From assembly GCF_900169265.1 (NCBI RefSeq), contig NZ_FXYX01000001.1, forward strand, positions 124,001 to 188,000: DNA of 64,000 nucleotides. Reading direction: 5' to 3'. Position numbers and translations under genes: made by a program. This document shows, one piece after another, positions 1 to 64,000 of the stretch. Each line of letters begins with the position of its first letter. The first letter of the stretch is position 1. The notes beneath the pieces were generated by a model. The model made no database searches, was not told the DNA's origin, and was given only the letters and a program-made list of their open reading frames with translations. The stretch comes from Brevibacterium iodinum ATCC 49514. Its GTDB lineage: Bacteria > Actinomycetota > Actinomycetes > Actinomycetales > Brevibacteriaceae.

Positions 1-880
1 TGAGTTCCTTCGGTGCCCCGGACTTCCTGAGTTCGGCGTCCGGCACGGAGAACATCACGTCGTCGAGGAAGATCTGTGAGATCTGGCCGGTCTTCGTCAC
101 TCCCAACTGCGAGGCGATGACAGCATCGGTGACTTTGACGCCTCCGCCGATGAGTCCGAGCACGATCAGCGACGAAACCGCCGTCAGCAGAAGCGGGCGT
201 CCTTCCTTCGCGGCGTCTGCTGTCGGTTCTGAAGTCTCAGGTGACTCGGAGACCGTCGCGGCTGAGTCTCCGGAACGTCCTCGACGGTTGCGCCACAGCT
301 GCATCAGGCACCATCCGCCGTACACGGCGATCGGCACGACCGCGAACACCGCGTTCTTCCGCACCCCCACCGCATAGACGAGGAGGGCCAGCGCCGGAAG
401 CCTCAGCAGCCATGTCTTCGGGAGGAAGCGGGTGATCATGATGAGGACGACGGCGAGCAGGATGGCCACGGCCATCTGCGTGTCCTTCCACAGCGTCGTC
501 ATCTGGGAGACGACCCAAGGCGTGACCATGATGGTCGGCCCCAAGAGCGACACCCACCTCGGCGCCCCAGAACGGTGGACGAGCACCCCGATCCCCCACG
601 CGGCCGCGGCCAGCAGACCGACCTGCAGCAGGAGCAGACTGCCCGGGTCTCCGGTGATGTCGATGAGGATTCGCCACACCGCGCTCATCACCGGCGGATG
701 CCAATCGGAGTACGGGATCTTCCCGGTTGCCTGCAGGTACTGATTGGCGATATCGACGTTGACCCGACCGGGCCAGAACAGGCGCAGGAAAAGCGCCGAC
801 CAGATCGCGACGAGTACTCCGAGCAGCAGATCCCATGCCAGAGGGGACGTCAGCCACCTGCGAATAGCAGAACGACTCAT
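1..880 (-). CDS. GT-C-like multi-pass membrane protein, C-terminus beyond window edge
   Basis: Reading the minus strand from the ATG at 880 gives an uninterrupted frame of 293 codons that leaves the window at base 1. The start MSRSAIRRWLTSPLAW is followed by repeated hydrophobic segments and a short lumenal-type segment VNVDIANQYLQATGKIPYSDWHPP, the pattern of lipid-linked sugar transferases of the GT-C fold; no family can be fixed from the fragment. The ATG overlaps the stop of the upstream glycosyltransferase gene (ATGA, 877-880), so the two were translationally coupled and probably act together on a polyprenyl-linked sugar. The function is inferred; the membrane topology is seen. Confidence 0.6.
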   Translation of the reverse strand, partial: MSRSAIRRWLTSPLAWDLLLGVLVAIWSALFLRLFWPGRVNVDIANQYLQATGKIPYSDWHPPVMSAVWRILIDITGDPGSLLLLQVGLLAAAAWGIGVLVHRSGAPRWVSLLGPTIMVTPWVVSQMTTLWKDTQMAVAILLAVVLIMITRFLPKTWLLRLPALALLVYAVGVRKNAVFAVVPIAVYGGWCLMQLWRNRRGRSGDSAATVSESPETSEPTADAAKEGRPLLLTAVSSLIVLGLIGGGVKVTDAVIASQLGVTKTGQISQIFLDDVMFSVPDAELRKSGAPKEL

Positions 881-1947
881 GAAGCGAAGCGTGCCCGCAC
901 CTGCCGGCTCGGCTTCATCCGTGCTGCGTCGGCAAAGATCTCTGCCTCCGGAGCCGAGAACTCTTCGTCCGCGGGACCGGTCTGTCGCGGAGCCTGCCGC
1001 CGCGTGACGGGTCGTCCGGTCACGGCGGGCAGGCTGAGGTAGACCAGGCGGGAGGTTTCGCGACGAGCCCTGCGGAGACCGTCCAAGGTCAGGCCGACGC
1101 TGCCGAGCAGGAACGCCAGCCCCATGAGTGCGGTGGCAAGAATCGCAGTCGGGAACCTCGGCACCAGCCCGGTCTGCCAGAACTCCCACACCACGGGCAG
1201 ACCGAAGACCAGCGACAGGGCGGCGAGCACGGCGGTGAGCGTGCCGTAGAACAGGCGGGGTCGTTCGTGGCGGACGAGAGCGGAGATGAGCCCGAGGATG
1301 CGGAACCCGTCCTTGAAGGTCGAGAGTTTCTACTCGCTTCCGTCGGGTCGGTCACGGAAGTCCACGGCCTCCTCGGTGGTGGGAAGGCGCAGCGACATCG
1401 TGTGCACGGTCAGTTCGGTTTCGATCTCGAACCGGCGGCTGATCGCGGGGAACGACTTGACGAAACGGCGGGAGAAGACGCGGTAGCCCGAGAGCATGTC
1501 GGACACCTGCGAACCGAAGAGCCACCCGGTCAGCCGGTTGAACATCTTGTTCCCGGCTTCGTGGCCGGGACGGTAGGACGTGGTCTCCTGATTGTCCTGG
1601 CGAACCCCGAGCACGTGATCGTAGGGGCCGGAGATCAGGGTGTCGATCATCTCGGGCAGGTGGGCCGCCTCGTAGGTGTCGTCGCCGTCGATCATCACGT
1701 AGATATCGGCGTCGATGTCGGCGAAGGCGCGGCGGACGACATTGCCCTTGCCGGGGACGTTCTCCTTGCGCACGATGGCACCGGCTTCGGCGGCGCGCTG
1801 GGAGGTGCGATCGCTCGAGCAGTTGTCGTAGACGTAGACCGTGATGCCGGGGACTGCGGACTTGAGGTCGCCGACGACCTTGGCCACGGTGATCTCCTCG
1901 TTGTGGCAGGGAACGATCGCTGCGATCCTGCTCGATTCTTCGTGCAT
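877..1947 (-). pseudogene. GT2 (dolichol-phosphate-mannose-synthase-like) glycosyltransferase with internal amber codon
   Basis: The N-terminal part (codons 1-205) has the GT2 start IAAIVPCHNEEITVAKVV, a YVMIDGDDTY metal-binding DxD segment and the acceptor-side motif DMLSGYRVFSRRF. A TAG at 1330-1332 stops the frame after FRDRPDGSE. The same frame then continues without a gap into KLSTFKDGFRILGLISALVRHE and two transmembrane segments, ending at TGA 877-879. The family normally reads ...GSESKLSTF..., so the stop replaces a serine codon (TCG to TAG is one change). The C-terminal membrane anchor would be lost if the stop is real. It could be a sequencing error, a true nonsense mutation, or a suppressed stop. 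Confidence 0.85.
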
Positions 1948-2332
1948 TCACCGGTCCCGCCGTGGAGCTCGTCCGCGCGCCGGGTACACCGGGCAAGCGA
2001 ACCTGTCGATCAACCACAGGTACGCCCCGGACATGGACATCGGGTTACGTCGGAGGAAAATGCTGCTGGATTCTGCCCCGACTTCGACCACCGTTCACCG
2101 TCTCGTCATCTCTGCCTCCCCGAGGCGGACCGCTGCGTTTCCCTCTTTCCGCAGTGAGGCCTTCGTCACGATAGGCCGCCTATGCGTCCTTTTATGACAT
2201 CTCATGACAGCGCCGAGACGATTCCTTGTCATCCTGAATCGTCGGCCCTACTGGACCGTAGACCGACCCATCCCCATTTTTCTGCCGTCCACCACCGTGC
2301 GCGGCATTCGTCAACCACACGAGGAGGCGCCT
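1948..2332. other. gene-free divergent intergenic region
   Basis: These 385 bases separate the divergent glycosyltransferase and met operon. No convincing coding sequence is present, since candidate ORFs are short and overlap the neighbours in other frames. The only structure I see is an imperfect inverted repeat at 2241-2267, listed separately. I looked for an S-box type SAM riboswitch and found none of its conserved cores. Confidence 0.6.
2241..2267. promoter_or_regulatory. imperfect inverted repeat upstream of metN, possible operator
   Basis: Arms GTCGG (2241-2245) plus CTAC (2248-2251) pair with GTAG (2258-2261) plus CCGAC (2263-2267). It lies about 65 bases before metN. Actinobacterial sulfur-amino-acid genes are often controlled by TetR-type repressors such as McbR, so an operator is plausible, but the match to any known site is not demonstrated. 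Confidence 0.3.
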
Positions 2333-3301
2333 GTGATCGAACTGCGCGCACTGCGGAAGGTGTTCGGAGAGACCGTCGCCCTGGAGGAGATCGACCTCTC
2401 GGTCCCCGCCGGAGAGATCCACGGCATCGTCGGCCGCTCCGGCGCCGGCAAGTCCACGCTCATCCGCTGCCTGACGGGACTCGAGTCCCCCACCTCCGGA
2501 ACGGTGTCGATCAACGGCGTCGACCTCACGAACCAGTCCGGTGCCGGATTGCGCGAAGCCCGTCGCAGCATCGGCATGGTCTTCCAGCACGTCAACCTCC
2601 TCGACTCGAGCACGGCGCTGAAAAACGTCGCCCACCCGCTCAAGATCGCCGGAGTGCCGAAGGCCGAACGCCTGGACAAGGCCCGTGAACTCCTCGAATT
2701 CGTCGGCCTCGGCGACCGAGTCGACAACTATCCGTCCCAGCTCTCGGGCGGACAGAAGCAGCGCGTCGGCATCGCCCGAGCCCTGGCCGCAGAGCCGAAG
2801 GTGCTGCTGTGCGATGAGCCCACCTCGGCGCTGGATTCGACGACGACGGATCAGATCCTCGGCCTCATCCGCTCCCTGCGCGACCGCCTGGGCATCACCG
2901 TCCTCATCATCACCCACGAGATGTCCGTCATCCGTGAGATCTGCGACTCCGTGACGCTGCTCGCCGACGGGCGCGTGGCCAAGACCGGGAAACTCGCCGA
3001 GGTCATCGCCGAGCCCGGATCGGTCCTGGCCAAGGATCTCGTCCCCCTGCCTCCGGTCAGCATCGATGACGGGGCGGGCAGCCTCGTCGAGGTGTCACTG
3101 GCCGGAACCGATCTGCCCACCGTGCTCACCGCCGCGCAGAATGCCGGTGCGAGCGCCGAGGCGATCCTCGCCGGAGCCGTGGAAACGATCGAGGGCCGCC
3201 AGGTCGGTCGACTGCGCTTCTCCGTCGACTCGGCCGAGCAGGCGAAAGAGCTGATCAGCGCCCTGAAAGCCGATGGAATCTATGCGGAGGAGGCCGCCTG
3301 A
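2333..3301 (+). CDS. metN: D/L-methionine ABC transporter, ATP-binding protein MetN
   Basis: This is the energy-coupling subunit of the MetNIQ methionine importer. The 322-residue product shows Walker A GRSGAGKS (about residues 34-41), a Q-loop VFQH, signature LSGGQKQR, Walker [13 protein letters not shown] and a H-loop ITHE. The C-terminal ~80 residues match the NIL regulatory domain that binds methionine and gives trans-inhibition in this family. I chose the GTG at 2333 because ACGAGGAGGCGCCT lies just before it and the protein begins [11 protein letters not shown] as usual; the ATG at 2204 would add a non-family extension. The TGA overlaps the metI ATG (3299-3303), so the pair is translationally coupled. 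Confidence 0.95.
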
Positions 3302-3975
3302 TGAACGATCCCACATGGTTCGACAACCCGGCGATCACCGATCAGATGTGGCCGGCAACCATCGAGACTCTGCTCATGACGGCCTGGTCGACCGGACTCG
3401 CCGTGCTCTTCGGACTGCCCTTGGGCATCTGGCTGTTCACCGCTTCGAAGGGCGGGCTGAACTCGAACCCGGTCGTCTATCGGGTGCTGTCCTTCATCGT
3501 CGACATCACGCGCTCGATCCCCTTCATCATCCTTATCATCGCCCTCATCCCCTTCGCCCGATTCGTCGTCGGTTCGGCGCTGGGCTGGCAGGCGACCGTG
3601 GTGTCGCTGACGATCGGCGCGATCCCCTTCTACGCCCGCCTGGTCGAGAACTCGCTGCGCGAGGTCTCCGAAGGCAAGATCGAAGCCGCACTGATGATGG
3701 GCGCCTCAAATGGGCAGGTCGTCCGCCAGGTCTACGTTCCCGAAGCGATGCCCGGTCTCATCGGAGCAGCCACGGTCACCTCGGTGACGTTGGTGTCCTA
3801 TACCGCGATGGCCGGTGCCGTGGGCGGCGGCGGTCTGGGTGCGCTGGCGATCTCCTACGGCTACCAGCGCTACCAGGCGGACACGATGATCGCCTGCATC
3901 ATCGTCCTCGTCCTCATCGTCACGCTCATCCAGTTCATCGGCGATCGGCTGGCCCGCACGGTCGACCACCGGTGA
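3301..3975 (+). CDS. metI: D/L-methionine ABC transporter permease MetI
   Basis: A 224-residue inner-membrane permease with about five hydrophobic segments. The cytoplasmic coupling loop is visible as EAALMMGASNGQVVRQVYVP, the place where MetN docks. The length and the segment ARLVENSLREVSEGKIEAALMMGAS fit the MetI family. It starts within the metN stop codon and is followed 65 bases later by metQ, giving the usual N-I-Q order. Confidence 0.95.
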   Translation: MNDPTWFDNPAITDQMWPATIETLLMTAWSTGLAVLFGLPLGIWLFTASKGGLNSNPVVYRVLSFIVDITRSIPFIILIIALIPFARFVVGSALGWQATVVSLTIGAIPFYARLVENSLREVSEGKIEAALMMGASNGQVVRQVYVPEAMPGLIGAATVTSVTLVSYTAMAGAVGGGGLGALAISYGYQRYQADTMIACIIVLVLIVTLIQFIGDRLARTVDHR

Positions 3976-4040
3976 GCCGCCTCGGCGATATTCACCTCAC
4001 CCGCACTCTTCACAACACACAGAACACATCAAGGAGAATC

Positions 4041-4877
4041 ATGAAGACGAAACTCATTGCGATCGCGGCCAGCGCGACTCTGCTGCTCTCGGGCTGCGGA
4101 CTCGTCGGCGGCGGCACCGACTCCGTCGGTGAGAAGGACGGCGACATCACGAAGCTCACCGTGGGGGCGACCCCGGTGCCGCAGGGCGACATCCTGCGCT
4201 ACGTGGATGAGAACCTCGCCGAGGATGCCGGCCTCGACATCGAGGTCACCGAGTACACGGACTACACGCTGCCGAACAAGGCGCTCAACGACGGTGACAT
4301 CGACGCGAACTACTTCCAGCACAAGCCCTACCTCGACTCCGAGGTCGAAGGCCAGGGATACGAGATCACCGGCTTCAAGCCCATCAACCTCGAACCCTTC
4401 GCGCTGTTCTCGAACGACATCAAGGACGTGGGTGACATCCCGAAGAACGCGAAGATCGGCATCAACAACGACCCGTCGAACCAGGGTCGTGCGCTGAAGA
4501 TGCTCGAAGACGCGAAGCTCATCACCCTCAAGGACGGCGTGGACGCGATCGACGCGAAGCTCTCCGACGTCGAGGAGAACCCGAAGAACGTGAAGTTCGT
4601 CGAGGCCGACGCCGCACAGCTGGCTCGCACCCTCGAAGACGTCGACGCATCGGTCATCAACGGCAACAACGCCCTCGAGGCCGGCCTGAACCCGGCCAAG
4701 GATGGCATCCTGCTGGAGAAGGCCGACGACAACCCGTACGGCAACTTCCTCGCTGTACGCACCGAAAACAAGGATGACGAGAACATCAAGAAGCTCGACG
4801 AGCTGCTCCACTCCCCCGAGGTGAAGAAGTTCATCGAGAAGAAGTGGGCCGACGGCTCCGTCCTCCCCAGCTTCTGA
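4041..4877 (+). CDS. metQ: methionine-binding lipoprotein MetQ
   Basis: This is the extracytoplasmic substrate-binding subunit of the importer. The start at 4041 follows AAGGAGAATC and gives a lipoprotein signal MKTKLIAIAASATLLLSGCG with the lipid-bearing cysteine at residue 19. The body carries NlpA/MetQ family sequence such as TVGATPVPQGDILRY, DANYFQHKPYLDSE and INNDPSNQGRALKML. Length is 278 residues, normal for the family. A longer reading starting at 3273 runs through metI in another frame and is not credible. A long hairpin starts just after the stop. Confidence 0.95.
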   Translation: MKTKLIAIAASATLLLSGCGLVGGGTDSVGEKDGDITKLTVGATPVPQGDILRYVDENLAEDAGLDIEVTEYTDYTLPNKALNDGDIDANYFQHKPYLDSEVEGQGYEITGFKPINLEPFALFSNDIKDVGDIPKNAKIGINNDPSNQGRALKMLEDAKLITLKDGVDAIDAKLSDVEENPKNVKFVEADAAQLARTLEDVDASVINGNNALEAGLNPAKDGILLEKADDNPYGNFLAVRTENKDDENIKKLDELLHSPEVKKFIEKKWADGSVLPSF

Positions 4878-4884
4878 TCCCAAT

Positions 4885-4946
4885 TACTACCCGACGGCGG
4901 CTCAGATACCTCGCGCGGGGTATCTGGGCCGCCGTCGGGTTGTTTG
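4885..4946. repeat. dispersed palindrome, copy 1; acts as metQ terminator
   Basis: Left arm CCCGACGGCGGCTCAGATAC and right arm GTATCTGGGCCGCCGTCGGG pair almost perfectly around a GC-rich centre, followed by TTGTTT. It begins about 10 bases after the metQ stop, consistent with a rho-independent terminator. The same sequence recurs near 6048, 6991 and 17605, so it is also a repeat family. Confidence 0.85.
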
Positions 4947-5098
4947 GGGAGTGCAACGTTGCTCGATTCGCGTAGGACCGCGATGACGGAGGAGACTGGT
5001 CGTTGCTGAGGTTCGAGAACGTACCGGGGGGGCCGTTCGAGCCTCGCCAGCGGAGACTGCCCACGTCGACTCCCGCAGGGAGAGAACGGAACGATTCG

Positions 5099-6031
5099 AT
5101 GGCCGTACGAACTCTGCAGCTTCTCGCGTCGGCAACGTTGGTTGCCTTGGCAGTCAGCGGCTGTGCTGCCAATGAGGCACAGCCCTCGGCCAGCGCCGAC
5201 TCCCACACCGAAACCACAACCAGCTCAAAGGACGCCTCCGCCCACCAAGAGGTCGAAGACCAACTCAAAGACCTTGAAGATCGCTACGACGCGAGAGTCG
5301 GCGTCAGCGCGGTCGATACCGGTTCCGACGAATCAGTTGATCATCGAGCAGACGAGCGCTTCGGTTTCGCCTCCTCTCTCAAGGTGTTCGCCGTCGCCGA
5401 ACTCCTTGATCGCACGACGCCGAAAGAGCTTGAGAAGAACGTGACCTGGACACAGGCCGATGTCGACGAAGCCGGGTGGACACCGGTGACGGAGAAGCAC
5501 GTCGCCGACGGACTGCCGCTGGAAGACGTTGCCGAGAGCGCACTGCGGGTCAGCGACAACCTGGCGATGAACATTGTGCTCGATGAGCTGGGCGGGTCCA
5601 AGGCCCTCGACGATGCCCTGGACAGGGCCGGTGACACGACGACCGAGGTGACTGACGAAGAGCCGGAGCTCAACGACGTCGAAGAGGGTGACACGGACAA
5701 CACCACCACCCCGGCCGCTTTCACCACCGACCTGCTAGGCCTCCTCGACCCGCAGCGACTCTCGGACGATGATCGCAAAGTTCTCTTCGACTGGATGTCG
5801 GCGAACGAGACCGGCGACCCGCTCATTCGCGCTGGCGCGCCCGAAGGCTGGGTCGTCAGAGACAAATCGGGGCACTCAGGTGCGATTCAGAACGACATCG
5901 CTGTGGTCACGCCACACGATCGCGAGCCCACCGTCATCTCCGTGATGACAGAAACCGACGATCCCAAATCGGAGGACGGGCCGGCCCTGGTCGCCGCCGT
6001 CGCCGAGGTGGTGCTTAACGAATTCGAGTGA
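5099..6031 (+). CDS. class A beta-lactamase (serine hydrolase), lipoprotein
   Basis: The 310-residue product begins with a lipoprotein signal ending in VSGCAANE (cysteine at about 22). It has the class A catalytic set: SSLK (nucleophile Ser92, Lys95), SDN at 152-154, the omega-loop EPELN (Glu188 to Asn192) followed by EEGDTDNTTTPAA, and KSG at 256-258 in place of the commoner KTG. It would hydrolyse beta-lactams outside the membrane; the spectrum cannot be told from sequence. The ATG at 5099 follows GGGAGAGAACGG; the GTG/TTG upstream near 5003 would put about 32 odd residues before the signal. It is a single gene between two palindrome copies. Confidence 0.9.
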   Translation: MAVRTLQLLASATLVALAVSGCAANEAQPSASADSHTETTTSSKDASAHQEVEDQLKDLEDRYDARVGVSAVDTGSDESVDHRADERFGFASSLKVFAVAELLDRTTPKELEKNVTWTQADVDEAGWTPVTEKHVADGLPLEDVAESALRVSDNLAMNIVLDELGGSKALDDALDRAGDTTTEVTDEEPELNDVEEGDTDNTTTPAAFTTDLLGLLDPQRLSDDDRKVLFDWMSANETGDPLIRAGAPEGWVVRDKSGHSGAIQNDIAVVTPHDREPTVISVMTETDDPKSEDGPALVAAVAEVVLNEFE

Positions 6032-6047
6032 AGCCGACCCGCTCCAT

Positions 6048-6110
6048 TTGCTACCCGACGGCGGCCCAGATCCCTTGCGCGAAGTATCTGGGCCGCCGTC
6101 GGGTTGTTTG
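6048..6110. repeat. dispersed palindrome, copy 2; terminator after beta-lactamase
   Basis: Arms CCCGACGGCGGCCCAGAT (6053-6070) and ATCTGGGCCGCCGTCGGG (6086-6103) are perfect complements, flanked by TTTGCTA and TTGTTTGG. The central part differs from the other copies (CCCTTGCGCGAAGT). It starts about 20 bases after the beta-lactamase stop. Confidence 0.85.
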
Positions 6111-6208
6111 GACACGCGTCAGCTCGCCTCCCCTTCGAGGTCCGCGCACCCGGACCATTGAGTCGATGACAGAATGCGAACAGGAACAAGCCACTCGAGG
6201 AGGAGCAC

Positions 6209-6985
6209 ATGACACGCATTGGTTTCATCGGAGTCGGAGAGATCGCCTCGGCGATAGTCGAAGGGCTTGCTGGCAGTGAGGCGAAAGCCGACCTCCAGAT
6301 CTTCCTCTCCCCACGCAATGCCGACCGTGCAGCGAAACTCAGTGAGTCCATCGAGTCTGCCACGGCCTGCCAGAGCAATCAGGATGTCGTCGACCACAGC
6401 GACCTCATCGTCCTCGCAGTTCTGCCGCAGCAGACTGACGCAGTCCTGGACGAACTCGACATCCCTGCAGAGAAGACCTTGGTCAGCGCCGTCGCCGGCG
6501 TTTCAACGGACACGCTCGACACCCATCTTCCGCAATCCCCTACGATCGTGCGCGTCATCCCCCTGCCCGCCGTCCGCGAGCGCAAGGGAGTGACCGCCGT
6601 GTTCCCGGCCAACGACGCGGTCGAAAACATGCTGAGCCACCTCGGCGGATCGGTGACCGCGGCCGATGAGACGATGTTCTCCACGCTCTCGGCCGTGACA
6701 GCAACAATGTCGGCGCACTTCGCGTTCTTGCAGACGATCACTGCATGGCTCGTCAATCGCGGTTGGGACCAGGCGGATGCCGATCATTTCATCCGCGGCC
6801 AGTTCGTCGGTCTCGGCACCACCCTCGCCCAGACCACCGACCCCATCGACGACCTCGTCGCCGCACACGAGACGCCGGGCGGCCTCAACGAAATGCTCAA
6901 TAACGCGTGGATGAACGAAGCCAACCGCGACTCTCTCGCAGCAGCTCTCGACGCCGTCTTCGATCGCGTCACGAAATCCGACTGA
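6209..6985 (+). CDS. pyrroline-5-carboxylate reductase-like NAD(P)-binding protein
   Basis: The 258-residue product starts MTRIGFIGVGEIASAIVEGL, a Rossmann nucleotide-binding fold, and has the family segment PTIVRVIPLPAVRERKGVT and a C-terminal helical region with TPGGLNEML at the place of the proline-reductase TPGGT loop. Family members reduce pyrroline-5-carboxylate to proline. This one departs from ProC in the active-site loop, so another imino or keto acid substrate is possible. The start is supported by CGAGGAGGAGCAC just upstream. It stands alone between two palindrome copies, and copy 3 separates it from the convergent fhs. Confidence 0.8.
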   Translation: MTRIGFIGVGEIASAIVEGLAGSEAKADLQIFLSPRNADRAAKLSESIESATACQSNQDVVDHSDLIVLAVLPQQTDAVLDELDIPAEKTLVSAVAGVSTDTLDTHLPQSPTIVRVIPLPAVRERKGVTAVFPANDAVENMLSHLGGSVTAADETMFSTLSAVTATMSAHFAFLQTITAWLVNRGWDQADADHFIRGQFVGLGTTLAQTTDPIDDLVAAHETPGGLNEMLNNAWMNEANRDSLAAALDAVFDRVTKSD

Positions 6986-6990
6986 CCCCT

Positions 6991-7053
6991 ATTGCTACAT
7001 GACGGCGGCTGAGCAACCTGGCGCCAGGTTGCTGAGCCGCCGTCGGGTAGTAA
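6991..7053. repeat. dispersed palindrome, copy 3; bidirectional terminator
   Basis: ATTGCTACATGACGGCGGCT and its partner AGCCGCCGTCGGGTAGTAAT flank a central AGCAACCTGGCGCCAGGTTGCT core, giving a near-complete palindrome of about 63 bases. It lies between the convergent stops of the P5C-reductase-like gene (6985) and fhs (7061) and could terminate both. Confidence 0.85.
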
Positions 7054-7060
7054 TTAGCTC

Positions 7061-8767
7061 TTAGAAGAGGCCGGTGATGTTGCCGTCCTCAGTGACGTCG
7101 ATCTTCAGCGCTGAGGGCTCGCGCGGCAGGCCGGGCATCGTCATGATGTCGCCGGCGATGACGACGATGAACCCGGCTCCGGCCGACAGCCGCACGTCCT
7201 TGACCTCGATGATGTGGTCGGTCGGCGCACCGCGCAGGCTCCCATCCGTCGACAGCGAGTACTGCGTCTTCGCGATGCACACGGGCGCATCACCGTAGCC
7301 CTCCTCGGTGAATTGCTTGAGCTTCCGCTTGACCTTGGTCGGCAGATCGACGTCCTTGGCCTGGTAGATCCGCTGCGCGATGGTCCGGATCTTCTCCTCC
7401 AACGGCAGGTCCAACTCGTACGAATACTTCGCCGAGGCAGCCGGATCCTCCGGTGCCCCGCCCGCAGCTTCGACGACTGCCTCGGCCAGGGCGATCGCGC
7501 CCTTGCCGCCATCGGCCCAGTGCGTCGACTCGACAGCGGCAACGCCCAGCCCGTCGAGGTGCGAGATCGCCGCGGCCATCTCCTCGTCGGTGTCGGTGGG
7601 GAACCGGTTGAAGCACACGACCGGCGTCAGTCCGTAGATCTCGCGCAGGTTCCGGCAGTGCAGTTCGAGGTTGCTCATCCCCTCCAGCACCGCTGACACA
7701 TCGGGAGAGTTCACGTCCTTCACGTCGACTCCCCCGTGGTATTTCAGGGCTCGCAGCGTCGCGACGACAACCGCTGCAGAGGGCCAGATGCCGGCGGTGC
7801 GGCATTTGATGTCGAGGAACTTCTCGGCGCCGAGATCGGCACCGAATCCGGCTTCGGTCACCACCCAATCCCCCAACGCCAGGCCGGCTTTGGTAGCCAG
7901 CAGGCTGTTGCAGCCGTGGGCGATATTGGCGAACGGTCCACCGTGGATGAATGCCGGCGAATATTCCAAGGACTGCACGAGGTTCGGCGCCAGAGCGTTG
8001 CGCAGCAGCGCGGTCATCGCGCCTGCGGCCCCGATGTCCGCGACGGTGATGGGTTCGCGGGATCGGCTGTGGGCGAGCACGATCCGTCCCAGCCGGTCCT
8101 TGAGGTCGGCCAACGAGGTGGCCAGGCAGAACACAGCCATGACCTCGCTGGCGACGACGATGTCGAAGGCATCCTCGCGGGGCACTCCCCCGTTGAGTCC
8201 GCCGAGCCCGACGACGACTCCCCGCAGCGCCCGATCATTGAGGTCGACGACGCGGCGGAGGTGGATGCGCCGCGGGTCGACGTCGAGGTCATTGCCGAAG
8301 TGGATGTGGTTATCGAGCATGGTCGCGGCGAGGTTGTTCGCCGCCGCGATGGCCGCGAAGTCGCCGGTGAAGTGGAGGTTGATGTCCTCCATCGGCACGA
8401 CCTGCGCGTATCCGCCGCCGGCCGCCCCGCCCTTCATTCCGAAGACCGGACCCATGCTCGGCTCCCGCAGCGCGAGCACGGCCTTGCCGACCTCGGGCTT
8501 CGACCGCGCGAGTTCGTTGAGTCCGTCGGCCAGGCCGATGCTCGTCGTGGTCTTTCCCTCGCCGGCAGGGGTCGGGCTCATGGCCGTAACGAGGATGAGT
8601 TTGCCATCCGTAGCGGTCTCGGACGCCTGGTCGAGGACGTCGATCGGCACCTTCGCCTTCGTCCATCCGTGGGGAATGATGTCCTTCGCGTCGAGACCCA
8701 GCCCAGCGGCGATGTCGACGATGGGATCGAGCTCGGCGCTGAGCGCAATATCCATATCTGTGGTCAT
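7061..8767 (-). CDS. fhs: formate-tetrahydrofolate ligase
   Basis: The enzyme makes 10-formyl-tetrahydrofolate from formate, ATP and THF, feeding purine and one-carbon metabolism in the cytoplasm. The product is 568 residues, close to the usual 555-560. The P-loop reads TPAGEGKTTTSIGL, and other family blocks are GMKGGAAGGGYAQVVPM, LHFTGDFAAI, NNHIH-type DNHIHFGND, GGPFANIAHGCNS and the C-terminal GDIMTMPGLP. The ATG at 8767 (MTTDMDIALS) is preferred; readings from further upstream add about 68 residues of non-family sequence. It is a single-gene unit, convergent with the gene at 6209. Confidence 0.95.
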   Translation of the reverse strand: MTTDMDIALSAELDPIVDIAAGLGLDAKDIIPHGWTKAKVPIDVLDQASETATDGKLILVTAMSPTPAGEGKTTTSIGLADGLNELARSKPEVGKAVLALREPSMGPVFGMKGGAAGGGYAQVVPMEDINLHFTGDFAAIAAANNLAATMLDNHIHFGNDLDVDPRRIHLRRVVDLNDRALRGVVVGLGGLNGGVPREDAFDIVVASEVMAVFCLATSLADLKDRLGRIVLAHSRSREPITVADIGAAGAMTALLRNALAPNLVQSLEYSPAFIHGGPFANIAHGCNSLLATKAGLALGDWVVTEAGFGADLGAEKFLDIKCRTAGIWPSAAVVVATLRALKYHGGVDVKDVNSPDVSAVLEGMSNLELHCRNLREIYGLTPVVCFNRFPTDTDEEMAAAISHLDGLGVAAVESTHWADGGKGAIALAEAVVEAAGGAPEDPAASAKYSYELDLPLEEKIRTIAQRIYQAKDVDLPTKVKRKLKQFTEEGYGDAPVCIAKTQYSLSTDGSLRGAPTDHIIEVKDVRLSAGAGFIVVIAGDIMTMPGLPREPSALKIDVTEDGNITGLF

Positions 8768-8916
8768 AAGGCCATCATGCCCGTTCCGCGAGATTTTGTG
8801 ACCATCACCGACCCGAGAATTCGCGCAATGTGCACCGAGTTCCGCCCACCGCAACATCAACCTCGCCGAGGCGGCCCCGCACCATCGCCTCACGTGCAAT
8901 CCCAGCGCGGCCCACC

Positions 8917-9279
8917 TCACCCTGCGTACTCCGAGCAGTCCGGACACCGTGTCATGAGATCGTGCCGACAACTGCGGACGTGGAGGAGGAACTTCTCCGC
9001 TGAGTCGAGTGAGGTCCGCTGTGCACGGATCACCGACAGCCGATCAGCGATCACCTCCGCACGCCCTGCCTCACCGCGATGCAGAACCGCCCGGATCTCG
9101 GCGAGGCTCATGCCCACGCTCTGGCATGACAGCACGATCCGGCACCTGCTCAGGTGCTCTGACGAATAGTCACGGTGCCCGCTCGCAGTCCGGTCAGGCA
9201 CGACGACGCCTTCATCTTCCCAGTGCCTGAGCACATGCGTAGCCGTTCCCAATTGCGCGGCCGCATCCCCGATCTTCAT
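8917..9279 (-). CDS. MerR-family transcriptional regulator
   Basis: A 120-residue regulator. The N-terminus MKIGDAAAQLGTATHVLRHWEDEG is the winged helix-turn-helix of the family, followed by GHRDYSSEHLSRCRIVLSCQSVGMSLAEIR and a coiled-coil segment. The C-terminus has cysteines in CRHDLMTRCPDCSEYAG, which could bind a metal or sense redox state; this is inference. It is divergent from the hydrolase at 9334, and a perfect 20-base palindrome of MerR operator type lies between them, so it most likely controls that gene. Confidence 0.85.
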   Translation of the reverse strand: MKIGDAAAQLGTATHVLRHWEDEGVVVPDRTASGHRDYSSEHLSRCRIVLSCQSVGMSLAEIRAVLHRGEAGRAEVIADRLSVIRAQRTSLDSAEKFLLHVRSCRHDLMTRCPDCSEYAG

Positions 9280-9297
9280 GACTCCATGATGACACCT

Positions 9298-9328
9298 TGA
9301 CTTCAGGTCGACCTGAAGTTCTACCGTC
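9298..9328 (+). promoter_or_regulatory. MerR-type promoter with 20-bp palindromic operator
   Basis: TTGACT (9298-9303) and TACCGT (9323-9328) are separated by 19 bases, the elongated spacer typical of MerR-activated promoters. The spacer carries the perfect palindrome ACTTCAGGTCGACCTGAAGT (9300-9319). A start about six bases after the -10 element would fall on or next to the hydrolase ATG at 9334. Confidence 0.75.
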
Positions 9329-9333
9329 GCTTC

Positions 9334-10314
9334 ATGAACAACCCGGAAATCTGCATCAGCACCGACCGCATCACCTTGAGTGACGGCACCGAGGTCGCCA
9401 CCACGACCGTCGAACCAGCGTATGACGGAGGCTCGGATCCCCAAGGCAGGGACCGCCTCGGCGAGGTGATCATCTGCCACGGGACCCCGTGGTCAGCGCG
9501 GATGTGGCTGCCGCTTGCCCGCGAGCTCGCGCAGACGAACCGCGTCCGCCTCTGGGACATGCCCGGCTACGGCGACTCGACTCCCGCCACATCCGGCGAT
9601 TCCGTCCCCGGCCCCTCCGAAACGTCGGCACAGTCGACGGACAATCCCCTCGCCGAGGCCGCCCCCGCCGTCGATCTCGTCACCCAACGTCATCGACTGG
9701 CCGAGCTCATCGACTGCTGGGACGTCTCGAATCCCCACGTCATCGCCCATGACATCGGCGGCGCTGTCGCTCTCGGCGCACACCTGCTCGAAGGCTGCGA
9801 TTTCGCGTCGTTGTATCTGCTCGACATCGTCACTCTCGATCCGTGGGGTTCGCCGTTCTTCCGCCTCGTCGCCGAGAACGAAAAGGTCTTCGCCGCCCTC
9901 GCACCTCGACTCCATCGCGCCTTGGTCCGCGAATACATTTCCGGGGCGGCGGCCATGCCAGCCGACGAATCGCCATCGGTCGAAGACCGTTCGAGTCTCA
10001 GCGAGGAATGGATCGCCGCACTCAGCGCACCCTGGCGCACCGACGCCGGTCAAGCTGCGTTCTACCGGCAGATCGCCGCGCTGCGCCCCGAGCACACGGC
10101 GCCCGTCGTCGACCGCCTCGGCGAGGTGCGCTGCCCGGTCCGTATCGGGTGGGGTGAGGACGATCCGTGGATTCCGGTCGACCAGGCCGATCGCCTCGCC
10201 GAGGCGCTTCCCGGAAACCCGCACGTGGCCCGGTTCCCGCACTCAGGCCACCTCGTGCCGCTCGAGGCACCGCACGATCTGTTCGTCGATGTGACCGCTT
10301 GGCTCGACGGGTGA
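9334..10314 (+). CDS. alpha/beta hydrolase with Asp nucleophile (dehalogenase/epoxide-hydrolase type)
   Basis: A 326-residue alpha/beta-hydrolase. The oxyanion segment is CHGTPWSARMW, and the nucleophile elbow reads AHDIGG with Asp140 at the place where esterases have Ser. That fits haloalkane dehalogenases and epoxide hydrolases rather than lipases. The catalytic His is in HSGHLVPLEAP near the C-terminus. No ribosome-binding site precedes the ATG, and the probable promoter ends five bases before it, so the mRNA may be leaderless. The divergent MerR regulator is its likely controller, and the methyltransferase follows closely. The substrate is unknown. Confidence 0.75.
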   Translation: MNNPEICISTDRITLSDGTEVATTTVEPAYDGGSDPQGRDRLGEVIICHGTPWSARMWLPLARELAQTNRVRLWDMPGYGDSTPATSGDSVPGPSETSAQSTDNPLAEAAPAVDLVTQRHRLAELIDCWDVSNPHVIAHDIGGAVALGAHLLEGCDFASLYLLDIVTLDPWGSPFFRLVAENEKVFAALAPRLHRALVREYISGAAAMPADESPSVEDRSSLSEEWIAALSAPWRTDAGQAAFYRQIAALRPEHTAPVVDRLGEVRCPVRIGWGEDDPWIPVDQADRLAEALPGNPHVARFPHSGHLVPLEAPHDLFVDVTAWLDG

Positions 10315-10339
10315 GAGTCGTGTGCGCGAGGATGGACAC

Positions 10340-11089
10340 ATGCGCGCATTCGACGAGCTCGTCACCGAAGCACAGTCCGCCGATGTCACTGGCTGGGGAT
10401 TCGACTGGCTCGATGGACGTGCCACCGAGGAGCGGCCTCCGTGGAGGTACTCGTCTCTGCTGGCCAGGCGGCTGTCGACGGCGACCGCGGCCCTCGACAT
10501 CGACACCGGCGGCGGTGAGGTCGTCGATGAGGCACCGGTGCTTCCGCCGCGCATGGCGGTGACCGAGTCGCACCGCCCCAATATCGCTGTGGCCCGTCAC
10601 CGGCTCGGTCCGCGAGGAGTCGATGTCGTCGAAGCCGACCCGCGCCGATTGCCGTTTGCCAATGGCAGCTTCGACCTCGTCACTTCGCGGCATCCCGTGA
10701 GTCCTGCGTGGTCAGAGATCAGCCGTGTGCTCGTCCCCGGCGGCACTTACCTCGCACAGCACGTCGGTCCGGCCTCGGCGTTCGAACTCATCGAGTTCTT
10801 CCTCGGACCGCTTCCCGAGAACCGCCGGGCACGGCATCCGCAGACAGAATCAGAAGCCGCCGAGGCGGCCGGACTCACCGTCGAAACGCTGCGCACCGCG
10901 CGCTGCCGCATGGAGTTCTACGACGTCGGCGCGATCGTGTGGATCCTGCGCAAGTGCCCGTGGTGGGTGCCCGACTTCGCGGTCGCCGACTACCTTCCGC
11001 AGCTGCGCGAGCTCGACACCCGGATGCGCCAGGGTCAGCCCTTCGTCGCCCATTCGACGAGGCATCTCGTCATCGCGTCAAAGCGCTGA
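10340..11089 (+). CDS. SAM-dependent methyltransferase, class I
   Basis: A 249-residue protein with a degenerate class I methyltransferase fold: motif I region TAALDIDTGGGEVVDEA, the acidic end of strand 2 in GVDVVEADPRRLPFANGSFDLVTSRHP, and PGGTYLAQHVG. The substrate is not evident. I chose the ATG at 10340, which has AGGA nine bases upstream; the GTG at 10322 in the same frame would add six residues. It starts 25 bases after the hydrolase and may belong to the same MerR-controlled unit. Confidence 0.75.
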   Translation: MRAFDELVTEAQSADVTGWGFDWLDGRATEERPPWRYSSLLARRLSTATAALDIDTGGGEVVDEAPVLPPRMAVTESHRPNIAVARHRLGPRGVDVVEADPRRLPFANGSFDLVTSRHPVSPAWSEISRVLVPGGTYLAQHVGPASAFELIEFFLGPLPENRRARHPQTESEAAEAAGLTVETLRTARCRMEFYDVGAIVWILRKCPWWVPDFAVADYLPQLRELDTRMRQGQPFVAHSTRHLVIASKR

Positions 11090-11135
11090 GGCAGCCCCGC
11101 GCTAAGACACCGAGTCCCCGAGGCACCCCACCCGA

Positions 11136-12284
11136 TCACATCGTCGAAGCGCCACCCACCCGGAACCGATCCGGAACATCGCCGGCACCCGTAGCGAGGT
11201 CGGCGGCAAATTCGCCGAGCAGCGGCGCGAATTTCGCCCCGTGCCCCGAACAGGCCGAGACGATGACGAGACCGTCAACCTCGTCGATGACGAAATCCTC
11301 GTTCGGGGTGTTCGTGAACAGGCACGTCGTCTCCGCATACGGTTCCGGAATGAGTCCCGGCAGGTTCCGCTTCGCATAGTCGATCATCCGAGTCCGCATC
11401 TCCTCGGTGATCTGTCCGTCCTGGTCAAGGGCCGAACCGATCACCTTCCCGCCGTTGAACTGCGCGAACTTCTGTCCCGCGAAACCGGCGTCCCGCCCGC
11501 CGGGCAGTCCGTAGGTGAACATCTCCCCGGATTTGTGGATGAACGTCGGCCAGTCGGTGCTCGGCCGACCGTCCGCACCGACATCGCGGTAGGGCATGTG
11601 GAACGCCTGTTCCTGCCGCACTTCGAATGTGGGCAGCGCCTCGTGGAACGCTTGCGGAAGACCAAGATCGCCGAGGAGGTCAGGCAGCCACCCGCCCGCC
11701 GCGACGATGACGCGGTCACCTTCGACAATGTCCCCCTTCGCCGAGGTGACACGGAAGCCGTCCGCGGATCGTCGGGCCACCTCGGTGACCGTCCAATCTG
11801 TGAGGATCCGGGCACGCCCGGTGTCCACCGCACGGTCGAGCATGGTGGTCACCGTGGTCTCGGCGTCGATGACGCCGGCGTCGGGGTGCCATAGCACGTC
11901 GGTGTCGAAGGCGAACTGCGGCCACCGTTCTGCGGCACTCTCAGGGTCGAGGACCTCGTACTCGACGCCAACCTCGTCGAAGATCTCGGCGAGCAGATCC
12001 GTGTGCTGGGCGTCGCCGAAGTCGAGAGCTCCGGTGCGAGTGATCAGCTCGATCCCCGATTTCGCCTCGAGGTCGTCCCACAGCTCACGGGCACGCACGA
12101 CGAGGTCGGTGTAGAGACGATCCGGGTAGGCGTAACGGAAGATGCGGGCCGAACCGTGGGAGCTGCCGCGGTCGTTGGCCGGGGTATGCCGCTCGAGCAC
12201 GGTGACGTCCTCGCCGCGCGCAGTCAGGGAATACGCGGCCGCGGCACCGGCCAAGCCCGCTCCGATGACGATGTGGTGGGTCAC
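11136..12284 (-). CDS. sarcosine oxidase / N-methyltryptophan oxidase-type FAD enzyme
   Basis: A 382-residue flavoenzyme. The N-terminus HIVIGAGLAGAAAAYSLTARG is the FAD Rossmann motif, followed by SSHGSARIFRYAYPD as in monomeric sarcosine oxidases. Near the C-terminus SACSGHGAKFAPLLGE contains the cysteine that carries covalently bound FAD in this family. These enzymes oxidise N-methylated amino acids to the amino acid, formaldehyde and hydrogen peroxide. Its substrate here is unknown. It lies 51 bases downstream of cueP on the same strand, so read-through from that gene is possible. Confidence 0.85.
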   Translation of the reverse strand: MTHHIVIGAGLAGAAAAYSLTARGEDVTVLERHTPANDRGSSHGSARIFRYAYPDRLYTDLVVRARELWDDLEAKSGIELITRTGALDFGDAQHTDLLAEIFDEVGVEYEVLDPESAAERWPQFAFDTDVLWHPDAGVIDAETTVTTMLDRAVDTGRARILTDWTVTEVARRSADGFRVTSAKGDIVEGDRVIVAAGGWLPDLLGDLGLPQAFHEALPTFEVRQEQAFHMPYRDVGADGRPSTDWPTFIHKSGEMFTYGLPGGRDAGFAGQKFAQFNGGKVIGSALDQDGQITEEMRTRMIDYAKRNLPGLIPEPYAETTCLFTNTPNEDFVIDEVDGLVIVSACSGHGAKFAPLLGEFAADLATGAGDVPDRFRVGGASTM

Positions 12285-12335
12285 AGCAGTACTCCTATTG
12301 AGTGGGTGAAGATCGTCGGCCCGGCTGCCTCGTGA

Positions 12336-12944
12336 CTACTTCAGCTTGAGGTCGGTCACGCAGGTGGGCCCATCGCTTCTCGTCGAAAACTCGGTCGCAC
12401 CGGTCTTGCCCTCGGCGGTGACCTCGATGGTACCGGTGATGTCGGACGGCACCCAGAAGCCGACGAAACCGTTGTCGAAGGTCGTCGTCGACTGACCGAC
12501 CACTGCTTCGCCTGAAGCCGAATCGGTGATCACCACATCGACGTCCTTCCCGCTCATCTCGCCGAGGCAGGTCGTGAGGCTGTGATAGAAGCAGTCGTGT
12601 GTCTCATCGACGAAGGGAGCGATGGACACGTAGCTCTTCCCCTTTGGCAGTGCCATCGTCGCCTCTTGCTGCCCGTCGGTGAGGACGAGTTCGTCCGGCT
12701 GCACCGAGGCCATGAGGTCGGCGGGCCTCTCGTCGACAGGCAGGCGATCGAGGTGATCGATGACTCCTGTGACATCTTCGTCGGCCAGATCGAGATCCGC
12801 CAGCATTTTTTCGGCCGAACCCGGCTGCACTGCCGCAGACTCTTCTGAGTCTGCCGATGGTTCGCTTCCAGCCCCGGGAGCAGAACACCCAGCCAGTGCA
12901 AGAGCGAGGGCCGCGGGCCCCAGCACGAATCGCGTCGTTCTCAT
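12336..12944 (-). CDS. cueP: CueP-family periplasmic-type copper-binding lipoprotein
   Basis: The product is 202 residues with a lipoprotein signal MRTTRFVLGPAALALALAGC. The mature part matches CueP: SIAPFVDETHDCFYHSLTTCLGEM, DNGFVGFWVPSDITGTI and the terminal PTCVTDLKLK. The three conserved cysteines that hold copper in CueP are present (the CFYHSLTTC pair and PTC). It would bind copper at the cell surface. GGGGAAA lies eight bases before the ATG at 12944. It is divergent from the YdhK lipoprotein, and a CsoR-like operator lies in the shared upstream region. Confidence 0.85.
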   Translation of the reverse strand: MRTTRFVLGPAALALALAGCSAPGAGSEPSADSEESAAVQPGSAEKMLADLDLADEDVTGVIDHLDRLPVDERPADLMASVQPDELVLTDGQQEATMALPKGKSYVSIAPFVDETHDCFYHSLTTCLGEMSGKDVDVVITDSASGEAVVGQSTTTFDNGFVGFWVPSDITGTIEVTAEGKTGATEFSTRSDGPTCVTDLKLK

Positions 12945-12987
12945 ATATTTCCCCATGTCACTACGGGTGCAGAGCACCTGATCCGTT

Positions 12988-13016
12988 TTGTCAATCATAC
13001 CCATAAGGGGTATAGA
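12988..13016 (+). promoter_or_regulatory. promoter with embedded CsoR-like copper operator
   Basis: TTGTCA (12988-12993) and TATAGA (13011-13016) are 17 bases apart and face the ydhK gene. The spacer and -10 edge contain ATACCCATAAGGGGTAT (12997-13013), an AT-flanked G/C-tract inverted repeat like CsoR operators. Repressor binding here would occlude polymerase. The same site lies about 50 bases upstream of cueP on the other strand. Confidence 0.65.
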
Positions 13017-13115
13017 GTGGCCCTGGCGGGTCCACGAGATGGGATGCCCTGAAAGGTTCCCATCTGCCGCCGAGCGAATCCGACGCGACCGTCTCACCGA
13101 ACCAGGAGACCACTC

Positions 13116-13760
13116 ATGAAGAAGCTCAATCCGACCGCCCGCCTCGCTGCGGTCACAGCAGCACTCGGACTGGCACTGGCGGGCTGCTCGACCGGCAGTG
13201 ACGACGCCCAGGGGTCCGGTGGCGAAGAGTCCCACGGCAGCCACGAGTCCTCCTCGAGCGAAACCAGCAGCTCCGAACACGAAGATATGGCCAGCACCGA
13301 ATCCGGACACGGATCAGGTGGGCACGAAGGGCACGCCGCCGATGGCGGCGACCCGCCGAAGGGAATCACGAAGGCCGCCGACCCGAAGTTCGACGTCGGC
13401 GACACAGTCGTCCTCTCCGCCGACCACATGCCGGGAATGAAGGGTGCCGAGGCAACCGTCTCCGGCGCTTTCGACACCACGACCTACTCGATCAGTTACA
13501 CCCCGACCGACGGCGGCGACCCGGTCAAGGATCACAAGTGGGTCGTCCACGAAGAGCTCAAGGACCCGGGCAAGGCACCGCTGAAGAAGGGCGACAAGGC
13601 CACCGTCAACGCCGATCATATGCCCGGAATGAAGGGCGCCGAGGCGACGATCGACTCAGCGACGGACGAGACCGTCTACATGGTCGACATCAAGACCGAT
13701 GAGATGGAGATGACGAACCACAAATGGGTCGTCGAAAGCGAGATGAAACCCGCGAAGTAA
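13116..13760 (+). CDS. YdhK-family (DUF1541) lipoprotein, copper-associated
   Basis: A 214-residue surface lipoprotein with signal ...LGLALAGCSTG. A Ser/His/Glu-rich linker (about residues 35-80, with several HG and GH pairs) is followed by two tandem DUF1541 repeats, each with ADHMPGMKGAEA and a DHKWVV or NHKWVV ending. The His and Met content and the divergent CueP neighbour point to copper handling at the cell surface; no enzymatic motif is seen. CAGGAG precedes the ATG at a good distance. Confidence 0.85.
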   Translation: MKKLNPTARLAAVTAALGLALAGCSTGSDDAQGSGGEESHGSHESSSSETSSSEHEDMASTESGHGSGGHEGHAADGGDPPKGITKAADPKFDVGDTVVLSADHMPGMKGAEATVSGAFDTTTYSISYTPTDGGDPVKDHKWVVHEELKDPGKAPLKKGDKATVNADHMPGMKGAEATIDSATDETVYMVDIKTDEMEMTNHKWVVESEMKPAK

Positions 13761-13769
13761 CGGAGTGGT

Positions 13770-14027
13770 TCACCAGGTCCGACCAAATCGTGCGAGGCAG
13801 TGCCAGACCTTCTTGCTCTGCTGCCCGTCGAGGTCCCATACACGCCTGGCCCGTGCGACATGAATGGGGAGCAACTGGGTTGAGTTCGCCAGCCTCTCGA
13901 TGATCCGCTGCGCGAGCTCGACCACATCCTGGCCCCGATATTCCGGGTGCGCGGCAATTTCGGCAACCTCGGCGACATAGCCGGGGTGAGTCTCGACGAC
14001 GAGGCCGCAGCGGCCGGCTCTCTCCAC
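13770..14027 (-). pseudogene. 85-codon ORF after galE, possible gene remnant
   Basis: A GTG-started reading of 85 residues, ERAGRCGLVVETHPGYVAEV ... RVWDLDGQQSKKVWHCLARFGRTW. It sits directly after the galE stop in the same frame as galE, with no other start and no convincing ribosome-binding site. The segment AAHPEYRGQDVVELAQRIIERL resembles the helix after strand 4 of GNAT acetyltransferases, but that is weak. It could be the 3' remnant of a lost gene or a genuine small protein. Confidence 0.35.
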
Positions 14028-14066
14028 GACCGCATGATCCTGTCGCGGATGGGTCCGGCTGGTTCA

Positions 14067-15059
<993 letters not shown>

Positions 15060-15305
15060 GGCCGGCCTCTCCTTCATCTCGACGACTCTTCACTGTCAGA
15101 ATGCTCGGTATCAGAATACGCGCTGAGACGCTGAAGCTCTGATTCGGGCTGAATGCGCGGTGGGAAAGCATCGTGCACGAAGACGTTGCATGTCCAGGCC
15201 GACCACCAGCCGGAGCTGACGGGGGTTACGCGTCATCTGCGGCAGCGTTATGGTGGTAATAGACTCCGGGTCAACGCGAAACCGGAGAGAACAGGAGCAA
15301 AAATC

Positions 15306-15830
15306 ATGACACAGTCAGTGACAGTTCCCGACCCCCATGGCTCAGAGAAGACCACTCGCGAGAACGCCGAACGCGGCTTCATCGCCTCCGACGCCCTGAC
15401 CAAGAACCTCCAAACGGTTCTGGTCGACTTCATCGCTCTGAGCCTGACTGCCAAGCAGGCGCATTGGAATATCGTGGGCACGAACTTCCGCGACCTCCAC
15501 CTCAACCTCGACGAAGTCACGGACATCGCCCGTGCAGGCAGCGATGAGATCGCTGAACGCATGCGTGCCCTCCACGCCTCTCCGGACGGTCGCCCCGCGG
15601 TGATCGCCGAACAGACAGGGCTGCCTGAGTTCCCGAACGGAGAGATCAGCACCCACGACGCCATCGACCACATGGTCGCATCGATCGAGGCAACCGTGGC
15701 GTCGATGCGTGACTGCCATGACGAGGTCGACTCGGCGGATCCGACCACCGCCGACATCTTCCACAGCTACATCGCTCAGCTCGAGCAGCAGGCCTGGTTC
15801 ATCAGCGCAGAGACCCGCACTCCCAAGTGA
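15306..15830 (+). CDS. dps: Dps-family ferritin-like DNA-protection protein
   Basis: A 174-residue Dps. The ferroxidase ligands are in AKQAHWNIVGTNFRDLHLNLDEVTDIARAGSDEIAERM, the family pattern across two subunits. Dps dodecamers oxidise and store iron and shield DNA. The short N-terminal tail has few lysines, so DNA binding may be modest. The ATG at 15306 follows AACAGGAGCAAAAATC; the 15153 reading adds 51 unrelated residues. A TAGACT (15260-15265) is a possible -10 element. A GC hairpin follows the stop. Confidence 0.92.
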   Translation: MTQSVTVPDPHGSEKTTRENAERGFIASDALTKNLQTVLVDFIALSLTAKQAHWNIVGTNFRDLHLNLDEVTDIARAGSDEIAERMRALHASPDGRPAVIAEQTGLPEFPNGEISTHDAIDHMVASIEATVASMRDCHDEVDSADPTTADIFHSYIAQLEQQAWFISAETRTPK

Positions 15831-15862
15831 GTCGGTGCGACTGAGCAGCCACTCTGGTCTTC

Positions 15863-15903
15863 GGGCCGCCTCCCCGTCCTCACGGTCGGGCAGGCGGCCC
15901 TTC
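15863..15903 (+). terminator. rho-independent terminator after dps
   Basis: GGGCCGCCT (15863-15871) pairs with AGGCGGCCC (15892-15900) and is followed by TTCGTC. It lies 33 bases beyond the dps stop, in the convergent gap with dgt. Confidence 0.6.
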
Positions 15904-16036
15904 GTCGTCGAGGCCCGGCACCGGCATCATCGCCCGTCGATGATGCCGACGAGGTGTTCGGCAATGATCAGCACCGATGTGGGCCACGACCCCGGACAAG
16001 AGATCGCAGCAAGCCCCAACCCGGGCGGGCCAAAGA

Positions 16037-17566
16037 CTACAACCCGCGCCCGGCCTCCCACGGCTCTTCCGAGGCACCGGTGATCAGGGCGTTGACCGAC
16101 ATCGCCTGCGCATCGGTGAACGAGGCGATATAGTCCACCACCGCCCGTGCCCGACCACGCCTTACGATCCCGGCCGCGCCTTCCTCCCCCAGCGCTTGAG
16201 GGTTGCGCGCGTACAGATCCGAATACTCCTGCGTGGCCGCCTCGACGGAATCGACCAGACGCCGGGGAATCCGCGTGGCTTCATCCGGGTCGAGCAGCCA
16301 CTCGTGGAATCCCTCGACCAGGGACGCGATGATCCGCGTCTGCCCACGCTGATACACGGCCAGGTCAGACCGTTCGAGCACGAACCGCGAATGCACGAAT
16401 TTCAGCACCACGACATCGTGCCAAGCCTCCTGGCTCAGCCGCACGTGACCGCTGCGGATATGCGGGTCCGGATCGACGACGATCGAGGCCTGCAACCGGT
16501 CGATCCACCGCCGGGTGAACCCGGTGACCGCCCGGTCCGCTTCCAATCCCCCGTCGTAGGGGACGCCGAGGAGTCCCTCGACGAGATCCCGGTTGACCCG
16601 CTCCACCGACTCCCGAAACGCCTCCTCCGAGGCAATCCACGGATCCTTCTCCCCGATGTGTCGCCGGATTGCTTCGAGGGCATGGCCGGGACGGCGCCGA
16701 TCCAACTCCGCAGAGTCCAGGGCCGCCAACTCGCGATGATCGCGCAGCCACCGCCCGAGCTCAGCGGACACAGCCGTGTACTGCAGCACGTTCGACCGGT
16801 AGAAGTCGTCCAGGTCGTGCACCGCGTAGGCAATGTCGTCAGCGACGTCCATGACCGCGCACTCGAGCGTCTGCTGATACTTCCCGATCGCCGGGAACGC
16901 CGAGAGCACGTCCGCCATCTCTTCGACCTCAGTGTCGTAGGCGGAGAATTTCATGGCGCCCTCACTGACATCGTCGCCGACTCCGCGTGGCATCCGAGCC
17001 GCCGACGACGCCCGGTCGCCGGTCCATTCCCCGCGCTCCCACGGATATTTGAGCACCGCGGCCCGAATCGCGCGTGTGAGGTTGAGACCGCGCGCCGTGG
17101 CCTCGCAGCTGTCGAGGGCGGTGAGGATCCGAAACGTCTGCGCATTCCCCTCGAACCCGTCCTCGAGGCGCAGCACCTGCCGCGACACCCGGTCGAGTTC
17201 CTTCTCGCCGAGGTGGCCGAACGGAGGGTGCCCCAGATCGTGGGCGGCCGCGGCCGCCTGGACGACAACCGGATCACACCCGCCAAGGCGGTTGACCGTT
17301 TCCCGAGTCCCTTCGTCAGCGTTGTTCAACGTGATCGCGATCGACCGGGCCACCGCGGAGACCTTGAGCGAATGCGTCAGCCGGTTGTGGATGACGGTGC
17401 CGGAACCGGCCTGCGGAATGACCTGGGTGACCGAAGCCAGGCGGGAGAAGAACGGGGAGAACCGGATCCGTTCGATATCGACGCGGAACTCGTCCTCTCC
17501 GGGACGGGCCTCCTCGGCGACATTGCGATCGCGACCTCCGGACAAGTGAAATCTCTGTCGTTCCAT
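16037..17566 (-). CDS. dgt: deoxyguanosinetriphosphate triphosphohydrolase-like protein (HD domain)
   Basis: A 509-residue dNTP triphosphohydrolase of the Dgt/SAMHD1 type that releases tripolyphosphate from dNTPs. Metal ligands are visible as H in TVIHNRLTHSLKVS, the HD pair in AAAHDLGHPPFGH, and the later Asp in MDVADDIAYAVHDLDDFYR. Length and the start MERQRFHLSGGRDRN fit actinobacterial homologues. It is divergent from the small gene at 17729, with palindrome copy 4 in between. Confidence 0.88.
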   Translation of the reverse strand: MERQRFHLSGGRDRNVAEEARPGEDEFRVDIERIRFSPFFSRLASVTQVIPQAGSGTVIHNRLTHSLKVSAVARSIAITLNNADEGTRETVNRLGGCDPVVVQAAAAAHDLGHPPFGHLGEKELDRVSRQVLRLEDGFEGNAQTFRILTALDSCEATARGLNLTRAIRAAVLKYPWERGEWTGDRASSAARMPRGVGDDVSEGAMKFSAYDTEVEEMADVLSAFPAIGKYQQTLECAVMDVADDIAYAVHDLDDFYRSNVLQYTAVSAELGRWLRDHRELAALDSAELDRRRPGHALEAIRRHIGEKDPWIASEEAFRESVERVNRDLVEGLLGVPYDGGLEADRAVTGFTRRWIDRLQASIVVDPDPHIRSGHVRLSQEAWHDVVVLKFVHSRFVLERSDLAVYQRGQTRIIASLVEGFHEWLLDPDEATRIPRRLVDSVEAATQEYSDLYARNPQALGEEGAAGIVRRGRARAVVDYIASFTDAQAMSVNALITGASEEPWEAGRGL

Positions 17567-17604
17567 GAACTCAGACTACCGATTCGCACCCTGAAGACCC
17601 TCTA

Positions 17605-17665
17605 TTGCTACCTGACGGGGGCCCAGCAACCTGGCGCCAGGTTGCTGGGCCCCGTCAGGTAGCAA
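17605..17665. repeat. dispersed palindrome, copy 4, in a divergent promoter region
   Basis: TTGCTACCTGACGGGGGCCC through the centre CTGGCGCCAG to GGGCCCCGTCAGGTAGCAA is the most symmetrical of the four copies: one extra G is the only asymmetry in about 61 bases. Unlike the others it lies upstream of two divergent genes, so terminator function alone does not explain it. Confidence 0.85.
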
Positions 17666-17673
17666 GGGGGTTA

Positions 17674-17702
17674 TTGAGTCTCTTGTCACACTCGCGTATG
17701 GT
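17674..17702 (+). promoter_or_regulatory. promoter of the 59-residue protein gene
   Basis: TTGAGT (17674-17679) and TATGGT (17697-17702) have a 17-base spacer, and TAGGAGG lies a little downstream at 17714-17720 before the ATG at 17729. Confidence 0.55.
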
Positions 17703-17728
17703 CAGAAGACCTGTAGGAGGTAGTCACG

Positions 17729-17908
17729 ATGACCGGAGTCAATGAGAATTTCTACCAGCCAGCGACCCAACCTGGTGACATCATCGAAGTCGAGGACGAA
17801 GAGACCGGTGAGATGGTCAAACACGTCATCTACCTGGACGAATTCGGCAACGGCACGAAGACGCGGCCGCTGACCGAAGACGAGGTCGAAGATCTCAACG
17901 AAGCCTGA
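17729..17908 (+). CDS. small acidic conserved-type protein, 59 residues
   Basis: A short gene with an excellent ribosome-binding site (TAGGAGG, eight bases before the ATG) and a recognisable promoter. The product starts MTGVNENFYQPATQPGD and is rich in Asp/Glu (GDIIEVEDEETGEM, LTEDEVEDLNEA) with no Cys and no membrane segment. It looks like a compact beta-rich soluble protein. The function is unknown; acidic small proteins of this kind are common in actinobacteria. Start and end are both clear. Confidence 0.75.
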   Translation: MTGVNENFYQPATQPGDIIEVEDEETGEMVKHVIYLDEFGNGTKTRPLTEDEVEDLNEA

Positions 17909-17997
17909 ACTTTCCCGAAACTGATCCCGGCCACCCCTCACCGAGGCGGCTTCCCGACTTCCCGTTTCACCGCGGACCCTGAGGGTGGGTCACGAAC

Positions 17998-18687
17998 TCA
18001 CCAACTGGCGCGGACGGTTTCCGTGGGGCCGTCGACTTCGGTGAAACCCGCGTCGACGACGCTGACCTGCTGTTCGTTCGCCGCCCACGCGTCCTTCGTC
18101 GCAGTCTGCACGCGCAGACTGAAGCCCGACTCACGCCAGCGGTCCCGCACATCGTCGGGCATCTGCTCGAACGCCAGCTGCGCGGCGTGTCCGCATTGCG
18201 CGGCGGCCTTCCCGGTCGTCAGCGTCAGCTCGGGAGAGAGCTCGATCGTCACGACCGCCTCAGCGGCGGGGATCGAGGATTCGCCCTCATCCGGGAACTC
18301 GGTGCCGCCGACCTGCAGCTTCTTCAGCTCCGGTGGCAGGGGTTCGACGGGGCCGGGTGCGAAGACGAACGCCTCGGCGGGAGCGAAATCGTCGGTGCCG
18401 CCGAAGGTCACGCTCACGCACCCGAGTGCCCGTGCGTCCTCGAGCTTCTTCCCGTCACCGCGACGCACGACCTTGCGGATCGCTCCGTCACGCCAGTATT
18501 CGACGGCCTCGTTCCAGTCCCCGCCCGGCTGTGAGCGCGGATCGTCGAGGAAGGTCACGACAGCACGAGAGGTGGCCTCGAGGACGTCGATGTGGCGAGC
18601 GATGGCGGTCTTGGACCGGCGCACGACGATCGGCAGTGACCAAGGGATTTCGTGGTCGGTCTCGTGCCTGCGTATGTGTTCGGTCAA
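17998..18687 (-). CDS. peptidyl-tRNA hydrolase, PTH2 family, with N-terminal extension
   Basis: The C-terminal ~110 residues match PTH2: TIELSPELTLTTGKAAAQCGHAAQLAFEQMP, the catalytic-site helix, then WAANEQQVSVVDAGFTEVDGPTETV, equal to the family's sirDAGrTqi.pgt.TVl block. PTH2 enzymes free peptides from peptidyl-tRNA. The first ~110 residues (ARHIDVLEATSRAVVTFLDD ...) are not part of the canonical domain and are common in actinobacterial members. I chose the TTG at 18687 because GCAGGAGCCAACCC lies right before it; the longer reading from 18846 starts with basic non-family sequence. It is divergent from the hydrolase at 18849. Confidence 0.75.
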   Translation of the reverse strand: MTEHIRRHETDHEIPWSLPIVVRRSKTAIARHIDVLEATSRAVVTFLDDPRSQPGGDWNEAVEYWRDGAIRKVVRRGDGKKLEDARALGCVSVTFGGTDDFAPAEAFVFAPGPVEPLPPELKKLQVGGTEFPDEGESSIPAAEAVVTIELSPELTLTTGKAAAQCGHAAQLAFEQMPDDVRDRWRESGFSLRVQTATKDAWAANEQQVSVVDAGFTEVDGPTETVRASW

Positions 18688-18848
18688 GGGTTGGCTCCTG
18701 CAGTGTCTTCGGCGGTGAAGGACTGGTGTCACAGTCCCCTCGTCATAACAGCGACGATCGGCGGATATTCCGGATCTTCGCAGGTGAGTCCTACCGCGGC
18801 GGCCGACGCTGGCCTCGCTAAGCTGGGAATCATTGCCGCCGACCAAGA

Positions 18849-19930
18849 ATGAGGCTGATGATTCCCGGCGTGACAGTCGACCCCGCGCTCACCGAAGCGC
18901 TGCTGGCCACTATTCCTGCTGACATCGTGGCGTCGATGTCGCCACAGATGCGCGAGGTCATGGCCGTCCAGGCCACTCGGCCGACGAGTGCCGCCGAGCC
19001 GGTGAGGATTTCGCCGCTGCCACCGGTGACCTCTCCTCTGCCGCTCGATCCTTGGCCGCCAAACGCGCCGAATACCGGACCGAACGCACGCTGTGGAACG
19101 AAGGCGGCCCGACCATGGCCCGCACCGATGATCACCACATCCGCACCGCCGGGATCGACGTTCCGATCCGCATCCATCGCCCCACCACCGAGGCGGCCCT
19201 GCCCGGTCTCCTGTTCCTCCACGGCGGTGGGTTCAGCCTCGGCGACCTCGATACACATGACCGGATCATGCGCGTGGTCGCCGCTGCCGGCGGCTTCGCC
19301 GTGATCGGAGTCGACTATTCGCTGTCGCCGGAGGTGAAGTTCCCACAGGCGCTGCACGAGTGTGCCGGGGTCGTCGACCACCTCGCCGGCCACGGTGAGG
19401 ATTTGGGCATCGACGGCACACGTCTGGCCATCTCCGGAGATTCTGCCGGGGCGGTTCTCACCCTCGGCGCAGGTCTGCTTCTGCGCGATGAACCGGAGAC
19501 CATCGGGGCGAATCCCGCGAGCTTCTCGGCTCTGCGCGCCCTCCTGCCCATCTACGGCAGCCACGGTCTCATCGACTCGGCCAGTCGCAGGCTCTACGGC
19601 GGCGACTGGGACGGCATGGGCATCCACGACCTCAGCAACCTCCTCGACGACTACCTGCCGACCCCGGAGGACGAACACTCACCGCTCGTCGCGCATCTGA
19701 CCGCCGACCTCTCCGGTCTGCCGCCGGTATTCGTCGCGGCCGCCGGGCTCGATCCGCTGCGCGATGACTGCCGGGCATTGGCCAGGACCCTGCAGCGGGC
19801 AGGCAACGACGTCCGCTTCGAGGAGTATCCGCATGTGCTCCATTCGTTCCTCCACTTCGGTCGGATCCTCGACGACACAACCACGGTGCTCCACAACGCT
19901 GCGGCTTTCGCTGCACACCATCTGAACTGA
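18849..19930 (+). pseudogene. HSL-family alpha/beta hydrolase, split by an apparent frameshift
   Basis: The main body, read from about 19001, has the hormone-sensitive-lipase marks: oxyanion FLHGGGFSLGDLDTHD, nucleophile ISGDSAGAVL, catalytic Asp in AAAGLDPLRDDC and His in HVLHSFLHF. The expected N-terminus MRLMIPGVTVDPALTEALLATIPAD...TSAAEP lies in a different frame starting at 18849. Moving by one base near 18999-19001 joins them as SAAEP/GEDFAAATGDLSSAARSL. A one-base deletion or a sequencing error explains this best. If neither, translation could begin at the TTG at 19052 and yield 292 residues that keep the whole catalytic core. Confidence 0.6.
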
Positions 19931-19976
19931 TTCGTGCGGTCGGCGCCCAGCGGACGCGGACGAGACGGGTTTCCGG

Positions 19977-20960
19977 TCAGCGGCCCGTGGCCTGGTTCCT
20001 CGGCCCCGAGTTGCTGTGACTGCGGTCAGCAGGACGCCCAGGGCTGCTGTGAGTGCCGTCACCAGGACGCTCCTGGCTGCCGCGATCCGAACGACCGCCT
20101 CCCCTCGGCCGTCGGAACAGCACGTCTGCGTCACCGTCGGACTGCCGTTGCCGCTCGCGTTCGATCTCGGCGTCGAACTCGGCGCCGAGGAGCAGCGAGA
20201 GGTTGACCATCCACACCCAGGCGAGCCCGACGATCACTCCCCCGATCGACCCATAGGTGACGTTGTAGCTGCTGAAATTGTTGATGTAGAGCACGAAGCA
20301 GGCCGACACGGCAAGCAGCACGAACATGGCGACGAACGCACCGAGGCTAACCCACCGGAACTTCGGCTGCCTGACGTTCGGGGTCACGTAGTAGAGCAGG
20401 GCGATGAGCAGCATGACGAAGAAGACGAAGACCGGCCATCTGACCACGTTCCAGATCAGCAGGGCAACCGCGCCCATTCCGATGAGCTCGCCGAGCGTTT
20501 CGGCGATAGGCCCGGACAGCACGAGCAGCAGCCCCAGAGCGGCCAGGACGATGAGCGTGACCACGGTCATCAGGAGCATGAGCGGCTTGAACTTCCAATA
20601 CGGCCTGGTCTCCTCGACCCGGTAGACAGCGTTCAGGGCACGACCGAGCGCGCCGATGTATTTCGACGACGACCAGATCGCCAGCAGCAGGCTGCCGATG
20701 AGGGTGACTCCGGCCGAGGACGACTCGGTGAGTTCGACGATGAGCGGGCGGATCGCCTTGGCCGCCTCGGCCGAGACTCCGTGGACCACGGAGAGCACCG
20801 CCTTCGTGGTCGACTCGGCTTCCCCGACCACGCCGAGCAGCGACACCATGGCGAGGATCGCCGGGGCAGCAGAGAGCAGAGCGTAGAAGCTCAGCCCGGC
20901 TGCTCTGTCGAGGCACTCGTCGTCGAGCAGACGCCGAAGAGCGCCCTTGACGATTCGCAC
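19977..20960 (-). CDS. YihY/BrkB-family inner-membrane protein
   Basis: A 327-residue membrane protein with about six transmembrane helices. Family blocks are AAGLSFYALLSAAPAILAMVSL, WSSSKYIGALGRALNAVYRVEETRPYWKFKP, YYVTPNVRQPKFRWVSLGA and YGSIGGVIVGLAWVWMVNLSLLLGAEF. The C-terminal ~60 residues are a charged Arg/Gly/Ser-rich cytoplasmic tail. The family has no settled function. The GTG at 20960 gives the natural start VRIVKGALRRLLDDE; the frame stays open upstream through the next gene. It lies 26 bases downstream of the AI-2E family gene, and the two are probably cotranscribed. Confidence 0.8.
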   Translation of the reverse strand: MRIVKGALRRLLDDECLDRAAGLSFYALLSAAPAILAMVSLLGVVGEAESTTKAVLSVVHGVSAEAAKAIRPLIVELTESSSAGVTLIGSLLLAIWSSSKYIGALGRALNAVYRVEETRPYWKFKPLMLLMTVVTLIVLAALGLLLVLSGPIAETLGELIGMGAVALLIWNVVRWPVFVFFVMLLIALLYYVTPNVRQPKFRWVSLGAFVAMFVLLAVSACFVLYINNFSSYNVTYGSIGGVIVGLAWVWMVNLSLLLGAEFDAEIERERQRQSDGDADVLFRRPRGGGRSDRGSQERPGDGTHSSPGRPADRSHSNSGPRNQATGR

Positions 20961-20986
20961 TCGATTCAACCGTGGCCCGGCCCGTC

Positions 20987-22072
20987 TCAACGCTGTCCCA
21001 CTCTGTAGTCCTTGGCCGCGTGGATCATCGCATTGAGAGTCGCGATGACCGGCACGGAGAAGAAGGCCCCGGCGATGCCCGCCACCGCTGCTCCCGCTGT
21101 CACCCCGAGGATCACAGCCAGGGGGTGGATCTTCACTGTGGGCCCTGTCAGCCACGGCTGCAGGACGTGGCTTTCGAGCTGCTGGACGACGATGACGATC
21201 CCGAGCATGATCAGGCCGTGCACCCAGCCGTTGAAGAGCAGCGCCAAGCCCACCGCGACCGCTCCGCCCACGATCGCTCCGACGAACGGCACGAAGGCAC
21301 CGAGGAAGACCACCATGGCGATCGGCACCGCCAAGGGGACGCCGAGGATCAGTGCGCCCACCCCGATTCCGATCGCATCGCTGGCCGCGACGACGAGCTG
21401 GATCCGAATGAAGTTCGTCAGCGTCTTCCAACCGGCCTCACCGGCCGCGGAGATCCGCGCATGCGCCTTCTTCGGCCAGATGTTGACGACCCAGGCCCAG
21501 ATGCCGCGTCCGTCGATGAGCGCGAAGAGGGTGACGAACAGGATGATGATGACGCCTTCGATGACATGCGCCGCCGTCGTGCCCACCTCGGCGGCACCGG
21601 AGCCGAGACCGGCGGCGTTGTCCTGCAGCCACTTCCCCGAGGAATCGACGAGGTCATTGAGTTTGGCTTCGGTGATTCCGAACGGCTGCGTGGCCAAGAG
21701 CTGCTTCGCCGCGTCCAGGGTCGTCGCCACCTGCTTCTGGATCTCAGGTATCTCACTCCTGATCTGAAAGGTGATGAGGAGGACGAGTCCGGCCAACAGG
21801 CCGAGGACGACGACCCAGACTGTGACCACCGCCAACCATTTCGGCCACCGATGCCGCTGCAGGAACGTCGACATGGGGACTAGGAGGGCAGAGAGGACGA
21901 GGCCGGCCAGGAATGGAACGACGATCTGTGCGACCTGCAGTGCCACGAAGATCGCGACTGTGATTCCCGCGATGATCACCAGCAGGTATCCGGTGAAGCG
22001 GGCACCGAGTTTGAGTCCCTCGGGTATCGGGTCATCGCGATTCGGAGGCGCGTTCAATGGACCTTCTGTCAT
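20987..22072 (-). CDS. AI-2E family transporter (TqsA/PerM-like permease)
   Basis: A 361-residue membrane protein with paired N-terminal helices, a soluble central segment (LTTLDAAKQLLATQPFG region) and C-terminal helices including VPFVGAIVGGAVAVGLALLFNGW and QQLESHVLQPWLTGPTVKIHPLAVIL, a hallmark of the family. Proposed roles include autoinducer or ion export; the substrate is not predictable. It heads the unit with the YihY gene and is divergent from the PAP2 gene. Confidence 0.85.
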   Translation of the reverse strand: MTEGPLNAPPNRDDPIPEGLKLGARFTGYLLVIIAGITVAIFVALQVAQIVVPFLAGLVLSALLVPMSTFLQRHRWPKWLAVVTVWVVVLGLLAGLVLLITFQIRSEIPEIQKQVATTLDAAKQLLATQPFGITEAKLNDLVDSSGKWLQDNAAGLGSGAAEVGTTAAHVIEGVIIILFVTLFALIDGRGIWAWVVNIWPKKAHARISAAGEAGWKTLTNFIRIQLVVAASDAIGIGVGALILGVPLAVPIAMVVFLGAFVPFVGAIVGGAVAVGLALLFNGWVHGLIMLGIVIVVQQLESHVLQPWLTGPTVKIHPLAVILGVTAGAAVAGIAGAFFSVPVIATLNAMIHAAKDYRVGQR

Positions 22073-22213
22073 GGACCAACACTAATGCCGCGAGCCGCAC
22101 AGTGGGTGGACCATTCTGTTCTGGCCCGCCGACACGGGCGAGACGGGGCTACGGTCAGCGGCTTCCGAGGAAAATCCGAAGATGTACCAAAAGTGAATCA
22201 CTACGGTGTTCCG

Positions 22214-23299
22214 ATGACCAGATTGCGACGTTGGCCCTACACTTTTGCCATGGTGCTCGCTCTCCTCGTCGGAGCGGCCGCCGTGTTCTCTTCCCTCTTC
22301 CTCGATCTCCCGCTGCGGGACCCCGACGGATTCCTCGGCCCCTCATACATCCGTCTGCCTCTGCTGGTTCTCGGATTCATCGGCGCCGGGCTGATCGTGG
22401 AAACGGTGAGGCGAAGCGGGTGGCGAAATCTGCCGACGTCTGTCGTCGACATCGCTAAGAAGGAGTGGAACACCCACCGGCTGCTGTGCATCGGCGCCGG
22501 GCTGCTGAGTTTCTACGTCTGCTACGTCGCCTACCGCAATCTCAAGAGCGTGCTGCCGGTGTACCGCGAGGGCACCCTCTTCGATCAGCAGCTGTTCCGC
22601 CTCGACCAGTGGCTCATGGGCGGGAACACTCCGGCCGTACTCCTGCACGAACTCCTCGGCACCGGCATCGCGGCGAACCTCCTGTCGATCGCCTACCTCG
22701 CCTACCTGCCGCTCATTCCGATCAGCCTCGGCGCGGTCCTCGTGCTCAATCGCAGACTCGCCGTCGGCGCTTGGTATACGACGATGTTGAGTCTCAATTG
22801 GGTGCTCGGCACCGTCAGCTACTATCTCCTGCCGTCGGTCGGTCCCGTGTTCAGCCACCCCGAGGTCTTCCGGGCGCTGCCTGCCACCGGAGTCAGTGAG
22901 CTCCAGGAGTCACTCATCGACACTCGCCTCGACTACCTGAGCAACCCGATCGGCAGTGACTCAATCCAGGGTGTCGCCGCGTTCGCATCGCTTCACGTCT
23001 CCGTCACCTTCGCCGCTGCTCTGTTCATGACGCTGACGAAACAGCATCGCGCCGTTCTAGCGTTCACCTGGATCTTCTTCGGTGTGACGGTCGTGGCCAC
23101 CCTCTACTTCGGGTGGCATTACATCCTCGACGACATCGCGGGCATCGGCATCGGCGGGGCGTCGGTGGCACTCTCCGCATGGGTGACCGGGCACCGCAGA
23201 GCACGCCGACGGCCGGTCGCCGCAGTCTCCGAGCCTGATTCCGTGTCCGCCGCGAAGTCCGCGGATTCTGTCTCACGCACCGCCGGGGCTATACTGTAA
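22214..23299 (+). CDS. PAP2-superfamily membrane phosphatase / AUR1-like
   Basis: A ~361-residue polytopic membrane protein. The PAP2 active-site blocks are ASLHVSVTFAAALFM (motif with catalytic His) and YFGWHYILDDIAGIGIG (His/Asp). The spacing fits the PAP2_3 / inositolphosphotransferase-like branch, which acts on lipid phosphates at the outer face of the membrane. The start is uncertain: ATG 22214 gives a protein beginning with the first helix, while GTG 22193 and ATG 22085 are in frame upstream, none with a good ribosome-binding site. Confidence 0.75.
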   Translation: MTRLRRWPYTFAMVLALLVGAAAVFSSLFLDLPLRDPDGFLGPSYIRLPLLVLGFIGAGLIVETVRRSGWRNLPTSVVDIAKKEWNTHRLLCIGAGLLSFYVCYVAYRNLKSVLPVYREGTLFDQQLFRLDQWLMGGNTPAVLLHELLGTGIAANLLSIAYLAYLPLIPISLGAVLVLNRRLAVGAWYTTMLSLNWVLGTVSYYLLPSVGPVFSHPEVFRALPATGVSELQESLIDTRLDYLSNPIGSDSIQGVAAFASLHVSVTFAAALFMTLTKQHRAVLAFTWIFFGVTVVATLYFGWHYILDDIAGIGIGGASVALSAWVTGHRRARRRPVAAVSEPDSVSAAKSADSVSRTAGAIL

Positions 23300-23307
23300 T
23301 CACCTGC

Positions 23308-23325
23308 GAACCCGTTTTCGGGTTC
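23308..23325. terminator. short hairpin between PAP2 and helicase genes
   Basis: GAACCCG TTTT CGGGTTC is a perfect 7-bp stem with a T4 loop, nine bases after the PAP2 stop. No T-run follows. It may be a terminator or part of the helicase mRNA leader, since TATACT at 23290-23295 is a possible -10 element. Confidence 0.4.
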
Positions 23326-23360
23326 CCTGCGTCGTCAGGACGCCTCGTCTCTGCAGCTGG

Positions 23361-25232
23361 GTGAAAGAACCCGCGCATTTCCGAAGCCGTTTTCTCGCGG
23401 CGATCGAGAGCGCCGACAGCGCTCATTCCATGACCGGAAGCGGCTGCCTGCCACCTATTCACGGCACCGGCACGCCCTCCGGCACGTCGAAGGGCCACCC
23501 CATCACTACGTCACAGACTCGCACCAATCCCCGCAGCACCCGCACCCGCGGAGGCAGCAACAGAAACACCGCCACAACCGCCGCCGACGCCTCGGGCGAT
23601 CGCACGAAGAAGGCCTCCCCAGCCCCGACCACTTTCGCCGAGCTCGGTGTCCCCCAGAAACTGGTCGACACGCTGAGCAAGGAGGGCAAGACCCAGGCCT
23701 TCCCGATCCAGCAGGACACTCTGCCCGACACGCTGGCCGGCCGTGATGTGCTCGGCCGCGGAAAAACCGGGTCCGGCAAGACCCTGGCGTTCTCCATTCC
23801 GCTCGTCACTCGCCTGGCCGAATCCGGCAAGGGTTCGCAGAAGTTCCGCCATCCGCGCGGGCTCGTCCTTGCTCCCACCCGTGAGCTCGCCACGCAGATC
23901 ACCGAGGTCATCGATCCGTTGGCCAAGGCCGTGGGCCTGCGGACGACGACGATCTTCGGCGGCGTCAAGCAGCGTCGCCAGGAGGTCGCACTCAAGGCCG
24001 GAGTCGACATCGTCGTGGCCTGCCCGGGTCGCCTCGAGGACCTGCTCCAGCAGGACATCCTCACGCTCGAGAACATCGAGGTCACCATCCTCGACGAGGC
24101 CGACCACATGGCTGACCTCGGGTTCCTGCCCGGAGTCACCCGAATCCTCAACCAGACCCCGACTGAAGGACAGCGGATGTTCTTCTCCGCCACCTTGGAC
24201 AACGACGTCGACAAACTCGTCCGTCGTTTCCTCCACAACGAGGTCCTCCACTCCGTGGATGAGGCGACCTCCCACGTTTCGGCCATGACCCACCACGTGT
24301 TCGAGGTGTCGGTCGACGACAAGAACGAACTCGTACACAAGCTCGCCTCCGGCACGGGCCGCCGCATCCTCTTCACCCGCACGAAGCACCGGGCCAAACG
24401 CTTCGCCCGCCAACTCACGGCAGCCGGTATCCCCGCGGTCGACCTGCACGGCAATCTGTCGCAGGGTGCGCGCGACCGCAACCTCGCCGCGTTCACCGAT
24501 GGTGAGGCGAAGGTGCTCGTGGCCACAGACATCGCCGCCCGCGGCGTCCACGTCGACTCCGTCGAGCTCGTCGTCCACGTCGATCCCCCGACCGAGCACA
24601 AGGCGTACCTGCACCGCTCCGGTCGCACCGCACGTGCCGGCAGCGCCGGTGACGTCGTCACGGTGATGACCGCCGAAGAGCGCAAGGACACTCAGATCCT
24701 CCTGCGCAAGGCCGCCATCAAGGCGACCCCGCAGAAGGTCAACGCAGAGTCCCCCGAGGTGACCGAGCTCGTCGGTGAGATCGCCGAGTTCGTCGCCCCG
24801 CAGCCGAAGGAACCCGTCCAGCCGCGCAAGAAGACCGAAACTTCCACGTCGAATGGTCGTTCATCCCGCCGTCGCCGAGGTGGCCGTGGCGGACGCGGCG
24901 GAAGCTCGGGTCGCGGTGACGCCGGCAACGGCGGCAGCGACCGCAGCCGTGAGAACTCGGGCGCCACCGGTGGCGGTCGCAGCGGCGAATCGCGTCGCAG
25001 TGAGAGCGGCGGCCGGGGCGCCGGGCACACCGGCGAGAGAAATCGTCGTCGCGAGAACTCCCGCGGGGGCCGCTCCGGCAATGGCCGCTCGGGCGGTCAG
25101 CGCGCGGAATCTTCGGGTCGTCAGCCGAGCAGCCACCGCGCGTCCGAATCCCGCGGCACCAGCCCCGAGACTCGTCGCCGCAACCGCACCCGTGCCGGAG
25201 GCTCGCAGCAGGTCTACTCGACCAGCAGCTGA
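23361..25232 (+). CDS. DEAD-box ATP-dependent RNA helicase with RGG-rich tail
   Basis: An RNA helicase of RhlE/CsdA type. Visible motifs, in order: Q-motif FPIQQDTLP, motif I GKTGSGKT, PTRELA, motif II DEAD in ILDEADHMAD, motif III SAT in FFSATLDND, and motif VI HRSGRTARAG. The last ~150 residues are Gly/Arg/Ser-rich with many RGG-like units, a flexible RNA-binding tail. The start is uncertain: 23361 (GTG) gives 623 residues, ATG 23430 gives 600, and the first 70 residues are low-complexity Thr/Arg/Ser with no conservation to decide. Likely roles are ribosome assembly and RNA remodelling in the cold. Confidence 0.88.
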   Translation: MKEPAHFRSRFLAAIESADSAHSMTGSGCLPPIHGTGTPSGTSKGHPITTSQTRTNPRSTRTRGGSNRNTATTAADASGDRTKKASPAPTTFAELGVPQKLVDTLSKEGKTQAFPIQQDTLPDTLAGRDVLGRGKTGSGKTLAFSIPLVTRLAESGKGSQKFRHPRGLVLAPTRELATQITEVIDPLAKAVGLRTTTIFGGVKQRRQEVALKAGVDIVVACPGRLEDLLQQDILTLENIEVTILDEADHMADLGFLPGVTRILNQTPTEGQRMFFSATLDNDVDKLVRRFLHNEVLHSVDEATSHVSAMTHHVFEVSVDDKNELVHKLASGTGRRILFTRTKHRAKRFARQLTAAGIPAVDLHGNLSQGARDRNLAAFTDGEAKVLVATDIAARGVHVDSVELVVHVDPPTEHKAYLHRSGRTARAGSAGDVVTVMTAEERKDTQILLRKAAIKATPQKVNAESPEVTELVGEIAEFVAPQPKEPVQPRKKTETSTSNGRSSRRRRGGRGGRGGSSGRGDAGNGGSDRSRENSGATGGGRSGESRRSESGGRGAGHTGERNRRRENSRGGRSGNGRSGGQRAESSGRQPSSHRASESRGTSPETRRRNRTRAGGSQQVYSTSS

Positions 25233-25264
25233 CGTCCTCACAATCCAGTAACCCTGCTTGGATA

Positions 25265-25280
25265 CTACACTTTGGTGTAG
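25265..25280. promoter_or_regulatory. inverted repeat before photolyase gene, possible operator
   Basis: CTACAC TTTG GTGTAG is a perfect 6-bp inverted repeat in the 87-base gap before phr. TTGGAT (25258-25263) lies just in front, so a repressor here could overlap a promoter. No regulator gene is adjacent. Confidence 0.4.
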
Positions 25281-25319
25281 ATGCCGACTGGGCGAACCAG
25301 CTGTGAGAGGAGTCTGCCG

Positions 25320-26786
25320 ATGAGCCACGACCGCGAGTCCCTCACCCTCGTCTGGTTCCGCGACGACCTGCGCGTCGAGGACCACGAGGCCCTGACAGCG
25401 GCCTGCGGCGACGGGCAGGCGATCGGCCTCTGGATCAGAGAGTGCCGCAGCGACGACGGCCTGGGCCCACGCCCGTTAGGCGGGGCGGCCCGGTGGTGGG
25501 CGCACGAATCGCTGCGCGTCCTGGAGACCGAACTCGCACAGCTCGGCATCCCGCTGCTCTTCGCAGCAGGCTCGGCCGCCGACATCGTCCCGCAGGCGGC
25601 TGCGGACCTGAAAGTCGATGCTGTGCGCTGGTCGCGCCGTTATGCGCCGGCTGCACGTCGCCTCGACGCGCAGATCAAGACGGACCTGGCTGATGCCGGT
25701 CGTGCCGTGCACTCCCATACCGGCGCGCTGCTCGTCGAGCCTTGGACGGTCAACCCTCAGGGCGGTGACTTCTACAAGGTCTTCACGCCGTTCTTCAACG
25801 CTGTGCGCGATCGCAGCGTCGGCGACAGCCTCCCGGCGCCGCGCACACAGAGTTCTCCGACGAAGGCCCAGCGACAGGCTTTTGCCGGGCACTCCTGGGT
25901 GCGCGACCTCGACGATCTCGGTCTTCTCGACGGAACCGACACGGGCTCGGGCAGCTTCGCCTCGGCGAGGACTCCGCAGTGGTGGCGGACGACCGTGGCC
26001 GGGCACTGGAACCCCGGGTGCAGGGAGGCGGCCCGAGAGCTCGCCTGCTTGGGCGACGGGCTCGACGGCTACGCAGATTCTCACGATGTCCCCGCAGACC
26101 CTGACAGCACGTCAGGCCTGTCGCCGCGACTGCGCTTCGGCGAACTCTCCCCCCGCCAGCTGCTGGCAGCGGCCCTGGACATACCGGAGGTGAGGGACGA
26201 TGATCGGCAGGCATGGATTCGCCAGCTCTACTGGCGGGAGTTCTCCTGGCACCTGACCTATCACCTGCCGGCCGTCGAATCCGAACCGATGCGACCTGAA
26301 TTCGCGTCCTTCCCCTATGAGGACGACCCCGAGGCACTCGACCACTGGTGCAGCGGCACGACCGGGACCGACCTCGTCGACGCCGGCATGGCTCAGCTGT
26401 GGCAGACCGGGGGGATGCACAATCGAGTGCGGATGGCCACGGCGAGCTTTCTCACGAAGAATCTGCTGATCCACTGGTGGCACGGCGAGCAGTGGTTCTG
26501 GGACACGCTGGTCGACGCCGATGAAGCCAACAACCCGGTCTCGTGGCAATGGGTGGCCGGGTGCGGAGCCGATGCGGCTCCATATTTTCGGATCTTCAAT
26601 CCCGAACGCCAACGTGAGCGTTTCGATCCCGACTACGAGTACGTGGGCAGGTGGTTGGGCCGCGGTCCGGGCGGTCTCACTCGGGCGGAACGCTCGCAGG
26701 GTGATCGCGAGCCGATCGTCGATCTCAAGGCATCGCGTCAGGCGGCATTGGCCGCCTATGACCGGATGAAGAGTGAGGCGAAATGA
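25320..26786 (+). CDS. phr: deoxyribodipyrimidine photolyase (cryptochrome/photolyase family)
   Basis: A 488-residue light-driven CPD repair enzyme. The N-terminal antenna domain starts SLTLVWFRDDLRVEDHEAL, and the FAD domain has SPRLRFGELSPRQLL, QLYWREFSWHLTYH, TGGMHNRVRMATASFLTKNLLIHW, and NNPVSWQWVAGCGADAAPYFRIFNP, the typical FAD- and DNA-binding blocks. The ATG at 25320 follows GAGAGGAGTCTGCC. Its TGA overlaps the ATG of the next gene (26783-26786), so the SDR is translationally coupled. Confidence 0.92.
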   Translation: MSHDRESLTLVWFRDDLRVEDHEALTAACGDGQAIGLWIRECRSDDGLGPRPLGGAARWWAHESLRVLETELAQLGIPLLFAAGSAADIVPQAAADLKVDAVRWSRRYAPAARRLDAQIKTDLADAGRAVHSHTGALLVEPWTVNPQGGDFYKVFTPFFNAVRDRSVGDSLPAPRTQSSPTKAQRQAFAGHSWVRDLDDLGLLDGTDTGSGSFASARTPQWWRTTVAGHWNPGCREAARELACLGDGLDGYADSHDVPADPDSTSGLSPRLRFGELSPRQLLAAALDIPEVRDDDRQAWIRQLYWREFSWHLTYHLPAVESEPMRPEFASFPYEDDPEALDHWCSGTTGTDLVDAGMAQLWQTGGMHNRVRMATASFLTKNLLIHWWHGEQWFWDTLVDADEANNPVSWQWVAGCGADAAPYFRIFNPERQRERFDPDYEYVGRWLGRGPGGLTRAERSQGDREPIVDLKASRQAALAAYDRMKSEAK

Positions 26787-27649
26787 GCACGACGAACGGA
26801 CGCAGGATTCTCATGGCCGGGTGCGGAGACCTGGGCACACGGCTGGGCCTGCGACTGGTCGACCAGGGGCACCGGGTGATCGGACTGCGCCGACGCGTCG
26901 CCGAACTGCCCGACGCCTTTGAGACGATCAGTATGGACCTCTCCGGATTCGGAGCTCCCGGCCGCGATAGGGTCGATGCCGCGGACCGCAGCGATCCGCG
27001 ACTGGACGCACTCGATGCGGTCGTGATCACTCTGACTTCGGACGAACCGACTCGGACCGGATACGAACGGACCTACCTCCACGGGCTGAGAGGTCTCGCC
27101 CGCGTGCTCGGGTCACAGCCGGGCCGAGTCGTCCTGGTCTCCTCCACGCGTGTCCTAGCAGAGGACCCGACGCGTGTGATCACCGAAGACGCTCCACTCG
27201 CCCCAGGGTCCGGGCCGGGTGAGGTCCTCGCTGCGGCCGAGTCCGAGGCGGCCGAGCTCTTCGACCACCTCACGATCGTCCGCCCGGCTGGTATCTACGG
27301 ACCTGGCCGCACCCGCCTCATCGACTCCGTGCGACGCGGCCAGCGGTTCAACCATCAGCGGTGGACGAATCGCATCCACCGAGACGACCTCGTTCTCGGC
27401 CTCGAGCGCTTGGCACTCGGCTCGGAACCGCCGGACCTGGTCCACGCTGTCGATTCGCTTCCTGCCCAGATGGGCGACGTCGCCGCCTTCATCGCCGGCC
27501 GCCTCGGCGTGCCCGTCCCCGGCCATGCCGACGACGAGAAGCCGAGCGGCAAACGGATCGACGGAACTCGCTTCGGCTCACTCATGGGCGAACTCGGCTA
27601 TCCCACCTACCGGCACGGCTTCGCTTCGATGCTGACGACAGCCCCCTGA
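26783..27649 (+). CDS. atypical SDR, NAD(P)-dependent epimerase/dehydratase-like (YeeZ type)
   Basis: A 288-residue Rossmann protein starting RRILMAGCGDLGTRLGLRLVDQGHRV. The segments VVLVSSTRVLAED and IVRPAGIYGPGRTRLID are typical of extended SDRs, but the catalytic Tyr-x-x-x-Lys is not evident, as in the YeeZ/SDR_a5 group. The gene overlaps the phr stop codon and is presumably made with the photolyase; a repair or light-linked role is only guilt by association. Confidence 0.75.
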   Translation: MSTTNGRRILMAGCGDLGTRLGLRLVDQGHRVIGLRRRVAELPDAFETISMDLSGFGAPGRDRVDAADRSDPRLDALDAVVITLTSDEPTRTGYERTYLHGLRGLARVLGSQPGRVVLVSSTRVLAEDPTRVITEDAPLAPGSGPGEVLAAAESEAAELFDHLTIVRPAGIYGPGRTRLIDSVRRGQRFNHQRWTNRIHRDDLVLGLERLALGSEPPDLVHAVDSLPAQMGDVAAFIAGRLGVPVPGHADDEKPSGKRIDGTRFGSLMGELGYPTYRHGFASMLTTAP

Positions 27650-27671
27650 TCATGAACAAAACCGGGAACGT

Positions 27672-29216
27672 TCAGGCTCGGCGCCGCGCCTCGGCTGCGA
27701 TGTTCTTCGCCATGGCGGGGAAGATGAAGCGATGAAACGGGGCGACGAGGGCCCAGTAGATGCGGCCTCGCACTCCAGTGGGGATGAAGGTCGCCGTCTG
27801 GTGATACTCACAGCCTTCGACTGAGTCTGTCAGAGCGAATTCGAGCCACGCGTGACCGGAGACCTTCATCTCGGCGCGCAGCAGAAGACGAGAGTTCGGC
27901 TCCAGCTGTTCGACTCGCCACCAGTCGACGGGATCGCCGATGCGCAGGCTGTCGGGCAGCCGTCGGCCCCGGTTGAGGCCAGCGCCTCCGACTGCTTTGT
28001 CCCAGATCCCACGAATCTTCCATGCCAGCGGCCACGAGTACCAGCCATTGGTCCCACCGATGCCCTCGATCACAGGCCACACCTCGGCTGCGCTGACACC
28101 GCTGATCGTCGTCGACCGTTCATCGGTGAAGATGCGCCGGCCGGACCACTTCGGATCACTGGGCGACGGCTGGGCCGCCTCGTCGAGCTCTCCGGCGTCG
28201 GCGTCCCAGTTCGTATCCACGGCACCTTCGATTTCACGGCGCAGGGCGAGTCGGACGGCGTCGGCGAACCCGATGAGCCCGGACTCGGGCGGCGGAATGA
28301 CGGCATCAACCTCGTGCGACGAAGCCACCGCGTCTTCCTGCAAGGATTGGACGAGCGGCAAGGTGAGGCTGAACGGCAGCGGGGTGACCAACCCGACCCA
28401 GATGCCTGACAGCGTCGGTGCGGGAAGAGGCAAAGCGATGACGTGGCGGGGCTTGAGCCCTGCGACGGCAGCAAAGGTACGCATCACGTTCGCATAAGTG
28501 AGGATCTGACGTGAACCGATGTCGAAGGACCGGTTGACCGCCTCCTGCACATCGGCTGCGGAGAGAAGATAGTAGAGAGCGTCACGAACCGACAGCGGCT
28601 CGACACGGTTGGACACCCAGTCCGGTGCCGGCATCCAGCGCAGGGTCGTGGCGAGGTGGCGGATCATCTCGAACGAAGCCGATCCGGAGCCGATGATGAT
28701 GCCGGCGTTGAAGACGATCGCGTCGACTTCGGAGTCGAGCAGAATCCGTCCGACGTTCGCTCGTGAACGCATGTGCTTCGAGAGCTCACGTCCCTCCGGA
28801 TGGAGCCCTCCGAGGTAGACTATGCGGCGCACGCCGGCAGACGCGGCCGCGCTGGCGAAGCGCCTGGCCGCCTCGGCTTCGGCTGCCTCGAAGTCCCCGC
28901 CGGAGCCCATGGAATGGACAAGGTAATAGACGATATCGATGCCGCCGAGGCTGTCATCGAGACCGCCACCGGTGTCGAGGTCGACGGTTCTCACGTCGAC
29001 GTCGGCTGCCCATGGAACCTGCTTGAGCTTCTCCGGTCGCCGCACCCCGACCCGAACCTGGTGCCCGGCCTGCAGCAGTCGCGGCACAAGGCGACCGCCG
29101 ATGTAACCGGTCGCCCCGAGCACGAGCACGCGCCGCGGGGTGCGGGTTTGGCGGATGACTTCGTCGCCGAGCGACTTCGGGCCGGGCGGGGTCAAGCGTT
29201 CCGTCGGGCGATTCAT
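27672..29216 (-). CDS. SDR with C-terminal DUF2867 domain
   Basis: A 514-residue two-domain protein. The N-terminal half is an NAD(P)-binding fold (RRVLVLGATGYIGGRLVPRLLQAGHQV; DIVYYLVHSMGSGGDFE; RIVYLGGLHPEG). The C-terminal half (about residues 345-510) matches DUF2867, a START-like domain: WPVIEGIGGTNGWYSWPLAWKIRG, LRIGDPVDWWRVEQLEPN. The function is unknown; the START-like domain suggests a hydrophobic ligand. It converges on the photolyase-SDR pair with 22 bases between stops. Confidence 0.78.
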   Translation of the reverse strand: MNRPTERLTPPGPKSLGDEVIRQTRTPRRVLVLGATGYIGGRLVPRLLQAGHQVRVGVRRPEKLKQVPWAADVDVRTVDLDTGGGLDDSLGGIDIVYYLVHSMGSGGDFEAAEAEAARRFASAAASAGVRRIVYLGGLHPEGRELSKHMRSRANVGRILLDSEVDAIVFNAGIIIGSGSASFEMIRHLATTLRWMPAPDWVSNRVEPLSVRDALYYLLSAADVQEAVNRSFDIGSRQILTYANVMRTFAAVAGLKPRHVIALPLPAPTLSGIWVGLVTPLPFSLTLPLVQSLQEDAVASSHEVDAVIPPPESGLIGFADAVRLALRREIEGAVDTNWDADAGELDEAAQPSPSDPKWSGRRIFTDERSTTISGVSAAEVWPVIEGIGGTNGWYSWPLAWKIRGIWDKAVGGAGLNRGRRLPDSLRIGDPVDWWRVEQLEPNSRLLLRAEMKVSGHAWLEFALTDSVEGCEYHQTATFIPTGVRGRIYWALVAPFHRFIFPAMAKNIAAEARRRA

Positions 29217-29310
29217 CAGGAGATCCTTCCGGCCTGCCGAGATCGGCTGTCACGGACCAACCGTACACATGTAACCCATTGACTACTGCCGACCATCGTA
29301 TAGCTGCTGC

Positions 29311-30351
29311 TCAGTCCGCCAGCGCAGCGCCGACGTTGTAGCGGAGGATCGCAGCAATGCCGTCGCTCATCGGGTCGTGACTGAGACCGATCTCAGCTGA
29401 GGACAGGATAGCCGCGGAGACGATCTCCGCTTCTCCTGCTGAGGCCTCGGCATCATCGAGCAGAAGGACCGCCGCTGCTCCGCGTTCCACTGCCTTTTCG
29501 ACTTCTGCTCGCCCTTCGACCGCACGGCCGTGTGCTTTGCTTTCGCCCAGACGCTCCGAGTTCTCAGACTCTCGTTGCTCGGCGAGCCTCGTCACCAACG
29601 TCCTGATGGCCACGTCAATCGCCTCTTCGGCACCTTCGTCTTCATCGCCGCCCTCGGAGATCTCGTGAAGCATCTCCTCGGCTCGTGCCGACAGCTCAGC
29701 CTTGACGGCAGTTCTGCCCTGCACCTCTCCGGCCAGAACGAGTGCGTCCGACGCGTGGTCTGTGATGAGACGGTCGACGAAGTCGGCGACACTGCGTGCA
29801 TTGTCCTTGATGATCTCGTCGACACGGCGCCGGATCTGGTTGTGCGAGTATGCTCCTCGCCGCGGCTTGTTGATGTCTTCGTCGCTGTCGCCGGTGACGT
29901 GGACCGACTCCGTCTGGGTGCGTTCGCGATCCGGGGTTACGCTCAGCTCACGAATGGCCGCTCCGTCCTGGCCGGCGATGACGAGGACGACATCGAACTG
30001 TCTGCACTCCTGTCGGAGGAAGGCTCCAAGCTCCGGCGCCTCGCCGTAGTGGGCCGAATCTCCTTCCCCCAGCGCCGCGTCCCAGTGTTCGTCCAGCAGA
30101 ACTCCCTGTGAGCTCGCGACGATGGTCCGACCGTCTGTGTGCACCTTGGTGGGTTCGTCGGCGAGGGTGATCGCATCGATGGATTCGAGGAGAGACTCCT
30201 CTGCCCCGCTTTCGGACAGCTGGTCTCGCAGCTCCGACCACCGCAGGCGCAGCTGCGTATCGGCATCGGCTGATGGGGTTCGTCCTTCAAGGTAGACGGT
30301 GGCATATGGCCCGCCGCTCTCGACGACCGTGCGCAAGTGATTGTGGTTCAT
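29311..30351 (-). CDS. baeRF2 / Vms1-like (Rv2629 family) protein
   Basis: A 346-residue protein of the bacterial archaeo-eukaryotic release-factor-like group: LRTVVESGGPYATVYLEGRTPSAD at the start, KVHTDGRTIVASSQGVLLDE in the first domain, and AVERGAAAVLLLDDAEA in the C-terminal eRF1-like domain. Relatives include M. tuberculosis Rv2629 and eukaryotic Vms1, which release stalled peptides from tRNA. The mid-region is strongly acidic (GGDEDEGAEE). I chose the ATG at 30351 (MNHNHLRT) because AGGAACAGGGG precedes it; the longer frame from 30483 begins with non-conserved sequence. Confidence 0.7.
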   Translation of the reverse strand: MNHNHLRTVVESGGPYATVYLEGRTPSADADTQLRLRWSELRDQLSESGAEESLLESIDAITLADEPTKVHTDGRTIVASSQGVLLDEHWDAALGEGDSAHYGEAPELGAFLRQECRQFDVVLVIAGQDGAAIRELSVTPDRERTQTESVHVTGDSDEDINKPRRGAYSHNQIRRRVDEIIKDNARSVADFVDRLITDHASDALVLAGEVQGRTAVKAELSARAEEMLHEISEGGDEDEGAEEAIDVAIRTLVTRLAEQRESENSERLGESKAHGRAVEGRAEVEKAVERGAAAVLLLDDAEASAGEAEIVSAAILSSAEIGLSHDPMSDGIAAILRYNVGAALAD

Positions 30352-30461
30352 CCCCTGTTCCTCCTCAGCGTCTGTGGCCGTCTGACCTGCCCCCGCGGGG
30401 CTCGCCGCGCTGCGCGCGGTGTTCTCAGCGTGGCATTGTGGGGGGACCGCTGTAAACAGTC

Positions 30462-30490
30462 TTGACAAACCGGGGTCGCGCATTTATTGA
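30462..30490 (+). promoter_or_regulatory. consensus-like promoter of the quinone oxidoreductase gene
   Basis: A perfect -35 TTGACA (30462-30467), a 17-base spacer and TATTGA (30485-30490). The transcript would start near 30497, about 38 bases before the ATG at 30535. Confidence 0.55.
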
Positions 30491-30534
30491 AAAAGTCAGG
30501 CCAGCTACGGCTTCTGAGGTGACACAATGGGACC

Positions 30535-31500
30535 ATGAACACCGATACAAACACCGAAACGATGATGCGCGCCGTCAGCCAGCAGACTTTCGGAAGCGCC
30601 GACGTCCTCGAAATCGCCGAGATCCCACGACCGAAGCCCCGCCCCAACGAAATCCTTGTGAAAGTCCACGCTGCGGGTCTCAACCCGACCGATTGGAAGC
30701 ACCGTTCCGGCCACGGCTTCGTCGACGATCTGCCATTGGTGCTCGGCTGGGACGTCTCCGGAGTGGTCGAAGCCGTCGGCATCGGCGTCGCGACGTTCGC
30801 GCCCGGAGACGAGGTGTTCGGCATGCTGTCGTATCCGTTTGGGCTCGGCTCCCACGCCGAATACGTCGCCGCCCCGGCCAGATTCTTCGCGTCGAAACCC
30901 CGATCGGTCGACCATGTGCAGGCGGGAGCACTCCCCCTCGCCTCTCTGACCGCTTGGCAGGCGCTCGTCGACAACGCCGGCTTACAGCCCGGACAGCGTG
31001 TGCTGATTCACGCGGCCGCAGGCGGCGTCGGGCACATAGCCGTACAGATCGCGAAATCGCTGGGCGCATACGTGATCGGAACCGCGAGTTCGGCGAAGCA
31101 CGGCTTCCTGCGCGAGCTCGGCGTCGATGAGGTCGTCGACTACCGTACAGAAGACCTAACCGAGCGAGTGCAAGACGTCGACGCGGTGCTCGACACGATC
31201 GGCGGTGACACGGCAATGCGCTCCCTGCACACGCTTCGAAAGGGCGGCTGTCTCGTGTCGCTCATCCCTGTCGGCTCCGCTGATCTCCTTCGCGAAGCAG
31301 ATCAGCTCGGAGTGCGAGCACTGCGGATGCTCGTGGACTCCTCGCGCAGCACACTGGAAACCATCTCCGGGCTTGTCGACGACGGTGCACTGCGTGCCAC
31401 AATCGCCGGCACTTTCCCGCTCTCGAAGGCAGCAGAAGCCCATCGAGAGGGCGAGACCAACCGCACCACCGGCAAACTCGTACTCACAATGGACGAGTAG
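30535..31500 (+). CDS. NADPH:quinone-oxidoreductase-like MDR protein
   Basis: A 321-residue medium-chain reductase of the zinc-free quinone oxidoreductase branch: MMRAVSQQTFGSADVLEIAEIPRP at the start, HAAGLNPTDWKHRSG, LGWDVSGVVEAVG, and the nucleotide-binding HAAAGGVGHIAVQIAKSLGA. No structural-zinc cysteine cluster is present. It would reduce quinones or enones with NADPH. An in-frame ATG at 30562 is an alternative start. A strong hairpin ends the unit. Confidence 0.85.
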   Translation: MNTDTNTETMMRAVSQQTFGSADVLEIAEIPRPKPRPNEILVKVHAAGLNPTDWKHRSGHGFVDDLPLVLGWDVSGVVEAVGIGVATFAPGDEVFGMLSYPFGLGSHAEYVAAPARFFASKPRSVDHVQAGALPLASLTAWQALVDNAGLQPGQRVLIHAAAGGVGHIAVQIAKSLGAYVIGTASSAKHGFLRELGVDEVVDYRTEDLTERVQDVDAVLDTIGGDTAMRSLHTLRKGGCLVSLIPVGSADLLREADQLGVRALRMLVDSSRSTLETISGLVDDGALRATIAGTFPLSKAAEAHREGETNRTTGKLVLTMDE

Positions 31501-31560
31501 GCCAAGCGCAATCTGGTCAGTTCCTCAGTCGAAGCGGCACTACGCTCACTGCCGTGACGA

Positions 31561-31594
31561 AGGGCCCGGCACCTGTGCATCGGTGCCGGGCCCT
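31561..31594. terminator. bidirectional terminator
   Basis: AGGGCCCGGCACC (31561-31573) and GGTGCCGGGCCCT (31582-31594) form a perfect 13-bp stem with an 8-base loop, between the convergent stops at 31500 and 31608. Confidence 0.75.
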
Positions 31595-31607
31595 GCGATC
31601 ACGAAAG

Positions 31608-31781
31608 TCAGTAGTGTGCTGGCGGATCGCTCGCGGGGAAGGACTCTTCCTCCCACTCATCGACCAATACGTCCTCTTTCTCCTTCGACGCGGAATCCGT
31701 GCCGGGCTTTTCCGCAACGTCATCCCTGGCTCCCTCGGGGGCCGCTTTCGGATCCTTCTCGTCTTCGCTGAAATCGCTCAT
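31608..31781 (-). CDS. small acidic protein with WEEESFPASDPPAHY tail
   Basis: A 57-residue protein, MSDFSEDEKDPKAAPEGARD..., ending WEEESFPASDPPAHY. The first 40 residues are low-complexity and charged, while the aromatic/Pro C-terminal block looks conserved and is the only ordered part. GAAGGG lies at good distance before the ATG at 31781; the ATG at 31790 would overlap it. The function is unknown. It ends at the bidirectional hairpin. Confidence 0.6.
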   Translation of the reverse strand: MSDFSEDEKDPKAAPEGARDDVAEKPGTDSASKEKEDVLVDEWEEESFPASDPPAHY

Positions 31782-31949
31782 CACGATCATCCCTTCTCTA
31801 TCGAGTGTACGAACCTATGCTGACACTCTTTGGTCCAACTGGATAGGGGGTGCGGGCATATTGACGTGAGGCATTACGGGGGTGCCGCTCGGCCGAGGCC
31901 CCACGTAGACTGATCACCTGTCCGCGCTCTCCAGCGAAAGGTGACCAGA

Positions 31950-32180
31950 ATGTCAACCGACGACAACAGCACCGAAAGCAGCACATCAGACAGCATGCGC
32001 AAAGCTGCGGAGAACCTCGATCACGAGGCCGGAGGTGCACCGTCATCCGAGTACCTCGACAAGGTCGATCCCGACGACTTCGGCCGCAACGATGAAACCG
32101 GCGAGGATGAGGACCGCGACGAGGATGGAGCCTCCGACGATAACGCATCGGCGAACGGTTCTGCCTCGACTGATCGCTGA
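31950..32180 (+). CDS. small highly acidic disordered protein, 76 residues
   Basis: MSTDDNSTESSTSDSMRKAA followed by an Asp/Glu/Ser/Asn-rich tail (DETGEDEDRDEDGASDDN). There is no hydrophobic core, so it is probably disordered. The only segment with helical pattern is SMRKAAENLDHE. AAAGGTG precedes the ATG at 31950. The function is unknown. A perfect palindrome follows 29 bases after the stop. Confidence 0.5.
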   Translation: MSTDDNSTESSTSDSMRKAAENLDHEAGGAPSSEYLDKVDPDDFGRNDETGEDEDRDEDGASDDNASANGSASTDR

Positions 32181-32208
32181 CGACCTTCAGAGCATCGTCG
32201 GCTCACAA

Positions 32209-32264
32209 CACAGTTTGGGGCGGATAGCACCTGTTTGAACAGGTGCTATCCGCCCCAAACTGTG
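32209..32264. terminator. perfect 27-bp inverted repeat, bidirectional terminator or repeat element
   Basis: CACAGTTTGGGGCGGATAGC... (32209-32235) is the exact reverse complement of 32238-32264 with a two-base loop, TG. It separates the small acidic gene from the convergent ABC remnant. No T-run follows. It is unrelated in sequence to the four copies of the other palindrome. Confidence 0.7.
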
Positions 32265-32274
32265 CCACAAGCCC

Positions 32275-32934
32275 TCAGAACTTCGGCACGTCGGCGATCA
32301 GCGCCCGCGTGTATTCGTGCGATGGATCCTCGAGCACCGAGGCAGTCGGCCCGTAGTCGACGATCTTGCCCTTGTTGAGCACAGCAAGATTGTCCGCGAT
32401 GTGCCGGGAGAGTGCGATGTTGTGCGTGACGAAGAGCATCGCCAGCTTCCGTTCCTCCCGCAGGCTCCGCAGCAGCGCCACGATCGAGGCCTGCACGCTG
32501 ACGTCGAGCGCCGAGGTGATCTCGTCACAGACCATGACCGATGGCGCGTTGACCAGCGCACGTGCGATCGCTGCCCTCTGCCGTTCACCGCCGGAGAGGT
32601 CACCGGGACGTCGGTGATAGAACGTCCGTCCCAGCCGCACGGAATCGAGTGCTTCCTCGACGGTGGTTTTCCGGCTCGCGGCCGTTCCCTGACCGCTCAT
32701 CTCCAAGGGCACCGTCAGCGACTGGCCGATGGACCGCCGCGGATTGAGCGAGGAGAACGGCGACTGGAACACGTACTGGATGCCCACGCGCTGCTCGTTC
32801 GTGCGTTTGCGCGTCGACCGTGCCAGTTCCGCGCCGCGCAGTCGAACAGATCCCTTGTAGTCGTCGTTGAGCCCGGCGACCGCGGATACCGCGAGTCCGG
32901 CCCCCAGCGCTTGTCTTCGGTTCGGTGTGTTCAT
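32275..32934 (-). pseudogene. chimeric remnant: binding-protein signal fused to ABC ATPase lacking Walker A
   Basis: The 219-residue frame starts MNTPNRRQALGAGLAVSAVAG, a twin-arginine-like signal of a solute-binding protein, then passes directly into LNDDYKGSVRLRGAEL, which in Dpp/Opp ATPases comes about 30 residues after the P-loop. The rest is an oligopeptide-type ATPase: Q-loop QYVFQSPFSSLNP, signature LSGGERQR, Walker B VMVCDEITSALD, H-loop FVTHN. Walker A is missing, so ATP hydrolysis is impossible. An in-frame deletion from inside the binding-protein gene to inside the second ATPase gene explains it and removed the permeases. GGAAGAAGG still precedes the ATG. Confidence 0.85.
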
Positions 32935-32945
32935 GTGCCTTCTTC

Positions 32946-34034
32946 CTAGGACGTCGAATCGGGTCCGCCTGCTGCGGCGACTCGCTCTGGCTTCGGGATT
33001 CGGGGGTCTGGTGTGGAGGTGTCACCGTCGGCGAGGACGTGGGCGACGAGGTAGTTCTCGAGCATGGCCAGCGCCTCGTCATCGGTGATGGGCATGTGCT
33101 CGGTGGTACGGGCGACGCCGAGGCCGTCGATGAAGATCGCCAGCGCCTTGACCATGAGAGAGGTGTCACCGGTGCGGATCGCGCCCGATCGCTGCCCGGA
33201 CTCGACGACCGCCGTGATCATTCCGAGCCATTCGCCGTAGACAGCAGTCAGGTTCGCGCGGGCGCCTTCGTCTGTGGCTGCACGTGCCCAGCATTGGAGC
33301 CAGATCGACCACACGCGGCGGATCTTCCGGTCGACTCCGGCGTGGAGTCGAGCAAAATGGCGAAGGACGGCAGCGGGGTCGGCGGGGTCGTTGAGGTGGC
33401 GGGTCTGGGCGATGATGTCCAATGAGTGTCGCAGGGCCGCCTGCAGCAGCTGGTCCTTCGTCCGGAAGTGATAATTCACCGCCGAGGCGGTCATGCCGGA
33501 TGCGCGGGCGACGTCCTCGGTGCGCACTTTGGCGATGCCGAGGTCGGCGTAGAGCTCCCAGGCCGCGGCGATGATCGTCACCCGGCTGCGGGTGCCCTTC
33601 GACATCCATTCCTGTTCGGAGGCCGGACCGAGGGCCGCTTCCCCATCGGCTTGCGCCATGCGCGTATCACCCGCGAAATCATCTGCGAAATAGTCGGCGG
33701 GTGATTCGCTGAGCGAAGGAGGAACGTCGGCGACCATTGTTCGCCGAGGCGGCCGGGCCGTTCGCCCCGTCGTCAGCCAATCCGTGGTGACCCCGGTGAG
33801 TTCGGCGATGTGAGAGATCTCCTCTACCCGGAATTTTCGTGTTCCAGCGAGGGATTTCGACAGTTTGCTCGCGTCGAGGCCGATGCGCCGGGCGACTTCG
33901 CTGTGGCTGACCCCCGCGTCTTTGATGGCGATGCGGACACGGGCGACCAGCGACGTCTCTGTGCTTTCAGCACTATTGCTTGTCGTGACCACCACTACAG
34001 TCTGCACAGAAGTTGCGATTTTGGCAATATACAC
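32946..34034 (-). CDS. dual-HTH regulator: N-terminal XRE domain fused to TetR-family repressor
   Basis: Up to 362 residues. Residues ~30-90 are a Cro/C1 helix-turn-helix (VRIAIKDAGVSHSEVARRIGLDASKLSKSLAGTRKF...GVTTDWLTTG). Residues ~145-195 are a TetR DNA-binding domain (SRVTIIAAAWELYADLGIAKVRTEDVARASGMTASAVNYHFRTKDQLLQ), and the C-terminus is a TetR ligand domain. The start is unclear: GTG 34034 is the longest, and in-frame GTGs at 34007, 33995 and 33992 are alternatives. It ends 11 bases before the ABC remnant, so it probably regulated that peptide transporter. Confidence 0.8.
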   Translation of the reverse strand: MYIAKIATSVQTVVVVTTSNSAESTETSLVARVRIAIKDAGVSHSEVARRIGLDASKLSKSLAGTRKFRVEEISHIAELTGVTTDWLTTGRTARPPRRTMVADVPPSLSESPADYFADDFAGDTRMAQADGEAALGPASEQEWMSKGTRSRVTIIAAAWELYADLGIAKVRTEDVARASGMTASAVNYHFRTKDQLLQAALRHSLDIIAQTRHLNDPADPAAVLRHFARLHAGVDRKIRRVWSIWLQCWARAATDEGARANLTAVYGEWLGMITAVVESGQRSGAIRTGDTSLMVKALAIFIDGLGVARTTEHMPITDDEALAMLENYLVAHVLADGDTSTPDPRIPKPERVAAAGGPDSTS

Positions 34035-34224
34035 TGACAGATTTAATAGTTTCGAGTGGCTCAGCCTCAGGGGCAGTCAGAAGCGAACGTTCGATTTGCG
34101 CCGTCGACCAGGGCCCTCACATTTTCATGATCCACGCGCCTCCACAGATTCACGCAACAGCAGATGTAGCATCGTAGCTTGCGCGAGTTCCCCCGCGACA
34201 TGTGAACACTGCTATGGAGCCAAG

Positions 34225-36042
34225 ATGACTGAATTGCCCGCAAAGACAGGCCCCAACCCAACCGGGATTGATGTCAGCGTGGTCATCCCTGTGTACAACT
34301 GCGAAAAGTACATCCAAGAAACGGTCGAATCCGTAAGAGCCCAGGACATGCACGCCGGAGCACTAGAAATTATTGCTGTGGACGACGGGTCAACAGACGA
34401 TTCACTGAACATCCTCAACAAACTGGCCGCGGACTGCACCGACCTTCACGTCCACTCGACCCCCAACAGCGGGTCTGCTGCTGCGCCCCGTAACTTTGGA
34501 CTCGAACGAGCCCGTGGCCGCTACGTTTTCTTCCTCGACGCGGATGACAAATTCTCCCCAAATGCACTCTCCCGGCTGACCGAGGTCGCGGACACCACAG
34601 GCTCAGGGGTCGTACTCGGCAAGATGGGACTGTTCGGGGAGAAGAGGGCCGGCAACGTACCTTCGACTGCTTTCGGTAAGACACTGTTCGCCGTCGATTT
34701 CATCGATTCCAAGGCACATTCGACGCTCGGAGCATGGAAACTTTTTCGCAGGTCGATCTTGATGGATAATGACATCCGATTCCCGCTCGGCTACAAGATA
34801 GGCGAAGATCAACCGTTCACGATGAAGGCCTATCTTCACAGCCCGCACATTTCGATATTGGCTGACCAGGTCTATTATTGGCTCCGAGGCAGAGACGACG
34901 GAACTAATATCACCGCAACTGGTCAACCTCCGAGTAAGCATCTCTGCCGAATCCTCACGCTCATTAAGACGATCGTCGACAATACCGAGCCAGGCGAGCG
35001 TCGTGACCATCTACTCCGGCGTCCGATCATCGGAGCAGCAGGGGTCAAGTCTGTGTTCGGAAAGAAGATGCTTGCCGCTCACGACCGAGCTGAACGTGAA
35101 GCCATGGTGAAGGAATTCCGCGAAGTAGTCGCGCCCCTTTGGAACTCAAACATCCGTGACCACGGCGTGCCCGAGTCACAGATCCTGGTGGATCTTGCCG
35201 TTCGGGGCGACATCGACGAAATTGAGACCGTCAGTCGTCTTTTGGCGCACAAGAAGCCAGTCCCTCTCAGTTTCGATGAGGAACACGCACAACTGGTCTA
35301 CGAACCCCGCGCGGGTGACAGTGTGGGCGACCTGCGAGTCAGGCTCCACCAATCACTCGAGTCGATTACTTCGACGGCAGACGGGATCATTATCCGGGGC
35401 GAGTTCGGAGTCGCCGGCTTAGGCCGCGCTCCTGACAGCGCCCACATCATCCTTCGCCACCGTAAGCTAGGAACAAAGATCACGTCCAAGATTGACATTT
35501 CTCGGACGTACACTCGGAGCTTCGGTACTCGCGTGAGATTTTCGACCGATGTTCAGATTTCGAAGTTGGCCGATTCCGGCATTTGGGAACTATTTATCAA
35601 AGCGAAGTGGTCATCAATGGTGGTCCGTGAACGTCTCGGGATAGCCCGGACAGCAGGGATGGATACTGCTCCGATCATAATCGGCGACCCGGTCGAAGGC
35701 GTCGTATTCTTCGATCAATCTGACGGACTTTCCGTCGACTTGGGACCCACTGAGAAGCATCTCGATCCCGTCAAGAGACATGAGCTGCACGTCGTTGATC
35801 AGTTCGAAGTCGGACGTTCAGTGGTCTTCGTGATCAGCGGCCCGGTTTCGAACATGAAGGCCGCGTCCTATCAAGCAGACGACAAGTCCAAGTCAAAACC
35901 TGCCAGATTCATCGTCCATTCAACTGATCAAGCGTCAATAGTCATCCCTCGCTCAGCTGCAAAAAAGCAGGGCTGCGCGATCGAGTTGAAAGATGCAGAA
36001 GGGAATTCAGTCGAAATAGCACTGACTGAGCTCAGAGACTGA
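34225..36042 (+). CDS. TarS-like GT2 glycosyltransferase for polyol-phosphate polymer
   Basis: A 605-residue protein. The GT2 domain starts DVSVVIPVYNCEKYIQETVESV, with AVDDGSTDDS, DxD in FFLDADDKF (about 105-108) and GYKIGEDQPFTMKAYLHSPHISILADQVYYW, which closely resembles the acceptor-site region of S. aureus TarS, the enzyme that puts GlcNAc on ribitol-phosphate teichoic acid. The C-terminal ~250 residues are beta-rich and probably bind polymer. Several stretches are clearly poorer in GC than the flanks, suggesting transfer. The ATG at 34225 is used; the frame is open upstream but encodes nothing recognisable. The donor sugar is not predictable. Confidence 0.8.
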   Translation: MTELPAKTGPNPTGIDVSVVIPVYNCEKYIQETVESVRAQDMHAGALEIIAVDDGSTDDSLNILNKLAADCTDLHVHSTPNSGSAAAPRNFGLERARGRYVFFLDADDKFSPNALSRLTEVADTTGSGVVLGKMGLFGEKRAGNVPSTAFGKTLFAVDFIDSKAHSTLGAWKLFRRSILMDNDIRFPLGYKIGEDQPFTMKAYLHSPHISILADQVYYWLRGRDDGTNITATGQPPSKHLCRILTLIKTIVDNTEPGERRDHLLRRPIIGAAGVKSVFGKKMLAAHDRAEREAMVKEFREVVAPLWNSNIRDHGVPESQILVDLAVRGDIDEIETVSRLLAHKKPVPLSFDEEHAQLVYEPRAGDSVGDLRVRLHQSLESITSTADGIIIRGEFGVAGLGRAPDSAHIILRHRKLGTKITSKIDISRTYTRSFGTRVRFSTDVQISKLADSGIWELFIKAKWSSMVVRERLGIARTAGMDTAPIIIGDPVEGVVFFDQSDGLSVDLGPTEKHLDPVKRHELHVVDQFEVGRSVVFVISGPVSNMKAASYQADDKSKSKPARFIVHSTDQASIVIPRSAAKKQGCAIELKDAEGNSVEIALTELRD

Positions 36043-36147
36043 GAACGCAATCTTCTGAGGACGAATCAGCTCCTGAACAGAACAGGCCGCAACCACCCGT
36101 TTACGCATCGGCCGTCATCTCCGCTGTCTGCCGAATCTCGGGACGCA

Positions 36148-37503
36148 CTATCGCTTCAATCCACGCTTCAGCCGAGTCCTCACACTTCGCAGGAGCGACT
36201 GCGGCTGTGTGCGACCGGACTGTCCAACGGACGGTTTCACTGCGTTTGCGGCAATCTTGTCCTGGTAGAAGCCATACGATCGACGAAGCTTACGTCGCAT
36301 CTTCTCTTGGTATTGCTTACGTGATGTACCCGCATAGCGTGGCAGCTTCTCTCGGAGCTCCTCAAGTGAGTAGGGTTCGATCTGTTCGCTGGGCTTGAGG
36401 ATGCCTTTCAATCCTGAGAACAGGGTTCGATAGACCGAGATCATGAAATCGTCGTCCTTCTCCACGCCCTCGCTCATAGCTCTGTCGAGGGCGCTGAGAA
36501 CTGTCGAAGGCTTCCAATCTGCCGACTCCAGCGCTCGTTCCGGATAATCGACAGAACGATAGAAATCCGGAACCTTGAAATTCCACGTCAGCCCGATTGA
36601 AGGGATGTCGAAGGCGAACGAGGTGATCGACGCGTGAAGACGATAGGCGATGACACCATCACAGCTGCGAAGCTGTTCGATGAGCTCTTCTGGCGAGTTG
36701 AGAGTGACGGCAGCTTTCTTCCCCTGCACCCCGTGGTGTCGAACCAGAGAATCGAGGAAGATCTCATCGTCGAAATGACCAGTGGTGAACAGTCGATAGT
36801 CGTCGCCTCTCGCTGTCAGCTCGTCGATCACCCCAAGCCAGAAATTGCGCTGATCTGCTTCACTGAAAGGAATTCCGTTGTCGGGGAACACACCGGACCT
36901 GGTGACGACGAGGCCGATACGTTTCCGGCTGCGTCCAGGCGGATCGTCAATTGGACGCACCTTCTCAAACACCGAATCAGCGAAGACAGCGGGGTCAGAC
37001 ACGAGCGCTGTAGGAATCCCTGTCCCCTCAACATATTTCTGTGTCGATTCCAGATCGTCTCTGGTGGTGATCTGGCGAACGACGGGTTTCCTCAGCGCAC
37101 TCTGCAGCGCCAGCGAACGTTCGTCTGCGTCATTGTAGGGCTCCACGCCGATACTGGAGAAGAGCACAGGGACCCCGTACTCCTCGGCAAGTTCGACCGT
37201 CCGGATAGTTCGCCGGTAGAAGACTTGGTAGACGTAGTTGAATAATGGCGCTCCGCCGAAGACTACTACGTCAGCCCTGGAAATGGCACGTCGAGCCGAC
37301 TCGAGCAGAGACTCGTCACCCGTGCTCATGTATTTCTTGCTGATGATGCTGGCTGCTCGGCTGCGAACGATAAACGACTGTGATGCAATTCCAAGGTTCT
37401 CTGCAGCCGCTTTCAGCAGGCTGATTACAGAGGCTTCAATAATCTGATCACCGATATTGTCAGAATCTCGGTTAGTCAGCAGCAGAACTTCAGTGCGTGC
37501 CAC
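36148..37503 (-). CDS. polysaccharide pyruvyl transferase family protein (1)
   Basis: A 451-residue PF04230-type enzyme that transfers enolpyruvyl from PEP to make pyruvate ketals on surface glycans. The start VLLLTNRDSDNIGDQIIEASV carries the GDQ motif; further blocks are VVFGGAPLFNYVYQVFYRRTI, IGLVVTRSGVFPDNG, YRLFTTGHFDDEIF, CDGVIAYRLHASITSFAFDIPSIGLTWNFKV. The RLH segment is a family hallmark. A basic C-terminal tail of ~70 residues may contact polymer or membrane. The GTG at 37503 is preceded by AGAAAGAG; a TTG at 37530 touches the upstream stop. It is a tandem paralogue of the next gene. Confidence 0.85.
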   Translation of the reverse strand: MARTEVLLLTNRDSDNIGDQIIEASVISLLKAAAENLGIASQSFIVRSRAASIISKKYMSTGDESLLESARRAISRADVVVFGGAPLFNYVYQVFYRRTIRTVELAEEYGVPVLFSSIGVEPYNDADERSLALQSALRKPVVRQITTRDDLESTQKYVEGTGIPTALVSDPAVFADSVFEKVRPIDDPPGRSRKRIGLVVTRSGVFPDNGIPFSEADQRNFWLGVIDELTARGDDYRLFTTGHFDDEIFLDSLVRHHGVQGKKAAVTLNSPEELIEQLRSCDGVIAYRLHASITSFAFDIPSIGLTWNFKVPDFYRSVDYPERALESADWKPSTVLSALDRAMSEGVEKDDDFMISVYRTLFSGLKGILKPSEQIEPYSLEELREKLPRYAGTSRKQYQEKMRRKLRRSYGFYQDKIAANAVKPSVGQSGRTQPQSLLRSVRTRLKRGLKR

Positions 37504-37530
37504 GATTGGCTCTTTCTCTAGCGTCCACAA

Positions 37531-38955
37531 TCAATCCGTTGACTGTGCTTTGTCATATAGCTTCTGGTAGTTCTCGTAAGTACGACGCAGCTTCCGGTTG
37601 ACCTTATCGCGGTAGCCTTTGGGGCCAGTAGCCAACTGCCGGGGCATCCCTTCCCATAGCTCCGAGAATTCGTAGGGGGTTGCAGGATTGCCGGGAGCGA
37701 GCACGTCTCGGATCCCGTTAAACAGGGTGTTGTAGACGGACTTGAGGAATTCTTCGTCTTTGACGATGCCTTCCTTCATTGCGCGCTCGATCGCGGTAAC
37801 GACCTTCTCGGCTTGCCACTCTTCCGGACTCAGCGCGCGATCCCCATAGCCCACGGATTCGTAGAAATACGGCACCTTGAAGTTCCACGACAGTCCGATA
37901 GAGGGAACGCCGAGTGCAAACGACGTGATGCTCGCATGCAGCCGATATGCAATGACCCCGCTACACCCACGCAGTTCGCGAATGAGTTCGTCTGGAGAAT
38001 TCACCGTGACTGCAGCCTTTTTAGCCGGAATACCAGAGGACTTGATAAGGGTGTCGAGGAATACCTCATCTGAGAAATGCCCAGTGGTGAAGAGACGGTA
38101 GTCGTATCCCTTCTCTTCGAGCAGTGCGATCGTCTCGAGCCAGAATCTACGCTGATCATCTTCACTGAAGTCGATGCGGTTGTCAGCGAAAATTCCCGCC
38201 CTGGTGACAACCAGGCCGATACGTTGAGGCTTCGGCTTCGGTTCCGCAGCAACTGGCGCTTTGGCAACAGGTTGAATCGGGGCGGTCGCGGGCTTAGCCA
38301 CGTTGGATCCAGCTGACCGGGCGACAATGCTTTTGACGATTCGCTTGAGTTTCCGCTTTGCTCGCACGGGAACGGACGGCACTGGCTTAGGTGCCGGGGC
38401 AGGCTCAGGTTTCTTGCGATAAACGATATCGGCCAATACTGCGGGGTCGGCAACATGGGCAACCGGTACGTTTGTGCCTTCGGCATATTTGCGCAGTGAT
38501 TCGATGTCATCTCGCGTGGTGATCTGCCTGACCACCGGAAGTTCAAGCGCCTTTTTGAGAGCCTGGCTCTTTTCGTTCGTCGCATCGAACTTCTCCACAC
38601 CGATACTCGAGAAGATCACAGGCACGCCATACTCTTGCGCGAGTTCCAGAGTGACGATCGTTCGACGATAGAAATTCTGATAAGCATAGTTGAAGAGCGG
38701 GGCCCCACCGAAGATGATCAGATCAGCTTTCGAGATCTCGTCCCGAGCCGCTGTCAACAGCTCTGGGTCTTTGGTGGCCATGTATCTTCTCGAGATGATT
38801 CCTGCAGCACGGCTTGATATGACGAAGTCATCGGTGCCGAAGCCAAGATTCTTCATCACGCCTTTGATGATGGACAGGACTGTGGCCTCGATGATCTGGT
38901 CTCCGACATTGTCCGAATCACGGTTTGTCAGCAGAAGAATTCTGGTGGGGCTCAT
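37531..38955 (-). CDS. polysaccharide pyruvyl transferase family protein (2), with Pro/Ala/Lys insert
   Basis: A 474-residue paralogue of the downstream gene: ILLLTNRDSDNVGDQIIEATV, FGGAPLFNYAYQNFYRRTI, IGLVVTRAGIFADNR, YRLFTTGHFSDEVFLDTLI, CSGVIAYRLHASITSFALGVPSIGLSWNFKV. It differs by a ~55-residue Pro/Ala/Lys insertion (PEPAPAPKPVPSVPVRAKRK ... VAAEPKPKPQR, about residues 193-250), at the junction of the two half-domains. The insert is probably a flexible linker. The next gene downstream begins right after its stop, so the pair is cotranscribed. The substrate is probably a sugar or alditol of the wall polymer (inference). Confidence 0.85.
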   Translation of the reverse strand: MSPTRILLLTNRDSDNVGDQIIEATVLSIIKGVMKNLGFGTDDFVISSRAAGIISRRYMATKDPELLTAARDEISKADLIIFGGAPLFNYAYQNFYRRTIVTLELAQEYGVPVIFSSIGVEKFDATNEKSQALKKALELPVVRQITTRDDIESLRKYAEGTNVPVAHVADPAVLADIVYRKKPEPAPAPKPVPSVPVRAKRKLKRIVKSIVARSAGSNVAKPATAPIQPVAKAPVAAEPKPKPQRIGLVVTRAGIFADNRIDFSEDDQRRFWLETIALLEEKGYDYRLFTTGHFSDEVFLDTLIKSSGIPAKKAAVTVNSPDELIRELRGCSGVIAYRLHASITSFALGVPSIGLSWNFKVPYFYESVGYGDRALSPEEWQAEKVVTAIERAMKEGIVKDEEFLKSVYNTLFNGIRDVLAPGNPATPYEFSELWEGMPRQLATGPKGYRDKVNRKLRRTYENYQKLYDKAQSTD

Positions 38956-39056
38956 AGTCGTTCAGGTCTCCTCATCAATGCAACGATCAACGTCGTTACC
39001 GAGATTGTGGCACGTCGTGCCGGCTGGTGAGTGCAACAAGTATCGCGTGTTTTCTC

Positions 39057-40163
39057 TCAGACGATGACTGGACCATCTTCAAACGTCTGAATTGTCCGGG
39101 ATACGCCGTCGGCAAGCGATGTTCCTACGACCCAACCAAGACCGGTGAGCTTTGCTGCGTCCAAACCGAGTGAGGCAACCGGAGAAAACGATCGCCCGTC
39201 CTCCGGATTGACGAAATCCAGCTCGAGCTTCTTTTCCGGCCGTGCCGCGGCAAAGGTCTCAGCCAGCTCACGGATGCTGATGTTCCCAGCGGGATCGGCG
39301 ACGTTGTAGACCTGTTCCTCACCATGCAGATCGGCAAAGAACAGCCCCTCCACGGCGTCCGCAACGTACGTGTATGTCCGCGTCGCCGCACCGGCGCTCA
39401 TCATCCGCACATTGCGGCCGCTAACGACGTCGGCGAGGAAATCCGCCTGTACGCGACCGTCATCAAGGGCCATCCCAGGGCCATAAATATGCCCGAAACG
39501 CAGGCTAAGTCCCCTGATACCGAACTCATCAGCATAGGCAGCCAGCGCGGTCTCGGCGATGCGTTTGCCTTCTGAGTAACTGGCGCGCGGCGCGAAATGC
39601 TGCAACGTTCCCTCGTCGTCTTCGCTGATAAGGCCGCTGCCTTTGACCGCCCCGTAAACCTCCGACGAGGACAGAAGGACAAAGGACCTCCCGCGTGCGT
39701 CGACAAGAGCGTCAAGGAGGTTGATCGTTCCGAGGGTATTCGCCTTAAGAGTCGTGACGGGGGACGACTTATGTAAGCTCGGTCGAGCCGGAGAGGCGCC
39801 GTGGAAGATCGTCGAGAACTTGCGTTCGAAACTCTTCGTGTCGATGACATCGCCAGGCAGCAGGGTGAAATCTGAGCGCTCAATCGCGGAGCCGAATCGC
39901 TTTACTGCCTTGTGCCGGTTGCGCACCATTCCCGTGACATGGAGTCCGAGGTCGTAGGCATCGTTCGCGGCCAGCAGTGAACCGACAATGTACATCGGGA
40001 TCATGCCGGAGGCACCAGTAACGAGAATCTCCGCATTCCGGTACTGTTCCCATGGCAGCCGAGCCGAGGCGATGCGTGCGACGTCCTCGGAGAAGACAGG
40101 AGTGTCGAACAGAACGACGTCGGTAACTCCGGCCGTTGAGACGACCGCTCGCTCATCACTCAC
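39057..40163 (-). CDS. extended SDR paired with CDP-alditol cytidylyltransferase
   Basis: A 368-residue extended SDR: NAD-binding ILVTGASGMIPMYIVGSLLAAN (Pro in the third position after the usual GxxGxx), IFHGASPARPSLHKSS, the catalytic block LLSSSEVYG, YSEGKRIAE (YxxxK) and RFGHIYGPGM. Its start codon lies inside the end of the cytidylyltransferase gene, so the two are coupled. In pneumococcal mannitol- and other alditol-containing capsules an SDR/cytidylyltransferase pair makes the activated alditol, so it may reduce a ketose phosphate to an alditol phosphate. An ordinary sugar-nucleotide epimerase role is the alternative. Confidence 0.75.
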   Translation of the reverse strand: MSDERAVVSTAGVTDVVLFDTPVFSEDVARIASARLPWEQYRNAEILVTGASGMIPMYIVGSLLAANDAYDLGLHVTGMVRNRHKAVKRFGSAIERSDFTLLPGDVIDTKSFERKFSTIFHGASPARPSLHKSSPVTTLKANTLGTINLLDALVDARGRSFVLLSSSEVYGAVKGSGLISEDDEGTLQHFAPRASYSEGKRIAETALAAYADEFGIRGLSLRFGHIYGPGMALDDGRVQADFLADVVSGRNVRMMSAGAATRTYTYVADAVEGLFFADLHGEEQVYNVADPAGNISIRELAETFAAARPEKKLELDFVNPEDGRSFSPVASLGLDAAKLTGLGWVVGTSLADGVSRTIQTFEDGPVIV

Positions 40164-40878
40164 CGCCGAAGGCCTCCCTGTCCTCGATGAGCGTGAGGAA
40201 GGTCCGGCACACGTAGTAGTCCGAGGCAGTAGTGATCTTAATATTCGTCCGCGGCCCTTCGACTCGGTGCACGGTATATCCGAAACCGTTCATGAGCGTG
40301 CATGTGTCGATAGAGTCGTTCTCCCCTTCAGCGACAGCACGGTCGTATCCTGCAAGGACGTCCTTGAGCGGGAATGTCTGCGGGGCCTGGGCGGTCCACA
40401 ACGGGTCCCGAGGAATGACCTCTTTGATGCCGGCGCCTTCTTCGACGACGACTGTCTCTGTCATCTTCGTACAGGTAACTGCCGAACCGAATTCACGAGC
40501 ACTCTCTATGTTCCGTGAGACGAGGTCTGCATCGATTAAGGGACGGACACCGTCGTGGATGAGCACGATGCTGTCCGGGTCATTGTGTTCAGCGACGACC
40601 TTGAGCGCATTGTGTCGCGATTCCTGGCCTGTCGATCCGCCGTCGACGATCCATTGCACCTTGTCCAGCTCGTAACGTTTGACCAGGCGTTCCAGGTGTT
40701 CCCGATACTGCGGAAGAATGGCCACGGCAATGGCATCGATCTCGGGATGCTGCTGGAAGATGTCGAGCGTGTGCACGATCACCGGTCGGCCGTGGATCTC
40801 CAAGAACTGCTTCGGACGTGAGCTGTGCGCCATTCGAGCGCCGACGCCTCCTGCGAAGACTACTGCGATGTTTGCCAT
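40156..40878 (-). CDS. IspD/TarI-family cytidylyltransferase (CDP-alditol synthesis)
   Basis: A 240-residue enzyme: IAVVFAGGVGARMAHSSRPKQFLEIHGRPVIVHTL (CTP-binding loop), IVLIHDGVRPLID, TQAPQTFPLKDVL-type AQAPQTFPLKDVLAGYDRA, NIKITTASDYYV. These are shared by IspD and the ribitol-5-phosphate enzyme TarI. The position between a TagF-type polymerase and an SDR within a teichoic-acid-like locus argues for CDP-ribitol, CDP-mannitol or a related activated alditol, rather than the isoprenoid pathway. It overlaps both neighbours (19 bases upstream, 8 downstream), indicating tight translational coupling. Confidence 0.8.
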   Translation of the reverse strand: MANIAVVFAGGVGARMAHSSRPKQFLEIHGRPVIVHTLDIFQQHPEIDAIAVAILPQYREHLERLVKRYELDKVQWIVDGGSTGQESRHNALKVVAEHNDPDSIVLIHDGVRPLIDADLVSRNIESAREFGSAVTCTKMTETVVVEEGAGIKEVIPRDPLWTAQAPQTFPLKDVLAGYDRAVAEGENDSIDTCTLMNGFGYTVHRVEGPRTNIKITTASDYYVCRTFLTLIEDREAFGGE

Positions 40879-42638
40879 TGGTTCTCCTCGTCCTCTTCTT
40901 CGGTCTTATAGCTGCCGTCGGAATCGTTGTCCGTCGGGTCGTTGAGCTGGTCTTCTTGCCCGGGCGCGCCGGGATCTTCCTCACCGACACGTTCGGACAT
41001 ACGGTGATCTTCGTCTTCGGAAGGCACCTGTGGTTCCGTGGCAGGCTCGCTGAGGATGAGCGTGTCGATCACTCGGTCGGAGTTGTTCGTGTCCACGTAG
41101 TCGAAGTTCTCTTTGACGAACTCCTTCGTCGCTTCGTTGCTCAACTGGGGACGGCGGAGCAGTTCGACGAGTTCGTCGAAGGTCGTAGCGATGCTTCCCG
41201 GGGCGGCTTCCCGGTAGTCTTTGTGCATTCCTCGCGTCGCAGAATAGGTATCGAGATCGTAGGCGAAGAAGATCATCGGGCGCTCGAGCAGCGAATACTC
41301 GTAGATGACCGACGAGTAGTCAGTGATGAGCACGTCCGAGATGAGCATCAGATCGTTGGTGTCCGCGCAAGACGCGACGTCGATGAGTCGGTCGCTGAAT
41401 TCCTGTGGGATCGGAGCCGGATCAGGCACGAAATGATGCTGTCGGAACAGCACGACGGAATCGTCGCCGCACGACTCGTACAGCTCCCGGAAATCGATCT
41501 GGTCGTAGTCGTAGTGGGCGTCTCCGGAGCCGCGACCGCGGAAAGTAGGAGCAAAGAGGATCTTCCTCTTGCCTTTCGCCGTCGGGAACTGCTTTTCGAA
41601 GTCGACACGGACCTCTTCTGCACGTCCTTCTCTAAGGAAACCGTCGATACGAGGCAGACCGGTCGCGAGGACTGCTTCTCTCTCGATGCCGAAAGCTTCG
41701 CTGTAGACATCCCGCAAGTGCTGGGAACCGCAGATGGCATACGAATAGAGGCGATGGGCGTTTCGCAGATTCGGTGAACCGTACTGCCCGAAGCGGCTGT
41801 AGCCCACTGACTTGAATCCGCTTCCTGCGTGCCACAGCTGGATGATCTTCTGTTCATCTCGGTTGCCCAGGTCCTTGAGGATGGCGAAGTAGTCATCGAT
41901 GAGGATGGTGTTCGCTTTGCCCATCTCCCACGCCAGCGCGAACGCACTCTGGCGGCTGCTGGTGCGGCCGGTACGGAACGAATAGCCGAAGTTGAATTGC
42001 GAATCGAGACCGCGTTCGAGCATGCGGTCATGTACGGCTTTGAGGTTGCCCTGCATATTCGGACGGGCCTCGGAGGCGAACAAGATGTTGCTTCCATCAG
42101 ACGGCCGTTTGTAAGCAGAGATGGAGAATACGGTGCGCAGAGCCTTCCGCTTGGTCTTCGTCCACTTCTTGCGTGCCTTCGACTTCAGGCGTGCCACTTT
42201 GGACGAGGGCTTGCCCCCGGAACGTCCGAAGGAATACGTGCGCATGAGGAAATATGGAGCCGCCTCGTCGTCGGAGATGCCGAACGTCACAGTGTATGCG
42301 GAGAAGTTCTTGTTGTAGACGAATGCTCGTGAAGCGTCCCCGAGCTCTTCAGATCTCGCCAAGGGGTAGGCGGCAGGAAGGTTCTCTTCCCCGCGTCGAG
42401 CCACGAGGTAGTACGTCCCATTGGGAACCTGAGCACGACGATTGAACTGGGTCACGTTGATCGTGAGCTCGTAACGCCCCTCCCCCAGAGGTTCTGCACG
42501 AACCGGGAGTTCGACCTCATAAGGTCGCGAGTTCGGGGTCAGGAAAAACGAGTCAGGGGCATCGCCGGAAACCCTGACGACAAATGTCAGAATCACACGT
42601 TCCCACGAGATTCTTTCAATTGTCAGCTCATCTACCAC
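40860..42638 (-). CDS. CDP-glycerol/CDP-alditol phosphotransferase (TagF/TarL-like) with acidic tail
   Basis: A 592-residue wall-polymer polymerase-type enzyme. Residues ~1-110 form a beta-rich Ig-like domain, and the catalytic domain follows with KIIQLWHAGSGFKSVGYSRFGQYGSPN, RKILFAPTFRGRG, and MLISDVLITDYSSVIYEYSLLERPMIFFAYD, the CDP-Glyphos_transf signature. It would add glycerol- or alditol-phosphate units from the CDP donor to a membrane-linked chain. The last ~60 residues are strongly acidic (SEDEDHRMSERVGEEDPGAP ... EEEDEENQWQ) and run over the cytidylyltransferase start. It heads the SDR/TarI operon. Confidence 0.85.
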   Translation of the reverse strand: MVDELTIERISWERVILTFVVRVSGDAPDSFFLTPNSRPYEVELPVRAEPLGEGRYELTINVTQFNRRAQVPNGTYYLVARRGEENLPAAYPLARSEELGDASRAFVYNKNFSAYTVTFGISDDEAAPYFLMRTYSFGRSGGKPSSKVARLKSKARKKWTKTKRKALRTVFSISAYKRPSDGSNILFASEARPNMQGNLKAVHDRMLERGLDSQFNFGYSFRTGRTSSRQSAFALAWEMGKANTILIDDYFAILKDLGNRDEQKIIQLWHAGSGFKSVGYSRFGQYGSPNLRNAHRLYSYAICGSQHLRDVYSEAFGIEREAVLATGLPRIDGFLREGRAEEVRVDFEKQFPTAKGKRKILFAPTFRGRGSGDAHYDYDQIDFRELYESCGDDSVVLFRQHHFVPDPAPIPQEFSDRLIDVASCADTNDLMLISDVLITDYSSVIYEYSLLERPMIFFAYDLDTYSATRGMHKDYREAAPGSIATTFDELVELLRRPQLSNEATKEFVKENFDYVDTNNSDRVIDTLILSEPATEPQVPSEDEDHRMSERVGEEDPGAPGQEDQLNDPTDNDSDGSYKTEEEDEENQWQTSQ

Positions 42639-42884
42639 AGGTTCCCCTCACCAGCATGATTTTGCAATGCTGACGCAACTCGTTCACTCTCAATTAACGT
42701 TGATAGCCTAGCAGTTTGCCTGTGGCAGTCGGTAACTCAACGACACGCCCGCGGACCGCATCCGAGCCGATGGCTTCGTGTTCTCATGGGCAGTCATGAA
42801 ACGATATTCTGGCCGAGTCGTCGGTTGCATCTAAGGCATTGAGCCGTTGCGAATCCGAATTCACAACTGCAAGGAGTTCGAACA

Positions 42885-44165
42885 GTGGCTAACCCGGTCC
42901 GATGGGTCGCACGTACCGCGTTGCGTTCTAGCGCGTGGAAACGCACCAGCAAATGGATCAGGGGCGCTGAGAAGTGGAACCGCCTCGAAGACGAATATGA
43001 CGGCAGCTATGTCAAAGCCGATGTCGTCGTCTACTTCGGTGACCGCAGCTCGAAGTTCTACCAACTCGAACAGTGGATCCCGGTCCTCGAGGAGCTCCAT
43101 AAGGAGCACAGGGTCGTCATCGTCGTGCGAAAAGGTTCAGCCTTGACCAGCGTGCTGGAAACCACTCACCTCCCCGTGGTGTTCAAACGAAGGTTCGATC
43201 CCCTGCAGACCTTCTACCACGCCAATGACTTCAAGCTCGCTCTTTACGTCAACAACGGAATGACGAATTTCCAGTCGCTCAGCTTTGCTCCGATGGTCCA
43301 TGTCCACGTCAATCATGGTGAGTCCGACAAGCTGAGCATGGTGTCAAATCAGGCCAAGGCCTATGACAAGGTCTTCATTGCCGGCGAGGCCGCTGTTGAA
43401 CGACACCGCAGGGCTCTCATCGACTTTGATGAATCCCAGCTAGTCCGAGTCGGCCGGCCCCAATTGGATATCGAAAGGCCGCTCGAGCTCGAACCTTCGT
43501 CGGCCAGGACGATCATGTATGCGCCCACGTGGGAGGGCGAGAATGATGCGAACAACTACACCTCGGTCGATCGCTTTGGTCCGCAGATCGTCGAAGCCGC
43601 CCTCCGGATTCCCGGTGCGCGTCTGATCTACAAACCCCATCCGCGCGTCGAGACGTCCAAAGACCCGTACATGGTCGAAGCGAATGCGCGGATCCTCAAT
43701 CTCATCGAGGCTGCCAACGCGTCCATCGACGACGAGACTCTGCAACACCAGGTGCTCATGCAGGGAGACATCCTCGGCATGTTCGACACGGTCGACCTGC
43801 TCATCACCGATATCTCCAGCGTCGGACTCGACTTCCTCTATCTCCACCCGGATAAGCCGCTCGTTCTCACCGACCGTCGCGGTGACACCGAATCACTCAA
43901 TGCCGAGGCGCCGATCAGCCGCGCCGCGCCCCTCATCAACGATGAGTCGATCGGAAGTGTCGAATCGCTGCTCAAGGAGATGCTCGTGCGCGATTCTTCA
44001 GCAGAGATCAGGCATGAACTCCGCCGCCACTATTTCGGCGACGGCGAACCAGGATCATCGACCGTTCTGTTCACCGAGGCGGTGTCCAGGCTGATCGCCG
44101 ATCGTACGGCTGCGCTGCAGAGCTACCACACCGAGAGCGTCAACGCCGAGGCCGACGACGAATAG
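42885..44165 (+). CDS. CDP-glycerol glycerophosphotransferase family protein
   Basis: A 426-residue TagB/TagF-type enzyme: VVVYFGDRSSKFYQLEQWIPVLEE, LALYVNNGMTNFQSL, VHVNHGESDKLSMVSNQAKAYDKVFIAGEAA, MYAPTWEGENDAN, RLIYKPHPRVETS, LLITDISSVGLDFLY. The NHGESDK histidine and the DISS segment are the catalytic and CDP-binding blocks. The GTG start follows AAGGAG at good spacing. It is divergent from the TagF-like gene and convergent with the GT4 gene. It closely resembles the enzyme at 53527, so the two may be primer and polymerase or act on different acceptors. Confidence 0.85.
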   Translation: MANPVRWVARTALRSSAWKRTSKWIRGAEKWNRLEDEYDGSYVKADVVVYFGDRSSKFYQLEQWIPVLEELHKEHRVVIVVRKGSALTSVLETTHLPVVFKRRFDPLQTFYHANDFKLALYVNNGMTNFQSLSFAPMVHVHVNHGESDKLSMVSNQAKAYDKVFIAGEAAVERHRRALIDFDESQLVRVGRPQLDIERPLELEPSSARTIMYAPTWEGENDANNYTSVDRFGPQIVEAALRIPGARLIYKPHPRVETSKDPYMVEANARILNLIEAANASIDDETLQHQVLMQGDILGMFDTVDLLITDISSVGLDFLYLHPDKPLVLTDRRGDTESLNAEAPISRAAPLINDESIGSVESLLKEMLVRDSSAEIRHELRRHYFGDGEPGSSTVLFTEAVSRLIADRTAALQSYHTESVNAEADDE

Positions 44166-44241
44166 TCGCGACCGGACTCGGCCAGCGGGTCATCGCCGCG
44201 GTCAGCGCGTCACCGGAACAGGCGGACGCCAGAAGCTCGAA

Positions 44242-46125
44242 TTACTTCCGAGGTCTCACCGAGAGGTTCCCGTGCTTCGTCGCATACCATTCGCTGGCTG
44301 TCGCAGTCGTGACGCGGAATCGCTTCGGAGTGCTGATTCTCCGCTTCGATGACCACAGATCATGGGGTCGGCGAAGAAAGACGTCGAATGTCTCACCAGC
44401 GGACTCGGAAAAGCTCTCATCGTCCACGTCGAACGCAAGCACCGTTCGGTGCCCGAACCGGCGGAATGAGATCTCGGACTGGTGGCAGAGGAAGAACGTA
44501 CTGAGCTCTCTGCCTGCGACGACCAACTGAAGTGTCTCGGCAACCGATTTGCGGATCCCGCCGATCTCGACCTCGACTCTGCATCCTCCCGTTATCGGTG
44601 TGCAGGTGAGCTTCCTGGCCCTGACCGACGGAACCTCATATTCGCTGCCGACCGCTGGGAGATCAGCGAGCCTCATTTCGGCTAACGCTTTCCGCCAACG
44701 AAGGTATCCGGCTTCGGGGAGGTAGCGTTCGACGGAGCTCACCGCTGCTCGACGCATGGACTCGACTTCGCTGGGCTCCAGGGAGAGGAATTCCTCTATC
44801 TGATCGGCCAGTGCGTCGATGTCGCTCCACGGCGTAATGAAGCCGTTGTCGCCGTGATCGATGAGATCCTGCGGCCCGTAGGTGATGTCATAGACGATGG
44901 GAACACAGCCGGCGCCCATCGCCTCCAGCAGCGACAGCGGCAGACCCTCGCTTGTGCTGGTGAGCGTGGAGAACGACGCCGACGTCAATCGTTCATGCAC
45001 ATCATTGACGTAGCCAGGCAGAAAGACGCGATCGGCGACGTCGAGTTCATCGATGAGGGTTTCAAGCTTCGGCCTCGCGGGTCCCTCTCCGAGCACGGTC
45101 AGGGAGACTGCTATACCGCGGTCGCGCAGCTTCGCGACCGCGCGAATCGGGTGATCGATGCGTTTGAGGTCGATGAGGTTCGCGACCATTACGGCATTCC
45201 CCATGTCTCGCCGCATCGGCGGATCAGAGACGACTGATCCTTGCGGCAGCTCCCCAGTCAGCAGTCTGATGTTCTCGCCAGAGAAGCCCATGGCGCGAAT
45301 AGCTTCGGCCTGCTGCTGTGTCTGCACTCCGACGATGTCGAATCGGTCGAAGTTGCGCATCGTATCTGTACGGGCCCTCAGGGGCTGCCCGTGATTACCG
45401 TTCCATGGGTGGCTGAGATGGCTTCCGTGGAGGAAGAGGATGAGTGCGAAGTCGCGGTCCGAGATTTCGTGGATGAATTCGCTGACCTTCTTGTCATCGA
45501 CGATGACGACTGCCGGCGACGTCGTCACGGTCGCTGTGATCCACGCATTGTAGAAATCGCGCGGCCGGCGCCACTCGACCATCGGCTCCCCCGACGGAGA
45601 ATGCAGGATGAATCGTCGGCCCAGTTTCGGATCCTCGATGTCAGCGAGCAGCAGACTTCCGTCGCCTCGCAAATAGTTGCGCCGGATGACTCGACCGGTA
45701 CGCGAGTTGCGGAACACGTCGTAGAAGGGGGTGATGTTCTCGAGCTCGCCGTCCTCGTCGGGGATCGGCATCCTCGGGGGTTCTCCCTCAAGGCGGGCCA
45801 GCTCGGCTTCGCTTCGTCCGCGAAGATCCTGCCAGATGTTGACGAGCTCGACATCGTCTCGCATCTTCCCCTGTGCGATCAGCCGGTCCCTGATCTCATC
45901 GGTGTCCATGCGCGGACTGAACGCGAGAATGGTCTGCGACAACGGGCTTCCATAGTTCTGGAAGCTCCGAATCCGACGCAGCGCAGCCGTCGTCATGCCG
46001 CCCATGGATTCCGGGATGCCCCACAGTACGTTGTATACGTGGACTGCGTCGGTCCCGAATGCGGGACCGACTGGTTCAACGTCTCTGCCACTGCCGTCTG
46101 GGGTCGTTTGGGCTCGCAACCTCAT
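44242..46125 (-). CDS. GT4 glycosyltransferase, poly(glycerol-phosphate) glucosyltransferase-like
   Basis: A 627-residue retaining glycosyltransferase. The N-terminus VYNVLWGIPESMGGMTTAAL and the insert with NIWQDLRG ... VEWRRPRDFYNAWITATVT fit TagE/TarM-type enzymes that sit on polyol-phosphate polymers. The GT4 core has MVANLIDLKRIDHPIRAVAKL, LGEGPARPKLETLI and the EGLPLSLLEAMGAGC (E-x7-E) motif. The C-terminal ~150 residues form an accessory beta domain that ends YATKHGNLSVRPRK, shared with the paralogue at 56041. GGAAAGG precedes the ATG. It follows the pyruvyl-transferase fusion by 43 bases. Confidence 0.82.
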   Translation of the reverse strand: MRLRAQTTPDGSGRDVEPVGPAFGTDAVHVYNVLWGIPESMGGMTTAALRRIRSFQNYGSPLSQTILAFSPRMDTDEIRDRLIAQGKMRDDVELVNIWQDLRGRSEAELARLEGEPPRMPIPDEDGELENITPFYDVFRNSRTGRVIRRNYLRGDGSLLLADIEDPKLGRRFILHSPSGEPMVEWRRPRDFYNAWITATVTTSPAVVIVDDKKVSEFIHEISDRDFALILFLHGSHLSHPWNGNHGQPLRARTDTMRNFDRFDIVGVQTQQQAEAIRAMGFSGENIRLLTGELPQGSVVSDPPMRRDMGNAVMVANLIDLKRIDHPIRAVAKLRDRGIAVSLTVLGEGPARPKLETLIDELDVADRVFLPGYVNDVHERLTSASFSTLTSTSEGLPLSLLEAMGAGCVPIVYDITYGPQDLIDHGDNGFITPWSDIDALADQIEEFLSLEPSEVESMRRAAVSSVERYLPEAGYLRWRKALAEMRLADLPAVGSEYEVPSVRARKLTCTPITGGCRVEVEIGGIRKSVAETLQLVVAGRELSTFFLCHQSEISFRRFGHRTVLAFDVDDESFSESAGETFDVFLRRPHDLWSSKRRISTPKRFRVTTATASEWYATKHGNLSVRPRK

Positions 46126-46168
46126 AAGTGGTACCTTTCCTCAACGCTCATCGACGACGGTCGGACAG

Positions 46169-48817
46169 TCAGCGCGTCAGCGCCATATGGCCGAAGTGGC
46201 GAGCCTGGCGGCGCCAATTGACGATCTTGGGAGCGTCCGCTGCTTCCCACTGGGCATGGATGTTCCAGTCGTCGCCGAGGTCGGCATACCGGCCTTTCAC
46301 GATCATCTGCATCGCGTCGATATAGCTGAGACCGTTATGCTGCACGAGACCGAGGACTCGTTCGACGACTCCTTCGCTGCGCAGCTCGGTCAGATTGAGC
46401 ACGGCGATCTGCGGGTCGAACGGCACGAAATCTTCGCTCATCCCCGCGTGGCTGGCGAAGACGAAGTCGAGGGCACCCGTGTGATCGTCACCGAATGTGC
46501 TCGCGATCCGTCGCATCAGTGTGAGACCGCTGGATCGGCTCTTTCTGACATCATGTTTCGCAGCCAGCAGCGTGTCCTTGAAGTCGACGGTCGAGAGCTC
46601 GGTGATGTCCGCGGACACCTCGGCGGCTGCGGGGACGACGATGAGTCGCTCGTGGTCTGCGAACAGCGCAGGCAGAACTGCCGCCAGCACATCAGGCGTG
46701 TTCTTCTCCTCGCCCAATGCCACAGACGGGAGGATGTCGATGCTTCCCTGGCTGAGCTCGCTGCGGATCTCGTCGACTTCGGCTGAGGTCAACGCACCGT
46801 TCGGCAGCCACACGCGGTAGGCGGCTCCCGCGTGGGTCTCGATAGTGCGGAGAGCCTGCCCGACCAACGGTGCTTCGCCCTGCTCAACAGTCATGACGAT
46901 GTCAGTGACCTGCGCTTCGGGGACGGGTCGTTCGATACCGCTCAGCGCCGAGGCAATTGACCCTCTGTCTGCAACGGGCAGTGACGATTTGGCCAGATAT
47001 TCGTCTGCGAACGCCATCTCGTCTGCTGTGATCTCGACCCACTTTGCGTAGATCTCGTCTTCGGATGCGCCGTTTGCGATGAGGGGCAGCAGCACAGCGA
47101 GTTTGTCGAGGATTCCATTGCGGATGGCATCGAACTCGGCAGCATCGATGCCGATGAGTCCGCCGAACCGGGAATCGGACTTGTTCTTGGGTTCGAAGTC
47201 GACGTCGGCCCCGACCGATCGTGCCGGCAGATTCGCGTGCAGGCGGGAAGTGAGGACGTGCTTGTACTTGTAGGCGTAGTCAGCGACCCAGTTGCGTGCG
47301 AGTTCGAGGTTCTCCGGGAACGACTTGTCGCGGATCGCGGTAACCGTCTGCTTCTTCTTCGGTCCCTTGTTGTCCTTCGGCCAGTCGACGCGCAGCGTTC
47401 CCGAGCGACGGTCAGGTGAGGCTGCGGGGAAGAGAGTGTCGACGGTCGTCGTCAGGCAGCCGGAGAAGAAGGCGGGAACGCCTACTGCACGCAGAACAGC
47501 GACAGACTGCCAGTCACGGCACCCGACCGGACCGTACTTCTTCAGATAGGCGATTGCGTCCGGCGTGAGCATCTCGGGGTACCGCACGAAGACCGACAGC
47601 AGAATCGGGCGCAGATTCGGGTGGAACGGAATATTGAACGATTTCCCGAAGATGTCATGCATGTACCAGCCGAAGGCGATGTACCAGGTGTCCTCTGGGA
47701 TGTCCTGATAGACGTTGCCGTCACGATAGACCTCGACCAGGTTGAGTTCAGCCTCAGGCCCCGCGTATTTCCGTTCTTCCTTGACCGACTGACGGAGCTT
47801 TGCGAAGAGGTCGGTCAGACCGGTGTCTCCTGTGAAGCTGAGGTTCTCATAGCGGAGCAGGTGTCCGATCGACGCGATCGTCTGGATGTAGTCGCCGATG
47901 TTCCGCGAGCGGATCCCCGGCTGGTCATAGCTGAGGACACCGAAGTTGCGCTTTCCGGCGGTGGTTGGAAGTGGCTCGAGGTGCTTTCCTCCCGGCAGCC
48001 AGTCAGGCATGCGGTTGAGTTCGTAACGCACGGCCGAATCGGCGTCGTCCTCCATCTGGTCGAGACGAGCTTCGACCAGAGTCCGAACGTGATCGAAAGC
48101 GTCGATGCAGAAGGCCGATTCGGCCGTGCGCAGCACTGCCTTCGCGCTCCACCGGTCGGTCTCGCCCGCTTCATCCGCGCTCTCCAAGAGCGGCAGTGCC
48201 TCGTGTCCGAGCGTGTCGATCGCGGTCGGGTAGTACTCCTCGGCGGCGGCGACGATGATCTCCCGGTCTTCGATCTCCTCGAACTGTGCCCATGCGACCT
48301 CGGGGTCGGATGACCGCTGGTAGGCCAAGCCTAAGAGAACTCTTCCGGCTTCCTCGGTGGAGGGATTGCTGCGGAGGTTGAGCCCGATCGACACGGTGTC
48401 GGCCAGGTGTCCGGCGGCGACGAGAGACCGTCCGGCCTTCACGACAGCGGAACCGAACGACGATCCCTGGGTCAGGGCTTCGGATAGTGCCGCGTGGGCC
48501 TTGAGGCGTGCCAGCTGCCGTGCCTTGGCGTCGACCTCGCGTGTGGATGGGGCGACAGTCCATCCATCGGTGTTCTCTGCTGTCGCACCGTGCAGTCCCG
48601 TTGCCAGTTTCCGGTAGGCACGAGCGGTTTCGGTCGCGATCTTCTTCGGCTTGCCGGACGATTTTCCAGCACCGGTCGCACGCTCACGCACGTACTTGGT
48701 CCCGGAGGCTCGTTCGACCACAGGCAGAGCACGCCGTGCGATCCCGTGGACAACGGGTTTCACCAGCTCTCGTCCCTTGCTGAGGTAGCGGTCCGCGGCG
48801 TTTCGTCCAGTGGTCAC
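46169..48817 (-). CDS. pyruvyl transferase fused to degenerate GT8-like domain
   Basis: An 882-residue three-part protein. Residues ~1-280 are helical and repeat-like (LRSNPSTEEAGRVLLGLAYQRSSDPEVAWAQFEE). Residues ~285-600 are a polysaccharide pyruvyl transferase domain: GVLSYDQPGIRSRNIGDYIQT, PVGCRDWQSVAVLRAVGVPAFFSGCLTTTVDTLF, HVLTSRLHANLPARSVG. Residues ~640-880 resemble GT8: DIVMTVEQGEAPLVGQALRTIETHAG at the start and LSYIDAMQMIVKGRYADLGDDWNIHAQWE at the end. The YLDxD metal site expected between them is replaced by LIVVPAAAEVSADITEL, so catalysis by that domain is doubtful. The GTG start follows AAAGGACG. Confidence 0.8.
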   Translation of the reverse strand: MTTGRNAADRYLSKGRELVKPVVHGIARRALPVVERASGTKYVRERATGAGKSSGKPKKIATETARAYRKLATGLHGATAENTDGWTVAPSTREVDAKARQLARLKAHAALSEALTQGSSFGSAVVKAGRSLVAAGHLADTVSIGLNLRSNPSTEEAGRVLLGLAYQRSSDPEVAWAQFEEIEDREIIVAAAEEYYPTAIDTLGHEALPLLESADEAGETDRWSAKAVLRTAESAFCIDAFDHVRTLVEARLDQMEDDADSAVRYELNRMPDWLPGGKHLEPLPTTAGKRNFGVLSYDQPGIRSRNIGDYIQTIASIGHLLRYENLSFTGDTGLTDLFAKLRQSVKEERKYAGPEAELNLVEVYRDGNVYQDIPEDTWYIAFGWYMHDIFGKSFNIPFHPNLRPILLSVFVRYPEMLTPDAIAYLKKYGPVGCRDWQSVAVLRAVGVPAFFSGCLTTTVDTLFPAASPDRRSGTLRVDWPKDNKGPKKKQTVTAIRDKSFPENLELARNWVADYAYKYKHVLTSRLHANLPARSVGADVDFEPKNKSDSRFGGLIGIDAAEFDAIRNGILDKLAVLLPLIANGASEDEIYAKWVEITADEMAFADEYLAKSSLPVADRGSIASALSGIERPVPEAQVTDIVMTVEQGEAPLVGQALRTIETHAGAAYRVWLPNGALTSAEVDEIRSELSQGSIDILPSVALGEEKNTPDVLAAVLPALFADHERLIVVPAAAEVSADITELSTVDFKDTLLAAKHDVRKSRSSGLTLMRRIASTFGDDHTGALDFVFASHAGMSEDFVPFDPQIAVLNLTELRSEGVVERVLGLVQHNGLSYIDAMQMIVKGRYADLGDDWNIHAQWEAADAPKIVNWRRQARHFGHMALTR

Positions 48818-48947
48818 TCGTTTCGTCCTTTGCAGAGGTTTCGGTGAACGGTCGTGGGCTCAGATATGAGGCTCAGAGTCAATCAGCCACACGATATCGA
48901 ACTTCACTGTCAGTTCGATGAACCAGTGACCGTCTTCCTTCCGGAGG

Positions 48948-51071
48948 TCAGTCGAAGGTGTCCAAACCTGTCCGGCTGAGTCTCGCACCGAGCTGGGGTG
49001 CGAGAGTCTGCGCATAGGTCGCAGTGATGTGTGCAGTGTCGAAGTAGGTGATGACGCCGCCGATGACAGGCTCACAGCGTCCGTCGGGGCAGAACCAGTC
49101 CTCGGGATAGATGACAGAGAGCCGTTTCGAATCGATCGATTTCGCCGAGGCTGCCAAAGGATCCATCCAGTGCCATTCCTCCGGAGTTCCGGAACAGGCA
49201 GCGAGATCGTCTTCATGTTTGGCTACACAGTCCGGCACATTGATGTCCTGCCCACCCGGGTACGGGGTGTCCCGGATGACGACGACATCGAGTTCCGCAT
49301 CGATCCAGCGTTGCAGGATCTCCTTGTGCCCTTCGGGCGCCTTCGCTTCGGTTTTGTCCCAGTCCATCCCGTCCAGCGGCGTCGACTGGCGCTCCGAGGT
49401 GATCACTGCGTCGAAGCCGCCTTGGGTCGTCCGCTCTGTGACCCAGTCGGCGTAGTCCTGACATCCCTTGGTCTCGTCGGGAGTCGAGAGATCCTGCGGC
49501 AGTGTCGAAATGCTGCAGTTCGAAGCGAGGAACGTGGTGATGGTCAGGTCTTTCTCCTCGGCCAAACGTTCGAGCGCCGGCAGCCAGTGACCGGCATGCG
49601 AGTTGCCGACCAAGGCGACGTGCTTCGAGCCGTCTCCGTAGGTGCACTCGGGTTTGCTTGCGTAGGGGGCGCTGGCCCAGCAGCCGTCCGCGTAGGCTTT
49701 GGACTTGTCCTTCTTCGCCGCGGCCGGTTCCATCTGGAGAGATTTCATTCCCTCGCAATTCGGATTGTCCTTCGCACCGGGCAGGAGGATCCTGCCGCCG
49801 AGGCAGGAGTCTGGGTCATCCAGCTGGGCTTGGAGTTTGTCCTCATTCTGCTCGACGAGGTTGTTCGCGATGACCATCTGGCTGAGACCGAGGGCGACGA
49901 CGAGCGCCATAGCCACAGCGGCGAAGCCGAAGGTCTTCTTTGAACTGCTGAAGAACGCTGATTTGCGGAATCGGTTCTCCACCCAGGTCGTCGACGCCCA
50001 GGCGGCGACTATCGAGACCAGAATGATGGCGATGTTGTCGATTACGCCGAGGCTCTCTGAACGGCCCAGCTTGACCGAGGCGTAGGGCACAATGACGATG
50101 AGCGGCCAGTGCCAGAGGTAGACGGAGTACGAGATATCGCCGAGGAAGCGAACCGGTCGCAGCGAAAGCAGCGGAAGTACAGACGTGCGTCCACGGGAGT
50201 CGGCGAGGATGACAAGCGCAGTCGACAGCACCGGTACGAGCGCAATGTATCCGGGGAAGGGCATGTCCGCGCGAATGAGGAATGTGGCGGCCAAGATGCC
50301 TGCGAGACCGATCCATCCGAGCAACGAACTGAACGGCAGTCGTTCCGGTCGAATATAGAGCACGAAGATGGCGACAAGGCCTCCGGCTGCCAGCTCCCAC
50401 ATCCTCGTCGGGGTGATGAAGTAGGCCATTGCGGGTTCCGCGGCCGTGTACCAGATGGAGAAGACGAACGAGGCGAGGAAGATTCCGAGGACAGTGAACC
50501 CGACGATTCGCTTCGATCGACCGAGCTTTGCTCCGATGAGGAACGCCAGGCCGATGATCATGGGCCAGACGAAGTAGAACTGCTCTTCGACCGACAACGA
50601 CCAGAAATGCTGCACCGGTGAAGAAGCATTGTCTGCGGCGAGGTAGTCGACGCTGGAGACGGCGAAGTCCCAGTTGACGACGTAGAGGCCCGCGGAGAGG
50701 ATCTGCCGACCCGTATCGGCCCACACCGACTGCGGAGCAACGAGGAAGGTGGCGATGCCGACGAGGAAGAGAACGAGCAGGGATGCCGGCAGCAGTCGTC
50801 GGACACGTCGTGCCCAGAACTTTGCTACGTCCGTCCAGCTGCGCGGAGGAGATTTGATGAGGTGGCTGGTGATGAGGAAGCCGGAGATGACGAAGAAAAC
50901 ATCGACGCCGACGAACCCGCCGACGAAGCGGTCGGGCCATAGGTGGTAGAGCAGAACGATTCCCACAGCCAGGGCTCGAAGCCCTTGGATGTCGGATCGA
51001 AAGCCAGAGGGTTTGGGTGTCGGAGTTCTTCGCGGTGAGTTTTCAGCGACAGTGGCTGTCGACTGCATCAA
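48948..51071 (-). CDS. OafA-type acyltransferase with C-terminal SGNH domain
   Basis: A 707-residue membrane O-acyltransferase. The N-terminal half is acyltransferase-3: RSDIQGLRALAVGIVLLYHLWPDRFVGGFVGVDVFFVISGFLIT, WSLSVEEQFYFVWP and SYSVYLWHWPLIV, with about ten helices. The extracytoplasmic C-terminal half is SGNH-type: HVALVGNSHAGHWLPAL (Ser), and the closing YFDTAHITATYA carries the Asp-x-x-His pair. Such proteins acetylate surface sugars or wall polymers outside the membrane, so it probably O-acetylates the polymer made here. It is separated by 130 and 146 bases from its codirectional neighbours. Confidence 0.85.
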   Translation of the reverse strand: MMQSTATVAENSPRRTPTPKPSGFRSDIQGLRALAVGIVLLYHLWPDRFVGGFVGVDVFFVISGFLITSHLIKSPPRSWTDVAKFWARRVRRLLPASLLVLFLVGIATFLVAPQSVWADTGRQILSAGLYVVNWDFAVSSVDYLAADNASSPVQHFWSLSVEEQFYFVWPMIIGLAFLIGAKLGRSKRIVGFTVLGIFLASFVFSIWYTAAEPAMAYFITPTRMWELAAGGLVAIFVLYIRPERLPFSSLLGWIGLAGILAATFLIRADMPFPGYIALVPVLSTALVILADSRGRTSVLPLLSLRPVRFLGDISYSVYLWHWPLIVIVPYASVKLGRSESLGVIDNIAIILVSIVAAWASTTWVENRFRKSAFFSSSKKTFGFAAVAMALVVALGLSQMVIANNLVEQNEDKLQAQLDDPDSCLGGRILLPGAKDNPNCEGMKSLQMEPAAAKKDKSKAYADGCWASAPYASKPECTYGDGSKHVALVGNSHAGHWLPALERLAEEKDLTITTFLASNCSISTLPQDLSTPDETKGCQDYADWVTERTTQGGFDAVITSERQSTPLDGMDWDKTEAKAPEGHKEILQRWIDAELDVVVIRDTPYPGGQDINVPDCVAKHEDDLAACSGTPEEWHWMDPLAASAKSIDSKRLSVIYPEDWFCPDGRCEPVIGGVITYFDTAHITATYAQTLAPQLGARLSRTGLDTFD

Positions 51072-51217
51072 ATGGCTCCACTCGGTTTCTCAGTCGGTCA
51101 GGACGTACCCGACTGCGGTCAGTGTCATGTTCAAAGTTTGACTTTCACACGTCTGGCGACAACCACGCACGGTGAAGATTCCAGCTGGAAGTTGTCAACT
51201 CCGGTACAGCTAGGCGA

Positions 51218-52141
51218 CTAAACGACGGGCGGTCGGCCGTGCCGGGACATGCGGAGCACGCCTCTCTTCGACAGCTTCTGCCTCTCTTCGTCTTGGCCCC
51301 ACGGGTCTAGGCGCCAACCTGCACGCCATCCTTCCATCCAGGCTTTGAGCTGATGAGGCTTATTCGCCCACTTGACGAACTGCATCAACGTCCAAGAGCC
51401 CACATAGGCCCAGCTGAAAGGCCACGGCAGGTTGCGCCTGGCCAGCCAGACTCTGTTTCTCGCATTCATGTAGAAGTATTCGTCGTGGCGTCTCGGGTCG
51501 ATTACTGGGTGAGCGACGGCGAGGTCGCCCATGTACCAGACGATGTAGCCGGCGTCCCATACCCTCCACGCGAGTTCGATTCCCTCGTGCGCGTACCAGA
51601 AGGGGGCCGGCCATCCGCCGCACTCGTCGAAAGCCCGCCGCTGCATGCAGACTGCGCCCTCCCACACAGAGAACACGTTCGATGAATGGTCGGCGCTGCC
51701 CTTATTCAGTCTGGGAATCCACCGTTTCGGTGCGTCCGGCCCACCGGGCTCTTCGACGCGTGGTTGGATCAGCCCGATCTGCGGTTTCGTCCGCATCAGC
51801 TGTGCCATCCGCATCAAGGAAGTGTCATCGGGAAGCCAGGCGTCGTCGTCGAGGAAGAACAGGAATTCGCCGTCGACGTGGGGAACACCTGCATTCCGGC
51901 CAGCGGGGATACCGAGGTTCTCCGGCAGCCCGAGCTTCTTGACCTGGTCCGGGATGCCTTCCGGCTCCCAGCCATTGCCGACACAGACGATGTCGAGGTC
52001 GACGCCTTTCTGTGCCAGCAAGGACTCGAATCCGCGATTGAGGTCTTCAAGTCGTTTGCCCTGGCTGAGGACGACGACGCCGAAGGTATAGCGCTTATTG
52101 TCTTCGAAGCGCTGAAAGAGACTCCGCGATGACTCACTCAT
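51218..52141 (-). CDS. GT2 family glycosyltransferase
   Basis: A 307-residue GT2 enzyme: FGVVVLSQGKRLEDLNRGFESL, AGRNAGVPHVDGEFLFFLDDDAWLP (DxD), WEGAVCMQRRAFDECGGWPAPFWYAHEGIELAWRVWDAG (acceptor/catalytic ED region replaced by EGIE). No transmembrane anchor is obvious. The ATG at 52141 overlaps the stop of the CDP-alcohol phosphatidyltransferase gene (ATGA) and has CGAGGAGG upstream, so it is coupled to that gene. It may add the first sugar to, or substitute, the product of the upstream enzyme. Confidence 0.82.
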   Translation of the reverse strand: MSESSRSLFQRFEDNKRYTFGVVVLSQGKRLEDLNRGFESLLAQKGVDLDIVCVGNGWEPEGIPDQVKKLGLPENLGIPAGRNAGVPHVDGEFLFFLDDDAWLPDDTSLMRMAQLMRTKPQIGLIQPRVEEPGGPDAPKRWIPRLNKGSADHSSNVFSVWEGAVCMQRRAFDECGGWPAPFWYAHEGIELAWRVWDAGYIVWYMGDLAVAHPVIDPRRHDEYFYMNARNRVWLARRNLPWPFSWAYVGSWTLMQFVKWANKPHQLKAWMEGWRAGWRLDPWGQDEERQKLSKRGVLRMSRHGRPPVV

Positions 52142-52968
52142 GACAGCCTCCTCGATGCCATGATGGACAGGAAATGTCCGATCACTGACAACAGGCACAG
52201 CGGCGCCATGATGAGCACGAGCCAGCGCTCACCGAACAGCGGCTCCGCGCCGGCTGTCACTGCGATCGCGGTGACGATGCTCGACAGCAGGGCCATGAGC
52301 GACATTTCCACGGAGTGGTAGATCCGGTGGAACGGAACAAAACGCGCGACGCGTTTGAGAGTGGCGACTGCTCCAGGGTTGAGCGCTGTCGCTTCCTTCG
52401 AATCCGGGAGCTTGTCGAGACCGTTGAAGGCGCGGGAGACATGGACCATGTCATTGAGCGCCTTGTTGAGAATCACTAATCCGGCGAGGACGGTTCCGGC
52501 GAGCAGGAAGGGATAGGTTCCAACAGGATCGTCAATGAGGTTGTTCCACTCCCCCACGGCTCGAACACCGAGAGCGACTGCGACGAGGCCTTCTGTGGTG
52601 TAGTGACCGACCTTGTCGAGGAAGACACCTTTGGGGCCGCTGGTGCCGCGCCACCGTGCGACTTCGCCGTCGCAGCAGTCGATGTACATCTGCACTTGGG
52701 AGAAGAACACGGCGAGCACCGCTCCCCAGATCCCAGGAATGAGCAGGCTGCCGGCAATACACCAGCCGGCCACGATCATCAGGCCCGTGACGCCGTTCGC
52801 GCTGATCTTCGTGCGTACGAGCAGCATCGTGAAATAGATCGAGATATGGCGGAGGTAGAGCTGAGCAGTCCAGTGCTCAGCATTCTTCCGGCTGCGGACC
52901 TCCGGAGGCTGCGCTTTGGCCCGAAGCTCCGACAGAGTCGGATGATTCGCCGAAGACTTTTCGGGCAC
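52138..52968 (-). CDS. CDP-alcohol phosphatidyltransferase family protein with D-to-H change in the motif
   Basis: A 276-residue membrane enzyme with about six helices. The family motif D-x2-D-G-x2-A-R-x8-G-x3-D-x3-D reads DCCDGEVARWRGTSGPKGVF then LDKVGH: all residues are kept except the last Asp, which is His. The family transfers a phospho-alcohol from, or onto, a CDP-linked donor. The direct neighbours TagD (CDP-glycerol) and GT2 suggest a glycerol-phosphate transfer to a lipid or glycan. I chose the GTG at 52968 because GAGAGGAGAGGAC lies before it; an ATG at 52989 is in frame. Confidence 0.8.
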   Translation of the reverse strand: MPEKSSANHPTLSELRAKAQPPEVRSRKNAEHWTAQLYLRHISIYFTMLLVRTKISANGVTGLMIVAGWCIAGSLLIPGIWGAVLAVFFSQVQMYIDCCDGEVARWRGTSGPKGVFLDKVGHYTTEGLVAVALGVRAVGEWNNLIDDPVGTYPFLLAGTVLAGLVILNKALNDMVHVSRAFNGLDKLPDSKEATALNPGAVATLKRVARFVPFHRIYHSVEMSLMALLSSIVTAIAVTAGAEPLFGERWLVLIMAPLCLLSVIGHFLSIMASRRLS

Positions 52969-53033
52969 GTCCTCTCCTCTCAGATCCATCGATGGTGTCC
53001 CGTCACGATAGCGCGAAGTCCGTGCCGATTCGC

Positions 53034-53423
53034 TCAGGACTTGCCCAACTCGCTCTTGATCCGGGTCGTCGAGATCTCGGGAGTGCGTTCCAGATAGACG
53101 ACTTCGCACTTGTCTTTGAGGAAGTCGAACTTTCCTGTCCAGTCGTCGCCCATGACGAAAGTGTCGATATGGTACTTATCGATATCGGTCGACTTCTGTT
53201 CCCAGTTTTCTTCAGGGACGACGAGATCCACGTAGCGGATCGCTTCAAGCATATGTTTGCGCTCTTCGTAGGAGAAGTACGACTTCTTACCCTTGCCAGC
53301 GTTGAATTCGTCACTTGACAGCGCAACTACCAGGTAGTCGCCCTGGTCCTTGCATCGTTGGAGCAGTCGAATATGCCCGTAATGGAGCAGGTCGAAAGTT
53401 CCGTAAGTGATGACTCGTTTCAT
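53034..53423 (-). CDS. tagD: glycerol-3-phosphate cytidylyltransferase
   Basis: A 129-residue nucleotidyltransferase making CDP-glycerol from CTP and glycerol-3-phosphate. MKRVITYGTFDLLHYGHIRLL has the HxGH motif, and RTPEISTTRIKSE matches the RTEGISTT signature with two changes. Length fits B. subtilis TagD. The ATG at 53423 follows GGAATCAGCA. It lies downstream of the TagB-like gene and 65 bases before the CDP-alcohol transferase, so donor synthesis and use are encoded together. Confidence 0.92.
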   Translation of the reverse strand: MKRVITYGTFDLLHYGHIRLLQRCKDQGDYLVVALSSDEFNAGKGKKSYFSYEERKHMLEAIRYVDLVVPEENWEQKSTDIDKYHIDTFVMGDDWTGKFDFLKDKCEVVYLERTPEISTTRIKSELGKS

Positions 53424-53482
53424 TGCTGATTCCGTCCAGAGATCAAAGCTCACATCGTGAGCGGCAGAATTAGTTCCGCGTT

Positions 53483-53510
53483 AGTTTATCATTCTGTTAC
53501 TTCAGGTTAA
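53483..53510 (-). promoter_or_regulatory. candidate tagD promoter
   Basis: On the minus strand TTAACC (53510-53505) and TAAACT (53488-53483) are 16 bases apart inside an unusually AT-rich stretch, about 60 bases before the tagD ATG. Element strength is moderate. Confidence 0.35.
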
Positions 53511-53526
53511 GAAAATGCAATGTGCC

Positions 53527-54795
53527 TCACCGGGCGGCTTTCTGCCTACGCTCTCCGCTTCTCAGCTCGATGACGCGTTCGGCTGCCCGGATGAAGCGCG
53601 CGGTCTGTGCCCCTGGCACAGTCTCACCGAGGTAGAGCTGCGCCAGAGCATCGACTGATCCGTCTCGCGAAACCGCCTGATCGATGAGGTCGACGATCTG
53701 GTCTTGCTGCCCAGGCTCCACCGTCGGACATTTGTCCAGCAGCCCGCCCTCGAGCACTTCTGCGTCGGGGTCATGCGGCTGGACCATGACCAACGGCTTT
53801 CCAGACGACAACCAGTCGAAGGCCACCGAGGTCATCTCGACAACGGCGATGTCAGCTTCATCCAGTTGCCACGAGACATCTGGACTGCGGTCCCGGAAAC
53901 CTCTGGGGTCAGCCTCGACGATCTCTTCGACTGCTTCCAATGCGTCTTCGAATTCCGGGTTCATGACTCCGGTTCGAGGATGCGGGCGGAAGATCACTCG
54001 GTACCCGGCTTCGAGCAGAGATTTGACGATAGCTTCTCCGTTGAAGGCAATAGTTCCATAAGCCATCGACGGCGAGTCGCCTTCCCACGTGGACGCGTAG
54101 AACACTGCTTTCCCATCAGGGTGCTCGGCTTTGAAGTCCTCCCATTCCGGAGGTACCGTCCGGGGCCTGTCCAGTTGTGGTCGACCGACGTCGAACATCC
54201 GGTCGTCACCCAGCCCGTAGAGCGTCTGTTTGATGCGGTCTCTGGCGGCCTGTCCCGCGGTGAATACGAAGTCATACCCTTTGAGCTGGTTGGAGATCAT
54301 CGAGATCTTCTCGCTCTCACCGTGGCTGAGGTGGACATGTGCAGGCTCCGGATAGCGGAGCGACTGAAAATTGCTGGTCGCTTGATTGACGTAGAAGACG
54401 GCCCGCAGATTCGACGCCTGCATGAACTCGTCCAAGCCTTTCGTCAGGCGTGAGAACCGAATCGGAAAAGCCGTGACGCCTTCGAGGTACTTAGCGACCG
54501 TTGCATTGCGCACCATGATGCCGAATGGCTTGTCACCGAATCCGAGCTCTTTCAGGCGTGACTCCAGCTGTTCAAAGGGCCACAGCCATTGTTCCAGCTG
54601 GTAGACCGAGCTGAGGTCGCCGGCGAAGTATGCGGCTGCGACGAAGTCGTCGTCTTCGCGAGGATTGAATTCGTCCGGGAGCCGCGACTCACGAACACGC
54701 TCACGCAGTCTCAACGCTGCAAGTTTTGCTACCGATTGAGCAAATGCGGCACCACGGACTGCAGTATTCGGCAGTTCTGCCGGTAGGAAGCTCAT
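53527..54795 (-). CDS. CDP-glycerol glycerophosphotransferase family protein (TagB-like)
   Basis: A 422-residue enzyme similar to the one at 42885: AAYFAGDLSSVYQLEQWLWPFEQ, RAVFYVNQATSNFQSLRYPEPAHVHLSHGESEKISMISNQLKGYDFVFTAG, VFYASTWEGDSPSM, YRVIFRPHPRTG, IAVVEMTSVAFDWLSSGKPLVMV. The SHGESEK histidine and the EMTS segment, in place of DxSS, are the active-site blocks. The ATG at 54795 (MSFLPAELPNTA) gives the family length; longer readings are basic and not conserved. It is divergent from corA and upstream of tagD. Confidence 0.85.
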   Translation of the reverse strand: MSFLPAELPNTAVRGAAFAQSVAKLAALRLRERVRESRLPDEFNPREDDDFVAAAYFAGDLSSVYQLEQWLWPFEQLESRLKELGFGDKPFGIMVRNATVAKYLEGVTAFPIRFSRLTKGLDEFMQASNLRAVFYVNQATSNFQSLRYPEPAHVHLSHGESEKISMISNQLKGYDFVFTAGQAARDRIKQTLYGLGDDRMFDVGRPQLDRPRTVPPEWEDFKAEHPDGKAVFYASTWEGDSPSMAYGTIAFNGEAIVKSLLEAGYRVIFRPHPRTGVMNPEFEDALEAVEEIVEADPRGFRDRSPDVSWQLDEADIAVVEMTSVAFDWLSSGKPLVMVQPHDPDAEVLEGGLLDKCPTVEPGQQDQIVDLIDQAVSRDGSVDALAQLYLGETVPGAQTARFIRAAERVIELRSGERRQKAAR

Positions 54796-54929
54796 GCAAT
54801 CTATTGTGCACGCCCAACTGAGTCCCGCCTGAACTCGCCCTTTGCTCAAGATGAATGGCACAGTCGTCGGCAATCGACTCGCCTCACGGCATCGGCTAGT
54901 TTTGGGTGAGATTCTGCGAAGGGAACACC

Positions 54930-56057
54930 ATGCCATCCGACAGCCGTCACCGTTTCGAACGCCCCAGCCTGCGCAAGCGCGCATCCGCAATCAATACCGG
55001 GCAGGACAAACTGACTGCGGCGCTCTTCAGCCGCCGTATCGTCAACAGCGAACCGCAGGAACTCGTCACTTCCAGCTCATTCAATGAGGCGCTGGCCGCG
55101 CAAATTTCCGAAGGCCTAGGCGTCTCCCAGGGCTCGACAACTCAGGTCATTGTGCCCAGGTCGACGCCCGAGCTCTTGGCCGAGATCGCTTCGGCCTGGG
55201 ACCTCCACCCCGTGCTCGTTGATGATATCTATCACGCGAATCAGCGGGCCAAGGTCGAACGCTACGACGATGTGCTCTTCGTCGTCCTCAAATCAGCGGT
55301 CTACATCGACGCGAAAGAGGAAGTCGAATTCAACGAGTTCCACTTGCTGATGAAGGACGACGTGCTCGTCATCATCTGCCAAGGTGACCGCTTCATCGAC
55401 GGCACTCCTATTCCGACCGATGCCAGTGGAATCGAGGACTACCTCACGAATGAGAAGCGCAGCTTCACGAAGGACCGCGAACTTCTCACGCTCGGACCCG
55501 AGGCTCTCATCTACCGACTGCTCGACACCGCGGTCGATGGGTACTTCCCCGTCCTCGACGGACTCCAAGACGACAAGGACGGGATCGAGCGGCAGGTCTT
55601 CAGCGGGGACACTGCCGCTGCCGAGCGCATCTATCTCCTCAGCCAGGAAGTGATCGATGTCCTCCACAACTCCACCCACCTCAACCGACTGACGCAGGCG
55701 CTCGGTAACGGGGCAGCCAAGTACGCGATTCCCGACGACCTTCGCGCCTACCTCGATGATGTCACCGACCACCTCACGCGCGTCCTCGCCGAGGCGGGAG
55801 AACTGCGAGAGGCCCTGTCGCAGATCCTCAACGTCAACTCCACTCTCGTTGCCCAGAGACAGAATGAGGACATGAAGAAGATCTCCGGCTGGGCGGCGAT
55901 CCTCTTCGCCCCCACCCTCGTCGGAGCCATCTACGGTATGAACTTCGACGATATGCCCGAACTCCATTGGGCCTTCGGCTACCCGATGGCACTGGGGCTC
56001 ATGCTCGGTCTGGGCGTCGTGCTCTACGTCGTCTTCCGGGTCAAGAAGTGGATGTGA
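54930..56057 (+). CDS. corA: CorA-family magnesium/cobalt transporter
   Basis: A 375-residue pentameric channel subunit. The cytoplasmic N-terminal domain is followed by a long stalk helix (LREALSQILNVNSTLVAQRQNEDMKKISGWAAI) and two C-terminal helices, with the YGMNFDDMPEL loop carrying the GMN selectivity motif. It imports Mg2+, which the metal-dependent wall-polymer enzymes need. The ATG at 54930 has GCGAAGGG upstream. Its 3' end overlaps the convergent GT4 gene by 17 bases. Confidence 0.92.
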   Translation: MPSDSRHRFERPSLRKRASAINTGQDKLTAALFSRRIVNSEPQELVTSSSFNEALAAQISEGLGVSQGSTTQVIVPRSTPELLAEIASAWDLHPVLVDDIYHANQRAKVERYDDVLFVVLKSAVYIDAKEEVEFNEFHLLMKDDVLVIICQGDRFIDGTPIPTDASGIEDYLTNEKRSFTKDRELLTLGPEALIYRLLDTAVDGYFPVLDGLQDDKDGIERQVFSGDTAAAERIYLLSQEVIDVLHNSTHLNRLTQALGNGAAKYAIPDDLRAYLDDVTDHLTRVLAEAGELREALSQILNVNSTLVAQRQNEDMKKISGWAAILFAPTLVGAIYGMNFDDMPELHWAFGYPMALGLMLGLGVVLYVVFRVKKWM

Positions 56058-57906
56058 GATCAGCGCGTGTGAAAGTGCCGCTGAGGTTGCCGTACTTCGT
56101 CGAGTACAGCTTCAGCCGATCGGATCGATTGACAATCGAATCGCTGTCGCCCGCGATGCGCACGCGACAGAAGCCTCGGCCGACGACGAGATCGACGGAG
56201 AAGTCCACATACTCTGCCGTGATGCGCACGATCCTGCTCAGCGGGATGTCTGCCGTGATCATGTCTCCGGTCAATACTGCCCGGACGCGCCCATAGAAGT
56301 GGCTTTTCCGCGACTTCCACGAGACGAAGACATCGTCGGGAATCACACCTCCGAGACCCGACAGTCCGACTCTGATCGAGATGCCGTCGGAGTCGATGCT
56401 CGCTGAAATGAGTTCAGCGCGCGCATCCTTCAACTGTGCGATCGAGGTGAATGCCTGTTCTGCCAAATCTGAGCCCCAGCGACGAATGACAGCTTCTTCG
56501 AAAAAATCGGCAGCACGCTCGATGGCCTTGGCCCTCATCTGCCTGACTTCGTTCTCCGGCATGCTGAGGAAGTGCGCGATCGTTCCTGACAGCGTATCGA
56601 CGTCGCCGTTCGGGACGATGAATCCGTTGATTCCGTGGTCGATGACCTCTGCAGGTCGATAGTCGATGTCGTAGCAGATGGGGATGCATCCGGCTGACAT
56701 GCTTTCAGCGACGACCAGTGCTTGGCCCTCCGAATGACTTGTCAGCAGGCTGAACGAGCTGGTGAGAAACGCATTCTTCGCCCCCGGTGTGTGTCCGTGC
56801 AGGACAACGTTCGACTGTAGCCGGTTCTCAGCAATCAGCTCTTCCAAAACCGGCCGCTCGTCGCCTTCTCCAAAGATGTCGAGTGAGACTCTTCCCGAGC
56901 GGACAACCTCTACCTTGGACACGGCGAGGACGGCATCCTCAATTCTCTTGATCGGATCGAGTCGGGCGATCATCGCGCCCTGGCCACGGGGCCGAGGTGC
57001 TGTCGGGTCGCCGTGCAGATTCTCCGTCAGGTTCGAGATCGTTTTCATGCTGCGGGCTGCCAGATCGAGCTTGCTCATATCTTCGCGCTGTCCATTGGTG
57101 AGAATCGCAACGACGTCGAAGGCGTCAAGGTGCCGGAGCATTCCGAATTTGTCTCCGGAGAGTTCGTCGAGGTGATCACCGGCGACGTCGTCGACGAAGT
57201 GACTGTGGATCACCTGGCTGAGGATCACGTTGTCCCGACGGTACTCGTGGATGAAGTTGCCGACGAAGGCCGAATCGCAGATGAGGTACGACGGCTTCGT
57301 CCCGATGACCACATCGAGCCAGGCGTGGTAGAAGTCCCGTGCGGTCGGCCACTGAGCGATGACTTTCTGATCACGACCGAACAGGGTGATCCGGCGTCCG
57401 CCTCGGCGGCCTCGCTTCTTCATGTCCTGGCGATCGATGACAAGCAGATGTCCACGGTCGTGATAGCGATCGACCTGCAGCAGGTGGCCCTCGGAATCTT
57501 CCCTCAGCTCAGTCCAATCCCGTCCGCTCCGATTCAAGACGTCATCGACTGCTGACGGATCGGGATCGACCGTGCCGATCATTCGCCGCAGTTTCCGGTC
57601 GGACCACGTTGTGAGGTCCTGCCACAGATTGCGGATCTTCACCTTGCGATCGAGGGTTCCCGCCTCTTGGAGTTCGCGCTCTCGGTCCCGACCCTTCATT
57701 TCCGGACTCAGCGTCAGAATCTCAACCCGGCGGTTGTCGAGCCGGGCGAAGGCCGAGCTGCGTTCCAGGGCGACTGTGGTCATCCCGCCGAAGTCGTAGC
57801 CGATCGTCCAGGTCAGTGTGAAGTATCTGCCTTCGGGCAGGAGACCACGATGAGGAAATCGGTGAAGATGGGACTGTGTTGGGGATGCTTCGGGGCTGCT
57901 GTTCAC
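56041..57906 (-). CDS. GT4 glycosyltransferase, paralogue of the gene at 44242
   Basis: A 621-residue enzyme, nearly the same length and layout as its paralogue. N-terminal block LTWTIGYDFGGMTTVALERSS, middle IRNLWQDLTTWSDRKL and DFYHAWLDVVIGTKPSYLICDSAFVGNFIHEYR, GT4 core AMIARLDPIKRIEDAVLAVSKV, FGEGDERPVLEELI and EGQALVVAESMSAGC. The accessory C-terminal domain ends LYSTKYGNLSGTFTR. It probably glycosylates the polyol-phosphate chain. The GTG at 57906 is the likely start because TAGTCT lies seven bases upstream and fits a leaderless promoter; the frame is open further upstream with low-complexity sequence. Confidence 0.8.
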   Translation of the reverse strand: MNSSPEASPTQSHLHRFPHRGLLPEGRYFTLTWTIGYDFGGMTTVALERSSAFARLDNRRVEILTLSPEMKGRDRERELQEAGTLDRKVKIRNLWQDLTTWSDRKLRRMIGTVDPDPSAVDDVLNRSGRDWTELREDSEGHLLQVDRYHDRGHLLVIDRQDMKKRGRRGGRRITLFGRDQKVIAQWPTARDFYHAWLDVVIGTKPSYLICDSAFVGNFIHEYRRDNVILSQVIHSHFVDDVAGDHLDELSGDKFGMLRHLDAFDVVAILTNGQREDMSKLDLAARSMKTISNLTENLHGDPTAPRPRGQGAMIARLDPIKRIEDAVLAVSKVEVVRSGRVSLDIFGEGDERPVLEELIAENRLQSNVVLHGHTPGAKNAFLTSSFSLLTSHSEGQALVVAESMSAGCIPICYDIDYRPAEVIDHGINGFIVPNGDVDTLSGTIAHFLSMPENEVRQMRAKAIERAADFFEEAVIRRWGSDLAEQAFTSIAQLKDARAELISASIDSDGISIRVGLSGLGGVIPDDVFVSWKSRKSHFYGRVRAVLTGDMITADIPLSRIVRITAEYVDFSVDLVVGRGFCRVRIAGDSDSIVNRSDRLKLYSTKYGNLSGTFTRADLTSTS

Positions 57907-57913
57907 TACAGAA

Positions 57914-57919
57914 AGACTA
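57914..57919 (-). promoter_or_regulatory. candidate -10 element for a leaderless GT4 mRNA
   Basis: On the minus strand TAGTCT ends seven bases before the GTG at 57906, and no ribosome-binding site is present. No clear -35 element is seen. Confidence 0.35.
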
Positions 57920-58056
57920 ATGATCGATCCCCCGAAATCCAGAGGACACTCCACCTCAATGCTGTGATCTTGGCGAGAACTGCACCCCCCTCCTCCCCTG
58001 CTCACCCGGCAGGCATAGACTGCAAGTAGCCAAACGTCTTGTCCGCAGGAGGAATC

Positions 58057-58662
58057 ATGGCCACACCACAGAACCCGACAAACCCGACAGGCGCGGTCCG
58101 CTCCCTGATGACAGAACTCGGCAGGGGAGCCTTTTGGGCGGTGCTGATCCGCGGCATCCTCGCCGTCCTCTTCGGCATCCTCCTCCTCGCCGCACCCGCC
58201 GCAATGGCAGTAGCACTCGGAATCTGGGTCGGCGCTTGGCTCATCGTCGACGGCATCTTCGAGATCACCCACGCCCTGCAGGCACGCAAACAGAACCTGT
58301 CATGGGGTTGGGAACTGGCCGGAGGCATCGCCTACGTCATCGGCGGCATCGTCATCATGATCGTGCCTCTGACCTTCGCTGTCATGGGCGGCACCGTCAT
58401 CCTGCTGATGATGGCATCGGGAATGCTCATCCGCGGCGTCCTCAGCGTCGCGTCGAAATCGTTCAAGGGCTGGTCGAAGGCCCTGGGCGTCCTCGACATC
58501 ATCTTCGCCGTCATCATGTTCATCGTCGTCTTCTCGAATCCGGGAGCAGCACTGCTCGCCCTGGCCTGGATCGTCGCGATCTACACGATCGTGTTCGGCA
58601 TCTTCCTCATCATCATGGCCTTCGTCGCCCGCTCGCAGACGAAGAAGGCCTTCGGAAACTGA
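58057..58662 (+). CDS. HdeD-family (DUF308) membrane protein
   Basis: A 201-residue protein with six hydrophobic helices, two per DUF308 repeat: FWAVLIRGILAVLFGILLLAAP, ALGIWVGAWLIVDGIFEITHAL, and the second-half copy with SGMLIRGVLSVASKSFKGWSKALG. E. coli HdeD supports acid resistance; the molecular role of the family is unknown. The ATG at 58057 follows GCAGGAGGAATC, an excellent site. It is divergent from the GT4 gene and ends at a perfect hairpin. Confidence 0.85.
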   Translation: MATPQNPTNPTGAVRSLMTELGRGAFWAVLIRGILAVLFGILLLAAPAAMAVALGIWVGAWLIVDGIFEITHALQARKQNLSWGWELAGGIAYVIGGIVIMIVPLTFAVMGGTVILLMMASGMLIRGVLSVASKSFKGWSKALGVLDIIFAVIMFIVVFSNPGAALLALAWIVAIYTIVFGIFLIIMAFVARSQTKKAFGN

Positions 58663-58679
58663 CTAACCCACGGTTCGTG

Positions 58680-58702
58680 CCGGCCGTTCGGCGAACGGCC
58701 GG
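58680..58702. terminator. terminator hairpin after the HdeD-like gene
   Basis: CCGGCCGTTC GGC GAACGGCCGG is a perfect 10-bp stem with a 3-base loop, 18 bases after the stop. No T-run follows, which is usual in high-GC organisms. Confidence 0.6.
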
Positions 58703-58824
58703 ACGTACGGGCCCGGTCGGCCGCCTCGGCGAGGTCAATCATTTCCCACACGTTCGTCCACTCTGCGAAGAACGTTCACGGCGGCTTCGCCACAAGCTCA
58801 CCTGCCCTCCATAGCGTCGGGGAG

Positions 58825-59700
58825 GTGAATACACAGAGAGAAGCATCCAAGCGCACCCGTCCGTTCACCATCCTTACCACCGCGGTCCTCGCGGCCTCGG
58901 CCACCTTCGGCGCAGGCCTCGCGCCCGCTGCGGCCACGGGCCTCGGCTCCGCCGGAGACGCCCCGGGACTTGACTCGTCCAAAGATTACACCGCGCCCGA
59001 CAAGGTCGCCGACATCGAATTCCCGACCACGATCTCCCACCGAGGCGGCGCCGACGTCTACCCCGAAGAATCCATGGAAGGATTCACCGCCTCGGCGAAG
59101 GACGGATTCCTCCCCGAGATGGACATCCAGTTCCTCGAAGACGGCACCCCCGTCCTCATCCACGACGACACCGCCGACCGCACCCTCAACGGAGCCACCG
59201 GCCCCATCCGGGACCTCAGCCGGGAGGAATGGGACGCAGCCACGATCAAGCACCCGGCCGGCGGAGAAGAAGCCGCCACCGTCACCCTCGACGAACTCCT
59301 CGACGAGATGGGCGGCGAGGTCGTCCTGGTTCCCGAGATCAAGCCCGGGGCCACCCCCGAGGAGGTCGACCGGGTTCTCGACGAATTCGACGAACGCGGA
59401 CTCAAGGACTCCCTCGTCGTCCAGTCCTTCGACTTCGAAGCGGCGAAGACGATCGCCGACCGCGGATACACCTCGCTCTACCTCATGGGCTCGACCATGC
59501 CGAAGGAATCACCGGCCGAGATCAAGGACGCCGGAATCGAATGGGTGGGACCGAGCAAGAACCTGCCGACGAACAAGATGCGCGAACTCGACAAGGCCGG
59601 CTTCCACGTCGCCCCGTACACACTCGAGACCGCGAAGGACGGACAGCGCCTGCCCGGGTTCATCGACGGCTACTTCACCGACGACGCCTGGACGAACTGA
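58825..59700 (+). CDS. secreted glycerophosphodiester phosphodiesterase
   Basis: A 291-residue GDPD with an N-terminal signal (RPFTILTTAVLAASATFGAGLAPAAA). Catalytic blocks: TISHRGGADVYPEESMEGF (His-Arg and the metal-binding Glu), EMDIQFLEDGTPVLIHDDTADRTLNG (Glu/Asp and His), VVLVPEIKPG. The enzyme hydrolyses glycerophosphodiesters outside the cell, and could also trim glycerol-phosphate teichoic acid, which suits its position next to the locus; that is inference. GGGGAG touches the GTG start with almost no spacing, so the exact start is uncertain. Confidence 0.88.
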   Translation: MNTQREASKRTRPFTILTTAVLAASATFGAGLAPAAATGLGSAGDAPGLDSSKDYTAPDKVADIEFPTTISHRGGADVYPEESMEGFTASAKDGFLPEMDIQFLEDGTPVLIHDDTADRTLNGATGPIRDLSREEWDAATIKHPAGGEEAATVTLDELLDEMGGEVVLVPEIKPGATPEEVDRVLDEFDERGLKDSLVVQSFDFEAAKTIADRGYTSLYLMGSTMPKESPAEIKDAGIEWVGPSKNLPTNKMRELDKAGFHVAPYTLETAKDGQRLPGFIDGYFTDDAWTN

Positions 59701-59779
59701 CTTACTCGCGTCGATGAACAGTCAGCGGGACCCGGGGGAGGGTCGGAAAATCACCGCCGCGAGTGCCCGCGACGTTGAG

Positions 59780-59785
59780 TAGACT
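59780..59785 (+). promoter_or_regulatory. candidate -10 element for a leaderless mRNA
   Basis: TAGACT ends six bases before the ATG at 59792. No ribosome-binding site precedes that ATG, which fits transcription starting at or next to the start codon. Confidence 0.45.
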
Positions 59786-59791
59786 GCACGA

Positions 59792-60553
59792 ATGGAGCCT
59801 CTCGAACGCGGCACCCCGATCCCGGACCCGCTGACACCCTATCTCGAGGTCGACCGCACCCAGCCGCGGCACGAATGCTGGGTGACCGGTCACATGGTCG
59901 CCGGTCTCGACGGAACCGCTGCCATCCACGGGCGCGTCGGTGCTCTGTCGACAGAACCCGATCAGGACCTCTTCCGACGGATGCGACAGATCGCCGATGT
60001 CGTCATGGTCGGCGCGCAGACGATCCGCCGCGAAGGCTACGCTCCGATGCGGCTGAGCGAGTCCGCCCGAGCGCAGCGTCGAACGCGAGGACAGTCCGAG
60101 ATGCCGCCGGTGGCGGTCGTCAGTCGCAGCCTCGACCTCGACTGGTCCTCACAGGTCTTCGCCGCAGCCCCCGAGCACGCGCGCACCATCGTCATCACGT
60201 GCGCTGAGGCCGATCCCAAGCGGCTGGCAGCCGCCGAACAGGCGGCCACGGTCATCATCGCCGGTGAGGAGCGGGTCGAACCAGCCGCCGCTTTGCAGGC
60301 CCTCGCCGGTCTCGGCTACCAGGTCGTCCTGTGCGAAGGCGGACCCCGGTGGCTCGGGGAGCTCGTCGCCGCAGACCGCCTCGACGAGCTGTGCCTGTCG
60401 ATCTCACCGATGATGGGCGGCGATGCGCTGCCCGTGAGCGTCGCGCCGCCGGGAGCCGGCATCGCACAGTTCTCGCTGAAGTCGACGATGGTCGCCGATG
60501 ACACTCTCTTCCTCCGATACGAAGCGAAGCCGGCGGCGGAGGGACGATTATGA
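59792..60553 (+). CDS. RibD C-terminal-type pyrimidine reductase / DHFR-fold protein
   Basis: A 253-residue reductase of the RibD C-terminal family: CWVTGHMVAGLDGTAAIHGRVGALS, ADVVMVGAQTIRREGYAP, VVLCEGGPRWLGELVAADRLDELCLSISPMMGGDALPV. The family reduces pyrimidine intermediates of riboflavin synthesis or other substrates with NADPH. The deaminase half of RibD is missing, so either a separate deaminase exists or the substrate differs. Its stop overlaps the start of the flavin reductase gene (60550-60553), and the pair is coupled. Confidence 0.85.
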   Translation: MEPLERGTPIPDPLTPYLEVDRTQPRHECWVTGHMVAGLDGTAAIHGRVGALSTEPDQDLFRRMRQIADVVMVGAQTIRREGYAPMRLSESARAQRRTRGQSEMPPVAVVSRSLDLDWSSQVFAAAPEHARTIVITCAEADPKRLAAAEQAATVIIAGEERVEPAAALQALAGLGYQVVLCEGGPRWLGELVAADRLDELCLSISPMMGGDALPVSVAPPGAGIAQFSLKSTMVADDTLFLRYEAKPAAEGRL

Positions 60554-61059
60554 GCACCTCCGGGCTCGACGACCTCATGGGTTCGGTCGATTCCCCGCTC
60601 ATCGTCGTCACCACCTCCGCGGAGGGCGAACGTGCCGGATGCTTAGTCGGATTCCATTCCCAGGCGAGCATCGATCCGGAGCACTACTGCTTCTGGCTGT
60701 CGAAGGCCAACCACACCTACCGGGTGGCGCTGCGTTCCGAGCGCTTCGCGGTGCACTTCCTCACCGACGTCGACCGCGAGTCGGCACGGCACTTCGGATC
60801 ACTTTCCGGAATGGAGACGGACAAGTTCGCCGGTCTTGACTTCACCGTCACCGAGGATGGGGTGCCGCTGCTCGCGGACCTGCCCAACCGTCTCATCGTC
60901 GAACGCATCGCGATGCTCGACGACGGGAGCGATCACGTCTGCCTCACTGCACGTGTGATCGCGACCGAGACGACGGGCGGCTTCGCATCGCTGCGCCCTT
61001 CGCAACTGGGAGACCTCACCCCCGGACACAGCGCCGAGGAACGGGCAATCCGCCCGTAA
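60550..61059 (+). CDS. flavin reductase-like FMN-binding protein
   Basis: A 169-residue split-barrel flavoprotein: SPLIVVTTSAEGERAGCLVGFHSQASIDPEHYCFWLSKANHTYRVA, the usual FMN-binding face, and ERFAVHFLTDVDRESARHFGSLSGMETDKF. It could reduce FMN or act as the reductase of a two-component monooxygenase, but no oxygenase gene is adjacent. Coupling with a RibD-like reductase suggests flavin or flavin-precursor chemistry. Confidence 0.8.
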   Translation: MSTSGLDDLMGSVDSPLIVVTTSAEGERAGCLVGFHSQASIDPEHYCFWLSKANHTYRVALRSERFAVHFLTDVDRESARHFGSLSGMETDKFAGLDFTVTEDGVPLLADLPNRLIVERIAMLDDGSDHVCLTARVIATETTGGFASLRPSQLGDLTPGHSAEERAIRP

Positions 61060-61167
61060 GCCGACCGCGTGCCGATCTGCTGTCAGCGATGACGGAGCAG
61101 ATGGTCAGACACACCTCTACTGTTGAGCCTATGACGACAACGGCAGAGCTCATTCGGAGTCGATGGC

Positions 61168-61269
61168 ATGCCCGAAGTGCGTAACCCGCATCGAAATGCC
61201 ATCGACCGGGTGGTCGTGGCCTTCCTCGTGGCTCTGCTCCTCGGCACGGGCGTGACGAAAGGTCCATGA
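61168..61269 (+). CDS. possible 33-residue small membrane protein
   Basis: The ORF MPEVRNPHRNAIDRVVVAFL ... continues hydrophobic for ~18 residues and ends GTGVTKGP. GGAG at 61156-61159 is well placed. The start codon sits in an 11-bp inverted repeat (61159-61169 with 61196-61206). It has a single predicted membrane segment and no recognised family. It could be a real small membrane protein or chance. Confidence 0.35.
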   Translation: MPEVRNPHRNAIDRVVVAFLVALLLGTGVTKGP

Positions 61270-61298
61270 GGATCGGAGCAGAATCAGCGTCGACTGGT

Positions 61299-63857
61299 TC
61301 AGACTCGGACGTCCTCTGCGTCGATGTCGGAGCGCAGACCGCGCCAGACCGGGTGCCGCAGGCGCCCGGCCTCGGTCAGGCCAGAGAACCGGACCTCCCC
61401 GACGAGGTCGGGTCGCACCCAGTGGGCATATCGCGACTCGTCGGCCGGCACGGTGAGCGCCGGCGTCTTCCGCGACCGGCGATCGAGGCTGGAGCGCAGA
61501 CTCCGCAGGGCCGACTCGTCGAACCCGGTGCCCACGCGACCGAGGTAGTGGAGCCCTTCGTCGTCATGGGCGGCGACCAATAGCGAGGCGAAGCTGGATG
61601 AGCGTTCTCCTTCTCCGGTCCGCCAGCCGACGATGATGACATCGCGGGTCGAGGCGTGCTTGAGCTTGGCCCAGGTACGGGTGCGCTTTCCGGGCAGATA
61701 GATGCTGTCGGTCCGCTTCGCCAGCACTCCTTCGAGTCGAAGCTTCCGGCTGGACTCGAAGGCGGCGTCGACGCTTCCCTCGAAGGCCTCGGGCACATGG
61801 ATGTGCTCGCTCTCGGTCACGAGTTCGAACAGACGTGCGCGCCGTTCCGTATAGGGGGTGCGCAGCAACGACGATCCGTCCGCGTGGAGGACGTCGAAGA
61901 GCATGAGGTAGACAGGGGTGCGTCGCTGTTCCCGTTCGATATCGCTGTCCCGGCTCAGCCCCATTCTGCGCTGGAGGCGTCCGAAGTCCGGTCTGCTGCC
62001 CTGCCCGAGGGCGACGATCTCACCGTCGAGGATGCAGTCGACATCGATACACTCGACCAGTTCCTGAAGCTCCGGGTACGTGTTCGTCATGTCATGGCCG
62101 TTGCGACTGGTCAGCTCGATGCTGCTGGTGCGCTCCTCGTCACCGGGCTGCACCCTCGCCAGCGCACGGATGCCGTCCCATTTCATCTCGAAGGCCCAAT
62201 CCTCGGCCTCCCGCCGGAGGGAGCCGATGTCGCCGATGCTCGCGAGCATCGGAGCCAAATCCGCCGGCAGAGCCTCCTTCTTCGCGGCTCGCTTCTTGGA
62301 GGTACGCCCGGACGGCGTGCCCTTCTTCGATGAGTCGTCCGCAGCCGCCGACTGCTTCTTCGGCTCGTCCTCCATGAGGTGGATCATCCAGTTCTTCTCG
62401 GGCTCCTTGTTCGGTCCGTGGTCCCCGGTGTTGAACAGGGCGAACCGCCGCACTCCCCCGAGACCGCCATCCTCGCGCCCGTGGAGGACCGCGATGATCT
62501 CCTTGCCTTCTTGCCACTTCTCGACCTCGATGGTGCCTGCGTCCCAGATCTCGACGTCGCCGGCCCCGTACTCCCCTTTCGGGATCGTGCCTTCGAAACT
62601 GCCGTATTCGAGGGGGTGATCCTCGGTCTGGACCGCCAGGTGGTTCTTCCCGGGGTCGGTCGGCGGTCCCTTCGGCAACGCCCAGGACACCAATACCCCA
62701 TCGTGTTCGAGTCGGAAATCCCAGTGGAGGCTCCTCGCATGGTGTTCCTGGATGACGAAGGTCAGCTCGTCCCCGCTCGTTCCCTGTTTCGCTGGCACGG
62801 GTTCGCTCGTGCGCTTCGGATCCCGTTTGGACCGGTAGGCCTCCAGTCGGTCGCGCTCGGCTTTCGGGGCATCGTCCGACTTCGAGTCGGCTTGGGACTC
62901 CGAATCGGCCCCGGACTCCGGGGCCGAAGCTGTTCCTCCGACCGCCTCGGCGAGGGGTTCGAGAAGATCCCCGAAGTCGTCCACGCGGTCGAGGACCTCT
63001 TCGAAGCGCACCTGCTCGACGGCGGCCGGATCGTCGAATTCGTCCCACCCGCGCGGTGCGGCGACCATGGGGGTGAAGCGTCCGCGCAGAGAATACGGAG
63101 CCACCGTAGTCTTCGCCGCCGAGTTCTGCGACCAGTCGATGAGGACCTTGTCCTCCCGCAGCGTCTTCTTCATCGCAGAGACGATGAGGTTCGTGTGGTC
63201 GGCCTCCAGACTGCGGGCGAGCTCATGGGCGACATCGGAGACCTGCTGCGAGCTCACCGACCCGTCCAGCGGCGCATAGAGGTGGACGCCTTTCGATCCG
63301 CTGGTCACCGGGTAGACCTCCAGGTCCATGCCCTCGAGAAGTTCGCGCACGAGCTGGGCCACCTCGATGCAGTCGGCCAGGCCTCGTCCGGGGCCCGGGT
63401 CCAGGTCGAAGACCATCCGGTCGGGGAATCGGGTCTCCGAGTCGATCGTGCCGGGGTCCTTCGCTCCCGCGCTCACCCTCCACTGGGGCACATGGACCTC
63501 GAGCGCGGCCATCTGCGTGAGATAGGTCAGGGTCGCAAGATCGTTGACCAGGGGATAGCGTTTGGTGCCCGTGGAGTGCCGGATCGCCCGTGTTCGGATC
63601 CACGACGGTGCGGAGTCCGGGAGGTTCTTCTCGAAGAACACATCCCCGGGGTCATCGGGAGTGCCGACGCCGTCGACCCAACGTTTGCGCGTGGCGATCC
63701 TGTCCCGGGCATGGCGGATGAGGTGCGGGGCGATCCTGGCGCAGTAGTCGAGGATCTCACCCTTCGTCGTGCCGGTCTCCGGGTAGAGAACCTTGTCCAG
63801 ATTGCTCAATGTCAGTCGATGGCCGTCGACCGTGACCTTCTGCTCGTGACCTGCCAC
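61299..63857 (-). CDS. ligD: multifunctional DNA ligase D (Pol-PE-Lig)
   Basis: An 852-residue non-homologous end-joining ligase. Residues ~5-300: primase-polymerase domain (LSNLDKVLYPETGTTKGEIL, MVFDLDPGPG with metal-binding Asp pair). Residues ~340-500: 3'-phosphoesterase (FVIQEHHARSLHWDFRLEHDGVLVSWALPKG, catalytic His). Residues ~540-850: ATP-dependent ligase with the adenylated Lys in FEMKWDGIRAL and EGVLAKRTDSIYLPGKRTRTWAKLK. The order is as in mycobacterial LigD. Long Asp/Ser/Lys-rich linkers separate the domains. Its partner Ku is not in the window. Reading ends 30 bases past the small ORF at 61168. Confidence 0.93.
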   Translation of the reverse strand: MAGHEQKVTVDGHRLTLSNLDKVLYPETGTTKGEILDYCARIAPHLIRHARDRIATRKRWVDGVGTPDDPGDVFFEKNLPDSAPSWIRTRAIRHSTGTKRYPLVNDLATLTYLTQMAALEVHVPQWRVSAGAKDPGTIDSETRFPDRMVFDLDPGPGRGLADCIEVAQLVRELLEGMDLEVYPVTSGSKGVHLYAPLDGSVSSQQVSDVAHELARSLEADHTNLIVSAMKKTLREDKVLIDWSQNSAAKTTVAPYSLRGRFTPMVAAPRGWDEFDDPAAVEQVRFEEVLDRVDDFGDLLEPLAEAVGGTASAPESGADSESQADSKSDDAPKAERDRLEAYRSKRDPKRTSEPVPAKQGTSGDELTFVIQEHHARSLHWDFRLEHDGVLVSWALPKGPPTDPGKNHLAVQTEDHPLEYGSFEGTIPKGEYGAGDVEIWDAGTIEVEKWQEGKEIIAVLHGREDGGLGGVRRFALFNTGDHGPNKEPEKNWMIHLMEDEPKKQSAAADDSSKKGTPSGRTSKKRAAKKEALPADLAPMLASIGDIGSLRREAEDWAFEMKWDGIRALARVQPGDEERTSSIELTSRNGHDMTNTYPELQELVECIDVDCILDGEIVALGQGSRPDFGRLQRRMGLSRDSDIEREQRRTPVYLMLFDVLHADGSSLLRTPYTERRARLFELVTESEHIHVPEAFEGSVDAAFESSRKLRLEGVLAKRTDSIYLPGKRTRTWAKLKHASTRDVIIVGWRTGEGERSSSFASLLVAAHDDEGLHYLGRVGTGFDESALRSLRSSLDRRSRKTPALTVPADESRYAHWVRPDLVGEVRFSGLTEAGRLRHPVWRGLRSDIDAEDVRV

Positions 63858-64000
63858 TGAGCACCTCCTCGCGTGCGCCGTTGGTGCTGGATAGTCCTTT
63901 CACCGTACTTCGCGCCGATCATGTGCAACAGGGGGTGCGGGGCCGCCCGAGCACCCCCGGCACCGGTGAACCCCCTTGTCGCGGCTTCCGAACGGGGTTA

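Follow-up and report, generated by a model that had tools for sequence, protein, structure and literature searches.

To our knowledge, few of the enzymes that place pyruvate on teichoic acids in actinobacteria have been assigned, and the described ketal pyruvyltransferases CsaB, Pvg1p and WbbZ (PF04230) are not known to carry a helical amino-terminal domain or a carboxy-terminal domain derived from glycosyltransferase family 8 (GT8). Pyruvate acetals have been reported on the teichoic acids of Brevibacterium iodinum and, by the title of a cited study, on those of B. permense VKM Ac-2280, whose genome encodes a 91% orthologue (L025) of the protein described here. The RxH residues of CsaB are given as R306 and H308 in one report (PMC10435577), and in the plant GAUT family, GAUT7 included, the DxD and HxxGxxKPW motifs are described as conserved in another (PMC7533613). 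Among the titles and abstract openings listed from the open literature, a scope that leaves most subscription papers outside, none had a fusion of pyruvyltransferase (PvT) and GT8 as its subject.

In this report, we analyzed one such fusion from B. iodinum ATCC 49514. Positions refer to the window, that is, the whole 64,000-nucleotide stretch examined (NZ_FXYX01000001.1, 124,001 to 188,000, forward strand). Our main conclusion, which we consider probable, is that the focal protein is a ketal pyruvyltransferase for wall teichoic acid, or for its side-chain or linkage sugar, with a C-terminal pseudo-GT8 domain that persists as a binding part or scaffold; we infer both the activity and the role. 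The gene and its parts are as follows:

46169-48817, minus strand: whole focal gene, 882 amino acids, GTG start; orthologues in 15/15 named Brevibacterium loci found
47963-48817, minus strand: helical N-terminal third (residues 1-285), for which a low-confidence model shows helices and no family is assigned
46982-47962, minus strand: pyruvyltransferase domain, residues 286-612 (limits approximate); PF04230 E 3e-4 over residues 383-532, conserved R365, R434, R525 and H527
47516-47518, minus strand: R434 of GCRD; in 84/85 relatives, A in L074
47237-47245, minus strand: R525-L526-H527, read as the PEP-binding RxH pair known from ketal pyruvyltransferases; in 84/85 relatives
46172-46909, minus strand: pseudo-GT8 domain, residues 637-882; fold match, profile alignment to DxD-bearing relatives, dN/dS 0.08-0.34

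From N- to C-terminus, the protein consists of a helical region, the PvT domain and the GT8-fold domain. A related-locus search recovered orthologues at 69-95% identity, and because all 15 named Brevibacterium loci carry the protein without a DxD, a sequencing error or frameshift is ruled out as the reason for its absence. A phylum-wide search matched its own genome only (1 of 296), and phmmer with the single protein against PDB sequences returned 0 matches. The N-terminal third had been called unassigned from the sequence alone and remains so: Pfam scans of 13/13 relatives found no repeat family at E 0.1, the only hits being five one-member matches at E 0.03-0.06. This third is aligned in 13/13 members of A2 and is shortened in L053. 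The full-length model has a mean pLDDT of 48.9, with fold matches confined to residues 618-867, so the N-terminal third, the PvT domain and the interface are beyond judgement from that model.

The weak PF04230 match is the only one that the whole protein gives in Pfam, at 21.2 bits for the protein alone against a gathering score of 25.3, and at 26.1 bits when neighbouring in-frame stretches are included. The RxH and the conserved arginines of the PEP site are present, and across relatives R365 is found in 85/85 and R434, R525 and H527 in 84/85 each. By motif, without superposition, R525 and H527 are taken as the counterparts of the CsaB pair, while from spacing only R434 and R365 would correspond to CsaB R207 and R148. 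The domain is predicted to be active in PEP-dependent pyruvylation.

A reading made from the sequence only had proposed that this PvT is fused to a GT8-like domain without its DxD. Pfam is blind to GT8 in residues 625-882 (PF01501 has no match at E up to 10, and only ACT_5 appears, at E 0.23), so the assignment required other evidence; PF01501 matches 4/4 scanned DxD-bearing relatives at 1.5e-18 to 1.4e-33. A model of residues 625-882, built from 16 Brevibacterium sequences only, has a mean pLDDT of 61.9, with about 70-95 over its residues 1-120 and less than 50 over much of the remainder. Its best Foldseek rows are UGGT, WbbM, GlyE, LARGE1 and LgtC (E 2e-6 to 5e-5), and VIA-align superposes it on WbbM with Z 14.0 (200 residues, 3.7 A) and on LgtC with Z 10.5; for the full-length model, the values are Z 18.5 with WbbM (217 residues, 3.1 A) and 14.3 with LgtC. 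Profile-profile alignment of the Brevibacterium domain with those of DxD-bearing relatives gave a probability of 99.25 and an E-value of 5.7e-20 over 252 columns, and a profile built on 13 family members, 6 of them with DxD and 7 lacking it, finds both WbbM (1.4e-22) and LgtC (3.9e-19) by sequence. The predicted fold is GT-A/GT8, which bears out the proposed fusion; the non-GT-A fold that might have overturned it did not emerge. The placing of VVPAAAEVSAD at the metal-site YLDxD position was also correct: the profiles pair it with YVDIDTLPCGD, and PKIVNW with PRLIHW. A misaligned motif is rejected as the cause of the missing DxD, since structure and profile agree and the metal histidine is lost as well.

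Is the DxD absent from the whole family? We compared 85 of 87 unique homologous proteins, leaving out L118 (a fragment) and L073 (no GT8 part); a partial match in G370 (382-residue frame) also stayed outside. The DxD and the histidine are both kept in 33/85, which disposes of a family-wide absence, and the remaining 52 lack at least one aspartate. The PvT motifs are kept in 84/85, the sole exception being L074, a mirror image in which the PvT is truncated and the GT8 motifs are intact. These two counts and the opposite loss in L074 make a bifunctional GT8-PvT enzyme the most probable ancestor. The best PvT tree has 73 rows (L073 included; L118, L074 and 12 Brevibacterium near-duplicates excluded) and requires three changes of GT8 state in all, two of them forced by starred branches; on this tree, the GT8 motifs are lost more than once. 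A single loss for both large lost groups was considered: a constraint that unites them along with L073 gives p-AU 0.306 and is not rejected (the groups having been named after the tree was seen).

The positions that separate the focal branch (29 members, 25 of them Brevibacterium) from the 33 intact relatives are:

46625-46633, minus strand: former DxD, now P729-A730-A731; both D in 33/33 intact relatives, neither D in 29/29 of the focal branch
46217-46219, minus strand: former metal histidine of HWAG..KPW, now N867; H in 33/33 intact relatives, N in 27 and S in 2 of 29 in the focal branch
46874-46876, minus strand: E648, at the old DxNL position; E in 29/29 of the focal branch, 5/19 of the second lost group, 0/33 intact relatives (L/Y/V)
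46535-46537, minus strand: R761; R in 29/29 of the focal branch, 2/19 of the second lost group, 0/33 intact relatives
46211-46213, minus strand: R869 (HWAG to NWRR); R in 29/29 of the focal branch, 0/19 of the second lost group, 0/33 intact relatives (A 31, L 2)

The loss is wider than the DxD: the metal histidine, FNAG, NDQ and the asparagine of the nucleotide loop are also changed, none of which the sequence-only reading mentioned. Where HxxGxxKPW is expected, the protein reads NWRRQARHF. This bears on the suggestion, made in that reading, of catalysis by an unusual metal-free route, in which arginines would replace the metal. GT-A enzymes that are metal-free and use basic residues exist, and the invariant R761 and R869 would suit such a transferase, but nothing else speaks for it: in 29/29 of the focal branch, other residues stand in place of N647, N801, G803, D832 and Q833 of the intact pattern, and in 24/29 each in place of D645 and K873, the HxTVxTMDRLLLP stretch is missing from the focal protein, and lost-site domains diverge faster (see below). 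We regard it as very improbable. A replacement acidic pair was likewise not seen among the tabulated positions, where the only new acids conserved in the focal branch are E648 (29/29) and D801 (28/29); these and E733, which lies two residues past the old second aspartate and is kept within Brevibacterium (E in 24/29 of the branch), stay as candidates for a substitute metal site. Tentatively, E648, R761, R869 and D801 might instead form a new site, through which the GT8 fold would read an anionic polymer (teichoic acid) and so determine the site of PvT action; less likely, it would still transfer some group without the DxD metal. The old donor pocket would then have been remade, not merely lost.

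In the second lost group, the pattern is often PxD..H, with D731 kept in 11/19 and H867 in 14/19, and the domain of L070 still matches PF01501 at 8e-9. Some of the 52 might accordingly not be dead but keep a weak glycosyltransferase activity, which would leave the focal branch unaffected; D801 in place of N in 17/19, R833 in place of Q in 16/19 and the fast divergence of the sampled subgroups make this rather improbable.

We compared divergence of the GT8 and PvT domains in six intact and eight lost groups, chosen by us from close relatives. The group medians of the GT8/PvT ratio are 0.84-1.45 in intact and 1.79-3.49 in lost groups, with no overlap, whereas the control ratio of N-terminal domain to PvT overlaps (1.46-3.19 against 1.56-3.47). 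Within Brevibacterium, divergence of the dead domain also somewhat exceeds that of the N-terminal domain. Such rates, with 8/8 lost groups above any intact one, would be expected of a slowly decaying relic with no function beyond chain stability, as would the shortened C-termini of L023, L087 and L088 and the L073 frame without a GT8 part. Against this, dN/dS of the dead domain is 0.08-0.34 in 14/14 Brevibacterium pairs (which share sequences), suggesting that it is kept under purifying selection; moreover, it runs to its end in 29/29 of a focal branch that spans four genera (codes g1, g41, g70 and g100), and three of its invariant residues occur in none of the 33 intact relatives. Slow decay may account for part of the retention, but a relic as the full explanation seems unlikely. 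Of the scaffold or polymer-binding role that had been suggested for the domain, the non-catalytic part is favoured by the several motif losses and the faster divergence; the binding itself is a proposal.

The relevant neighbours of the gene are:

40860-42638, minus strand: TarL-like poly(alditol phosphate) polymerase, outside the fixed core; PF04464 E 2.5e-75, best NCBIfam TarL E 3.5e-95, 320 bits where the cut-off is 1000
42885-44165, plus strand: second PF04464-like gene, fixed core, opposite strand; E 3e-8 over part of the model, 15/15
44242-46125, minus strand: group-1 (GT4-type) glycosyltransferase, next gene downstream, candidate supplier of a glycosyl step; PF00534 E 2e-30, adjoins the focal gene in 15/15 Brevibacterium loci
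48948-51071, minus strand: AT3-SGNH acyltransferase, next gene upstream; adjacent in 15/15
51218-52198, minus strand: GT2-family glycosyltransferase, fixed core; 15/15
52138-53109, minus strand: CDP-alcohol phosphatidyltransferase-like, fixed core; PF01066 E 5e-6, 15/15
53527-54990, minus strand: Glyphos_transf (PF04464)-like, fixed core; E 4e-7 over part of the model, 15/15

Two CsaB-like PvTs at 36148-38955 lie beside CDP-mannitol-type genes and are better placed for the mannitol acetal, which would leave the focal PvT to act on a different acceptor. A role of the focal PvT as the mannitol-acetal enzyme is also disfavoured because the core is kept in 15/15 Brevibacterium loci while the TarL-like and IspD pair is seen in 8/15 (counted at 68% identity or more, in loci that end at 16-19 kb, so that the pair may lie further off elsewhere).

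For distances to PF04464 genes, we took 40 genomes, chosen for their spread across the tree, and G510 in addition; those of L073, L078, L080 and L082 are among the genomes outside this sample. The nearest PF04464 gene lies within 20 kb in 19/21 sampled lost-site members versus 2/19 intact ones, a link that amounts to 2-3 independent contrasts and puts significance on the tree out of reach. The match is absent altogether from 15/19 intact genomes; exceptions are the lost-site G662 and G1130, with none near, and the intact G1046, with one at 1.1 kb. That intact members are orphans is partly borne out: 8 of 19 intact loci lack any homologue, other than the focal one, of the 22 window proteins used, and each of the others contains one or two (25-37% identity).

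The constant downstream neighbour raises a special case of our preferred explanation, in which the domain is a scaffold for that group-1 glycosyltransferase, or for another enzyme of the cluster, and not a polymer clamp. The adjacency in 15/15 loci argues for it, as does the plant precedent in which the GT8-family GAUT5, 6 and 7 anchor GAUT1, GAUT5 and GAUT7 being proposed as non-catalytic (PMC7533613). The most divergent Brevibacterium member, G034, gave no homologue of this glycosyltransferase gene within 20 kb, and its focal-gene counterpart has as neighbour, on the other strand, a homologue of another group-1 glycosyltransferase (window 56041-58272; L147); we give this special case little credence.

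Under the preferred explanation, a pyruvyltransferase with a domain retained for binding or scaffolding, the GT8 half of the ancestor would have added a sugar that the PvT half pyruvylated. In teichoic-acid clusters, the sugar may have come from other glycosyltransferases, or the acceptor may have turned into an alditol, and either would have made the GT8 activity dispensable. The domain may then have been retained as a clamp or docking surface through which the PvT is presented with the anionic polymer or with a partner enzyme, in a protein assumed to be cytoplasmic. Both E648 and R869 sit at motifs of the old donor side, where they may fill the pocket or bind a new ligand.

If this is true, a bifunctional family that loses different halves by lineage would offer a ready series from catalytic to binding domain. 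As far as we know, living intermediates are rarely at hand for catalytic domains on the way to becoming binding domains. In this family, some members have full GT8 motifs, some are partly decayed (PxD with the histidine), some are dead yet retained, and in one the opposite half is broken, which makes both teichoic-acid pyruvylation and domain conversion testable by ordinary enzymology.

With CsaB, Pvg1p and WbbZ, the focal protein shares the RxH, the conserved arginines and a weak PF04230 match, but its PvT is flanked by the two additional domains. With the GT8 glycosyltransferases LgtC (1g9r), GlyE (5gvv) and the GT8-like part of WbbM (6u4b), it shares the fold and a profile-level sequence match, and differs in having no DxD, metal histidine, FNAG, NDQ or KPW. 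GAUT5 and GAUT7 are of the same family and provide a precedent by analogy for anchoring only; they are separate subunits, whereas the focal domain is fused to another enzyme and its motifs are gone. The best structural match, WbbM, a 'bifunctional glycosytransferase' by its title, likewise holds a GT8-like domain within a bifunctional protein, but that title implies two glycosyl-transfer activities and no PvT, and the aligned WbbM sequence has the DSD and HYAG..KPW.

Residue numbers below are those of the protein encoded by the focal gene:

46169-48817, minus strand: focal gene, a real open reading frame of 882 amino acids with a GTG start

The protein is 95% identical to its relative in Brevibacterium epidermidis and 94% to that in B. 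linens ATCC 9172, and profile databases say little of it: Pfam gave one weak match (PF04230, residues 383-532, E = 3e-4), an NCBIfam scan gave none, and a Pfam scan of the C-terminal domain did not find GT8. Among the papers listed in literature searches, none dealt with a fusion of pyruvyltransferase (PvT) and GT8. A model of residues 625-882, built from 16 Brevibacterium sequences, had a mean pLDDT of 61.9 (mostly 70-95 in the first half and mostly low in the second), and its top Foldseek rows were UGGT, WbbM, GlyE, LARGE1 and LgtC. VIA-align superposed it on WbbM with a Z of 14.0 (200 residues, 3.7 Å) and on LgtC with 10.5; for the same region of a full-length model (mean pLDDT 48.9), the values were 18.5 (217 residues, 3.1 Å) and 14.3. 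By hhalign, the Brevibacterium domain matched the domains of DxD-bearing relatives with a probability of 99.25 (E = 5.7e-20). Since structure comparisons and profile alignment agree, the GT8 call made in the sequence-only reading was right despite the missing Pfam match, and its observation of a PvT fused to a GT8-like domain without DxD is confirmed and extended here. We regard the C-terminal domain as a well supported pseudo-GT8.

Homologues were searched in overlapping genome sets, each including the focal genome where it was drawn. Matches were found in 19 of 59 relatives (E of 1e-3), in 32/396 genomes at the order level (1e-10), 8/394 at the class level and 1/296 at the phylum level (both 1e-30), and in 17/178, 6/119, 24/121 and 6/47 genomes of four families (1e-60). 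The 122 loci gave 87 unique proteins, of which a fragment (L118) and a frame without the GT8 part (L073) were set aside. Among the 85 compared, 33 were intact, with both DxD aspartates and the metal histidine, and 52 were lost, with at least one aspartate missing. The latter comprise the window's branch (29 members: 25 Brevibacterium, plus L054, L055, L092 and L093 of other genera), a second large group of 19, L078-L080 and L072. Eight residues of the intact pattern (D729, D731, H867, N647, N801, G803, D832, Q833) are replaced in all 29 members of the window's branch, and D645 and K873 each persist in 5/29. The second group is less eroded, keeping the second aspartate in 11/19 and the metal histidine in 14/19. 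At the residue 801 column (FNAG position), most lost members share a change from N to D (28/29, 17/19, 1/3 and L072), through either parallel change or shared ancestry, even though their DxD motifs changed in different ways. L086 has DxD and histidine, yet carries D for N801 and GDR for NDQ; with a PF04464 gene at 1.1 kb, it possibly represents an early stage of decay.

In an unrooted tree built from the PvT columns alone (73 rows, without L074), the GT8 state had to change three times, and well-supported branches force two of these changes; a single clade of the two large lost groups was not rejected (p-AU 0.306). The intact state is presumably ancestral, because the wider GT8 family has the motifs and regain at many positions is implausible.

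The domain has not decayed freely. Ratios of GT8 to PvT divergence, taken as group medians among close relatives, were 0.84, 1.39, 1.37, 1.19, 1.45 and 1.03 in six intact groups versus 3.27, 1.79, 2.81, 2.00, 2.19, 1.91, 2.03 and 3.49 in eight lost ones (Mann-Whitney p = 0.0007, treating as independent groups that are in part related), while for the helical N-domain, used as a control, the ranges overlap (1.46-3.19 versus 1.56-3.47). Over 14 Brevibacterium pairs, dN/dS spanned 0.015-0.08 in PvT, 0.08-0.15 in the N-domain and 0.08-0.34 in the dead domain; in the short linker it was 0.12-0.78 over 12 unsaturated pairs. These rates indicate relaxed but not absent constraint. E648, R761 and R869 are each found in 29/29 members of the window's branch and 0/33 intact members (5/19, 2/19 and 0/19 in the second lost group). 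The former DxNL loop contains E648 and the former HWAG motif R869; both motifs face the donor in GT8 enzymes such as LgtC, with which the family aligns. Such residues point to, but do not prove, a new use of the GT8 pocket. E733, two residues past the old second aspartate and invariant in 16 Brevibacterium sequences, might belong to an alternative acidic site. For the domain as a whole we favor, as a proposal, a function in binding or scaffolding.

Loss of the site may go with genomic context. In 40 hand-picked genomes, the nearest PF04464 gene was within 20 kb in 19/21 lost versus 2/19 intact members, and within 10 kb in 16/21 versus 1/19; 15 of the 19 intact genomes had no PF04464 match at all. 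The association (Fisher p = 4.7e-7) ignores relatedness; once this is counted, two to three independent pairs are available, too few to test. Exceptions on the lost side are G662 and G1130, which have no PF04464 gene nearby; on the intact side they are G1046 (the L086 genome, 1.1 kb) and G365 (19.7 kb). Among four intact loci annotated by Pfam (three to seven neighbors each), three had neighbors without a glycan link: lipoamide dehydrogenase-type and E2 acyltransferase genes in one, nucleoside metabolism genes in another, and genes for TrkH and an anti-sigma factor in the third. The fourth, L128, belongs to a glycan cluster that also contains an ABC transporter and another PvT, and genes weakly homologous to the AT3, SDR, glycosyltransferase or TagF genes of the window occur at some other intact loci. 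The intact gene at L131:8351-11281 occupies an odd site for a glycan enzyme, being flanked, all on one strand, by lipoamide dehydrogenase-type genes on one side and 2-oxoacid dehydrogenase E2 genes on the other. An intact gene carrying both activities would be a self-sufficient enzyme; inside a polymer cluster, its GT8 half could be replaced by other transferases.

All 15 named Brevibacterium loci share the order PF04464-like, CDP-alcohol transferase-like, GT2, AT3-SGNH, focal gene and group-1 glycosyltransferase, the last followed by a PF04464-like gene on the opposite strand. Beyond this core, the window has a TarL-like polymerase, IspD-like and SDR genes and two CsaB-like PvTs:

36148-42638: PvT block (two CsaB-like PvTs, SDR, IspD-like and TarL-like genes)
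33865-36042, plus strand: GT2 with a TarS-type linker domain (PF22181, E = 1e-8), beside the PvT block
29311-30483: baeRF-type release-factor-like protein (PF18844, E = 2e-24)

L155 (G1270) shares the block, as does L025, the B. permense VKM Ac-2280 locus, though with a single PvT. As a module, the block is a candidate for the synthesis of pyruvylated mannitol teichoic acid. Pairs of PF01128 and PF01370 are described as predicted producers of CDP-glucitol or CDP-mannitol, and a title in the reference list of the same paper reports for B. permense VKM Ac-2280 a mannitol teichoic acid bearing rhamnose and a pyruvic acid acetal (PMC10918830); pyruvylated mannitol and 4,6-pyruvylated GalNAc are reported from two teichoic acids of B. 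iodinum (PMC6801904). Because all 15 loci keep the core surrounding the focal gene and 8/15 have the TarL-like and IspD pair (within the fetched stretch), we consider it more likely that the focal PvT acts on a sugar, for example GalNAc in the second polymer or in the linkage region.

The PvT half is nearly invariant, with R365 conserved in 85/85 homologues and R434, R525 and H527 in 84/85. The exception is L074 (genome G510), which keeps its GT8 motifs but has a truncated PvT without RLH; its 20-kb stretch (L074/L146) also carries a GlfT2-like galactofuranosyltransferase gene. With 52 sequences lacking the GT8 site and this one lacking PvT motifs, loss has run in both directions, counted as sequences and not as events. 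By motif, R525/H527 correspond to the R306/H308 pair of the ketal pyruvyltransferase CsaB, whose activity is abolished by H308A, H308R, R148K and R148Q (PMC10435577).
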